Shown here: piece by piece, positions 1-64,000 of the stretch
How positions within the stretch are numbered: position 1 is the stretch's first letter
Layout: each line of letters begins with the position of its first letter
Assembly: GCA_947568835.1 (NCBI GenBank)
Contig: OX387602.1
Location: 6,294,570 to 6,358,569 of the forward strand
From: Protonemura montana
Lineage: Eukaryota; Arthropoda; Insecta; Plecoptera; Nemouridae
DNA length: 64,000 bases
Direction: 5' to 3'
Notes under the pieces: model-generated
Told to the model about the DNA's origin: nothing
Database searches by the model: none
What the model saw: only the letters and a program-made list of their open reading frames with translations
Translations under genes and position numbers: made by a program

Positions 1-531
1 TGAGAGGGAGCGAATGTGAGCGAAAGGACTTTAGACCGATGACCGAGCAAGCTTGGAACAGATAGTATACTTGAGAGGGAGCGAACGTAGCGCCATCCCG
101 TGTCCAGAGGGCAAACTATTTTAGCTTGTGGGTGAGGGGATTGGCGCGAATCTTGCGGGGCGAAAGCTTTCGCGTAGCTCCCAATAGCATAGGAGTGGAC
201 AATCTGTGTATGTCTATCTGTGCTTGCATGCTGTTCTGTTGGTAAAAAATCTTAAACTTTGTGGCTAGTTCAGGGGATGGGCCACTCAGCGCTCAATTTT
301 CAATTAACTGGGTTACAATTGTAATTATTAAGCAATTATTGTAGGTATCAGATGTCTGTTATTATTCAATTTAAAGTATCAATTTCCTTGCTTGTGTATT
401 TTAATGGGATATGGCAACGATTGCAGCGGCATTGCTACTCAGGCCTGAGGTGTGTGTCTTTACTGGCCACAATGTAATATTTCAAATTTCATTTCTCGAA
501 GTCATGCTTTTCTAACTATCTTTCCCTGCAG
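1..531 (+). other. Intron of FLII, 5' part outside window
   Basis: Non-coding sequence ending in a good acceptor (ttccctgcag) at 531, directly before the first recognisable FLII exon. The first 90 bases contain two imperfect copies of a phrase beginning gagagggagcgaa. I see no other structure here. The upstream FLII exons, including the leucine-rich repeats, lie outside the window. Confidence 0.7.
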
Positions 532-3310
532 GCTGATCTGGCAGCGCTATTCACGCCGCGCCAGCCGTCGATGCCACTGGCCGAGGCCCAACAGCTGAGC
601 GAAGACTGGAACGAAGACCTCGAAGCCATGGAGGCTTTCGTGCTCGAGGGCAAGAAGTTTGTGCGACTGCCTGAAGACGAGCTGGGGCACTTCTACAGCA
701 AGGACTGCTACGTCTTCCTTTGCCGCTACTGGGTGCCGATCGACGGGCCAGAAGATGGGCCGGAAGCCGCGCATGAACAGCCAATGGAGGACGACTTCCA
801 GTGTGTCGTCTACTTCTGGCAAGGCAGGGACGCATCCAACATGGGCTGGCTTACGTTCACGTTTAGGTAAGGATCTCATAAAAGGGTTTGTGGGAAGTTT
901 GAGTGTGGTTAAGGGGGGGCGGGGGGAGGGGTTCTTGACATATTTGTGAAAGCTATTGAGAGGTAAAGTAGAAAAGGCCTTGATGAATATTTGTCCAATT
1001 CAGTACCAGGAATTTTACATTCTCTCAAATCTTGGTGTACAGCTGGGGACTTGGACCCTGATCTCGACGCATCTTACAATTTTAGCTATTTGGACATGAC
1101 CTTTTTGGGAGGATTTTAGTGCATTTCACAGAATCAGATATGTATTCAGTGTGAAAAATCCTTTTTCTGGGCTAGAAATATGTTCTTTTTCTTTAGTTTT
1201 CCAATTTTATGATGGATTTTTTTTTTGCAACATCATTGAGAAATTGAAATATCCCATAAATAAAAAAAAAGTGCCAAAAAATGGAGGACTCTCATCTGCA
1301 AGATATTTTATCCAGTTCAAAAAACTAATCCAATTATTTCGGTTTATTAAAATATTTATTTTCACCTGTTGCAGCTTGCAGAAGAAATTCAAGTCGTTAT
1401 TCGGTGAGAAATTGGAGGTTGTGCGCACCCACCAGCAACAGGAGAGCCTGAAGTTCATGTCACATTTCAAGCGCAAGTTCGTGATCCACCTGGGCAAACG
1501 CAAGACCCCAGTGCCAGCCGGAACGGCGCCGCCTGTAGAGTTCTACTTCCTGCGATCAAACGGAGGGCCGCTCTGCACGCGCCTTATACAGATACAACCC
1601 GACCCACTTGCGCTCAACTCTGCTTTCTGGTTAGTAATTCACTTCATTTGAGAGTATGCACTTGTACAGTCTACCAGATAATAGTCTACAGAGAATATTT
1701 TTACGTTAGAAGAATGCCTAGCTCTGTGACAACTGTCATGGTTATTAACTGAATCTTAAGAATAGGAAGATAATGTATTAATTATTATTGTATCATACAC
1801 CGACCCACTAGACCTTGAGTACATTTTGAATTGAGGCTCTCAAATTTTTTTATGCTTTTACTTTTGGTTTATCTGCATTTCCACGTAGTGACATGCTTCT
1901 CATTGCTCTAATCCGGTTATTTTTTTCATAAAAAAATTGTCTATTTGTCCTTTAGCTACATTTTGAAAGTGCCATTTGAGAAAGAAGACTGCGCTGGGAT
2001 TGTTTACGTTTGGATTGGGTCCAAGTCGGATCCAGAGGAGGCGAGGCTCGCTGTGGAAATTGCAGAGAACATGTTCAATAATGTGAGTTGATGAATTTCC
2101 TCATTTTGACTTGCGCTATCTCTGATTGTCGCCAGTTTGTTACGATATGTTGGCACAACTTGTCGGTTGGCCCACACTTGCATAGATGATCAGTAGGATG
2201 AAATATTTTGAATGAGTTGTTGCTCCTGTTATTTTCAAAGGGCTATGCCACTGAAAATGTGATAACTCATCAGTCATCGACAATATTTCACAATCTCTCT
2301 CCGGCAGCAGATTGTGTAATAAAAATGCCAAATAGTATCTAAGGGGTACTGATCCTCAACTTAAAACTACCATTTTATTTCGGGTTGTGGCAAAGATAAT
2401 GAAAGAACACTCTTTGGTAATTTTATACAACCACCACATATGGACAAACCTCAAAAGGAGGCTGTGAATTACAACGCGCTTGTATCAGTCAAGATCAAGG
2501 GAAATTTGAAGAGTGCCATTTTCACTGGAAAAGTAGCATACAGACAAGTTAAGCCAGCTTCTCTATGTATCGTCCCGAGTATCTAACCAAGTAAATCAAA
2601 TCAATCTAATCTAATTAAATCTGGTCAATCAAATAAATACGATAAGATTAATAAAATGCAGAAGAGAAAAGGACTCCGCATGCCTCGTGTGCTGACGTCT
2701 GTTGTTTCTCAGCCGTGGATCGGGTTCCAAACTTTGAACGAGGGCGAAGAGCCGGATAATTTCTTCTGGGTGGCGTTGGGAGGGCGCAAGCCTCACGACA
2801 CCAACGCGGACTTCATGAACTACACGCGCCTCTTCCGCTGCTCCAACGAGAAGGGATACTTCACCGTCTCGGAGAAGTGCACAGACTTCTGTCAAGACGA
2901 CCTTGCCGACGACGACATCATGATATTGGACAATGGTGAACACATCTTCCTGTGGCTCGGCGCCAAGTGCAGCGAGGTGGAAATCAAGCTGGCATATAAA
3001 TCGGCACAGGTAAGCTATTCAGTGATTGTATGCGTTAGCACTGCTTACAAAAACAGTCAGTAATGTTAAGATTTTGTTCATTTCAATGCAATATCTCTGC
3101 AATCAAATTAACTTTCTCTTACTCTCGCATCCCCTCATCTTCCACTGTTAATTTATTTCTTCTGATAATTTCTAGGTGTACAGCCAACACTTGCGAGTAA
3201 AGCAACCGGACAAACCACGCAAACTTTTCCTTACGCTAAAGAACAAAGAATCGCACAGATTTACCAAATGCTTCCACGGCTGGAGTGCACACAAAAAGCC
3301 ACCGGAATAG
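532..3310 (+). CDS. FLII: Protein flightless-1 homolog, C-terminal gelsolin repeats (partial)
   Basis: Five exons: 532-866, 1375-1629, 1956-2082, 2713-3009, 3176-3310 (TAG), all phase-consistent, giving 382 C-terminal residues. FLII is an actin-binding and nuclear-receptor coregulator protein with N-terminal leucine-rich repeats and six gelsolin-like repeats. Visible here are the last three gelsolin-type segments. The first exon reads [15 protein letters not shown] and [13 protein letters not shown], followed by [11 protein letters not shown], all characteristic of FLII rather than gelsolin or villin. Exon 2 gives [10 protein letters not shown] and HFKRKFVIH. Exon 3 gives CYILKVPF and [14 protein letters not shown]. 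Exon 4 gives [16 protein letters not shown] and [12 protein letters not shown]. The protein ends in a short tail after [12 protein letters not shown]. The N-terminal two thirds are missing only because the window starts inside the gene. It is convergent with EMRE downstream. Identification rests on remembered family motifs. Confidence 0.93.
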
Positions 3311-4819
3311 CTAATTGTCAAAAGTGAAGCGGCCAATGTTACTTAGTCATGGGAGTCAAACTCCCCCAACGAAATATGTTATAAATATTTGTAAATTAAT
3401 TAATATTGCCATGAAGCCTCGTGCATGTGTATGTACAGTACTTTTAAAGAATGTTTAGTTTTGTACTAATAACTTGCATATTTAATTAATTAGGTTTTTA
3501 CTTTGTACTTTTGTGATTAACAGAGAAGCAATATATTTTGAATCAGTGTTCATAGAATGTTCTTGTGATTTGTGCTACAACCCCTCAACATTTTAAATTG
3601 CATTTCCATAGGCTGATACGTTACTTTGTAAATTAATCTTGGTTAAGTTAGTTGTTGCCCCAGGATACACAATGAGTTGAATCGAATTTACAGTAGATTT
3701 AATCAGTGCGATAAATGATTTGTTGTTTATGCCGTACACTAGCCTGGAATGCCATTCGTCAGAGTAATTCATTTTGCCACACATTTTTCCCCACGAAATT
3801 CTGCGTACTTGAATGTTGAGGTCAAGGTATGATCTTGGAGAAAAGATTTACTTTGAAAAAGTTGAAATTTCACCTCATTTATGGGAACAGCAAAACAAAT
3901 CAGTGCTTGTTCAATTTGTGGACTTGCTTGTTGAGAGGCTGATGACGGTGGACATTCATGGAACTGAAATACTAAAGAAGTGAGGTATCGAGTGGGTCCT
4001 TATCATCAGCTAAGAAGGCCAAACCTACTAAAGAAGATCGCCAGTAGAGCAATTATGTAACTTAATTTTGCCATCTCTTACAATTTGGATAAAAATATAT
4101 TAACAAGCTACCTTGAGTGCAGATTTTATCAATTCCAACCGACAACAGGAAATACCCAACAGAATTCAGCAAATAACCTCACTAGCAAGCAAACGCTTGG
4201 AAAGTCTTCAGTGATAACACTTAAGTCGATAATGAAGCGCTGAAGGAAACACTTTTTAACGCTTTTATTTCGGACAGTTTTTCTAGAATTACCTATTACG
4301 TAAGTTACAAGATGTGTATTTATTCGAAGGTGACAGTTAAAAAATGCATGAAGTATTGCCTACTGAAGAAACAAAATGACACAAGGTGTCAAAGGCTAGA
4401 AAATTGACTAGACATTTTGATTTGTAAATTCATGATACACGAGTTAAAAAGTAAATGAGAGTTGGTTTATAATAAATTACAATAAATCAGTGTCTAGCTC
4501 CCTTGCATTAAGGGTCAAGAGAAGCTATACAAATGAATATTTACTTGATTATTCAATTACAGCATTGGGTTTATAGATTTTTAAACCCAAAGATAACAGA
4601 TAGTTCCAGATGGAGTAAGATTATGGTCTAATTAATTTGACCAGTGGATCTAAACACACTTATGCTTCAACCATAAATCAGCGCAAGAAGTAGCACTCTT
4701 AAATTTCCTGTAGAAAACAATAAGCGCAGGAAAATGTGACTACTAACAACACAAATTTATATTAGGAGTCGCTTCAACACAAGATTTGTGAGCTCATCGC
4801 TCAGATTAGCACCTAAAGT
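3311..4819. other. Convergent intergenic region: 3' UTRs of FLII and EMRE
   Basis: About 1.5 kb between two converging stop codons. It is AT-rich with no ORF resembling a known protein. It should hold both 3' untranslated regions. A TTTATT hexamer (AATAAA on the minus strand) near 4317 and a similar run near 4265 could serve EMRE polyadenylation. I see no repeat or RNA gene. Confidence 0.6.
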
Positions 4820-5083
4820 CTAGTCATCGTCATCGTCATCATCAGACGGAACAAATAGTTCATTTTCTTCTAAAAAGTTTGCCATTCTCTTGCTGATAGT
4901 TGCCCCTATCAATAATCCTGGGACAACAGCAAACAGAAGTCCGAAGATGCCGAACTGAGTCGTGGCAGGCTCTGGCAAAATTGCTCCACTCGGTGCAGTG
5001 GTTGCTTGCCGCACATGCTGGAGCTTAACTTTTTTATTGGTTTTCGATAAAGAGTTGGTGAAGAATTTCAGTAGCGTCGCCAT
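4820..5083 (-). CDS. EMRE: Essential MCU regulator, mitochondrial (EMRE)
   Basis: Single-exon gene of 87 codons plus stop. EMRE is the small inner-membrane subunit of the mitochondrial calcium uniporter. It is needed for channel opening in metazoans and links MCU to MICU1 through its acidic tail. Diagnostic features: a basic N-terminus suited to mitochondrial import (MATLLKFFTNSLSKTNKKVK), one transmembrane helix around residues 47-67 (FGIFGLLFAVVPGLLIGATI) with a small-residue pattern at GLLIGATIS, then KRMANFLEENELFVPSDD, which closely matches the family signature, and a poly-Asp end. An in-frame ATG 12 codons upstream (5119) exists, but the start at 5083 gives the expected import sequence and normal length. 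It is divergent from GGA, with 236 bp between start codons. Confidence 0.93.
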   Translation of the reverse strand: MATLLKFFTNSLSKTNKKVKLQHVRQATTAPSGAILPEPATTQFGIFGLLFAVVPGLLIGATISKRMANFLEENELFVPSDDDDDDD

Positions 5084-5319
5084 CGTGAAAAAAATAGTAC
5101 AAGTTGGCTCAACTCCCAAAATGTGTGCAACGCCCTAGCCCGACCCAAATAAATTTTTAGCACAAGAGTTGTCACTGTCAGTTTGACGTATGGGCTGTTC
5201 TGTTATGTTGGCAAAACTGACCAGTGGCCCTGACAGGCTGTAGTGGAGGAGAGTGTTAAATAAAGTGAATACAGCGATTAAACTGTTTTTATTGCAGTAA
5301 ACTCGTGAACAATTGTATC
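5084..5319. promoter_or_regulatory. Putative bidirectional promoter of EMRE and GGA
   Basis: Only 236 bp separate the EMRE ATG (minus) from the GGA ATG (plus), so both 5' UTRs and core promoters must fit here unless an untranslated exon lies elsewhere. No clear TATA box was recognised for either direction. The role is inferred from position only. Confidence 0.5.
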
Positions 5320-8300
5320 ATGGAGGAGTTTGCATTGACTTTGGAGACCCTGATAAGTAGGTGGATATTTTTTTACCATTTCTGCACCACCCAGCTTCTG
5401 TGTCTCGATGGTTACAGGACCACCTACACCACTCCCAAAACCACACTGAAAATAAATGTTACACAGCCAAGAAAATTTTTATTTAATATCATCTGACAAT
5501 TTTCTTCCTATCGAAGAGCTCCTTTCCCCTTCTTGAAGGGTAGTTCGTTTGTTTGTAGAATATATGTCTCACTAGCTACTACTGGTTTATCCTCGAGGGA
5601 GGGTGTTGTAACCTACGGCACAACTTTGCTAGTCAAAATACCCTTTTTAGTTATCTAGTTAAACAGATTTAATACCTGAACCATGTGATGATTATTGATA
5701 TTTCTCGTAGGTAGAAACTGCACTCAATCTAGGGAATAAATCTGGGTTTAGGACGTACCTAGTGTGTAAGAATGAATGATTACCTACTTTTTTACCAACT
5801 TGCCCTAGTGTCCTATAGAGAGAACGAAAAACATTTTATTCGGCAGCCAATATTGCCTTAAAGAACTAAGATGAGAAGAAATGAATAGTTGATTTGTCAA
5901 TATTTGTTTTTGGGTATAGTTTCCTCTAGATTTAGTACTTCCTTGCATTTTGCATTCATTCCCTAATTTTTTTAATTTTATTAATTTCTCTGGCTCAGTT
6001 TTCAAACGTTCCAGGCTGAATGAAACTACGGTAGTATTTTTTAAGAGTTTAATGTAGGAGATAGGTGAGAATATGGCTATAATGAAAAAGATATTAACAT
6101 GTTGTAACAAGACGTTAACAGTTGCAATATTTGAGGTGTGTATTATTTGATATGCCATAAAGAATAGAAACAGTAAATTTGAAATTAGTTGGTCTTTACT
6201 TTTGATAGATCTACTCAACATTTTTTAAGTGGGTAAAACCTTTCTTGACAGTGGCTGGACAAGAATATTTTGTAGTAGCTACCTCCCTAGCACACTCCGA
6301 GTCTTATCTACTGTGTAAGTGTGTCTAGGTCATTAGGTAGGAAAGAAGGTTACAAAATGTGTTATCTTAAGTTACTAGCCAAGTAGGCCCTAAGTAGTTA
6401 GTTGATGGCCTTAATGCATCAGAAATGTAAATTTCCTAACAGTAGCCATAGTAAATACCTCAAATGGAATTATTAGCAACAGAGGTGGTGCCAAATGCAA
6501 TTTTCTACCAACGTCTCATTAGTCTCAGTGATATGTAGTTTTTAAAACAATTGTTTTATAATGGCAAGAAAAAAAACTACATATTACTTGAATGGAATGC
6601 ATTGAATTCTGCAGCCAGAAAAGAGGTTTTTGTAATAAAATCTTTACGTCTTTACTAGTGATTGACTGATTTATTGGCGATTTCTTCCCAAAGGGCAGTA
6701 CAACTTGAACAACAGGATTCCTCCACTAATCCATGCTGTCGAGAGATTGTTAAGCAAAGTGAGCCAGAAATCCCTTTAGCCTCTCACTCAAATAAAAGTA
6801 AATATAATGATTATGGTCACCCATCCAACACCTAACCTAGTGCAATGTTGCTTAACTTTTATGATCTCAGAAGAACTGGTGTCTCAAAAGAACCATTGGG
6901 TCTTTACTAGTGGTTTTTTGTTAAAAAATACCATGGCATTATTAACTAAGATTTATTATCTAGCAGCATAAGAGAGAGGGAGGGAATTTAGGTTGGGTAA
7001 TGTATTACTTGAATGGAATTGTATTGGTCGGTGGATCTCTAGGATAGATCAGAATTTTATTTCCTTAAAGGTTTTCTTAATTGCTTAAAATTTTGTCCAG
7101 ACCGTGCAACAAGTTCTGAAAACAGTACCACGGAAACAAGTGCTGCAGTGGAGTTTGCTAACTATATCATCAAACACCCAAGTTATGCAAACGTCGCAGC
7201 GCATCTCATCGCTTTGAAAATTCAGTCCTCTGCCGAATGGGAAGCTATGCAGGGCTTAAACGTGAGTATTCCCATCCTCCTTGCCAATCAGTCACTTGTC
7301 TGAGAAGAGTCCTTCATTAAGGTCTTCATTAAATAATAAAAAAATTATTATTGAAACCATCCAAATATTATCCAATATGAAATGTATATTAAAGCCATGG
7401 AGAGGCACAGTCAAAAAATTAAAAGCTGCTAAGAATGTCTAACCAACCCGTGATTGATTCAGATACTTGACTCGTGCATGAAACGTTGCGGGCCTGCGTT
7501 CCAATCCGAGGTCGGGAAGTTCCGGTTCCTCAATGAGATGATCAAGCTCGTCTCCCCTAAATATCTCGGCAACATGACGTCGCTCACCATCAGACGTAAA
7601 GTGCTACACATGATGTACGTTTGGACACTGGACTACTCCCGAGAGACCAAGATTAAAGAGGCTTACGAAATGCTCAGAAAACAAGGCGTTGTAAAGGTAA
7701 TTTTTTTACCCTTGTATTTGTGCATTTGTGGAACATACATATGCGCCATTTGCTTGGATATTAGGATATGGAAGTTAATTTTTTGGTGGTAAAGTACTTA
7801 ACGGTTTGAAGATATGTTTGGTAAATTTTAATTAAATTGCTTAACCTAGCGCAAATACTATCTCAAAGTTAGCTGCTGTACATCTTTTATTATGTTCTTG
7901 ATTTTTTTAGGATGATTCAGTTTATATTTCTAGTCAAGATGATGAAGAGTCGAAACTACCTCCTCGATCTAAAAACACAATATTTGAAGACGAAGAAAGA
8001 TCACGGCTTTTACAGAAACTATTGCAAAGTAAAAATCCAGATGACATACAGGCAGCCAACAGACTAATTAAATCAATGGTTAAAGAAGTAAGTTTATTTA
8101 ATAAAAAATTATTTTAAATAGGTTTTGAATGTTAAGTAAAGGTCCAAGTGCTAAGGTCCATTAAGAATAATTCACTTATTGGAAACTTGACTTAATCTCC
8201 ACCTAATTTCTGCCAAAAATAAGCGCCATTTTTTCCTGAACATATTGTAAACGAGGATTGCTACCAGGACGAGCGGCGCGTGGAAGTGAACAGCCGGCGC

Positions 8301-10866
8301 ATCACAGAGCTTGAGTCAGTGCACAACAACGCTCGGCTGCTGAGCGAGATGCTGGACTCGTATCGGCCCGGCGCGAGCTCACCTGAAGATCTCGAACTCA
8401 TCAAGGAGCTGCACCAGAGCTGCGAGCGGTTGCGGCCAAACGTCTTCCGCCTAGCCTCTGAGACGCAGGATAATGAAGCTATGCTAAGTGAGTCACGGCC
8501 CTTATTTACTAAAGAAATTGCCATATAGAAATTGCCAAGATTCACTTCATTCTGAAGAAACTGGATTGGTATTATCAAATAGCAGGACAACCGATATTGG
8601 GAAGAGTAAATTAAAACCTAGAACATAGTGACAGGCATTTCACTTGCATGCTCCAAGATACCTCTCATTATAAGATTGCATACCCAATGCCATGCACAGG
8701 TCTGTGTTGCTGGATATTAGATATTAAATTACTTTTGCTGTTGATGAAAAGAGGACATTTTACTAAGTTTATTTTGCTTGCCAATTAGTTTATAGCATCA
8801 CTCTAGATTTTTTTGTATGTGTGCGGCATTGACTGTATTTTAATCCATATGCACCTGGATCTGATAGTGCTATGAACGTCAACCTCTTCTTGATTCCCTG
8901 TTGTATCTCCATCGCCCGCAGACGAGGTGCTAAGCGCCAGTGACGAACTCGGCCAGGTATTCGACAAGTACACTGCAATAATCCTGCTTGGAAAACGCGA
9001 CGCCTTTGCGCCCACCAAGACAGTTGCGGCTGCATCCCTGCTCGACCTAAGCACGCCGAGTGAGGAGAAGTTGCCGCCTGTGCCCGTGGACCTACTCCAG
9101 TCGCAACTCGGCGGCCTGGACTTTGCCGCGCCACCTGCGTCTGATGACAACCACACCTTTGCCTCCCCACCTGTGTCACCCGCAAAACAGTCGAACTACG
9201 AGGTACTCGGCGACATCTTCGCTTCCATCCAATCGTCAGCCAGCGTCGATCCGAGTCCGGTTTCGCATGCAATGCTTCAGCCGACTAGTGCACACCATCC
9301 GATCAATCTGAAATCTGTTGGAGCAGACCTTGCTCATGTTCAGGAGAAAAACAGCAAGCTTAAAGCGCTCGACGATCTAGACTCAATGGGAGAGTCGATG
9401 CTGTTGCAGAATCTTCCGAACGCTGTGAAATTGGGGTCGCAGTTCTCTAAGTAAGTTTTAGTGGTGTACTTGAAACAGTTGGTAGTAAGTTTCTATTTTG
9501 AAGCATCGGTATTAAATCTGTAAAGGTTTTTCTTTTACTTGGAACTAGTTCAGAAAATAAGAGGTGCTAATACAAGAGTACGATACTGGATCAACTAGGA
9601 TTTTATTTGACAATTACCTCCTTGTCTTTTTCACCAGATCATCCACCAAAATACCAATGAATCTCATGAGCAAACCTCAAAGTCCAGAGTCACCCGAGGC
9701 TCAAAATCCATCTCGATTGGCAATGGATCTAGACTTCCTGATTGGCGGAGCTGTCAAAGCTGCTGCTAATCCATCATTTACGGAAAGTGTCAACGGAGAC
9801 GACTCTATGGTGGACTTGTCGGAAGATGGAGAGATATACACAGAAGTTACACTAGGCCCAAAAGCCACCGAATTGGTCAGAGGCTTCCAGCCGCCTCTTG
9901 ATGTGCCCACTCACCCCGACAAGAACTTGTTACAATCTGAAGTTGGCCAAAAGAAAGCAGGCGACAGCGCAATTCACCCTACAAGCAACGAGACACTCAC
10001 ATTTCAGGCCCTGGGTGACTGCGAGACACCGATTAAAAGATTAGAAGTGAAACCACTTACCGATATTTTTGTCTCGATAGAAAGTATTTCGCCAGGTAAC
10101 CAAATTTAGTTTAAAATCTAAAGTGTGCTTAAATATGCTTTATGGATGTCTTGTTATTTTCTAGGTCTAATTTTTTATTTTGATTTGTTTCACAGGCACT
10201 ATTCCTCCACTTCCTGTTTTGGAGGAACGAAACGGCATCTCTGTGATCTTACATTTTGCGAAAGATACACCGCGACCCGATGTTTCGGTTATTGTGGTAA
10301 CCACCATCAGCAAGAACGCATCCAAACTCTCAAATTATTTGCTGCAAGCTGTAGTACCCAAGGTTAGAGCAATAGATACTTATTTTTTACATTTAGGTCT
10401 TAAAACCTATATTTAAAAAATGCATTAAAATATGTGCCAAGTGCCAACTAATATTATTTTAATTATTTTCTTTCTTTAGACCTGCAAGCTTCGCCTTTTA
10501 CCTCCATCAAGTACAGAGCTGCCAGCGCACAGTCCTTTCTTACCGCCCTCGGCTATCACTCAAGTCATGCTCATAGCCAATCCCAACAAGGTATGTGCAT
10601 TGTAAATTACTTATAGTCGTATCATGATTTACAGTAAAATCTATCCATGTGATTGTTCCTGTATCCAATTATTGTTCTTACCACCCTAGCTACTAAATGT
10701 TGCTATTGTCTTTTTTTTTAACGATAACCTGTCATTTTACAAAAGCGATTTTACTTTTTTTCTGTTTTAGGATACAATTTCCCTAAAGTTCATACTAAGT
10801 TACACAATGGACGAGGAAACGGTCACGGAGATGGGTGACGTTGAGCAGCTGCCGATGCAAGCGTGA
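5320..10866 (+). CDS. Gga: GGA: Golgi-localised, gamma-ear-containing, ARF-binding clathrin adaptor
   Basis: Ten exons: 5320-5356, 7101-7261, 7463-7696, 7911-8087, 8268-8487, 8922-9450, 9638-10095, 10196-10362, 10480-10590, 10771-10866 (TGA); 729 residues, within the family range. GGAs are monomeric adaptors that sort acidic-dileucine cargo from the trans-Golgi to endosomes. The VHS domain covers residues 1-150 (NRATSSEN, HLIALKIQSSAEWEAMQGL, VGKFRFLNEMIKLVSPKYLG). The GAT domain, which binds ARF-GTP and ubiquitin, spans about 165-300 (LLQKLLQSKNPDDIQAANRLIK cut here to LQKLLQSKNPDDIQAANRL; LGQVFDKYTAII). The hinge has a clathrin-box-like LLDLS at about 316-320. An acidic stretch before a dileucine (DDLDSMGESMLL) resembles the autoinhibitory internal motif of some GGAs. 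The C-terminal 125 residues form the gamma-adaptin ear (GISVILHFAKD, QVMLIANPNK, LKFILSYTMD). The start was chosen because exon 1 joins in phase to the first VHS helix. Confidence 0.92.
5357..7100 (+). other. GGA intron 1
   Basis: A 1.74-kb AT-rich intron with donor gtaggt and acceptor tttgtccag. It contains several short near-repeats (for example tttactagtg near 6650 and 6903, and attacttgaatggaat near 6583 and 7005). I see no conserved ORF or RNA gene. The other GGA introns are short. Confidence 0.6.
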
Positions 10867-12600
10867 AGCGCATAGGATTTACCTGAGAGGTGGTTTTCTA
10901 GATTCGTCACACGTACATTCCACACAGCAAGTTGTGGGCCGTACAATACCTTACTTACAGAATCTTGAACGTAAGACTAAATTAATGGAAGATCTGCTAA
11001 ATTAGTATATTGCTTTTAATCAATGTTTCTTTAACTGAAGGAAATCCAAAGTCTGTGATTTGTTAAAATACTATTGAGGCAAAGAAGATACGAAGTGTGG
11101 AAACGTTTAGCGGTGGCCTCAGCATACTTATTTTAAAATTCGATTAGCTTAGCTAAATTAAAATGATACTTACACAGTCGTCAACGATACTCAAAAACTT
11201 TTCAGGAGTATTTACCCATCTCATAGTCGCCCATCATAAGTGTAATATAAATTGAAAAATGGTCAGACGTAACTCTATGTTGATATTTTTGGTTAATTTT
11301 ATTTGTTGTTTTACTGTTGATTTTTTTTTTTTTTATTTTATTGCTTAATATACTTCTTAATTTTGATGTACCTAATGTCTTTTATTTACGGTATCTTGTT
11401 GGGCTTGTTGGCTCTCCGAGTTGTGATTTATTTTGTCTCAAACTCGTAGATTAAGAAGGCGAAGCCGTTGACCATGGTGTTCGTATCTGATATGCTGGTA
11501 AATTTTATTAAATGAAAATGCATTTTACAGTTGTCTTGAGGTTTCATCCCTTCACTCACTCTACTCTCTCTTCACTCTCACACCGAGGTTTCACTCACTC
11601 TAAAATTGTTCTACCTTCTCTATCACATTGTGTATCTAGGTTTGCAGTTAAATGTGTTGATTTTGCTTGGAAACAATAGGTACACATACTTTTCAGATCC
11701 AGCAAAACTTTACTTGTGCAAATAAATGGGACCAACCAGCAGCTTTTGCCCCACACTCTAAAATATCCAATCGTATTACAAATAATTTTGATGTTTTCCA
11801 AAAAACACAAGCAAAGTACTTTAACATGATTTGAGATTTCTTCACAGCTTCTGAGGCCTTGATCAGATTAAATATATTTGTTGGGTCCGTATGGTCTTTA
11901 AAGTAGGTGAACGCTAACTTAAAATTGAGAGATCGGCTTCACATCAAAATTTATTTCTCATAATTTGCTTTAACCTGCGACTATCTTATCAAGAAAGGCT
12001 TTCATTGAGTTCGATCTAGGGCTTAAGATAAAAAAAACATCTCAGTTACCCACAAATGCTGAACATCTGTAATCAAAATAATATGTTCTTATCTTATTAA
12101 CTTCAACAAACCTTGACGTAAAACTTCAAAGAGAGGGTAACAAAAATACTAGGCACAATTTTTACTTTTATTATTTTAAGTTTTAAGCACGGATAGCCCC
12201 TGAAAATTGGATTGGATCACAAAATGTGGTGTGCTAATTTACATGCAAAACATAGTTTGTGCTTCAATTAATCAAGAAAAAGTTTTTTATCATTAAAAAC
12301 TAGCACTAACTCCCATCACAAAACTTTCAATTAAGCTCAACCAATTCTTTGGTAATGTTTGGTTACAGTTTTAAAATAGTGAAACATTTTTTTTCAAGCT
12401 AGGGGATGTTTGTACATTAAGGGTAGTTTTTATATTTCAATGTATTAATTTCAATTTTTCCTTACCAAAATTTTCTCAGCTTTCTTTTGGTATTTTTTAT
12501 TTTTTGTCATCTTAAACGGGTCGTTAGCTAGGAGCCCAAACGATGCATAAGGCGTACCCATACACTGAAAAGTGCTATAGATCGTACTGGTTCGTACAAG
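10867..12600. other. GGA 3' UTR and intergenic DNA
   Basis: AT-rich sequence after the GGA stop. The first 110 bases are the source of a downstream duplicate. No coding potential or convincing polyadenylation signal was pinned down. LST8 converges from the other side. Confidence 0.55.
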
Positions 12601-12757
12601 GGTCACAAAGATGGGAGACGTTGAGCAGCTGCTGATGCAAACGTCAAGTGCATAAGCATCACCTGAGAGGTGGTTTTCTAGATTCGTCACATGTACATTC
12701 CACACAGCAAGATGTAAGTTGTGCAATACCTTACTTACAGAATCTTGAACAAAGACT
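12601..12757 (+). pseudogene. Duplicated fragment of GGA last exon and 3' UTR
   Basis: This stretch repeats 10821-10978 in the same orientation, 1,780 bp downstream. It covers the last 15 or so codons of GGA, the stop region and about 110 bp of 3' UTR. Shared landmarks include gacgttgagcagctg, acctgagaggtggttttcta and ttacttacagaatcttgaac. The GGA stop codon (tga) is tca in the copy, so the frame runs a few codons further. There is no acceptor or upstream coding sequence, so it is a dead fragment. It lies just past the LST8 stop, probably in the LST8 3' UTR on the opposite strand. Confidence 0.88.
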
Positions 12758-12828
12758 CTGAGGACTCGGAGTCCTCAACACTGTCTTGGAGAAATAAAAA
12801 TTACATTTAGATCAAAATGGAATTTAGT

Positions 12829-14440
12829 TTAATTAACAATTTCATCTCTGAATGCAAGCGATGTTATAGCTTTTTGGTGGCCGTTATACTCTCGTTCAAT
12901 TGCGCCGGTTTCTAGGTTCCATAGTCGACAAATTCCATCTGATGAAGCTGCAAGCAAAACAAAATAAACAAAATGTATTTTTTTACTTTCAAACATATTC
13001 ATAACATAGTCCATATCAAAATTTTGCACACTAAACTTACATACCTGTTATTATGTACTGAGAGTCAGCACTGAAGGTAGCATCCCAAACCCAACGCTGT
13101 GATTCGTGTTTTAACTCTTGCAAGAGTGTGAAGTCGCTAGTCTTCCAAACTCTTGCCGTTTGATCTGCTGACGTGGTCACCAAAAGCGTGGAGTCTGGAC
13201 TGAATTTGCATTTGAGTGCGTATCGACGGTGAGCTTCGATTTTGTGTTTTGGATTTAGCTTGGTTGGCTCTTCGGCAACTCCCCCGGACAAGCTCCAGAT
13301 ATAGCAATGTCCTCTGTTGTTGACAGCCGCCATAAACGAACCCTCAGGATCAATAGCAATGCTCTGTATAGATGCCTCCGCTTCTGGAATCTTTTAAGAA
13401 ACAATTTCAATGTTAAAAGATCAGCAAATAACACGAAACAAAAAGTTATCTAAAACCAAAACATTTCTCAAAAAATATAAATTAACTTACCAATTGCTCA
13501 TTGTGATCTGTTTTTAGATCCCACAGATGAATAACTCCGCTCTGATCTCCAACGACTAGCTCTGCTTGGTTAGGGTGCAAGCAAACACAGTTCACTGGGG
13601 CAGACACTTGAAATATTCTTTGACATTGAAGATTACGAGACCTAAAGGAACAGAAAAAAATAATAACGGTTGCTTATTAATATTGCCTTAGAATATTTTC
13701 AGTTTTGGATTACTAATATCTTTACTGGAGATTAAATTACCGAAGGTCCCATATGCGGGCGCTACAATCCTCTCCTCCAGTAAACATCCATTTTCCATCT
13801 TCTTGAAATCCGACACCAGTAACATTCTTCGAAACACCTTCGTAGTTGACTACAGGATTTGGATTATTTGAAGCCAAGTCGTACATGCGAATATGCTGAT
13901 ATCCTAAAAAAAGAATCATACTTACTTAGAGTAAAGTACTTACTTTTTAAATTTTAAATTTATATTTTTTATTTTACCATGGTGTAAAATAATAATATTA
14001 ATTTTTATTTTATCACAATTGACTTTTTGGTTTGAGACAAGCAGTATTAGTTACAGCACACAGAGCATATTGTTGAGCTAATGTTGCCGTTTAGCCAATC
14101 TACGTACCTGCGGCTGCTATGAGTTGCCTATCCGGTGTAATGTCAAGTGCATTAACTTGCTGTAGAGCCAGGTAAGAAACATATGCGAGGAAATCATTTC
14201 GTAATGTGGCTATATACCTACTCTTCAAACAAACATAGAGTGACACTTGACGTATCATGGATTGACCTATGAATAGTACCTAGGCAAGATCATTATAGAT
14301 AAGGATACTGAGTCTGTGTGCTGCATAGTCCGCAGATTAACTCCGGTATGGGCTTGCCAGAGTTTGATGGTGTGATCATAGCCTCCAGTCACCAGTAAAA
14401 CCTGGTCATTGCTTACTGAACCTTCGTTGGTCATTGTCAT
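12829..14440 (-). CDS. Lst8: Target of rapamycin complex subunit LST8 (mLST8/GbetaL)
   Basis: Six exons on the minus strand: 14440-14309, 14159-14108, 13903-13741, 13641-13491, 13390-13045, 12947-12829 (TAA). They encode 320 residues, matching the usual length of about 320-326. LST8 is a seven-blade WD40 protein that stabilises the mTOR kinase domain in TORC1 and TORC2. Recognised blocks in order: [131 protein letters not shown], and a last blade ending [15 protein letters not shown]. All are characteristic of LST8. Two ATGs two codons apart occur at the start (14440 and 14434), and the first is listed. The gene is divergent from CYP315A1 and convergent with GGA. Confidence 0.94.
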
Positions 14441-14883
14441 TACCTCTAGTAAATATTTTGCTTACAAATTAAAATAGTGTCTCCCAAATACACTATTATA
14501 ACCTTCGGGTTTATCCGCAGGTTATCATATACTGATTTGTGCTCTGTTGACTAATCATGTATCAAAAGCGAACCAAAACACATCTTGTAGTCAATATAGA
14601 GTAATCAGACTATTAATAGGACTTCAATTAAAAATGTCAGTAAAGTACTTCTAATTTTAAAAAGATGTTCATTTCGCTCAGACTAACTGACACCTAGACC
14701 AGAGACCATAACCAAACAAATTATGAATAAGCGCTGTAGTCGGTCGGTGTACAGGTGGTTTGCGCGAAATACGAATTCCTTTGGACAAAACTGGTAGTTG
14801 TCAAGCGGATCGCGCCGCGTTCGGTTCTAAGCGTGAGCTTCAGCTGGAAGCAACTAGAATTCTAGTAAAATAACGTATAAATC
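14441..14883. promoter_or_regulatory. Putative bidirectional promoter of LST8 and CYP315A1
   Basis: 443 bp between divergent start codons. It must carry the 5' UTR and promoter of both genes unless upstream untranslated exons exist. I could not identify a definite core element or hormone-response element. Inference from spacing only. Confidence 0.45.
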
Positions 14884-17800
14884 ATGGGGAAAAAAATGTT
14901 TACGCTATCATCGGCGAGTCGATGCATAAAGCACTGCATTCGAAGTGCTTCGAGGGCGTCGGTAACGTCGGGAGTGCCCATACGACGAGAAATCAACGTT
15001 CTGCCGTCGCCACGCGGTCTGCCTGTCTTCGGAACGACGCTGTCTCTGATCGCCGCCGGGTCGGCGCCGAAATTACACGAATATATAGACTCCAGACATC
15101 GCCAACTGGGCCCTGTTTACCAAGAAAAAATTGGACACCTAAATGCTGTGTTTGTGGCAGACCCGAATGACATGCGTCGAGTGTTTGCACTCGAAGGCAA
15201 ACACCCATCTCATTTACTACCTGAGGCCTGGGTTTTGTACAACGAGATTTACGGTTGCAAAAGAGGCATTTTTTTCATGTAAGTCGATTGTCAAATTCCC
15301 TACCTCCCGAATGGCGCGAATATACAGCAATTTTAAGTGCTTGGTCTTCAAAATGTGTTTGAAAACTAAACCGTAATTGATCACGAATATATGGACGCAC
15401 ATTCATAAAAGTGGAAAATCATGAACATTGGTATGTCTTTGTTTACATTGCTGATAAGATTCCTAAGATATCTCCTGCAATGAAATTGAAGACAACGACG
15501 TCTCATTCCCGCGGGATCATTGTCCTCTCCAAGGATACCGAGACGTGATGTTTAGTTATTGCTTTGATCTGCCTTGTCATGAAAGAAATCAAGCGCGCTG
15601 AGTAGAAGCATAGATAAAAGATAGGGAAGGGAGATACGTAGCCCAAGGCAGAGCAGGTGGGCTCGGGCCTTTCTTAGTGTTACAGAATAGGAAAGCGGCG
15701 CTAGTAGTAGCAAACCGCTGTAGGTACCGCGGAATTCGAAAAAACCGTAGTGCATAAGAACCGCACCACTGCGCTAGTGGTTCTTTGTACGAGCGGATAC
15801 GCGCCGAGTTTAAAAGACCCGTAGTTCATGAAACCCAAGCCGCGCGCTAGAAGCACTTACCAACGCGCGTAGCGCTGAGTTTGAATCGGGGAACATTTGA
15901 TTTGATTTATTAGTTACAATTTGTATTCATACAGGTGGTAACGTTTTTTTTTTTAATTAAGAATATAGATAGTAAAATATAAGTAATTAATATTAATTAT
16001 AATGATAACTTTATTAATGATGATAAAAATAATAATTGATAACAATATAAATATTCACGATAAAATAATCTTAGGAACTATGAACTTCTCTCAATTTCTC
16101 CGCTCGAGTAATAGACAACAGGCAAGGTGATGATTTGTTCACTTTAGCGACTCGGTTGCTGTATCTGACATCTGTGCACTTGCTTGCCCGCTCTAAATGC
16201 TTACATTTTTTGATGTTCGGAATAACACTCGTTTTTCAATGACGTACAGCCTGAAATAATTTCCCACGACCGTAATATGCGGTCATGGCTGTCAAAATGT
16301 TCATATCAGAGACTAAACCCGGTGCTGACTGCTGATACTGCAAGAAATTCCACAAATGTAGCTTTTTGATTTATAATTATGGCACTGGCTTATCTTAAAT
16401 TATCAGCAAGTCGATTAAGAATTAATTTGTTGCGCCATTTCAAACACCGCGGAACTTTTGCTCCAACATCGACAACTATTGACTTTGCTGCTTACGACCA
16501 CTCACGGTTAATTTGCTTAACTTATACAATGTAAGAGTGTGAATAGCTAGTTTGGAACGAAGATTAAAACAGGTGTATGCAAAAATATGGGAAACACGTG
16601 GTCGCGGGTGCAAACTTGATCGCTATCGATCGACGGCCATTTGAAATGAAAGGTCGAAATTGTTGTTGTACCCAAAGAATACGTTAAAAAGGAAAACGTC
16701 AGATTTTCCATGGCAACTATTGACGCGGACACGTCAAGTTGCTCATGTTTAAATCTGAATATTCCCACTGCAGTCATTAAAGACGGCATCGTTTTCATCT
16801 ATAGCACTGAATTACTAGCTGTGCAAATAAATCACGCGATGATAGCAGCCCAAGGATGGCCGTGGCCGGGTGGATAGGTACGGTACGCACGGAAAGATAA
16901 ATCATCCAGGGTGATTCCACCACATTTTCAACTACTGCTGAAATTGTAAAAAGTCAAGATTGCACTTGATGGCGGTAATTCACTTTGTAAGTAACAATGA
17001 CGATCGACAGCCCGGGTAGTGGAAAAGAATATACCTATGCCGGCTAGCCAAGTTATTTGATAATTGTCGGAATCGAGCTTCTGACATTTTGAGGAATTGC
17101 ATTTTGGTATTTTTAACGCCGACACAGCTCTCCAAGCAACGTCAGGTACATCGCCAGTTTTGACGCGGATATGACAAGTTTTGCAGATAAAGGTCTGAAT
17201 TTTGCCGACTGTAGTAAACGATGCTATTGTTGTGGCAAAAACCACCCGGCGGCAGCTCGTCTGGGATGGTCGCGGCCCGACGAGCAGGTACGCAGGGGAA
17301 GGGTCGCAAAAACTCAGGGATATTTCTCTACAATATCAACAGCTACTGATATTTTACGAAGACGAGAGTTGGGCGATACAAATTTCAGCTCGCATGGGTT
17401 TTTCTCGGCTGCTTGAATTGTTAGTCATTTAAATAATACTCATTTCGGTTCGCTGCTCGGGCCGGCAAATTTAATTTCACAGAGCATCGAATTTGAAGTG
17501 TTTTAGTTGAACAATTAGACGTTTGGAAGACCACGGATGATACTTAATTAAAATGACACCCAGTCAACCAAACGAGCAAAATGACCTGTTCTATCGACTA
17601 CAGCAACTACTACAGTTCTAGGCCAGGTCAGGGCCGCTAACAAGAGAACGCATGGTAATCATTAATAAAAAGCAACACCCCTCACCACTGCCTGCAATAG
17701 CTGTGGACGCCCTTGATAAAATGGAAGCCTGCCCGCAGGCGTCAACCCGTCAAAGCTAAATAAAACAATAATTAACAATATTAAAACTTTCTATAACAGT

Positions 17801-20800
17801 TAATAGAATATTACCTCATCATGTAATACAATATACAAATTATTAGTGGACAATTTTCAACAGATCATTTTCTCGTACCCAATTTGAGATTTCATTAGTT
17901 GGCAATTTATTTGTGTATGTATACTTCTCTTGTATCGTTTTGTATCGACTTACTTATTCTTGCTCTTATTCAACTGTAGTTGACTTTTGTAGGCTAAAAC
18001 TTGATGAAGGGAAAGACGACGATAAAGAGGGATCTCGGCCGGAGCTTGTGGGTCCAGCAGATAACAAGTTATTTGACAGAGATTTGCATAGTTTTTTTTT
18101 GCTGCGAAATTGAAGACGAGAGAAAGGTGGGCAGAAAACATTCGCTAATTTAGATGATGCCAGTCACATTTCATGACATTATTAGGTGTGCGCGGTTCGT
18201 TAATCGAACGAGCGTTAATTTTTTGAGGAACATATATCCCTCGGGATTGCGCGACATCATCGTGTTTGTCAGCAGAAATATTGGTCACAAAAAAATACTC
18301 AGGCTGCGCAGCGCAAGAAATGTAACTAAGTTTATGTAAATGCTGCGGAATATACATGCTCGCATTTCAAATCTAAATTTATTGCTGAAAAACTATTTCC
18401 AATATCTCTCGAGTGCAGAAAACTTCGAACGATTTTAGAACAACATGCAGTTGTAATCGTGAAGTTTGTCGCTGCTGCAGTAACTGCCACAACATCTTCA
18501 ATCATGTTGAAGATAGAAAGCGAAGATGATTTATAAACCAAACCAATGAAAACCAATCGCAAGCTGAAAGCTGTGAAAATTAAATTATAAGCAACAAACA
18601 CCGTTTTGAGGAAGACAATAATTTTTACATTTTAAAGACTTGTTTGTTTTATCTTCAATCCCGTGTGCAATACCATCTTGGGTCAAAATACAGCGTTTAG
18701 GTGGCTGACTTATTATGTTGTGTGAGTTTAATTTAGGCTCTGGTTTAGGTAGTAATTGTCGATTTTGAAAATACAATGTTTTTATTCGAGAAGTTATTGC
18801 CATCAAAGAATGATACTACTTTTTTTGCATTAGAATACAAATTCTATTAAATCTTTTACTTTCCCCTCTCCTCGTGAAAAGGAAAACAAAAATTTGAAAA
18901 CAGTAGCATTCAAGACGTGAAGCAATAGGCGCCCTACCACTCATATTTTGGAAGGAAATATTTTCATATTTTTTCATAATTGGAAGGAAATTAAAGTGTC
19001 ACTCTTACAGTAGACACGGAATTAGTTAGTATGAAAACAGATGTAGATGTTTCAGGTAAGAAATCTAACTTATACTGCCCTGCTCACGACATCGCAAATG
19101 TTTTTAAGAAGATGTTTCATCCCTTATTTATTGTTCATAATCTCTAACTAATTTCGTGTACGGTAAGTTAATAACAAATAAACAAGCGACGATTTTTGTC
19201 TTAAATTGAAAATCGAAAAAGCCTTATTATTAGGTGATGTTTAGGGGTGTACAATGGTATGGTCTAATGTGAATTTTGCTATAAACTCCCTAATAAATCT
19301 GGATTGGCTGAAATTCAACAAAATATTGGATTATTTTAATGAAATTTTGATTTTCGTAAATTATTGAGGATATTCCATGGGAGAATTTTCGGTAAATCAT
19401 CACACGGTGGCCTCACAAGGTTCTTAACGAGTTGTAGCAAACTTCTGATTTAGGCCTCTACCCTCCTCGCCCATTATGGCGTTCATACGGAATGTGACAA
19501 TCAACATGAGAGCAAATCTATTTGCATGGCTTAATTCCCACGTGTTAGGTTGCTGAGTCACTAATAAAATACTCAAACAATTATTCTGCGGGAAATTTGT
19601 GGGAAATTCGGAAAAACAAACTTCGCGTCGTCGCCTTCGGTTTTTGAAGAAGTTAAAGATTGAGTGATTCGTAATTTTTTTTACATCTACAATACTTATC
19701 TTGAGGGAATAACACGTTTTCAGAAATCTTACTTATCTAATTCCAAATATAATGATTGTTTTTAATCATGCTAAAAGGAGTATAAAACTTCCGCCCGTGA
19801 TCAACGCCGAAATCTCACCAGTCAATACAATTTAGTGAGCGATAATATGTCATTAGATACCCTAAAACATGAAGATTCTAGAAATGTTAGTCTTATCTCG
19901 ATCAATTAGTTTCAATGAAACCGAGGTCCGTGTACGTCGGTGCGCGGCGCCCAATTCTGTACGGTAGCTACCGACAGCGAGTCCGGGCGAGTCGCTCTGA
20001 CTCGGGGAGACCCATAGGGAAATTGGAAATAGGGATCATGGAAATTGAACCCAAAATATATTTATTTGAAACGCAATGAGACAACTTGCACGGTCATTGC
20101 GTTTAAAATGTCCACGATCTCTATTTCCAATCTCCCTACGGGTCTCCCCGAGTCAGAGCGACTCGCCCGGACTCGCTGTCGGTGCAAGCAAGATGTCTCA
20201 TTGCGTTTCAAATAACTTGCACGGTACTATGTTGCTATGTTTATGTTAAATTATTAGCAAGTCGATAAAGAGCAAGAATAAGTAAGTCGATACAAAACGA
20301 TACAAGAGAAGTATACATACACAAATAAATTGCCAACTAATGAAATCTCAAATTGGGTACGAGAAAATGATCTGTTGAAAATTGTCCACTAATAATTTGT
20401 ATATTGTATTACATGATGAGGTAATATTCTATTAACTGTTATAGAAAGTTTTAATATTGTTAATTATTGTTTTATTTAGCTTTGACGGGTTGACGCCTGC
20501 GGGCAGGCTTCCATTTTATCAAGGGCGTCCACAGCTATTGCAGGCAGTGGTGAGGGGTGTTGCTTTTTATTAATGATTACCATGCGTTCTCTTGTTAGCG
20601 GCCCTGACCTGGCCTAGAACTGTAGTAGTTGCTGTAGTCGATAGAACAGGTCATTTTGCTCGTTTGGTTGACTGGGTGTCATTTTAATTAAGTATCATCC
20701 GTGGTCTTCCAAACGTCTAATTGTTCAACTAAAACACTTCAAATTCGATGCTCTGTGAAATTAAATTTGCCGGCCCGAGCAGCGAACCGAAATGAGTATT

Positions 20801-23800
20801 ATTTAAATGACTAACAATTCAAGCAGCCGAGAAAAACCCATGCGAGCTGAAATTTGTATCGCCCAACTCTCGTCTTCGTAAAATATCAGTAGCTGTTGAT
20901 ATTGTAGAGAAATATCCCTGAGTTTTTGCGACCCTTCCCCTGCGTACCTGCTCGTCGGGCCGCGACCATCCCAGACGAGCTGCCGCCGGGTGGTTTTTGC
21001 CACAACAATAGCATCGTTTACTACAGTCGGCAAAATTCAGACCTTTATCTGCAAAACTTGTCATATCCGCGTCAAAACTGGCGATGTACCTGACGTTGCT
21101 TGGAGAGCTGTGTCGGCGTTAAAAATACCAAAATGCAATTCCTCAAAATGTCAGAAGCTCGATTCCGACAATTATCAAATAACTTGGCTAGCCGGCATAG
21201 GTATATTCTTTTCCACTACCCGGGCTGTCGATCGTCATTGTTACTTACAAAGTGAATTACCGCCATCAAGTGCAATCTTGACTTTTTACAATTTCAGCAG
21301 TAGTTGAAAATGTGGTGGAATCACCCTGGATGATTTATCTTTCCGTGCGTACCGTACCTATCCACCCGGCCACGGCCATCCTTGGGCTGCTATCATCGCG
21401 TGATTTATTTGCACAGCTAGTAATTCAGTGCTATAGATGAAAACGATGCCGTCTTTAATGACTGCAGTGGGAATATTCAGATTTAAACATGAGCAACTTG
21501 ACGTGTCCGCGTCAATAGTTGCCATGGAAAATCTGACGTTTTCCTTTTTAACGTATTCTTTGGGTACAACAACAATTTCGACCTTTCATTTCAAATGGCC
21601 GTCGATCGATAGCGATCAAGTTTGCACCCGCGACCACGTGTTTCCCATATTTTTGCATACACCTGTTTTAATCTTCGTTCCAAACTAGCTATTCACACTC
21701 TTACATTGTATAAGTTAAGCAAATTAACCGTGAGTGGTCGTAAGCAGCAAAGTCAATAGTTGTCGATGTTGGAGCAAAAGTTCCGCGGTGTTTGAAATGG
21801 CGCAACAAATTAATTCTTAATCGACTTGCTGATAATTTAAGATAAGCCAGTGCCATAATTATAAATCAAAAAGCTACATTTGTGGAATTTCTTGCAGTAT
21901 CAGCAGTCAGCACCGGGTTTAGTCTCTGATATGAACATTTTGACAGCCATGACCGCATATTACGGTCGTGGGAAATTATTTCAGGCTGTACGTCATTGAA
22001 AAACGAGTGTTATTCCGAACATCAAAAAATGTAAGCATTTAGAGCGGGCAAGCAAGTGCACAGATGTCAGATACAGCAACCGAGTCGCTAAAGTGAACAA
22101 ATCATCACCTTGCCTGTTGTCTATTACTCGAGCGGAGAAATTGAGAGAAGTTCATAGTTCCTAAGATTATTTTATCGTGAATATTTATATTGTTATCAAT
22201 TATTATTTTTATCATCATTAATAAAGTTATCATTATAATTAATATTAATTACTTATATTTTACTATCTATATTCTTAATTAAAAAAAAAAACGTTACCAC
22301 CTGTATGAATACAAATTGTAACTAATAAATCAAATCAAATGTTCCCCGATTCAAACTCAGCGCTACGCGCGTTGGTAAGTGCTTCTAGCGCGCGGCTTGG
22401 GTTTCATGAACTACGGGTCTTTTAAACTCGGCGCGTATCCGCTCGTACAAAGAACCACTAGCGCAGTGGTGCGGTTCTTATGCACTACGGTTTTTTCGAA
22501 TTCCGCGGTACCTACAGCGGTTTGCTACTACTAGCGCCGCTTTCCTATTCCGTAACACCGATGAGTACTAAGAAAGTCCTGAGCCCACCTGCTCTGCCTT
22601 GGGCTACGTATCTCCCTTCCCTATCTTTTATCTCTGGTAGAAGGTATTATTTCAAATTAATTGTCGGGTGTTGCACAAGGAAAATTATAAACATTATTAT
22701 TTGAACGGTGCAAACATTAACATTATGATGGCAAGTGAACGAACCAATTTCAGACTTCAGTCTATGTAAATATCAACTAACTCTTGGTCCCCATAGGAGC
22801 TATAACTGATCGCCTTGCAGGGAGGGTGACGAATGGCTCAAGTACCGACGCATCATGAACGACCTACTCATGAGGGCAGACAGTGGAAGGTACTTGCTGG
22901 CCCCCTGCGACCTGGCGGCTGTTGACCTAGTCGAACGCTGGGGGGCCCAGAGGGGGCCAGAGGTCCCCCACCTCGAAGCGGAGATGTACAAATGGGCCAC
23001 AAACGGTGAGGGCCACCATTACTATTTGGTTTTCACTTTTATGCAGCAAGTCCATTCTTTGGCTGTTTTGATTTGTTGCAACTCGCATATTCCCTACATC
23101 CTTGCAGATATCCTCTACATCCTTGCAGAAATCCTCTACATCCTTGCAGACATCCTCGAACGTTAGTATATTGAACAAATACATTTTAATTCTTTATCAG
23201 GGATAAAAATAATTTGGTTTTTTGGGATAGAGCCTGCCAATTGCCACTACCGCCATACCACAAAACTATCTGACAGTCGTCTTCTGCAATGATATTTGGT
23301 TTTGATCAACCCAGTTCACATACCCGTTTTCTGTAAAGTTAGTTGTCTTCTTTAGGTCTGTTAAATAAGGATGGCCGAAGAAGGGCCACAGGTCCTTTCC
23401 AGAGAGTGGCTTTTCCCATTTGATATGTGGGAATTTGACAATTTATATCAATTACATCAATTACGAAAAATGCAGGCCCATAAATATTGTCTGTATGACG
23501 AAACTGCGTGTAAAAGGGCTTGCAAAACTAACTTTTTTGAAAAATTACAAACCCTATGGAAGTAGAAAAAAATATGCCTGATTCCCTTATGGCCTTATGG
23601 TTTTTCTAATTTCAATCTCATGGCCATTTTTTTTCTTATACATAAGAAGGTTTTTTTACATTAGGGGATTTGGTACATAAGAATATTCAGGCATGGTGGT
23701 CTGGGACTCTTTGAGGATTTTTCAATTTTCAGAAGGGTAATGCTTTCTTTCTCTCTCTCTCTCTTCCCACTCCAATATGGATGCTTTTGGCCATGCAACC

Positions 23801-26764
23801 CCCTTTAATGTGTGCTGTTATTTGTTGAAGTGATGATGGCAGTGTTGATGGGACCAGCATATGAGCGGCACAAGAAACAGCTCTCGGCGACCATAGACGA
23901 ATTTGCCAACGGCTGCCACCAAATTATGGAAAAGAGCGTGACGCTGTCGCTGATGCCTGCCAAACTTGCGGCCTCCCTTCGACTTCCGGCTTGGAAGGCT
24001 TTCGTTCAAGTTGTCAACTTTTCACTCGGCAGTGGTGAGGAAATGGCAGGACCAATATGCTAAAAATCGATCGTGAGTGCTCATCAAGCTTAATCTAGGT
24101 TTCATGTTTCTGAATAATCATTGTAAGTTTAAAATTTGTAAGTCCCATGTCTATGATACACTGCTTGTATCCATATATATATATTTTTACTTGTCAGAAA
24201 TGTTTTTTTATGATTTTTTTTTGTTTTTCCTAATTATTCAGTTTGAAATGTTATTTCAAGACAAACATAGAAAAAAAAAAAAAATTTGCTAATGATGAAA
24301 TTATAGGATGATCAAAATGTTTGAATGATGGTTTTTGGCTACTTGATTTAGCCTTTGTACTATTTTTAACAAAAACTATTTGAAATGGGTTTTGAATGCT
24401 AAGTAAAGGACAACTCAATTTCCAAATTAGTTGTCCTTTACTTTGCATTCAAAACCCATTTCAAATAGTTTTTGTTGAAATATTTGATTTTCAGAACTTT
24501 TCAGTAGCTTTGTGATTTTTCCAGTGAACAACCTGGTGAGAACTATCCTTCCAGAATGCAAGGAGAGCGACGGATTGTTGGGAAGGATGAAGGCGGGAGG
24601 GATGCAGGAAGAGTTCATCCTGCGAATTGTTGCTGATCTCATCCTGGCTGCAGGAGACACGGTTGGTTAACATCCCTTTCCTCATACACTTGCTTTTCAT
24701 CTTTATAGCAAGCCAATGAGCTAAATTATGTAATAAAAATTCCCTCCGATAGATATTAAAACACTGCAATCTTGGATTAGTTATGATATGTATATTTTTG
24801 CAGCATGCTGATTACTCAACATTCATTTTAACTAATATACAAAAAACACGCAGTGTTTTACGGGCGTGTTCGACTGGTTGCCCCGGTGCACCCCGGGTGG
24901 GCACCAGGGACGATATGCCCGTTTGACTGGCACAGTTGCTTGCTCTCGAGTCGCACCAGCTGCACTTTTCTTGCTCCGAGAATTTCGATGGTGCAATTGG
25001 AAAACAATTTAATGCACTGACAGCTAGCGATAACGTGTTTTGGTGGGAGTGCTCCCACTTGAAGCTGGTGCACGGGTGGTGCAGAGCATGATGCAACCAA
25101 GCAAGTTTCAACTAGCCCCGGTGTGGGCCAGCTAAAATCGCCATAATAATTGAGGAGTTAGACTTTAAACAACCATTAATTTGGACAGGATAATTCCAAA
25201 AAAATTCTGAGAGAGGCCCTTATTATAAGTAACAGAATTTGTAAAATATTTGTGTGTGGGAGAGAGAGGCTGGAGAACCTTCCGATTTCCGTTCGGGTCC
25301 TCGACCATCGGACAATCATAACATTCAGCCTCGACCGGACAGGCAATTGGAAAATCCCAGGTTTGTTCCCCGGTTCAGACGCACATTTCTCCAGGCTCGC
25401 TCCCTGCCATCAATCACTTACTGGTTTGAGCTCCTATGAAGAAACACTAGAGAAATAAAAAAACTTGTGTATATGTATGAGTTTTATTGCTAATTTTCTT
25501 TATTTTCTTCCAGTCTGCTTTTGCACTACAATGGATTCTTTACAAGCTGGCTGAGAATCCAGAAGTCCAAGAAGAGCTCTTTGCACAACTGAAGGATATT
25601 GACAATCCAAACGAAATTATGCAGTTGACGCTACTGAAGAATTGCGTGAGAGAAGTACTGAGACTCTATCCGGTGGCACCGTTCATTCTGCGTTACCTGC
25701 CTCAGGATAGTATCATTGGGGGTTTTCCCGTTCCATCTGGGGTAGGTACCAAAAGCAATACTCAATTTTAGTGTCAAAACTCTAATTACCTTGTCATATT
25801 GTTACGCAAAATTATGAGCAAATTGAAAAAAATTTGAGATTGATAATAAGTGGTATTTCATTTTAATGCAACATTGTGTTTTTTGACAATGGATTCAACA
25901 TCACTTGTCAAGCACAAAAGTGGTGGATGACAAGGTTATATGAGGTAAACCCAAGCCTATAAAAATACTTTACACTTGCGAAGAGCGCCAAGTCATTTTA
26001 GAGTGATACAACTCAAATAAATGTATTTCTTTGCCCATTTAAGCTTTAATAACGAACACCAATCTCTCTCTTTTATATAATAAGAATTCATCAATGAGTT
26101 TTGGAAGACAAGAAGGAAACATAACTTACAGTGCTAAAAATGTTCTATTGTTATCAGTTGAGTTTTTTTTAATCTTTCTCAATTCATTTACTTGCATTTT
26201 GGCATACTGGCCTTTTATACGATCTGATGAGCACTATTTAATGGTCACTTTCCAAAACCAGATTCAGATATGTGTTGCTTGCCTCTACGTAATTCTAGTA
26301 GGCCAGTGTTTCATCGGTAGCTTTGAGCAACATTCTAGCTCCCCTTCTATTCTTGAAACTAACAATCTCTCCAAAAAATTGTTATGCTATAAAGAACGTC
26401 TATGATGTATTGTCTAATTCAAAAATTTTTCTTCCCACAGAAACTAATTATCCTGTCACTTTACACCAGCGGTCGTGATGCAAGAAACTTTCCCGATCCC
26501 TCCAGATTTTGGCCTAACCGTTGGGCCCGGGACGTCAGTGGAAACTATGCTGGAGTAGGAAGCCCCTATGCATCACTCCCGTTTGCAATGGGAGCCCGCT
26601 CGTGCGTTGGGCGGAAAATTGCAGATGCAGAGCTCATGATCACTACTGCTAGGTTGTTGAAATCATTTAAGATTGAGCTGATTGATAAGGTGCCTGTTAA
26701 CATGGTGTTGAGATTAGTAAGTGTACCATCAAAGCCAATCAGGCTTTGGCTTACGAAACGATAA
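14884..26764 (+). CDS. CYP315A1: Cytochrome P450 315A1, mitochondrial (shadow, ecdysteroid C2-hydroxylase)
   Basis: Six exons: 14884-15278, 22821-23005, 23831-24034, 24525-24661, 25514-25741, 26441-26764 (TAA); 490 residues. CYP315A1 converts 2-deoxyecdysone to ecdysone in mitochondria of steroidogenic cells. A basic, Ser/Arg-rich N-terminus suits mitochondrial import. The proline-rich hinge is LPSPRGLPVFGT, followed by APKLHEYIDSRHRQLGPVY and YNEIYGCKRGIFFMEGDEW. The last phrase is joined across intron 1, where AT plus G makes the Met codon. The I-helix AAGDT joins SAF across intron 4. The K-helix ExxR is EVLR at about 354-357. The heme loop is FAMGARSCVGRKIA with Cys at about 438. Choice of CYP315A1 over other mitochondrial P450s rests on the remembered N-terminal block. 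Intron 1 is 7.5 kb because of an inserted foldback element. A second in-frame ATG at codon 5 is possible. Confidence 0.9.
15609..17967 (+). repeat. Left arm of foldback element
   Basis: Inverted copy of 20268-22636. For most of its length position x on the left pairs with 38235 minus x on the right. A 10-bp insertion in the right arm near 22561 shifts the outer part. Proteins read from corresponding frames of both arms are identical over 76, 81, 83 and 105 codons, so identity is close to complete. These frames look like no known protein. Confidence 0.9.
17968..20267. other. Middle region of the foldback element
   Basis: About 2.3 kb of AT-rich sequence between the arms. I found no transposase, reverse transcriptase or other recognisable frame. 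The right end contains a smaller GC-richer inverted repeat listed separately. Confidence 0.6.
19970..20183. repeat. Nested short inverted repeat in foldback middle
   Basis: About 70 bp at 19970-20038 is the inverse complement of 20112-20183 with only a few mismatches. Landmarks are accgacagcgagtccgggcg on the left and cgcccggactcgctgtcggt on the right. The loop itself holds a smaller hairpin (aaacgcaatga / tcattgcgttt), and its tttgaaacgcaatgaga is repeated inverted just outside the stem near 20194. Confidence 0.85.
20268..22636 (-). repeat. Right arm of foldback element
   Basis: Inverted partner of the left arm. Identity ends on the inner side at aagagcaagaataagtaagt (20268 onward) and on the outer side at the terminal ctatcttttatct. 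The right arm has one extra 10-bp block within the phrase gtaacaccgatgagtactaag, absent from the left arm. Confidence 0.9.
23091..23157 (+). repeat. Short tandem repeat with acceptor-like phrase in CYP315A1 intron 2
   Basis: Three to four copies of a roughly 21-bp unit containing ctacatccttgcag. Each copy ends in a pyrimidine stretch plus CAG, like a splice acceptor. The used exon 3 acceptor lies about 700 bp downstream. Confidence 0.75.
24368..24476. repeat. Near-perfect hairpin (MITE-like) in CYP315A1 intron 3
   Basis: Two arms of about 48 bp starting aacaaaaactatttgaaatg and ending with its inverse complement, with a loop of about 12 bp. Only one mismatch (gctaag versus gcaaag) was seen in the stem. 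A related single-arm sequence occurs near 8115-8150 in GGA intron 4, suggesting a dispersed miniature element. It lies entirely in the intron, about 50 bp upstream of exon 4. Confidence 0.85.
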
Positions 26765-26774
26765 GAGATTATAA

Positions 26775-26780
26775 AATAAA
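26775..26780 (+). terminator. Candidate polyadenylation signal of CYP315A1
   Basis: AATAAA 11 bases after the CYP315A1 stop codon. It implies a very short 3' UTR if used. No other evidence. Confidence 0.4.
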
Positions 26781-26864
26781 TACAGTATTTACAATTAAAA
26801 TATATAAATAGGACACTGGAAATTTCATAAATTATGTAGTTTTTCAACTTTCAATCGATGTGAG

Positions 26865-28225
26865 AAAGCGTCAGAATTTATATTCTTCAAGTTTTTTGGT
26901 AAAACATTGTAAGGTTTTGAACCTAAGGTTAAGGGGTACTTCATTTACAAATTTTAACCCTAATGTCCTTTTTTCCTCTCGTGTCATGATTGTGATACAT
27001 TTCATTATATTGGTTTATTCTTCTGTTTTTGACTGTGTACATAATAAGAGCATGTATATAAATGCAAGGTAGACTTAGAATTGAAAAGCGCATGAAGAGA
27101 GGTTTGCACGAGACCTTGATATAAATTAAAGAGCAAGGATTTCTACTTGCTCTTGCCATGTATCTTCTTGTTCGCTTTTGTAAAATAAATATTCTTTTGG
27201 CATGCAATGAGCCTCCCCAAAGCAATATACCATACATTAATAGTGATTGAAAGTGGGCAAAATATATTTGTTGCACTAATTTAAAATTAACAACATTCAT
27301 CATCCTTTTTATAAAATATGCTTTGGGAGCAAGCTTATTACAAACCCCTTTGATGTGTTATTTCCAATTCAGTTAAAAGTCAATGGTAATCCCTAAATAT
27401 TTCGTTTCCTCCACTTGTTTTAAGCATTTTTCTTCGAGTCTCACTAAAGGAGAGAATTGCTGGTCTTGTTTGGAAGCCAAAAACCTCATAAAAACAGATT
27501 TGTCTCTGTTGATAAATAAGCTTTTGTCAATACTCCAACGCTCTAGTTCTTTTACCGCTTCATTCGCACAGTTGCTAAGGTCATTGCTATCTGTGGTTAC
27601 TAGGTGGGTTGTATCGTCCGCAAACAGTGTTAATTTCCCTTCCTGTATTTTGGTTGGTAGGTTGTTTGTGAACAATATAAATAAGAGTGGAGAGATGTTC
27701 GACCCTTGAAGCAGTCCTTCTTCCAGAGTAGTCTCTTCCGATACATTTTTTTGACCTTTGCTGGTCAGACTTACAATTTGTTTTCTGCTACATACCTAAG
27801 TAGGATTTTACCCAATGCTAGCTACGCCTGATGTGCCAAGGTTTAATTTGACGAGGAGAATTTTATGATTTACTGAATCAAACGGCTTAGAATAGTCATA
27901 ATATATCCCCATGGTAGATTTCTTTTTCTAGCGCCTCTGTAACTTCATTGATATATCCTACCAGCGCCGATGTGGTTGACTTACCGCATACGAACCCATG
28001 TTGGCGGTCATTTATAATCTTATATTTTTCAACAAATTTTAACATCCTCCCACAGAATGCTTTCTCGCAAATTTTCGAGAATACCGAAATTTGGGCAATT
28101 GGTTGGTTAATAGCTACATTTGTCCTGTCTCCGTATTTATAAAGCGGGATCAGGTCAGGGGCGAAGAACTGGCGCCGGCGCCGATGGTTTCTTGCTATTT
28201 CTTGATAAATTTCGGTGAGTGACAT
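26865..28225 (-). mobile_element. Decayed non-LTR retrotransposon, reverse transcriptase part
   Basis: Minus-strand fragments of one reverse transcriptase in shifted frames. From 28225 downward: LIPLYKYGDRTNVAINQPIA and SVFSKICEKAF; motif A as DYSKPFDSVNHKIL near 27870; motif B-like LLQGSNISPLLFILF near 27700; the catalytic FADDT near 27620; then a thumb region with HFQSLLMYGILLWGGS near 27240. Frameshifts and stops separate these blocks, and the endonuclease part is absent, so it is a 5'-truncated dead copy. The motif style fits the Jockey/CR1 group of LINEs. It lies between CYP315A1 and kinesin-5. Confidence 0.88.
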
Positions 28226-28787
28226 TTCGATTAGAGGAATCGGTTTCTGGAACTAGAATAGTCTTTGACTAGAATCATGTTCGTCAATCATTAAATTATG
28301 ACGATCTTGATCAGGAAAGTCATTGTGGGAGCTAAACAGTGCTATAGGGAAGCTATGCCTGACTGGGAATGTTGGAAAGGAATGGGAAGAAAAAATCTTT
28401 TAGTACTATTTACCAAAACATGACTCACAATAATACAAATTTCCCAAATTTTTGCACATAAAATATTTCCGAAATATTTGATATGCGCTGATAATGCGCT
28501 GAAAAATAGTTAGCCGATAGGACACAGATATCAAATCACGCGGAGAATTCGCGCCCTTGTGTTTACCATAACACTTCTTGCTGATTGGTTGAATGAATTG
28601 ATTGGTTACTCAAGTTTTTGAACGTTTGTCAGCCAACCGTCAAAAGTTCGTGTCATTTTTTGGTGGGCGACATCACAGCGCGTAACGACTAAAGTTTGCT
28701 TGGTACGCTTTGGCTGCGGGCTTCGGTATTGTATACTTTTGGTTAGTTTCGTTGTATATGGTTGTAAGCCCTTAACAGATAATTAAA
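28226..28787 (+). promoter_or_regulatory. Upstream region of kinesin-5
   Basis: About 560 bp between the LINE remnant and the kinesin-5 start codon. It should contain the promoter and 5' UTR. No specific motif was identified with confidence. Confidence 0.45.
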
Positions 28788-31700
28788 ATGGATTCTAAAC
28801 AGAAGAAAACTAAAGACAACAGCAACGAAAATATCCAAGTGTTTGTGCGAGTGAGGTAAGACTAATGTTTTATTTTGTGGTTCTTTCTACCTATTTTACT
28901 CCATGTGGCCAAAATGTTTGTAGTCATTCAAAATTACTTTAGTGCTGCAGTGAACTTGTGTACGGCTAGGGCATGCTTTAGGCACCCACCTACCTACCTC
29001 TACAACATGTTGATGCATCAGGTTCATCACTACATAGGACAGAGAAAAACTTGCTCTTTCATCGGTGTGGGTTGTAAAAATTACGATCCAGTGTTAGTAA
29101 TGCATTTGTATGGCCTATCAGTTCTGCAACACCATCCACAGTTCTAATTTGTTAGCGTAGCTCGGATATTTTATCTGTATTATTTAAATAGACATGTTGG
29201 CCGGTCGAGCATCTTTTATTTGCCAGCAGAGGATTATATCAGTGGACATAACTGGGTCTCAACAAAGCCGTTTATGTCTCCAAAGTCGTGTCACTTTCCT
29301 TCACGGTCTCCTATTATCAATCATTTAATAACAAACAACTTCCTATGAACAAATCTCTTCTGCAATATATTTTATTGAGTATTTTTTTGGATCTCTGGTT
29401 TAAAGGGAAATCCTGTGAATGCCACTTGAAGTTCTAGCTTGTTAATATTTATCTAATTGTACGTTTTTAGTAAGTAGGTGACTTAAGACTAACTTTATTT
29501 TCAGGCCACTGAATGCCAGTGAGCAACGCAGCAAATCTATCACTGTCGTTGATACGACTAACAAAGACGTAGTTGTCAATGAGCGCCCAACTGATCGAAT
29601 TACTAAAACGTTCTCATTTGACAGAGTTTTTGACCAAGAATCGAAACAGGTAAACACTTTTAACTTAATGCTGTCGCTAACTAGGTGTCTTAATTACACT
29701 TTTGATTATTTAATTTCAATCAAAGATTTCAATAATTGAAATCACTGTCACTGTGTACCTCACAGAGCAATGAGTTCAGTGGTGCTTGGCTGCACCTCAG
29801 GAGTCTTGCCTATTCAAATAGCTGGATCAGGGTAATGGAGGTGCAGGACCTAATTTATCTCCATTTCATGTATTACTGTGTCCTTCATTTCGTAGTTGTG
29901 TGTGTGACAGATTTTGTTGATTGTTTTAGATTGAGGTGTACAAAGCAGTGGTTGCTCCTCTCATTGAGGAAGTCCTTGCTGGGTATAATTGCACCGTCTT
30001 TGCATATGGCCAGACCGGAACCGGCAAGACCTTCACAATGGAGGGAGATCGATCTGGTGACCCGGGTGTGTCCTGGGATAATGTAAGCTTTTCAAATTAC
30101 AACATTTTCTATTCATTTGAGCATTGTGCAGTGTCAATTTTGACTAGCTGCCCTGGTGCCTGTCGGAAGTGCAATAAGGGCAATTTTTCAATTTGGACTG
30201 GTCAGCAACATTATTTGTCTTTGACTGACAAGTCTCCTTGCTCTTAGGTGTGCACATTTATTGAATTTTTTTGTTGTTGTAATGAAATCAAATGAATGTA
30301 CCGACTGCTTAACTAGGCGGTAGGACTCCCTTATGACGGCAGTGCAAACAAGGTGTTGAGCGCGAAGTAATAGAGCCGGTTTCAAACCTGTGCCGGTACA
30401 GGCCAGTAAAAATCCTCAATAGATTAGTATCTTGTCACATTGTTTCTTTTTCCAAGGCATATTTTGAAAAAGTTTTATTTTAAGCAGAAGCTTGACTCTA
30501 AATTAATTTGTGATTTTGGACTCCAGTCAATGTGAATTTCAAACTTGCCATATTGTACTTAACGTTACATTTTTAATGAACTTGTTCAAAGGTACTGTAG
30601 GTTTCCAAGTGCCCAGCTATGCATTCACTTTTGTTATTGTTTTTATTGTTTTACAAAGTACATTGTTTAACAATTTTTTAATATTACTAATAACTTAATA
30701 CAAGTACTAGCAGAACCGGATGCCTAACGGCACCTTAAGATTTTGAGGGATTGTGCATTTTGGTTTTAATGTAAAGCCTCTAATGGGACCACAACCAAAA
30801 GTACCCCAATTTATTTTATTTGAAATTTGCCGCTTATTTCACTTGGGGTCACTGCATTGTGGAAACTCTGTGAATTCCAAAGTGACCCCGATGACAATTT
30901 CGAAAACAAACGACGTTGGCTGTCAAAAGATTTCCGTGAAATATTTCTTAGAGAGTGAAACTTGTGAAATTCCTTTTACATCTCCACCAGATCTTACTAA
31001 AAACGTGTTTAAACAACGGATATGCATTTAAAATTGACAAAATGTAAGTTTTTTCGGTAATATAGTTGTTTGACATTGTTTGAGAACTGTCAAAACCTTC
31101 CCTTGCCAGCCAATTTTAAATAAAATTCATAACGAAAATCCCATCAAATCACCGTATAAATGTCGCGTTGGGTCGTGCTCTGAAGTCATGTAAGATTTAA
31201 AATTATTCCCAGCAATGTTTGACTGGTTTCTAAAAAGTATTTGACGTTCTAATCCTTTTTGACGTTTAAATATCCTGAATGCACTGCCGCAAAGATAAGT
31301 TTAAGAATTCGTTCACCCTGCAGTGGTCAAAAAACCAAAAAAATGAATGCATCTGTCAAACTTTTTGCAAAATTATTTCTATTTCACTTAAAACGAACGT
31401 AAATAACAGCGTTTGTGCTCAATTTCTTCAATAACTTTCATAGGCATGCATAAACAGTATTACCAAACTGCTGCGGGTGAGTAAAAGGCAAGTTTTGAAT
31501 CAAATAAAAATCGAACTGTGAGACATGGCTCCAATTTTCCTAGGCAGGAAATTTCAAACACAATTATCAATATTTCACCAAAAAAACGCTTTCAAATCAC
31601 CCTCAAAGTGTCACAATAGGATAGAGATTTTAATTTTGAACAATTATAACCCAATTGCACACGTTTTTAACCAAATTTCGCAATTTAAATCAACATGTAC

Positions 31701-34700
31701 AGAAAAATGTTACCCCAGCTGGTCAGCCAGATACAAACTAAAAAGTTGAACATCGCAGATTTAAGGCTTTTATATAAGGTTAACTAGCAGAACCCGATGC
31801 CTAACGGCACCTTAAGATATTGAGGGAGTGGGCATTTTTGTTTAAATGGGACCATAACCAACAGTACCCCCATTTATTTTATTTGAAATTTGCCGCTTAT
31901 TTCACTCGGGGTCACTACATTGTGGAAACTATGTGAATTCCAAAGTGACCCCGATGACAATTTCGAAAACAAACGACGTTGGCTGTCAAAAGATTTCCGT
32001 GCATGATTTCTTGAAATATTTTCTTAGAAAGTAAAAGTTGTGAAATACCTTTTACATCTCCACCAGATCTTACTAAAAAGATGTTTAATGAACGGATACG
32101 CACTTTAAATTGACAAAATGTAAGTTTCTTCGGTAATTAAGTTGTTTGACATCTGTCAAAATCTTTCCTTGCCAGCCAGTATTAAATAAAATTCATGACG
32201 AAAATCCCATCAAATCACTGTATAAATGTCGCGTTGGGTCGTGCTCTGAAGTCATGTAAGATTTAAAATTATTCCCAGCAATGTTTGACTGGTTTCTAAA
32301 AAGTATTTGACGTTCTAATCCTTTTTGACGTTTAAATATCCTGAATTCACTGCCGCAAAGATAAGTTCAAGAATTCGTTTACCCTGCAGTGGTCAAAAAA
32401 CCAAACAAATGAATGCATCTGTCAAACTTTTTGCAAAATTATTTCTATTTCACTTAAAACGAACGTAAATAACAGCGTTTGTGCTCAATTTCTTCAATAA
32501 CTTTCATAGGCATGCATAAACAGTATTACCAAACTGCTGCAGGTCATTTAAAGGCAAGTTTTGAATGAAATAAAAATCGAACTGTGAGACATGGCTCCAA
32601 TTTTCCTAGGCAGGAAATTTCAAACACAATTATCAATATTTCACCAAAAAAACGCTTTCAAATCACCCTCAAAGTGTCACAATAGTGTGAAGATTTTAAT
32701 TTTGAACAATTATAACCCAATTCCACACGTTTTTTACCAAATTTCGCAATTTAAATCAACATGTACAGAAAAATGTTACCCCAGCTGGTCAGCTGGTCGG
32801 TCGCCAGATACAAACTAAAAAGTTGAACATCGCAAATTTAAAGCTTTTATATAAGGTTAATAATTAATCCTAGTTAACATCCACTCTTTCTTTCTTATAA
32901 ACGAGAAGATTTCTGATATTTCCAACTCGTTACAGACATATTTCTTTTTAATGGAGGGGTTATTGTAGTTGAAGTTTGATGTTTTTGAATTATTTGGTAG
33001 CAAGTTAAATAGCATAAGGCCAGAGAGTTTAGTTAGTCGTTTAATATGTGTTAATGCCATAGAATCTCTTTGAACTTCAAAACCACCCCTGCTTCGCGTA
33101 TGTGGTTGTTAGACTCAGTTCAGCGTGTTTGTGCAGTTAACATTAACATTGTTTATATTTGACCAATATAAACCTTTCATACTGTTTCTATAGCGGTTCT
33201 AAGGTTCTTTTATTGGACCTGTCACCTGTGGCATTCAATTGTGTTTTCTTTTAAAATGTCACTGGGGATTTTTGACTATGGTTAAAAGGGGAAAACTGAA
33301 AAATGCTTGTCAATGAAAATGGCTCATTACTTTCAAATTTTCTTTCAGTTTCAAATGTACGTTGTTTGTTCAGGATCCGTCATCGGGCATTGTCCCTCGT
33401 ACGCTGAGTCACCTCTTCGACGAGCTTCGGATCATCCAGGCCGAATTTACAGTCCGTGTTTCCTTCCTGGAACTTTATAATGAGGAGCTTTTCGACCTGC
33501 TTTCCCCTTTAGATGAGCTATCCAAGCTAAAACTTTATGAGGACGTGAACAAGAAGGGTTCCGTTATTGTCCATGGACTTGAAGAGATTCCGGTTCACAG
33601 TAAAAATGAAGTTTATAAAATCATGGAGAAAGGATCGTTTAAAAGGCAAACCGCTTCAACTCTAATGAATGCCAAGTCAAGGTATGAGCAATTTTTAGAG
33701 AAAATTACAAAGCTTAAAACTAAAAAAGCAATGCAAAGAAATTCATTATAAATTAAGAATCAAATTCATTTAAAAATCAATATGTTGGATACTCAAAGCA
33801 TTCAGTATACATTTCAACTACAATCTTAGTTGCTTGAAATGGTTGTTCTAAGTTCCTAATACCCCCTGTGGCTTTAACGAGAAAATAATTATTCTGCTAA
33901 AGATTAGAAAAAACATGTAGAACCAAACATTTTAGACTATTTTTATTTACATTTCTGTTAATATTGCAAATCCAGCATATCTAAACAATATTTATGTTAT
34001 TTTTTAGTCGGTCACACACAATTTTCTCCATTATTGTGCACATAAAGGAGAACAGTTTAGACGGTGAGGAACTGCTCAAGACTGGAAAACTGAACTTGGT
34101 GGATTTGGCGGGAAGTGAAAATGTCGGTCGCTCGGGCGCAATTGACAAGCGGGCCCGCGAGGCGGGAAATATCAATCAGTCGCTGCTCACACTAGGCAGA
34201 TGCATTAAGTCATTAGTGGAGCGGACCCCACACATACCCTATCGGTGAGTTGTCGCTTTCTCTCCTTTCTCTATAACAAACCTTACTCACTTCGTAATGT
34301 ATTTTTTCCCAGAATTAAACATATTTTATTATTATTTTTATTAACGAGAGTCTCGTGGAGCTATAAAATATTTTCGTTCACTTTCCTAGTTCATGTTACA
34401 CCTCACTCGTGTTAAGTTTAGATAAAAATGTGATAGGATAAATTAAAAATTGGAAAAGGTAGACTTGGGAAAGTGATGACTGGAAGGGAAACAGAGCTGG
34501 AAAAATATGCAGCTGTGGTTCCCCTACCTTTCATGGTTTGCTGGTTTGAGCTATGTGGAAAACCAGACAAACCAAAAATCCTGCAAAGTGGTGACTGTTG
34601 TTTCTCTTAAATTAAGTACTTAACTAATTATGTGCATACCTATATATGAAAAAAAAAATTATTATGTGCACATGAGATAAAAATTGACCATTTTATTTGA

Positions 34701-37700
34701 TTAGGGAATCAAAGCTGACTCGTCTCTTGCAAGATTCTCTCGGAGGGAAGACAAAGACATCTATTATTGCAACAATTTCGCCGGCGGGTTGTAGCCTTGA
34801 GGAGACTCTTAGCACTTTGGATTACGCACATCGTGCTAAGAATATCACTAATCGACCGGAAATCAATCAGAAGTTGACCAAGAAGACTCTGATCAAGGTA
34901 AGCTTCTTGTCCTTCAATTGTGTTTGCTATTCAAGTTTTGGTTTTGTGCTCTTGTTTGTTGTTTTGCTACCATCATTACCTGTTTTGCCTTTTTTTTTCT
35001 ACTTCTTTCTCCTTGTGGTTCTTATTGCCATCATGGTAATTTTTCTGTTTTAGGAATACACGGAGGAGATCGACCGATTACGCAGGGATTTGATGGCCAC
35101 TCGAGAGGGAAATGGAGTGTGCATCGCTAAGGAGAATTACCAGCAGATGATCAATGAGCTTGAAAACCTACACACCGAGATGGCCGAGAAGATTGGTAAT
35201 ATAAAAGCATTGTCCGAAGAATTGGAGAAAAAGGAGGTCAGTTTCGTGGTCTAGTTTGTACTACTATTACTACTAGTACTAATACTAATGTTATTATTGG
35301 GAACACTACTACCTTCTTAAAAGTTGGTGCTCAAGCGGGACTCGAATTCTGATCTCTACATGTCATGGGTATTGCTTTAACCAATTGAGCTACTTGAATA
35401 TGTTGTTTTTGAGAGGATTTCAGTTCATTTGATTATCATTTTTTAGATTTTTGAGAGGGTAGAAGTGTTCCTAATCATGAAATGGAAGCATTGGCATTTT
35501 AAATGATATTTCCCAAGATAATGTCTGTTTTTTTCTAAATGGACATATATATTTACCTGGTTGAAGGTAGAGCAGCAAACTCGTGACCTCGTGAAACTCG
35601 TGAATTGGGTAGCTAGGCACCTTGAATCAAGTAGTTCTTACATATAACCATTGTTATAATTTTATGTTATGTGTTTGGTATGTGCCTTTCAGGGAGTGCT
35701 CAGGGATCTAGGAATGGACCTTGCCAGATGCACAAAGGAATTAACCCTTACTAACAAACTGTTGGACAAGTCGCGGCAGCGACTGCATACCACCCAAGTT
35801 CAACTGAAAGACACTGAGCAGGAATGCGACGAGCACTCGCATCTCGTTGAGAAGCACGTGAAAACAGAAACCGAGCTCGGCAAGCAAGCCCATCAGTTGT
35901 TAGCAGTTGCTGAAGAGAGTACCTCTGACACTTACAAGTGAGTAGTGTTTCTTTTCTAATTTTCTTTGATTCCTATCTCTACTAGCTTCACATTTTTGTA
36001 CATTTAATTTTAATGTGCTAAATATTTGCAGTAGGATTCATTGCTTCAGGCTATAAATTGAATATTTTATTTTAGGTTACATGATAAACTCTGCAGAAAG
36101 CTTGTCATTGAGGACAAAAACAGCCAAGTTTCCAATGCATTTCTTGTTGCTTTCAATGGCAACATGGAAAAGTTTGTCGATAACCTAGAAGAGTACACAA
36201 GAGACCAGCTGGAATGCTGTAAAAATGATCAGGTGGCCTGTGGTAAGTTATTTTGCTCATGAACTGCGTTAGCAAGTTTCTTTTACACTATGTGACCATG
36301 AATGTGATATGACCTAGGTAGCATGGCCAAACTGCCGTACAACTACGCATCTATCACAAACAGCCTTTTCAACCTCTGCTCAATGTTCGTCACCTAATTA
36401 CAGATTCATGTACCTAATCTACTGATCAACTGAATATATACCATACTTGTATATTTTATCGTCACTTGTCATGCTTTCGAGTATTGTACATTGACCAATG
36501 GTTTATGTTGTAATAGAGTTTTTTTTTTTTTATTTGCAGGAGAACACCTTTCTTCTGGAATTGTGGCTCTTAATGAAAAACGAAAAATTTTGTCTTCGTT
36601 GAACGAGTCATTTGGTCTTTTCAAGCAAGACATGATAACGAATATAGCTGGACAAAAAGAAGTCAACAATGACTGGCAGAACAATTTCCTGAATACTCTA
36701 ACTTCCCACTGCACTGCATCTTGTGAAGGCATTGATGAATTTATGAAAAAAATCAGTGCATTATTACTGGCTATTGATGCTGATCTTGGCAAAATTCAGA
36801 GTGTTATCAACACGGAGGCAGTCGCATTGCCCCAGAAGCTTGCAAGCCACCAACAGTCTATAAGGAAGCACTGCGAAAGCCAGTTAAGCGGAATTTTTGT
36901 GAAATTGCAGGAAACCGTTGAGCAGATCGTGGACAAGGGTAGAATAGAAAGTGAAGCTTCACTCGCTAAAGCTAGCCAGCTACAAAATATGCACGAAAAG
37001 TTAGTGGCTGATACACAATTGACTTTTCAAAACTGGCTAAATGAATCGACTCTTATCCGCAATGAAATACAATCGGGTCTTACCCAAGCTGTTGTTAATG
37101 GGAAGGATATTGCAGACACTGTTGCTGAGAACATGAATCAAAATAAGACCGATAATGGTTTGTTTCTTCACCATATTGATGAAAGTGTCAATGCAGTGAA
37201 CAAGGGCTTTGAAAATCTTGTTATTGAGACTTCCATGAACCTGGCTGACTCTCAAAAAAATAGTGAACTGATAAAACAGGATCTTAGTAATGAACAAATC
37301 CTTAGAAAAGAAGAATTCAGTTCTGAGAAGACAAGAGTGCAGGAATTGGTGCACAATCAAACAAACCAGCTATATTTGGTGCTGCAGGATCAAGTGCGGC
37401 TTGTCGAAGATACCAATAATGGGATGCAGGTCTCAACTAGTGCACTTGAAAAGAGTCTTCAAGACCAGGGAGATGAGCTTGAAAGTTATTCTAGGCATTG
37501 TCAAGCTTCAGCACTGAAAAACGCAGACCAAGTAACAGAATGGAGCAAAATTGCTTGCATTGAATTGCAGACACGTAAACAGGAAGTCACCAAGTTTGTT
37601 AACAGTGATTTAAACAAAGATATTCCCACTGGTGTCACACCGGAACGAAAGAACTTCCGGTATACAAGGGTCCTTGCTGCTACTTCGCCTCACCAGAGAA

Positions 37701-38181
37701 TCATCGAAAGATTCCGTGCATCTAGACCTTGTATCTTAGATGAATTCTCCACAGAAAGTGACTTAGCTACAAGTGACAGCCAATCAGAATGTGATCAAAC
37801 ACTTTCCATCGAGGAGGAGCTCAAAAGTTTGAATGTATCTAGAACATCTGTGCTTAGGAGGTCTCAGTCGACTAACGATCTACAATCTTTGGATTCTGAT
37901 AATGTCCTTAACATTTCAACTATCAGCGAAAGAGAATATCAGGTATTGGAGATTTTTGATCAGACAATTGGTAAAGACATGATATTTTCACATTTGGATC
38001 TTGATTACCTTTTTTTTTTCAGCACGAAAATAAGGAAAACTCAACTGTCAAATCATGTGTGCCGCCTATAAAAACAAAGAAGATTGGAAACTCAGTATCA
38101 CTAAATGGTGCTTCAAAATCGAGGGTAGACTCTGGGCTAAGGAAGCCGTTGATGGCACAAAATCAGCCTTCTTCTAAATGA
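28788..38181 (+). CDS. KIF11: Kinesin-5 (Eg5/KIF11/Klp61F), bipolar mitotic motor
   Basis: Eleven exons: 28788-28855, 29505-29649, 29930-30082, 33374-33681, 34008-34244, 34705-34897, 35054-35236, 35693-35937, 36076-36242, 36540-37942, 38023-38181 (TGA); 1,086 residues, typical for the family. Kinesin-5 is a homotetrameric plus-end motor that slides antiparallel microtubules to set up the bipolar spindle. The motor domain covers about 15-368: [12 protein letters not shown]-loop GQTGTGKT (98-105), SSRSHTIF (switch I), DLAGSE (switch II), [14 protein letters not shown] and the neck after [13 protein letters not shown] long coiled-coil stalk follows. The tail has a BimC box, [16 protein letters not shown], with the presumed CDK1-target Thr at about 933; this separates kinesin-5 from other kinesins. 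Exon 10 alone encodes nearly half the protein. Intron 3 (3.3 kb) carries two tandem repeat copies. Confidence 0.95.
30707..31783 (+). repeat. 1.08-kb repeat family, copy A (kinesin-5 intron 3)
   Basis: Begins ctagcagaaccggatgcct and ends tttatataaggttaa. It is directly followed by copy B. Internal landmarks: ggggtcact and agtgacccc forming a 9-bp stem, ccctgcagtggtcaaaaaac, and a 74-codon frame near 31525. No transposase or reverse transcriptase was recognised. The ends lack terminal inverted repeats. A non-autonomous Helitron/Helentron-like element is my guess at class. Confidence 0.85.
31784..32860 (+). repeat. 1.08-kb repeat family, copy B (tandem with A)
   Basis: Same orientation, same ends and same 1,077-bp length as copy A, starting at the base after it. 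Differences are scattered substitutions and small indels. The tandem junction is aaggttaa joined to ctagcag, the same junction as between copies C and D. Confidence 0.87.
35322..35400 (-). repeat. tRNA-like (tRNA-derived SINE) fragment in kinesin-5 intron 7
   Basis: Read on the minus strand it has an A-box-like TAGCTCAATTGG followed about 45 bases later by a B-box-like AATTCGAGTCCCG, with the spacing of a tRNA gene. Stems are imperfect and no clear anticodon stem forms, so a SINE head is more likely than a working tRNA gene. Confidence 0.5.
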
Positions 38182-38474
38182 TTTTTCTGGTGTTCGGCTG
38201 CTGTTCAACGTATACCAATTTAGATCTTTTGTTATTTATTTTTTTTACTTTTTTTTAACTGTTAGGTTAACCAATACCATTTTATTTCTAAACTATATTT
38301 AACATTTGAAGAGCAATTCGAACAAATTTTTAATAAGCTATTTCATGAGCATTTCGTTTTAACAGAAATGTTCTTAAAATATCTAGGGGGCTTTGAGAAG
38401 TTTTAAATATTTCAAGGAAAGCTTTTCAAGGAAGCATCTCTTATGTTTGATGGCATATGTTCTTATGTTTATGG

Positions 38475-39398
38475 CAGATGCACAGCAAGAAGAAGAGAAG
38501 AAAAGCTGTGGATCATGTCTACGAAGAACTTAAAAGGGTTGGTAATCGTTACTGGGTAATACTGGACTTTCTATTGCGCCAAGCCAAGAGCAGCCAATAC
38601 ACCCCCCGAGAAGCAATGTATATTGGATTCCTCGGAGAAATATTTATGCACATGTTGAAGTGCGTTGCACAGCCTTTGATGGTCGCTTGCTTGATATCTG
38701 CAATTGGATCTTTAGACATTAAACTGTCTGGGAGGCTTGGCCTCCAGTTTATTGTTTACATGCTAGTGATGAAAGTATTGAACATAAATAGCATGACATT
38801 TCTTCTTGCTGTTAATATGGGAGCAGTCATCTACTTAATATATATATATTACTTTTTTGGATAATTTACATCGCTCCATTTATGGTTGCTTGGCTTGTAG
38901 CCAAGCAAATTATACGGGTGGGTTCAATAGAAGACCTTCTCTTCAAAGTTAGGATGTACCTAGTCACAATTGTGGGATTATATTTGAGTGTGATTTTTAT
39001 AATTTACCCTCTAATATAGTTTGTGGGGGTGATAAAAAATCCTTACAAACTTGCTCAATATGTATAAAGATGGGGAGGCAATATTTCAGGGGGTTGCTCC
39101 GGGGCTCGATGTACAAATGAATGGATTGACATTGAGAGCTTCAAACTACGAGATTATTATGTTGTTGGGATTAAGTGCCTCAATGGTCTCTGCAGCAATT
39201 CCAAGCAGTGTAATGGTAGTTGTAGTTATGGTTCTTGATACCATTGGCTTTCTAAATCATGATCTGGGGTTACTCTTTGCAGTCGATTGGTTAGATGACT
39301 GTTTATCTACAGTATGCAACTGCTGGGGATATGTTATTTTGGCAGGGTTGTTATGCCACTATAATAAAGACTTGGGCAAATACAGCCCTACGAGTTGA
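38475..39398 (+). pseudogene. Processed pseudogene of an SLC1 excitatory amino acid transporter
   Basis: Intronless remains of a sodium-dependent glutamate transporter. Blocks in order: TPREAMYIGFLGEIF and LISAIGSLDIKLSGRLGL (38610-38740), a second frame with IAPFMVAWLVAKQII and VIFIIYPLI (38870-39015), then an in-frame stop and KNPYKLAQY, then GEAIFQGVAPGL, AIPSSVMVVVVMVLDTIGF and LLFAVDWLDDCLSTV (39070-39330). The text jumps from the KNPY block to the segment after NMDGTAL. The re-entrant hairpin 2 region and the diagnostic NMDGTA motif are therefore deleted, and frames shift at least twice. It cannot make a transporter. It lies just past the kinesin-5 stop and probably overlaps that 3' UTR. 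No target duplication or poly-A tail was identified. Confidence 0.88.
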
Positions 39399-40575
39399 GG
39401 AATAGAAAATGAATGAATGTTCGTGAATTTTGCACTTAATTTATAAGTATGTATTTTATTATTGGAATATTTTATCTAAAAGAAATTCTCAAAAATGTAT
39501 AGTGCAATAAGAAATATTGGAATTCTCTTAGATGTTGTTTAGTTTATTTGTTTCTCGCACAGTGACGTTACAAATGTTATAAATTCCCCCTTGAAACAAA
39601 TAAACTAAACTAAAACTAAAACTGATACATTTTTCCACGGCTTCTTACGTCGATGCACAAGAATTGTCACCTGTTTTTGCAATCTGTCACTCAAAATCAA
39701 TATAAGTCGGAATAATCTCTAAAAAAAACGTATTAAGTACCTTTTTTGGTTATTAAAAAATCTGCATTCCATGCTTAGGTTGCTAGCAATGGAAAGTTGA
39801 GCCACAGGTGAATTGCATAAAAGTCAGAAATAACATTTTCGTTTGAAATTGAAATTGAATTTTTATTGAAATTTGTTTTCATTCCTTCCATTATTGATTG
39901 AGTATTGGTGATTTCTTTTGATATAAGCACCCAAAAATCCTTGAAAAACTTTATTTGACACTATCATTACCCAACTCACTTGTAGAAAACTTTGCTAAGC
40001 TAATACTGTTTAATGCTTTTTCAAAAAGGAAAAGGGTAACTAAAAAGGAATTCCAGGGCGATTGAATAAATTCTAATATGATTTCCACTATTTGCCAACT
40101 GCGCAACAACTCCCTTGAGGCAAAACATTCGTTATTAGGGTGAAACGACAAAGTAAATGAAAGAACTCCCATATATTATATTAATAGGCCTAAAATTTCT
40201 CTGGAACTACTATTTGTTCAAATTGTCATGTTTTACAGTGGAAGATATTCTCATTGACTAATTGCCAATTATTAAAGCATAGCTGGAAATTGCTAAGAGT
40301 CAATTTCATCACCAGAAATTGTTTATAAAGACATCTATCCAACACTAGCTTGCTAGATAATATTTAAAATTTCCATGTTTTTTATTCCAAATCTGAATTA
40401 ACAAATAACCAACAATAGTTGTGTCTATCACACAACTGAACCAAATGATCTCTAAATATCTTTACAATAATGCACATTATTCTGCGTGGTATACTTTATT
40501 TCTTTATTTATTGCGGCTCTTCAGGCTATATAATATAAAAGTATATAACAATAATATTTATACAAATATAGAGAA
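39399..40575. other. Intergenic AT-rich DNA
   Basis: About 1.2 kb with no recognisable gene or RNA. A phrase near 39540 (gtttatttgtttctcgcac) and an inverted-looking counterpart near 39594 (gaaacaaataaactaaac) suggest a minor short inverted repeat. Confidence 0.5.
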
Positions 40576-43389
40576 CTAGCAGAACCCGATGCCTAACGGC
40601 ACCTTAAGATTTTGAGGGAGTGGGCATTTTGATTTATATTTTACTTGACTTGAAGCATATTTTAAAAAGTTTTCGAAATTTGTCAGATGCCGTTCCAAAA
40701 GTTTTAAATAGGGCCACAACCTAAAGTGCCAAACAACACCTAACAATATTGTTAAATACCATACAATTCCATAAAATACCATAGAATACCATAGAACTCC
40801 ATAGAATACCATAGAATACCATATAACTCAATAGAATTTCATAGAATATCATAGAACTCCAAAGAATACCATAGAATACCAAACAATATCATAGAATACC
40901 AAAGAACTCCATAGAATACCATAGAATACCATAGAATACCATAGAATACCATAGAATACTAAATAATATCATCGACTACCATAGAACTCCATAGAATACC
41001 AAAGAATACCAAACAAAATCATAGAATACCAAAGAACTCCAAAGAATACCATAGAACTCCATAGAATACCATACAATATCATAGAATACAAAAAAAATAT
41101 CATAGAATACCCTAGAACTCACTAGAATATCATAAAATACCGAACAATGTCATAGAATACCATAGAATACCATAGAATACTATATAATATCATAGAATAC
41201 CAAAAAATATAATAGAGTACCATAGAACTCAATAGAATACCATAGAATACCATAGAATACCAAACAATATCATAGAATACCATAGATCACCAAACAATAC
41301 CATAGAATACCATAAAATACCAAACAATATCATAGAATACCATAGAACTCAATAGAATATCATAAAATACCAAACAATACCATAGAATACCATAGAATAC
41401 CATAGAATACCATAGAATACCATACAATACCATACATTACCATACAATATCATAGAATACCAAAAAATATAATAGAGTACCATAGAACTCCATAGAATAC
41501 CATAGTACACGATAGAATACCATAGAATACCATAGAATACCATAGAATATCAAACAATATCATAGAATACCATAGAATACCATAGAATACAATAGAACTC
41601 CATAGAATACCATAGAATACCATAGAATACCATAGAATACCATACAATATCATAGAATACCAAAAAATATCATAGAATACCATAGAACTCCATAGAATAC
41701 CATAGAATACCATGGAACTCCATAGAATACCATAGAATACCATACAATATCATAGAATACCAAACAATATCATAGAATACCATAGAACTCCATAGAATAC
41801 CATAGAATACCATAGAATACCATAGAATACCATAGAATACCATAGAATACCATAGAATACCAAACTATATCATAGAATACCATAGAACTCCATAGAATAC
41901 CATAGAATACCTTGGAATACCATAGTTTACCATAGAATACCATAGAATACTATAGAATACCATAGAATACCATAGAATACCATAGAATATCATAGAATAC
42001 CATAGAATACCATAGAACTCCATAGAATACCATAGAATACCATAGAATAACATAGACTACCATGTAACACCATAAAGTACTATACAATATTAAACACTTC
42101 CATAGAAAACCGTATTAAACTTAGATTGCTTATTTGGATTAGATTTGATAAAACTGCACTCCGTCATTAATGACGTTTTGAATTTAAATACCTGTTGAAT
42201 AATCACGGCATCCTCGAAAATAAAATAAGTATCCACGGCGTCCTGATTCGATGAAAGATATCTGTCAAATGTTTATCTTTGATCTGTCAATGTCACTTTA
42301 AATCTAGTTTTGGCAAAATTATCAATAAAAAACTAATCAAGTGTGTTTTGTTTGTTTAAAAACCCTATTTAATGTGTAAAAGACCTGCAAAGAAAGTTAG
42401 GATTGTTATTGATTTACATATTTGTCACAAATATCATTGATGGCTTGGAATCAACTGTGTGATCTTGTCTAGGCTGGGGATGGAGAAAAATCGTCGTATT
42501 TTAAGAAATTTCTTGTCTTTCGTATACTATTTACAATAAATATCTTTAAATATGTTTACAAAAGATTCCAATAGTTGTGTTAATAGATTGTTTAACTTTC
42601 CAAACCTTTTTGACGTGTAAATAACCTCCACAAGAATGCCACGGGCTTGTCAAGTGGCTATTTTTCATCTTGCTAGCCAAGACACCAACAATATTTTTGA
42701 TACTTTACTATAATAATGCTCTTTAAAATCACCGTGAAAAAGACGTAGTTGGATTAAATCCTGAATAAAGAACCAAAATAAGCCAATTTCACACGTTTTT
42801 CCTTCAGTTCTAGAGATTTTGAAAAGAATTTGACATTGACGTTGACATTGACATTGACGTTTGAATATCCTGAATGCACTGCCGCAAAGATAAGTTTAAG
42901 AATTCGTTCACCCTGCAGTGGTCAAAAAACCAAACAAATGAATGCATCTGTCAAACTTTTTGCAAAATTATTTCTATTTCACTTAAAACGAACGTAAATA
43001 ACAGCGTTTGTGCTCAATTTCTTCAATAACTTTCATAGGCATGCATAAACAGTATTACCAAACTGCTGCAGGTCATTTAAAGGCAAGTTTTGAATGAAAT
43101 AAAAATCGAACTGTGAGACATGGCTCCAATTTTCCTAGGCAGGAAATTTCAAACACAATTATCAATATTTCACCAAAAAAACGCTTTCAAATCACCCTCA
43201 AAGTGTCACAATAGGATAGAGATTTTAATTTTGAACAATTATAACCCAATTGCACACGTTTTTAACCACATTTCGCAATTTAAATCAACATGTACAGAAA
43301 AATGTTACCCCAGCTGGTCAGCTGGTCAGCTGGTCAGATACAAACTAAAAAGTTGAACATCGCAATTTAAGGCTTTTATATAAGGTTAA
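40576..43389 (+). repeat. Repeat family copy C, enlarged by a decamer satellite
   Basis: Starts with the same ctagcagaacccgatgcct head as the other copies and ends with the same tttatataaggttaa tail, joined directly to copy D. After about 180 bp the head runs into a 1.3-kb array of 10-bp repeats. Then come about 750 bp not shared with the other copies, and then from about 42850 the standard 3' half. The total of 2.8 kb compares with 1.08 kb for the others. Confidence 0.8.
40756..42075 (+). repeat. Decamer satellite (CATAGAATAC)n
   Basis: Roughly 130 units of a 10-bp repeat, consensus CATAGAATAC with variants CATAGAACTC, CAAACAATAT and CAAAGAATAC. From about 41111 onward the phase is kept almost without break. 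Because 10 is not a multiple of 3, minus-strand open frames arise with a 10-residue period (MVFYGILWYS and similar), which are artefacts of the repeat rather than genes. Confidence 0.95.
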
Positions 43390-44477
43390 CTAGCAGAACC
43401 CGATGCCTAACGGCACCTTAAGCTTTTGAGGGAGTGAGCATTTTGGTTTAAATGTAAAGCCTCTAATGGGACCACAACCAAAAGTACCCCCATTTATTTA
43501 ATTTGAAATTTGCCGTTTATTTCACTCGGGGTCACTGCATTGTGGAAACTCTGTGAATTCCAAAGTGACCACGATGACAATTTCGGAAACAAACGACGTT
43601 GGCTGTCAAAAGATTTCCGTGAAATATTTCTTAGAGAGTGAAACTTGTGAAATACCTTTTACATCTCCACCAGATCTGACTAAAAACCTGTTAAATGAAT
43701 GGATAAGCACCTTAAATTGACAAAATGTAAGTTTCTTTGGTAATTAAGTTGTTTGACATTGTTTGAGAACTGTCAAAACCTTCCCTTGCCAGCCAGTTTT
43801 AAATAAAATTCAAAACGAAAATCCCATCAAATCACCGTATAAATGTCGCGTTGGGTCGTGCTCTGAAGTCATGTAAGATTTAAAATTATTCCCAGCAATG
43901 TTTGACTGGTTTCTAAAAAGTATTTGATGTTCTAATCCTTTTTGACGTTTAAATATCCTGAATTCACTGCCGCAAAGATAAGTTCAAGAATTCGTTCACC
44001 CTGCAGTGGTCAAAAAACCAAACAAATGAATGCATCTGTCAAACTTTTTGCAAAATTATTTCTATTTCACGTAAAACGAACGTAAATAACAGCGTTTGTG
44101 CTCAATTTCTTCAATAACTTTCATAGGCATGCATAAACAGTATTACCGAGCTGCTGCGGGTGAGTAATAGGCAAGTTTTGAATGAAATAAAAATCGAACT
44201 GTGAGACATGGCTCCAATTTTCCTAGGCAGGAAATTTCAAACACAATTATCAATATTTCACCAAAAAAACGCTTTCAAATCACCCTCAAAGTGTCACAAT
44301 AGGATAGAGATTTTAATTTTGAACAATTATAACCCAATTGCACACGTTTTTAACCAAATTTCGCAATTTAAATCAACATGTACAGAAAAATGTTACCCCA
44401 GCTGGTCAGCTGGTCAGCTGGTCAGATACAAACTAAAAAGTTGAACATCGCAATTTAAGGCTTTTATATAAGGTTAA
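43390..44477 (+). repeat. 1.09-kb repeat family, copy D (tandem with C)
   Basis: Full-length copy in the same orientation as C, closest in sequence to copies A and B. It includes a 78-codon open frame at 44208-44444 that is nearly the same as in the other copies. It ends 780 bp before the TOPBP1 start codon. Confidence 0.87.
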
Positions 44478-45257
44478 TGGTTTTCAAAGGGCCATATTAA
44501 GAAAATTAACAGCATAGCCGGCGACCCTGTTAAGATGCGAAGACTAGCAAAAATACATTATTAGCCTGTAGGTACAGAAAACGCATAATAATATATCCGC
44601 CATGTGCAACTTGAATATGCCGCTGGTTGGGGTCAAGTAATTTTAAATGTAGCAGGCGGTGGCCGAGAACTGCCAAATCTTGGCGCAAAATCTCGCTACA
44701 TTTGTGTGCGAGCTTATTTTTCTTTTCTCATCAATGTTCGTGGACATCCTCGTTAGTCGTAGACACATGTATTGTCAATTTCATGTGACATTTATCTAAT
44801 TTCTCTCGGTAAGCAAGTTAATTGTTCTTTGCCAGACACTTTTTAAAGCAAAAATTATTCTTTAGGTTATGGCATAGAAAAAGGATTAGGTTAGGTTATT
44901 GGCTCCCCTAGGGAGTGGAAAGGGGAATGATTTTGTATTTCCAAACTCTATGGTCTTAGACTAAAGATAGGATTAAGAAAAGTAGGTAGGAACTTCCATC
45001 AAATTTGGAAGTAATATATCCAATTTCTATGGAATTTATTTTTACTTCAGTATTTTAAAAGAAGCAGAGCAAACAGCTCCAGCCAATTGTCGGTACTATT
45101 TTTTGGGATCAGTTCCTATCAAGATGAAGTTATTATTTGACATCCTAAACTTACGATTTGCCAACAAAAAATTAATTAAAAGATTGCCTTATTGTTAAGT
45201 ACAACCTCATTTTTTAATTCTATTTCAGGGTTCTTTTTCAACTTACCATTTGGCATA
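44478..45257 (+). promoter_or_regulatory. Upstream region of TOPBP1
   Basis: 780 bp between repeat copy D and the TOPBP1 start. It should contain the promoter and 5' UTR. No definite motif was identified. A short GC-rich stretch occurs near 44640-44710. Confidence 0.4.
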
Positions 45258-48200
45258 ATGGAGAACTATGAAAATGTAAACATTAATTTTATTTTGAGCA
45301 ATACTCACAAACATGAGGATGATTGCCAAGAGGATATGCTACTTTGCTTCAAGGTAATGTTTGATACACCTACTGTGTGGGTTGAGATACCAACAATAAT
45401 AGTTCTTGCATTTTTCTTGAGGAAGTTGCAAGTTACAAATAGTCAATTTAATGAAGTTCTGTGAATGAACATGAGTACACAATTAAGACCACGAATTTTT
45501 GTATTGTGTGTAACATTTATTTACATGTCTTCAGTGGTGCATTGAAAATAATATGAGCCCAAAATGGGTCAAAGAACAAGACTGCCATGATCTGCAACCA
45601 GGAAAGAAGGATGTCTTTGTCTTCGAAAAGTTTAAAGGGGATGCATTTGTACACTTACAGAAATTCAAGAGTGTGTAAGTTATTAAAACCCGTACCTAAG
45701 CACGGTTTTGCCAAATGCTCATATCTGAGCTACCCAGAAGCAGCTCGTGAGGGAGAGCTGTAGGGCTGCAGACCCTCTCAGCATTTTGACAAAAATAAAA
45801 AAAAAATCTATGAAAAAAATCAATAAATTTGATCAGTAAAAATCAATGAAAATCAATTGCGGCTGGTTTGACCACCTGCATGAGCTATCGAACTCGGCTT
45901 AACATGTCAGCAGCGAGATCGGCAGCTTAGCTCCTTTGCATGCGGCCACCTGACCTAGCCTAGTTCCTGGCCTAGTTCTCATTGGGCTTTCAGTCCTGCA
46001 GCACAGCGTGGCCCGATCATGCTTGGTTAGCTGTTAATGTCCTTGAACGCTTGCAACTTATTCAACGGTAATTCAGCGCTAGCACCCTAGTGCAAATGTG
46101 TCAACTGTCACTGTACTATTTACAGTACAGATAAGTTGATTACCCATTGGAGAATACTGTGCATGTGGTAAAAAACTTTTGTTTACTATTTTGAGCCTGC
46201 ATAAAAACTTGAAATTAAAGGTAATCATATGCAAATCAAACAGGGAGGTTATATGGTTTCTTTTGCTATGTAGCTGCTATAAAATGCATTAAAATTTTGT
46301 TCAAATAGCCCCCCCCCCCCCCCCCCCCCCTCCCACCTTCGTGGATTTACTGCAGCCACTCCTAGGCAAAACGGTCCCGAGCCGCTACTGGAGCTACCTA
46401 AATGATAAGTTGCTTACCCCTGTATTGCTGCTGCCCCACTTGCCATATTTGCATGAGATATAGTTTCTGATCAGTGATCAGAAATGATAAAGTTTAGAAC
46501 TAATGCGTACTGAATTGGTCCAGCAGAATTCTAGGCCCTCGTGCATTATTATCATGCATAACTGATGGCAAGCCGATTCCAAAGATCGGGTCTACAATTT
46601 TCACCACTGCCATGAGGGACTGTTTTGTCAGCTGCACTAGTCTTGACGAGAGTGAGAAGGTTTGTCGCATTTTCCCCTCATTCTATTCTCTTGTAACTCA
46701 TAAAAAAAGAAAATTATTTTTAAGTACTATCCAGGTTTTGACTGAAATTTGCCCACACTCTGCTTTTTTCACAGCATGCCTACATTACTTCACTATATAT
46801 TTTTTGTCAACAGAATTGATCAATAATTTAGTTTGTATGGTTTTATTTACAGGAAAATCTAGGAAAGAAAGTTATGTATATGGGAGGCATTTTTGATGCC
46901 AAACGTTTATTAACTGCAACAACCCACCTGGTTGCAGGGAATGTCCGTAGCAATAAATACAAGGCAAGTGGCAGATTTCCAACATTGAGCTTACTCATGC
47001 GAGTAATAATCAAATATTCATCCACATTACTGCAGCAAATATTTTTACCTCCAGCACCTAGCCTAGGAATAATTTCAATGGTGACCATCATACACACGGC
47101 CAGTTCTGTTCGGGAGAGAGGTTGGAGAAATTAAATTTAGTACAGCAACTTCATTCGCCTTGCTTATCAACTCTCCTCAGTATGGGTATGTGGAGGAATC
47201 CTGCTGTTCGCGTTTTACCGTCCTTCGGAAGGGACGTTATGCCGGTGGTCCCATTGGTGCTATTCGACAGGAGTAGGCTACGTGCTGGCACCGGGTTTCC
47301 CCTCCTCCCTTCTAGGCTAGGTTAGGTTCATCATCATCCTCATCATCATTCGCTCATTCACCGATGCCATTAGACTAGTGCCGCAGGACCAGTTGTCAAA
47401 ACAGTGCGTCGATAATCCCCAATAATCAATCCAATCAATAATTTTGATGTCCCCCCACCCCCTCCACACCACCTCTACTTAGGCAAATGTTATTGATCTT
47501 CCCTGTGCCTTATGAACAATTTTGGCTACAATTTAAAGTTTGTGTGGATACAACAGCATGTTATCCAAACGAATTGCAATGATGGTCATTTTACGATCAA
47601 ATATCTGTGCTCTTTGACCAAAATTATGAATACATTTTAAGAAATTCCCAATACTGATTAAATGATTTACTTACCCCGTTGAAAAAAAAAGTTGATTTTC
47701 CTATATAGAGCTGATTTTATTAACTCTATTTTTTTTCTACAAAAATGTGAGAAAAACAGAAAGGCTTCTGAAAGCCTCACAAGGCAATTTTATTTGGTAT
47801 TTCGATTGGAAGGTGGTGCCACCTGACTGGGTTTATTTTCAAAATTAATTTGTGTACCCTTTTTTCTGCAAAGTTTGTGTTTGAAAGCAATGCATAGAAG
47901 TGGAAAATAACCTCAGAGTAATAGTGGACAAATTGTTATTTATTTTGCAGCAAGCCGTTGATGCAAAGATACCTGTAATGTCCACACAGTGGGTGGATGC
48001 TGTGTGGGAGGAAAGTCTCAAGCGAAACGTTTACGCAAACGACAAAGATTTTGAACGCTTTAAGTGTCCCATCTTTCTTGGTATGAACATGACTTCTTCA
48101 AACATATCTCGGAAAGATAGAGAGAAGATAAAGACGCTGGTAGAAGCAAATGGTTAGTACACGATATTTAAGAAATAATCAAAATGAGCAACAAAATCTA

Positions 48201-51200
48201 CTTCTTGCAAAATGGGTGAAAATTGAAAAAGTAACTTCAAGCTAGTCATCAATTGGTAAGAGTGCCAAATGACTGGATAATTGGAATGGGAAGGAAAAGC
48301 ATGAGGGAGGGAAACAAAAAGATGGCATTGCATGGCTGGTTGCACAAATTCCATCTAGTTGTGCTCTTGCAAGAATTTAGGTCATCCTCGTGACACCCTT
48401 TAGTAAAAAAAAAAAAAAGAAACGCTCTTGTATACGTTGCTACCTGTTAATTGTTTACGTTGGCTTGACCAATGACTATTCCTGAGACAGAATTTGTCAG
48501 TTTTTGCATAACAAAAATGAAACCTAAGTTTAAAAATAAAATTTGTGTAGTAAGTCTAATGCCAGAAATTGAGTGAGTGTTGTCTTACTTAATGACAGAC
48601 TAAAACTGACTTTCAGGTGGAGTGTTTCAAGGCGTGCTGGCTGGCCAAGTCACGAATCTGCTCGTCATCAAAGGCACCCAAGGAGACAAATACAAATTTG
48701 CTCGAGAATTTGGCCTTCCATGTGTAGAGGCTGAATGGGTCTACGAGTCAGTCCGGCTGGGACATGCCATCGAAACCAAGCTCTACGAGGTCAGCGGCAG
48801 GGGATGCTCTACACCAGTAGACAGAGAAAAGTGTAAGCTTGCTGGACTTTCTTTTTGGGGGTCGTGCAAACCGGACCTGGGTCAACTTAAGGTCTTCTTT
48901 ATTAATTTTACTCTATCAATGACGAACACTGAAGACAACATGTCGAAACGTCTAAATTCTCGAGTTTTCTGCACTTTTCTGTGTCTGGATATTTGTACTT
49001 CGTCATGCCACCAAGAGATACTAACTTTGCTGTTCAATAAAAAGCAGTGGGGCCACTAGGGAAGATCAGACCCTCTCTTTCTCTGCTCCTTTCCATAGGG
49101 AGTCAGAGTCTCATGTGCCTCGTCTCTAATTTTTCAGCCAGCTTTCCCCAGGATATGTCTCTTCTGAGTTCCATTGGTTTTGCCAACGACACAATTTTAA
49201 AGCGTGGGACTGTGAACGAGACTTTCTGCAGATCAGAGCTCAGCACAATCAGCAAGACATCGTCGGAGCAAATGCGTGGTGAGTTACTTGCTAGAAGAAT
49301 TTGGCAGCCAAGAATTTTTCTAGGGTAAATCAAATATTTCTAGTTGAATGCCCTCTTTGGGTCTAACATAATACATCCACATAACATCAAGTTTCACGTT
49401 CTTTCTTCTTATTAACGTCATACTCTTTTTGGAGGTTGCCGAGGATTAATCAAATGGTTGTGTTTATGAGCGTAGCACTCATACAGCACAAAAAAGAATC
49501 TTTGCTCCTCTGTCGAGCAGCCTACTTGTACCATTGTGCTAGCCCATGCTGACACCGTGGTCCCATATTTCAGCCCAAGTCATGCCTTTGGCCCAACCGC
49601 TAGACTCACTCAACCAGCTAGATCTGAATGATGTGAAGGCAGCTGGAAATTTCCTCGATGGCTGCAAGGTGTTCCTGAGCGGGTTTGGGGCAGACTCCTG
49701 CGAGAAGCTGCGACGTGTACTCAACGCAGGCGGGGCCACTCGATTCAACGAGATTTCTGACTCGGTGTCTCACGTCATTATTGGCAGCACCTCGTTGAGC
49801 GATGTTGAGCAGATGCTGCGTTCGTGCGTACACAGGTAATCTTTAGGAAGTGCTGGCTGTGCCAGATGTGGCAAAAGGCAAAGATTTCTTTTAGTAATTT
49901 ACCTGTCCTGAATATATTGTCAACCAAAATGAACTAGACTTGCTTTCTTGGTTCCGTGTGCTATTTTTTGATACCCGTCACCATTTACCCCGCAAACAGC
50001 TTGCAACCGTATAGACCAGAGTCCAAACCATGGTTTTAAAGGGAGTTGTTGTCAGTTCTTAAGTTTTTATACACTATTTAAATTTTTGAACTGGGGGTGC
50101 GGTTGTCATTGTAATTGTTGGCTGTTGTCTGCAGGCCATTGGTGGTGACCTTGGAGTGGCTGCTTGAGAGTATAAAGATCCAAGGCCGAGCGCTGGAAGA
50201 TGATTTCCTTGTGACGCCATCTAAAGCGACATCAGCTAATCCTGAGCCACCATCGCCATCGCTGAAGAAGGTTTGTTGCTCGTGGACACTGCTATATTGT
50301 TAAAGTTTACCAAAGTACGCTAGTATGGAATCTAGAAGACTTCTTATACCATGCCGCAATGGTTTGTTTATTTCCACAGAAAGGTTCTTTTAGTTTATTT
50401 AGCTATTCTGACTAATAGCTAATAAGTAGAGCCACGATTATATGGTGATGCGCGAAATCGCGAATTGTTCTTATCTCTTGTTATTCATACAAATGTGTGC
50501 GATTCATTGAATTCCCAACTCAAATATGTAAGAAGCTCATCGCGACATAACGCGAAATTCACGAAAAATCATCCATAACACCGAAATCAACTATTTCCCG
50601 CGAAATCATCGCGAAATGAGCCTTTTCCCGTCCAATTATCTTCAATTTCAGATAATCTGTTATTTTTTTCATTTTTATCAAATCATATTTCACGGAAAAT
50701 AAATAAACAAACAAAATAACCCATTTGTTTTTATGCTAAATTGAGAGATAATGAAGCTCTTTCACTAAAATATGTGTATTTTGCAAAATAGCCACTTATT
50801 TCCATACAAAATATTTAAAATGTTTATTTTATCTCTCTAAACACACTTTTCTATGAATTTGTCATATTCAGGTCTGTTTCTCTTCAAATGCTGTCAACAT
50901 TCCTAAGCTTAGGGGGTAGAAGTAGTGGGGCAAAATGTTTGCTGTAGGAAACCATTGCCATTGGTTGGCTGAATCTTCCCCTCCTTGCCATGTGCGCACC
51001 ACATGCATTCAGTCTATATAGAGATTAGCTGGGATTTCAAATTTCAATGGGGTGTAATAAATCTTTGACTTTTGAGGATCAAGCAAAGCAACTCTTTGTG
51101 AGTGATGGATATATTTTGATGTGTGGAATCTGGAACACCAGACTTGTCTGGGAGAAAAAAGACAATCTTGCAAAGTATGTTAGTACCAGGCAGTGGGTCT

Positions 51201-54200
51201 AATTCACATTCTAATGGACATACAAATCTCAAACCCCTCATTTGCAGTTCTGACTTAGCAAACTATTTGAGCCCCTGTGAACAGTGTTGATGCAGAGAGG
51301 TTTTTTAGTCAATAAAACCTTGTGCTGACTGACAAAGGAACAAGAATGAAGGAAGCTACCATTGAAACTTGTTCAATGTTAAGTTTTAACAAGTAGTAGG
51401 TGTCCCTCATGCTGCCATACAATGTATTTCATGGTGGCATTTATGTAAAATATTTATATGTGCTATTAATTTTGTTCCAAGTCCCTTACAAATACCGATG
51501 TTGAGGACCTACACTAAATATTTGCTTTATTGTAATTATTATTGATCACTTCTTTATTAGAGATCCCAGTGCTTACCCTAAATCTTCATTCCTTTCGAAT
51601 GTAGATCGCAAAAGCTCTTTTTTTCTACTTAGCTATAAACGCTAAAATTCAAATAATTAGCACTACAATTTCGATAAAACTAATGCTAAAAACGCGTACC
51701 TTCTTTTTTCGTCACCTATGTCTGAAATCTGCTATAGACATGAAATTCTGTACTTTTTCCATAACACCGCCATAACACCGAAATCCAAAAAGCTTACCAC
51801 GAAATTATCGAAATCATAACACCATAAAATCTTGGCTCTACTAATAAGGAGGGAAGAGTGAAGAGTAGAAACAGAGGTAGAGTTAAAATAGAATAGTCAG
51901 AAGATTAAAGGATAAAACTTCCTAAAGATTTTACACTCTGCCACATATTTAATGAAAATTTCAAAAAGCAGTCTAGTTTGATTCCTGATTCTTTTCAAAA
52001 TAGCATAGCTTTCGTAAAAATAACACTACTAATTTTTTTTTTTAATTAATTTCTATTTTTCATCCATTAATTATAGGTAGAAACTAGAAAATATTTAATG
52101 GAAGGGATTTTCTTGATTATGCCAAATCATTTTTTGTCTTCTGCATGCTCTTTTTCATATTCCTTTTCATTCACCAACTTCTTCCATACTTCATTATCTA
52201 GCCAGCTTTCTTTCTCTTCATACTTCATTTCCCACCTCTTTTCTCCACATTTGTTTGTACTTTTTGTATCCCATATTTCTCTTGGTCTTCATCTTCCTTT
52301 CTCTCATATTCCAAGTTTAGAATCTTTCTTGGCAATCTTTCTTCCTCCATTCTCATAATTTTTTCAAATATTTTCAATCTTTCTTTCCCAATTTTAAAGC
52401 CTAATCTCTATATTTATTAGTTCTCAATATTTTGTTTATAATCTTGTCCAACTTTGTCACTCCTTCAATACTCCTTATAAACTGCATCTGCGCTGCTTCC
52501 GTTCTTCATTCCTTTGTTCCATTTAAACTCCACGATCCACAACCAAAAATTAAAATGGGTTTGTATTTCGTAGTACATCTTATATATTAGAAGCTTATAT
52601 TTTTGGGGAAGTTTTTGTCCCAAATTAGTTTTCTGACTTTGTTATACAAATTTTCCCCTTGTGTTCGTTTAATTATTTCCTTTTATATTCACGCATCTTT
52701 ATTGATCGAGCTTCCCAAATATTTAAAGTCTTTCTTCTTTTTCTCCATCTCCTTTCCCTTTTGTTTCACTACATCCAAGTATGTACAACCTTTGATTTTT
52801 CATTACATCGATGATCAATTCAACCCTTCCATTTAAACTAACCAAATGAATTATTCCGATCACAGGATGAATCAAAAACTTCATTGGGAGTTGAAGCCAA
52901 CCTCAAATTGTGAACCAAAGCAATGCTGACATTACATAACTTATTTTGACACAGTAGATCTCCAAAAACAACAGTTATCTAGAACTTGTGTAAAAATGAA
53001 CTAAAAAAATAAAGGATGTAAACAATTAAAAATACTTTTGAGACTGAACTAAGCACCTGGTTTGCCGCATTCCAGAGCCTGGCGATGCTGCGCACCCCTG
53101 CCGTGCCTCCGCTGGTGCTGGAACCTCAGCAGAACGAAGTGGAATCGGCTGCCGGAACGCTTATTCCGCAGTACCTGGGCAACGGTGGGGCAGGAGTTGC
53201 CATGGAGGGCACGCTCTTCAAGGTCCCATCAAAGCGTGCCGAACCCCATGAACCATCCGAGCCATCTCGTAACGAAACAGAACTCAACGACGATGACGAA
53301 TCGCAGTTAGAGAACTTCTTTGAAGGTAAGTGGCAAAATGATTTGAAAACTTGGCAAGCCACCACAGCATTATGCGTGAAACAAAAGTAATAAATGTTAA
53401 CATTGCAAATTTAGATGTTACAGTCGAACCAGCAAAAAAGTCAGAAGAAAGTGAGGTTCAAAAATGTGCAACAGGCACATTCAAATTCATTGTATTCATA
53501 GAAGTAAACATTGATTTTGCTTTCTTATGAAATTTTACATTTCATTTTGTTTTGGATTATCCCTTTTTTTGGGTGGGTTCATTGTCAATAGGGTGGGGCT
53601 CATTGCTAATCACTCAGTAATCACCTTAGGTTGAAGGTGAAATTCATTAAATTTGTTACATCTGCAGTTAAATTTGTGGGGTTAAGTTTGTCATTTGAAT
53701 TTTTCGATGTGAATTTTTCGAAATTAAAAAGCATGGACTCGATTGAAATTTTTAGCTTTTTTTCTATTGTTACGTGTTCTTTGGGACACACGGGGCCTGC
53801 TGGTTTTGGCAGGATTATGCAATGGCGGATGTACATTTGCAGCTTTTGCTTAAGAGTGCAGATTCAGCACATACCTAACTTGTACTGGGCAGTGATCCGA
53901 TTGCCAATAGCGCATGGTGTGTCAGCTGGTTTGCGCAAAGAGCGATTGCTGTAAATTAAATTCTTGGCCGTTCGTGGTCATGTCGAAACGTCAGGCAGGG
54001 TGTGGCAGCCGGTGCTTGTGACTTGAAAATTCTTCATCTCATTTCAAAAATTCAGATAGAGCCAGAAAATCTATTGTGTTATGTCTCTAAAAAGGCTTTT
54101 AGTGTCTTCTCTTTCGTTGAGTAGATTATTGACTCCAAAACTGGCACAAACACTCTCAGATTTTTCAAAGTCTTAATAAGGTGTAAACATAGTACCTCTG

Positions 54201-57200
54201 TGTTCCAGGGCTCAAGTTTCTGCTGGTCGGCTTTGACGACGAAAACCTTCAACTATGGACAGAGATGATTGAGAGCGTTGGCGGCGAGGTGGTTGCAGAC
54301 TCATACCGCGGCGTCCCCGATTACGGCATCGTGCCATTCTGGGGCGCAGAGGTTCGCCACGCAACCAAGGAGGTTGTCACCGATCTGTGGCTGGTAAGCA
54401 TGAGGTCCTGACTTCTTTGCTAACAAGCAAATACTGTAAACAATCAATTGCCGGGATAGGCTTCCTGCAATATTTTTTTAATATTGATTCAAGAAATTGT
54501 TAATGTCATGAGAGTTAGTTAAGATTAAGAGCTTCATATTTAAGAAATCTGCAATCTAATGAATTTAGGTATTTTTTAAATTAACTTAATCATATATTGC
54601 TTACTGCCCTTCACTGTGCTGGTTTTGACCAACCCTAGAAACTTATAAAACGTTACAAGGTTTCTGGAAAGAGTTAAAAAGAAACAACACAAGACTTGCA
54701 AAGGCATGACTGTTTCTTGTTATATCAAACTATTTTTTTATTGTTCCAGGATAGTTGCTCACAATCAAACGCGAGGGTACCAGTCGCCTACTACCATCTC
54801 CCCGTGGCAGTGCCATCAGTAAAGCCATTGACTGGCTACGTCTTGGGATTCAGCTCCTATGTTCTCAAGGAGCGAGACTATCTTGTCCTGCTCAGCGAAG
54901 TCCTCGGGGCAGTGTGAGTGAACGTGCCACTTGGAAGAGTTATCTTGGTTTTGGTACCGGATTCCTTCTATATTTATTTTTCAATGGGTGCATTCGGTTA
55001 TTGGATCAGAAAGATTTGGATGCAACCAGAGCACTGAAAGCGTTTTGTAATGACTTTGGTTAGCGAGAGCTGCGGTAGTAGACCAGTGCGCATGCCACCG
55101 GTTACGTTGTTTTAGTTTTTTGGGTTGTAACCAAAAAAGCCCTTGATTTGAACAATACGATTGGAACAGAGAGAAGTGCTCTGTGCTTAAATGTGGCCCT
55201 CACACTCGCATGTCGTGGGCTGTAGAATTGTATGGTCAACTGCAGCAATTCAGCATTGTATGACTGAGAGGGTCACAATTAATTTTAATTTAATGAATCT
55301 TTAAAATTATTAAACACTTCAATTTAGAAATGCCACGTAACCTGGTTTGTTAAGTGCCAGACTTAGAATGTGACGTGCAAATAAAAATAAATGTTAACAG
55401 TTAAATAATCTTTTGCAAGTAGACAAAATCAAAATTAAAATCTTCGATTAATAATAAATTCAATAATAATTTATCATTTGATACGACTTGAAAGTCCCAA
55501 AATGTAACTTGCCCAATTCGTTTCATTGTGCTTATCAACCGGGATAAAATATGTTAGACGAAACAAGAAGATATCAACCAGCTGACATTCTGATCCAGTT
55601 ACAGAATGCACGCTATGGTATACTGTCCTGTGGTTTAGTATTATTCTTAATACATTTTTTTAATACTTCCATCAAACCTCTTTGATAAATAATGCTGATT
55701 CCTAGTTGTGTCAAGGTTTGCTTGAAAGATTTTTAATGAAAAATTTGACCAAGTATTGCATGTCAATTTGACCAGTTTTATGTCCTTGGAATTCAAGAGC
55801 TAGTGTTAAAATAAAGCGTCTGCGATAGAGCATTAGACAGTCAGATCTACACTTTAACTTTCAAGCGTCTTATAAAATTCACTCAAGCTCGGTGATTCAT
55901 AATGTAACTATAGTCCGTCAGTGAGAGAAAAACAAACTTTTTCAACAGAGGCGCCACCTGTGGCTTTAGGGTGACATGTGGGTCAACTGTCATTTTTTAG
56001 AACACAAAAAATAATTCCTGATAATATCCCCCATTTGTATTTTGTTTGTTGTGCAACATTAGTTTTTTTTCCAGTTATTTCTACCAATTATAACAAACTT
56101 AGGATTATTTTGCAGATTTTAATATTTATTTTAAAATCTCACCACTGCCATCATATCTGCAATTTCATTCATGAGTTTGTATCAATGCTAGGGGACAGTC
56201 CTTGTGCTGGCATCTCTCTCTCGTGGGCTGCTCGTGGGTCTGTAATGCTGTTTAAAAATTAGCTAAGAAAGTGCTCTAACTGGAGTCAGTAAACGATTAA
56301 TTATTTCGCGAGCAGATCGCAAGACGTGTTTGCCCGAAGAGACTGTGTGGCCAAAAATATTGTGGCATCCACGCATCTGGTCTGCTCGGAGCCGGGCAGC
56401 ACCAAGTACGCTGCAGCTGTCAAGTGGGGGCTGCCTGCGGTGTCCCATAAGTGGCTGCGGGCATGCTTGCGTGAGCGCAAAGCCGTCGACACTGCGCCAT
56501 ACATCGTCACTGAAGCAACAACTCTGAGCCCCACTGTTGTAGAGCCAGGTACCATGCTCATTCCTTGTTTTTATTTAGCCATTTGCAAGAAAAACAAATA
56601 TTTTGCGGGGGACAGGATTTTTTTAACCTTTCTGTTTTCATTAACCTCTGGTAACTAGTTATCAAATTATTCCATTTTATAGAAATGACCTAGTATAAGA
56701 AAAGTCATAGATCAATAAGTGCAACTGAAATAGTCCTAAAGTTGACCACGGCAAAATGGTCGATGCAGGGGCATACGCCAAGGTCCTTTTTAGTATCAAA
56801 AGCATTACTTATAGAGTAAAACCATTCAACAGACTAACTTGCCAACTCAATTTTAATTGTAGATAAATCTTGCCTAATTCCGCTATCGAATAATAATGTT
56901 TCTCCTTATTTTTGCCAGCACTTTCGGTTACGCGCGAGGTACGAGCTGTCACCCCTAAAAACAGCTCCATCGACCGGAGTATGAACTCCTCGTACATGCC
57001 AAATGGAAACTCGACTCTACTGGCTGTCCCATCACCGTTACCCAACTCTACGCCTGTGCTGTCAGAAAAACGTTACAGCAACCGAACAGAACCAAATAGG
57101 ACTTCAGAGTCTTCAAAACTCAACGTCACACCCTCGAATGTATCAAACCAGTCCACATCCACTGCAACTCCCTCAATTTTGGGTCAGGACACAACTCCAC

Positions 57201-60200
57201 GCACCTCGATGGGCACGAATGTGCAGAACTACGGGTTCAGCCAGGAGACGCCAATTCGGTTCCCACGACTGGCGGGTAGCACGTCCAAGGCCGGCAGCAC
57301 TCCTAGCGCTGGCAGCACTGGCTACGCCTGCGCTCCTGAGATGGCCACGCCTGAGACGCCTTATGCGTTCGGCTGCATCGATAGTCCGTTACCGAGCACG
57401 CGGAAGGCTGTGAAACGGTGGATTGATCAGGGTCTTGATATACAGCGAAAGCCATCACCTGAACATGTGTTGAAGAAAAGGAAGAGTACGGTTAGTGTCT
57501 TCTGTCTCAGGAAACGTTCATTTGTCAGATGATTGATTTTCTTTTAACGGAAAACACTTGTTGATTCCTATTCCAGATGGCTGAACACAAAATAATTTCC
57601 TTGTGTGCCTTAACGTTAAATATGCAGTTTCAAAATGTAATGCTACAGTTTTGAACATTGAAATCAATCTCAGTATATTTTTTAAATATGTGTATCAAAT
57701 CAACTGGATGGACCTAGTTGCTTTTTTATCAGAAGTATGATTTACAGAAAATTCACCACAAATTGTGGTCAGAATATTTAGAAAATAAAATGGAAATCAT
57801 TACAAGATTACAAGAACCTTCAGGCATTTTTTTGTCAAGAGGTGACTTGTTTAACGTTTTGTCTAACTACCTACTGTATGTAAATGAAGCGAGGTAACTG
57901 AAATGTCGAGCAACATTTATCTCAGCCAGTAAAAGTGCCAAAAATATCGTAAATAAATAAAGGAAGGAAGGAAACCTAACTTACCGAGGTGTAAATGGGT
58001 AATTATGACCGTTTAAGAGAGGTAGTTTGACATTTTAGCGTCTTCCTTGTTTACATGAGATAGATGACTCGGAGCAAATGTTAATATATATTTATGGAAA
58101 GTGAGGGAGAATTACTACACCATCAAACTTCAGAGCAATTACACGCAAAGATGAAAAATTAATAAAAAAATAACCCTCTCTAGGTACAAGCCATATTTTT
58201 AGCTGGCGAGTGTTGTTTTGTTGCAGCCGGTGAGTGTTCTGCATAAGCGTTGCTGGGACCAGTGGTCCAACATCATCGGCGCAGAGAAGGAAGCTGCTGC
58301 AGAAGCCCAAAGTAACGCTCAACCTGATTCGGCAAGTATTGCAGGGTTTGAAATTTGTGCAACTAAGTTTCACAAACTTAATCATTGTCACAAACCTGAT
58401 CTGAACAGAAGCGATGAAAATTTTCAAAGCACATAGTATTAAAACTTATATCGGCTTCTTACAGGCTTCAGATGGCAGAGACGAGGGTAGTGAGAATGGC
58501 AACCCTAACATTGCCAGAGAGGGTGCAGGAGCATACACGTGAGTTACCATCTTCTCTTAAGTCTTGTCAAAGTATTGAATTATGTCAAAGCATTGCAATT
58601 GACTTGAAAGTCATTTGAGTCTTCAAAGTTGTGAAAGTCTTTACTAGGTCTAGGCCAAAATTTAGAACATAGATTGCACCAACTGCCAAGTTACAATACA
58701 CTTCATTTGGAACATTTATCTCTCTGTAAATGATTAGCACAGCTGACTCATGTCTAGCGTAGTTCATAAATTTAAAGATCAGGCCGTTTGATCATTTGTG
58801 TGGACTGGTCATGAAAAATCACGACCCCAACTCACTAATTTTTCTTCTGGCTCAGCCAACTGAACCAGCTGGACCAGCTGTTGAAGGCTAGCACTTCAAA
58901 TGGCAGGGCCAGCACTGAGGATGCCACCAAACTGCCGCGCCGGTCGTCACTGATGGAGGCGGCAGCGTCCAAGGTGGCGGCCACAACTCGCGCTGCGCCA
59001 GACGACAAAGCTGGTGTGTGTTCAATTGAGTTGATGAGGATCCAGGAAACAGACGATGTCTTTGAGAATGATCGAAAGCAAAAGTCAAATAGCAAAAAAG
59101 ATGGCATTCTGAAATGGCCTGATTTTCAGTGGTTTGTTCATTTGTTTTTTGCTTGGCAACAAAAGACAAATCAGAAGAGGTTTTTTGTTTGTGAACGGTA
59201 CTTTTTGTTAACAAACCACAATTAGGCCCTAACAATTTTTTGTGTCACAGCATTCAAGCATAAAATGGGGGTGAAATGAATGAATCTCATTAGCCCTATG
59301 GGATCTTGCTCTACAAATATGAGAATCAAATTACAGCAAAATGTAATCTTTTATATCAAAATCCATCAGTATACTATCACGGAAATCAACTGGTCTTCTG
59401 AGAGAGGTGCTAGCTAATCTTCCATCAATAACCTTTCTTCTGTCTCGTTAACCTGAGATACCAGTATTTGTGACTTCTACTTCCTTAGGCACAAATCATG
59501 ACCCTCTTCTTTGCTTTCAGTGGAGGCCGGCGTGACGGAGTCCCAGTGGTCCCAATCCAACGACGTGGGCTGGGAGTTTAACGAACGCCGATCCAGGGAG
59601 GTGAGTCCAATCGGACATTAGTGAGAGATTCAAATTTGAATTTAAACTCTAGCAAAGTCAGTATGTTTAAGCCATCCATTTTAGTGTGTAAGTAACTTGT
59701 TACTTATATTTAATCTATTTGAAACGATGGCATTGTAAAATGACAACTTTAAAATAAAAATTAAAAATTGCAATTACAGTAGTTGGATAAACAAGTAATA
59801 ATGGCAATATTATAAATTAGAATGAAACTTAGACATATTTAAAAGGCTCACGTACATTTTTGGCACTGTCACCTCTGTGATCGACAGCAAACAACAGTTA
59901 CTGCAATAACAGTAATGGGTACTGATACATTTCTTTTTCCTTCCAGGCTAGTCCCAAAGTGCCAAATGCAAGCGCTAGTGATCCTGCCATAAATAAATCT
60001 GAGATCAAATCGACCCACGAAGGTCAATTTAAATTCATCCTCTCCACTATGACTGCCCCTGTAAGTATTATGATTTTTGTTGGGTTTAAAATACTGGGTT
60101 TCTTACAACCCTGGCCTTTTACAACTAATTGAAAACAAACAGAATAAATGTTTCCTAGAGTGAAATCAATACCTACCTAGGGAAATTCAAATAAGATGCC

Positions 60201-63158
60201 AAGAAGCTGGATATTTATGGAATTGAAGAAGGTAAGAGAGTGAGCGCAATTTATCAGAGAAGACATTGTCGCAGCATGGGGCACTTGTCGAGAAATTCTC
60301 AGGTTTTCTACAAATTATTCAACAAGTGCATCATGCAGCGCCAATTTTCTTCTCCGGTAAGTTGCACTCCATCTCTCTTTTCTTCTTCAACGCTAATAAT
60401 AATCAAGGGAAAATGTGAATTAAAGAAAATACTTGTGCTTAAGAATTTTCTCGAAGATTTTCTCCAAATGAAACCTAATTTACTTGTTAACAACCTATAG
60501 GAATTACAACTTCATTTTCTTAGGCGTAGGTGAACTTCGCCTTCAAGTGACAGCTTTGTATTCTTTCAGGACCGAGAGAAGTACAAGCAGCTTGTGCTCG
60601 AGCTTGGCGGCATGATTTCTGATTCGGTAAACTTCGATCTCTCCACCACGCACCTCGTGTGCATGAAGCCAGCTCGCAGCGAGAAAATGCTAGCTTGCAT
60701 AGCTTCAGGAAAGTGGGTTCTTCACAGCAGTTACTTAGACAAGAGCATCAAAGCAGGTTTCTTCCTCAAGGTAGACAAAGTCACTTTATTATGTCTGCAT
60801 GTATGTTTATTTATTTGGTCCTTAACTAAATACATTAACAATGCGGTGACCACATCAAATCAATGATTACAATTCAATTCAACAATAACAATACAAATTA
60901 TGAGTTATTAAGAACGTCATTCACTTTAAAGTACAAGTTGTCCAGAAAATACTTTGAAAATTTAAAATTTCCAGTATTGTTAGCCGCTTTAATTTCGGTA
61001 GGCAGCGGCTTGAACAGGTGCTGGCCGGTTTCTTAACGCTAGCAGTCGTTGTTTTCAGTCGAGCATCCTGAATCACTTCAATTTTGTTTTGAGTTTGAGT
61101 GTTATATTTTTTGCATTAGAAGGGATCTCTTGACAATGGAAATACCTACACAGCAATTACCAGTATCTCTGAGTTCCTCAATGTCAATTGCTGTGGTTTA
61201 AAATATGCAATCAATCAGTTAGACGTGTTAATTCACAGAGGCTAAAGGGGCTGTCTACAGCTACTAAATTCTATAGCTGAAAAACACCTGATCATGTACC
61301 ATGATCTGCTTCAGGCTTTGTAAAATCTTGAAATGTGCAATGGAGTTGATTTATCTTGCCTTCACCACCATCCACACATTTGTAATGGTTTTCACTTTAA
61401 CCTTTAGAAAAAGATGCTCATATTGTGCTTGTTAAGAAAAGAATAGAGTGATAATTATTAATTACTATTAGTTCAAACTATACTAGCTACTAACTAAATT
61501 TTATCGTGCAGGAAGAAAAATTTGAGTTCGGCAACCCTGCAGCCGTTGGTAACCTCCCTGAGCTGAAAAGGGCATCCATAGAAGAACGACTGGCGGCAGC
61601 ATGCTACCGTTGGCGCACACGGCTAGCGGAGAATACTTCAGAAAAGGGTGCTTACCATGGGATGTCTGTAATTGTCTGGACAAATCCGGAAAAGATAGAC
61701 AGTTTCAAGAGGCTGGTGCTTGCTGGGGGCGGTACAATTGTTGATGCCCGGTACGTAGACTGAGAGGAGAAGAGATGTTCTTTGAAAATTTATTTGACCA
61801 ATGTTTGGGATAGATTGGCATCCACTTTCTAGTAGACTTTATATAAGAGTTGCTTATTTTACAACTTTGTTATTATTTTTGTTATTATGTTATCTTATTA
61901 TATTATTTTGGCAATTTTAATTTCTCAGAATAACTCTTGAACGAAGATACCGAGCAAACCCCCAGATTTTTCAAAATGACCTTTCAGTTTTTAGGCTTAC
62001 AAGTTTCAATATACAGCCCTAGCGCAGACACCCTTTCTAACAACTTATAAAATTACTAATAAAAAAATTGCTTAACTTGGTTGGTATTGCTTGGTAATGA
62101 TATTTCTAAACATAAATGTTTAGAAATTTTCATCATAAAAAAAATTAATTTTAATCGTAAATTTGTAATGGCACTTCTTTGTTAAGTTAAGTAATGAAAA
62201 AGAAAACTATGGGCCATATTGTTATTTTTGCAAATCAGTGATGATCATCAAATCAGATCTTGACAACCAGTGATGATATTTAGTGTCATTTTATCATCTG
62301 TCTTCAATCCCTGAATACCGAAGGGTTTGGTGTGTTGGAAACACCGGTTCTCGTTAGATCACCTAAGTTAAGCAACACTGCGCTGAGTCTGGTATTGAAT
62401 GGGTGACTATTATACACATGACCAGTTCTCTTTGGGAGAGAGGTTGGAGGAATGAAATTTAGTTCAGCAACTTCATTCGCCTTTTATCAACCTCTCGACA
62501 GCATGGATTTGTGGAGGAATCCTGCTGTTTGCATTGTACCATCCTTTGGAAGGGACGTTAAGCCGATGGTCCCCTTGGTGCTCTTCAACAGGAGTAGGCC
62601 ACGTGCAGGCACCAGGTTTCCCCTCCTCCTTTCTAGGCTAGTTTAGGTTAATCATCATCCTCATCATCATCCACTCATTCACCGACGCCATTAGATCAGT
62701 GGTGCATGGCCAGATGTCAAAACAGTGCATCACTAAACACTACAATAAATAAAATAAATAAATTCAATCCCTGAAAAAAATAGGTTTCAACAACACCCAT
62801 GATAGTGATATTTACCCATGACCAAACAATCAAAGCCTAAAAATTTTATGCAGGCCTAGTTTTTAAAAACTTGGAATGATGAAATGACATTGAATGTTAA
62901 TGTAATTCATGTTTTTTCTTGGCCAGGCCACCCTTCGGGAACAAAACGTCTGCAACGCACCTCTTCATTGACGGGTCAAAGACCAAAGTGGCGGTCGACT
63001 ATCAGGCGCTGGTAAACAATGGTGTGCTTTGTGTTCCATTGCTATTCCTCAACAACTTTCTCGTTGATTTCCCTTCACCCATGGTGGAAGAGCACTTATT
63101 GCCTGAGGTTGCCGGTCTGAAGCCAATAACTCGACATTCCACCCGAAGCAGAAAGTAA
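45258..63158 (+). CDS. TOPBP1: DNA topoisomerase 2-binding protein 1 (TopBP1/Mus101)
   Basis: 22 exons: 45258-45353, 45535-45674, 46527-46659, 46853-46963, 47951-48152, 48617-48891, 49152-49278, 49574-49835, 50135-50270, 53076-53325, 54209-54393, 54750-54913, 56316-56548, 56919-57490, 58227-58331, 58465-58538, 58856-59013, 59521-59600, 59947-60060, 60570-60770, 61512-61750, 62927-63158 (TAA); 1,362 residues. TopBP1 is a multi-BRCT scaffold for replication origin firing and ATR activation. BRCT0-2 fill about 1-300 (phosphate-binding THLVAGNVRSNKYK and KGTQGDKYKFA), BRCT3 385-480 (VFLSGF, VTLEWLLE), BRCT4-5 577-755 (FLLVGFDDENL, STHLVCSEPGSTKYAAA), BRCT7-8 1130-1345 (LELGGMISDS, GKWVLHSSYLD, FKRLVLAGGGTIVDAR). 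A BRCT6 is not seen. VGWEFNERRSRE near 1092 aligns with the ATR-activating Trp region. Introns 4 and 15 need GC donors. The exon 17 donor is the least certain junction. Confidence 0.92.
46309..46330 (+). repeat. Poly-C tract of 22 bases in TOPBP1 intron 2
   Basis: An uninterrupted run of 22 C followed by TCCCACC. Such a tract in AT-rich DNA is unusual. It could form G-quadruplex-like structure on the other strand, and it is also a spot where sequencing length errors are likely. Confidence 0.95.
47076..47436 (+). mobile_element. 5'-truncated copy of a 5S-rRNA-derived SINE (TOPBP1 intron 4)
   Basis: Matches the body of the complete SINE at 62316-62762, starting within the last bases of the 5S part (atggtgacc). 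Shared landmarks: gggagagaggttggag, gtggaggaatcctgctgttc, ccttcggaagggacgtt and catcctcatcatcat. A possible 8-bp duplication, AATAATTT, flanks it at 47068-47075 and 47437-47444. The frames giving WRNPAV and PSFGRDV are by-products. Confidence 0.82.
50427..51840 (+). mobile_element. Dead hAT-superfamily DNA transposon (TOPBP1 intron 9)
   Basis: A 1,414-bp element with inverted ends TAGAGCCACGATTATATGGT on the left and, read inward from the right, TAGAGCCAAGATTTTATGGT. It is flanked by a perfect 8-bp direct repeat CTAATAAG (50419-50426 and 51841-51848). An 8-bp duplication is typical of hAT elements. At about 51283-51396 the plus strand reads VDAERFF, then after one stop NLVLTDKGTRMKEATIETCS, which resembles the C-terminal hAT dimerisation domain. 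The rest of the transposase is missing or unreadable, so it is an internally deleted, inactive copy. Confidence 0.9.
52100..52830 (-). mobile_element. Decayed LINE fragment, C-terminal end of reverse transcriptase ORF
   Basis: On the minus strand, in shifting frames, I read DFKYLGSSIN, then AQMQFIRSIEGVTKLDKIIN, then IFEKIMRMEEERLPRKILN. The series KYLG, FLRSI-GVT-D, and MRMEEERLPRK is a hallmark of the C-terminal region of arthropod LINE polyproteins. There are many stops. The plus-strand frames over the same DNA are pyrimidine-rich shadows. It lies in TOPBP1 intron 9, 250 bp after the hAT element. Confidence 0.8.
62316..62762 (+). mobile_element. Full-length 5S-rRNA-derived SINE (TOPBP1 intron 21)
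   Basis: The head (62316-62408) resembles 5S rRNA: accggttctcgt, gatcacctaagttaagcaac and gaatgggtgac match the conserved internal promoter region. A body shared with the copy at 47076 follows, then a tail of AATAAATAAAATAAATAAA. A perfect 13-bp direct repeat TTCAATCCCTGAA flanks it (62303-62315 and 62763-62775), as expected for insertion by LINE machinery. This fits the SINE3 class. Confidence 0.92.
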
Positions 63159-64000
63159 TTAGGATAAAGGGAATATTCGAGAGGATTGTAGCTTTATATA
63201 TTTACAATTCACGTCTACATAATTCAAAATACTTCACATGTTTCTCATTTCATTATATTTGTACTTTACTGATTAAAATTTGAATCGTTTGAACTTTGAA
63301 TCAATTACTTCTGTACCAACTTCTTTTAATTTTTTTAATTTTTTTTAAATAAGCATCTTCATAAGACCTTTAAATAAATATACATCCAAAAAAACCTAAA
63401 AATTGGCAAAGTATCCAATAGGAAAAACTTCTTACTTAAATTTCTTTGTCACAATTTCACCAAACAAGCTGGTTGAAGGGTCTTGCAATTTACAGTGGTA
63501 AAGTTTGTAAAGATTACGTGCAGCAACTATCTCATGATGACTTTCTGAAATGATGTTACAGGCTTATTGGTTTGCAAAATGTTTCTCAAGTTTAAATTGT
63601 AATCAATATACTTGTTATACAAAATAAGGCAACAGTCATTTTCTATACTGTAAGTTACTCCCGAAAAATGATATTTTAGTACTAGTCCGTTGTATATTTT
63701 ATCTTCTTTTCCCAAATGTATAGACAGAATGGGTCTTGACTGCAAAAAACATACCCCATCACAGCTAAATTGCATACATAAGCAGCCGATTGTGGTGTCT
63801 TCTGGAGACAAGTCAAAGCGTTTAATTAAAGATCCGGGTACTCAGCAAAGTCATTCGCGAACCGTCAGGCTGGTCGCAGTTGCCTGCCAACTTCGTGTGA
63901 TGTGCTTGTTTGCTGCTGCAGAAACCCAGTACTATGAACATGCCATGATAACAATAGCTCTTTTAACTACTAACTACAAATTAGGGCAGAACAATCATTG
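63159..64000. other. TOPBP1 3' UTR and downstream DNA
   Basis: AT-rich sequence after the TOPBP1 stop. A candidate polyadenylation signal AATAAA lies at 63373-63378, about 215 bp past the stop. A minus-strand frame of 94 codons at 63527-63811 resembles nothing I know. Confidence 0.5.
63373..63378 (+). terminator. Candidate polyadenylation signal of TOPBP1
   Basis: AATAAA within a T/A-rich stretch, about 215 bases after the stop codon. Position is plausible but unproven. Confidence 0.45.

What the first reader, a model, noticed from the sequence alone, without database searches (positions are those of the whole stretch)
15602..22643. 7-kb foldback transposon with 2.36-kb near-identical arms inside the ecdysteroid gene CYP315A1
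Two 2.36-kb arms are almost perfect inverse complements around a 2.3-kb middle, with matching ends (CA[T/G]AGATAAAAG) and a perfect 7-bp flanking repeat GTAGAAG. The palindrome is therefore probably an inserted element and not an assembly fold. No transposase was recognised. Arm identity implies recent insertion or ongoing gene conversion between arms. The transcript would fold into a 2.3-kb double-stranded stem in a steroid-hormone gene intron, a possible source of small RNAs.
Basis: partly seen in the sequence, partly recalled or inferred. Interest (0 to 1): 0.8.

Follow-up and report, generated by a model that had tools for sequence, protein, structure and literature searches.

The report
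Foldback transposon in hormone-gene intron
A 7-kb piece of mobile DNA with two long mirror-image arms has inserted in the first intron of a P450 gene (probably a moulting-hormone gene of an arthropod); it looks like an ordinary transposase-less foldback transposon, notable mainly because the arms match perfectly except at their outermost tips.

Summary
A 7,028-bp element (15609-22636) has two inverted arms of about 2.37 kb around a 2.28-kb middle, flanked by a perfect 7-bp repeat, GTAGAAG. New here: 2,283 bp of the arms match without one difference, while the outer 76/86 bp carry 4 substitutions in 76 aligned bases and a 10-bp indel (Fisher p about 1e-6). Tips and arm bodies therefore have different histories, or the assembly evened out the arms. 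The arms hold a diverged internal direct repeat. The element lies in a GT-AG intron that joins two exons of a mitochondrial-type P450 in frame; without it the intron would be 507 bp. No Pfam transposase was found in six frames of one arm plus the middle. Best reading: a non-autonomous Foldback-type DNA transposon moved in trans, its arms lengthened or evened out by break-repair copying of one arm onto the other. The superfamily is open: duplication length fits Galileo (P superfamily), the right-end CAGAG recalls hAT. No host genome, second copy, reads or small RNAs could be examined. New member of a known kind; modest interest.

The parts
15279..22820 (+). Host-gene intron (GT-AG, 7,542 bp; 507 bp without the element and one target-site copy)
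   Evidence: Donor CAT|GTAAGT and acceptor TTGCAG|GGAGGG join the two P450 exons in frame.
15602..15608 (+). Left target-site duplication GTAGAAG
   Evidence: Sequence.
15609..15684 (+). Left outer terminal repeat, 76 bp, diverged from the right one
   Evidence: 4 substitutions in 76 aligned bases and a 10-bp gap against the right tip.
15685..17967 (+). Left arm body, 2,283 bp, perfect reverse complement of 20268-22550
   Evidence: Exact test.
16695..16962 (+). Diverged internal direct repeat, unit 1 (left arm)
   Evidence: Local alignment score 86 against at most 40 in 300 shuffles within 40-base blocks; blastn 69% over 81 bp, E 2.3e-6.
17138..17371 (+). Diverged internal direct repeat, unit 2 (left arm)
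   Evidence: As unit 1.
17968..20267 (.). Middle region, no recognised coding sequence; its orientation to the flanks cannot be fixed without reads that cross an arm
   Evidence: Pfam scan of six frames of 15609-20260 with X at stops, E up to 1: one TMEM154 match at E 0.39, 11 bits against a cut-off of 30.3.
19970..20183 (.). Short hairpin within the middle, 77-nt arms
   Evidence: 94% complementary; 19960-20230 folded as RNA -168.5 kcal/mol, z -19.66.
20268..22550 (-). Right arm body, 2,283 bp
22551..22636 (-). Right outer terminal repeat, 86 bp, with 10 bp absent from the left
22637..22643 (+). Right target-site duplication GTAGAAG
   Evidence: Sequence.
14881..15278 (+). Mitochondrial-type P450 exon 1 (the stretch searched begins at 14881)
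   Evidence: Pfam p450 E 4.4e-9; best PDB matches cholesterol side-chain cleavage enzyme and vitamin D 24-hydroxylase, both mitochondrial.
22821..23003 (+). P450 exon 2, as far as translated here (183 bases; its 3' end was not determined)
   Evidence: In-frame continuation ...GIFFM|EGDEWLKYRR....

Best explanation
It is one insertion of a non-autonomous Foldback-type DNA transposon. Shown: matching but unlike tips, a perfect 7-bp target duplication, very long inverted arms with an internal diverged direct repeat, no recognisable transposase, and a position within an intron that still joins its exons in frame. Inferred: a transposase encoded elsewhere recognised the tips and inserted the element by cut and paste with a 7-bp stagger. 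Inferred: the short tips are the older ends, and a double-strand break in or near one arm was repaired by copying the other arm, from just inside the tip (76/86 bp from the end) to 17967/20268, which lengthened or evened out the arms. Inferred: the element is removed with the intron; the stem in the transcript may feed small-RNA pathways.
For: Arms and tips; 4 of 76 against 0 of 2,283 differences, Fisher p about 1e-6; target duplication and its chance control; internal direct repeat; no Pfam transposase at E up to 1 in one arm plus the middle; intron frame. The same process, recruitment of internal sequence into terminal repeats by repair of a break from the other arm, is suggested for Galileo in D. 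mojavensis (PMC3573991, Discussion read in full), and a 9-kb Galileo copy with arms over 4 kb and no transposase segment is described in D. willistoni (PMC4168063, section on TIR structural variation).
Against: Only one copy could be seen: no host genome is held. Left arm plus middle has no similar sequence in the rest of the window at E 1e-3. Two tip patterns gave 0 and 0 stretches in viral contigs and 0 and 1 in prokaryote genomes, the one match ending about a base after the shared run. Mobility is therefore inferred from one target duplication. The perfect arms could be an assembly effect. Which arm was copied, and whether before or after this insertion, is not known.
Confidence: 0.82

Rival explanations
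1. The element is real but the perfect arm identity is an assembly effect: reads anchored in unique flanks resolve only the outer tips, and both arm bodies received one shared consensus.
For: Every difference lies within 76/86 bp of unique flank or at the edge of the unique middle, as short-read bubble removal or polishing would leave it (inference).
Against: No N in the window and a continuous path through both arms; a long-read assembly would be less prone to this. The sequencing method is unknown.
Confidence: 0.25
2. Member of the P superfamily, Galileo-like: foldback arms and a 7-bp duplication GTAGAAG.
For: Galileo makes 7-bp duplications with consensus GTANTAC (PMC4168063 passages and section 12; PMC2775673 passages, GTAGTAC); here 4 of 6 defined positions match. 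Galileo arms are long and internally repetitive.
Against: 3.7% of all 7-mers of the window match as well. Of the wider motif halves quoted, the empty site read matches by eye 4 of 8 defined positions for Galileo and 4 of 8 for P/1360. No transposase or THAP sequence. No TNNGGGNW motif (motif recalled) in either 150-bp tip; 7 in the left arm on both strands, where the window's rate would give about 5. The tips were not compared with Galileo tips, whose letters were not at hand.
Confidence: 0.35
3. hAT element with an 8-bp duplication that lost one base; the right end CAGAG resembles hobo, Hermes and Tol2 ends (recalled).
For: Right end CAGAGATAAAAG.
Against: 7-bp, not 8-bp, duplication; hAT terminal repeats are given as 10-25 bp with 8-bp duplications (PMC3942097 passage); the left end is CATAG.
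Confidence: 0.2
4. Mutator-type foldback element; a passage in PMC4079207 says that most foldbacks seem to belong to Mutator.
For: Long arms without transposase; that passage.
Against: Duplications of Tetris, put in Mutator by its authors, are 8-10 bp; here 7.
Confidence: 0.2
5. Chromosomal inverted duplication, not a transposon; the 7-bp repeat is chance.
For: Large palindromes also arise by replication error (general knowledge).
Against: Exact 7-bp repeat at both arm ends (chance about 6e-5; 91 of 20,000 with +-3 bp slack); without the element a normal 507-bp intron remains.
Confidence: 0.03

Closest known systems
Galileo (P superfamily, Drosophila)
   Same: Long, internally repetitive terminal repeats; copies without transposase; 7-bp duplications; the two arms of one copy 98-100% alike; arm growth by break repair suggested.
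   Different: Target site matches GTANTAC at 4 of 6 positions only; no P transposase seen; tips not compared.
Tetris (foldback, D. virilis)
   Same: Foldback arms with internal repeats, middle domain without apparent coding capacity, no autonomous copy found (passages).
   Different: 8-10-bp duplications; assigned to Mutator by its authors.
Foldback (FB) of D. melanogaster
   Same: Long inverted arms, foldback anatomy (recalled).
   Different: FB arms are made of short tandem repeats and its duplications are 9 bp (recalled).
hAT elements
   Same: CAGAG at the right end (consensus recalled).
   Different: 8-bp duplications and short terminal repeats (passage).

Membership tests
Foldback-type DNA transposon (structural class) | Long inverted arms separated by a middle region | tested here: met
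Foldback-type DNA transposon (structural class) | Internally repetitive arms | tested here: met
   Two diverged units, score 86 against at most 40 in 300 shuffles. Only two units, not a tandem array; the tandem-repeat finder lists in each arm only an 18-bp AT-rich array of 3.1 units.
Foldback-type DNA transposon (structural class) | Target-site duplication at the arm ends | tested here: met
   GTAGAAG on both sides.
Foldback-type DNA transposon (structural class) | Several dispersed copies | not testable with these tools
   No host genome held.
Galileo / P superfamily | 7-bp duplication near GTANTAC | tested here: inconclusive
   Length met; 4 of 6 defined positions, as in 3.7% of the 7-mers of the window.
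Galileo / P superfamily | THAP-type P transposase | tested here: inconclusive
   None in this copy, as in many non-autonomous copies; an autonomous partner could not be sought.
Galileo / P superfamily | Conserved terminal 40 bp | not tested
   Galileo tip sequences were not at hand.
hAT superfamily | 8-bp duplication | tested here: not met
   7 bp; the neighbouring bases differ.
Mutator superfamily | Duplication of 8-10 bp (range quoted for Tetris) | tested here: not met
   7 bp.

The most novel reading that the evidence does not exclude
A Galileo-like P-superfamily foldback element (in the passages seen here Galileo is described only from Drosophila) caught just after one arm was copied onto the other: the diverged tips mark where copying began, and the 10-bp (about one helical turn) difference between left and right tips is a functional asymmetry of the ends, kept outside the copied tract.
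Probability: 0.15. Interest if true: 0.5.

Novelty: new member of a known kind. Interest (0 to 1): 0.3.

Why it matters
If long reads confirm the perfect arms beside diverged tips, this copy is a clear snapshot of how foldback arms grow, a step that the Galileo paper read here argues from comparisons between copies. A 2.28-kb perfect hairpin in the first intron of a probable moulting-hormone gene would also make a natural test of whether intronic foldbacks feed small-RNA pathways.

Tried and rejected
Transposase remnants: none in six frames of one arm plus the middle. The longest open frame, 135 aa, is reached in 17 of 200 block shuffles, so it is no evidence for coding. Rfam at gathering scores: nothing in the element; one match in the window, 5S rRNA. 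tRNA scan: 0 in the window. THAP-type motif TNNGGGNW (recalled): 4 and 3 in the left arm on the two strands, 66 and 64 in the window, none in either 150-bp tip. Arm against middle: the 26-bp match at 16390 and 20241 scores 44, below the best of 30 shuffles (55), and the inverted comparison 41 against 59, so neither is significant by that control. The first 1,900 bp of the middle against its own reverse complement scores 64 against at most 57 in 30 shuffles, a weak imperfect palindrome at about 18878-19126; a palindrome counts its matches twice, so that control is too lenient, and I make nothing of it. Phage collection, distant blastn with 15609-20259: no match. Tip 27-mer: 0 in viral contigs, 0 in prokaryote genomes. 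Tip 20-mer: 0 in viral contigs, 1 in prokaryote genomes, a Desulfurobacteriaceae MAG where similarity ends about a base after the run and the 8,000 bases fetched hold no second exact copy; taken as chance. Paper search for a tip 15-mer: 0 papers. The listings of searches showed no report that I could recognise as this element; they cover open-licence PMC papers only. In one search the printed comparison of the inner junction is out of register by one base and was not used; the junction is taken.

Full report
Observation. Arms 15609-17975 and 20260-22636 align over 2,377 nt at 99.3%, around 2,284 nt. The element is 7,028 bp. It is flanked by GTAGAAG at 15602-15608 and 22637-22643. An exact 7-bp repeat at both ends has a chance of about 6e-5, and 91 of 20,000 random boundary pairs of this window have one within 3 bp.

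The arms are not uniformly alike. From 15685 to 17967 the left arm is the exact reverse complement of 20268-22550, 2,283 bp without a difference. Outside that core, the tips differ at 15611, 15665, 15668 and 15684 and by a 10-bp indel, thus 4 substitutions in 76 aligned bases against 0 in 2,283 (Fisher p about 1e-6). Three further differences at 17968, 17969 and 17972 mark the inner edge, where similarity ends.

Internal anatomy. Each arm holds a diverged direct repeat (left arm 16695-16962 and 17138-17371; local score 86 against at most 40 in 300 shuffles within 40-base blocks; blastn 69% over 81 bp). The middle holds a compact hairpin at 19970-20183 (fold of 19960-20230, z -19.66). Six frames of 15609-20260 with X at stops give no Pfam match up to E 1 except TMEM154 at E 0.39, below its cut-off. 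The longest open frame is no evidence of coding (17 of 200 shuffles reach it).

Surroundings. Exon 1 matches Pfam p450 (E 4.4e-9); its best PDB matches, of 11 distinct sequences at E up to 0.01, are mitochondrial steroid and vitamin D P450s. One of three frames of 22801-26801 matches p450 at E 6.2e-36. Donor 15279 and acceptor 22820 join the exons in frame; the intron is 7,542 bp and would be 507 bp without the element and one target-site copy. The species is unknown; an arthropod is likely if the name is right.

Mechanism. The simplest account is a non-autonomous foldback DNA transposon moved in trans. Unlike tips beside perfect arm bodies suggest that one arm was copied onto the other from just inside the tip. 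Such a process is suggested for Galileo in PMC3573991 (Discussion read in full; other passages). One Galileo copy with arms of 4.2 and 4.7 kb and no transposase segment is described in PMC4168063 (section 6; passages; section 12). Whether copying happened before or after this insertion is open. The rival that weighs most is an assembly that gave both arms one consensus; the pattern of differences would look the same.

Family. The 7-bp duplication fits Galileo, consensus GTANTAC, but only 4 of 6 positions match, as in 3.7% of the window's 7-mers, and of the wider site motif quoted only 4 of 8 positions match (by eye). The right end CAGAG recalls hAT (recalled), whose duplications are 8 bp and terminal repeats short (PMC3942097 passages). 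Dada makes 6-7-bp duplications, but its U6 and U1 families are said to have no terminal inverted repeats (PMC3706591 passages); set aside. Tetris, a foldback with 8-10-bp duplications, is put in Mutator by its authors (PMC4079207 passages). PMC2775673 was seen as passages, PMC3688188 as passages and one section. I leave the superfamily open.

Limits. One copy, no host genome, no reads, no small-RNA data. The tip patterns found no second copy in the viral contigs and one chance match in the prokaryote genomes, and blastn found none among phages; none of these is a collection of animal genomes.

Noticed in passing
19970-20225: Compact nested hairpin in the middle of the element (77-nt arms 94% complementary), with a second 28-nt inverted pair (20062-20089/20188-20215) and a 12-bp direct repeat AACTTGCACGGT (20083-20094, 20214-20225): looks like serial small inverted duplications or a nested MITE.
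   Followed up: partly
20241-20271 and 16390-16420: 31-nt, 90% repeat that sits across the inner end of the right arm and recurs inside the left arm; not significant against 30 shuffles by local score.
   Followed up: partly
30705-32860, 42854-44478, 40574-40639: A repeat family with units of roughly 1.08 kb in tandem at two places, 91-98% alike by blastn, with a further copy of its first 66 nt at 40574 shortly before a 10-bp satellite at 40755-42089.
   Followed up: no
62317-62437; 47080-47444; 6688-6888: 5S rRNA match (51.2 bits) overlapping a repeat with relatives at 47080-47444 (85%) and, inverted, 6688-6888 (69%); possibly 5S-derived repeats.
   Followed up: no
24364-24480: 117-bp palindrome, 57-nt arms 93% complementary with 3 nt between, in the stretch between the second P450 exon and the last P450 match.
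   Followed up: no
26901-28899 (-): Reverse transcriptase (RVT_1, E 9.9e-19) downstream of the last P450 match, a LINE-type remnant by appearance.
   Followed up: no
10818-10978 and 12598-12757: Direct repeat of about 160 bp, 87% alike.
   Followed up: no
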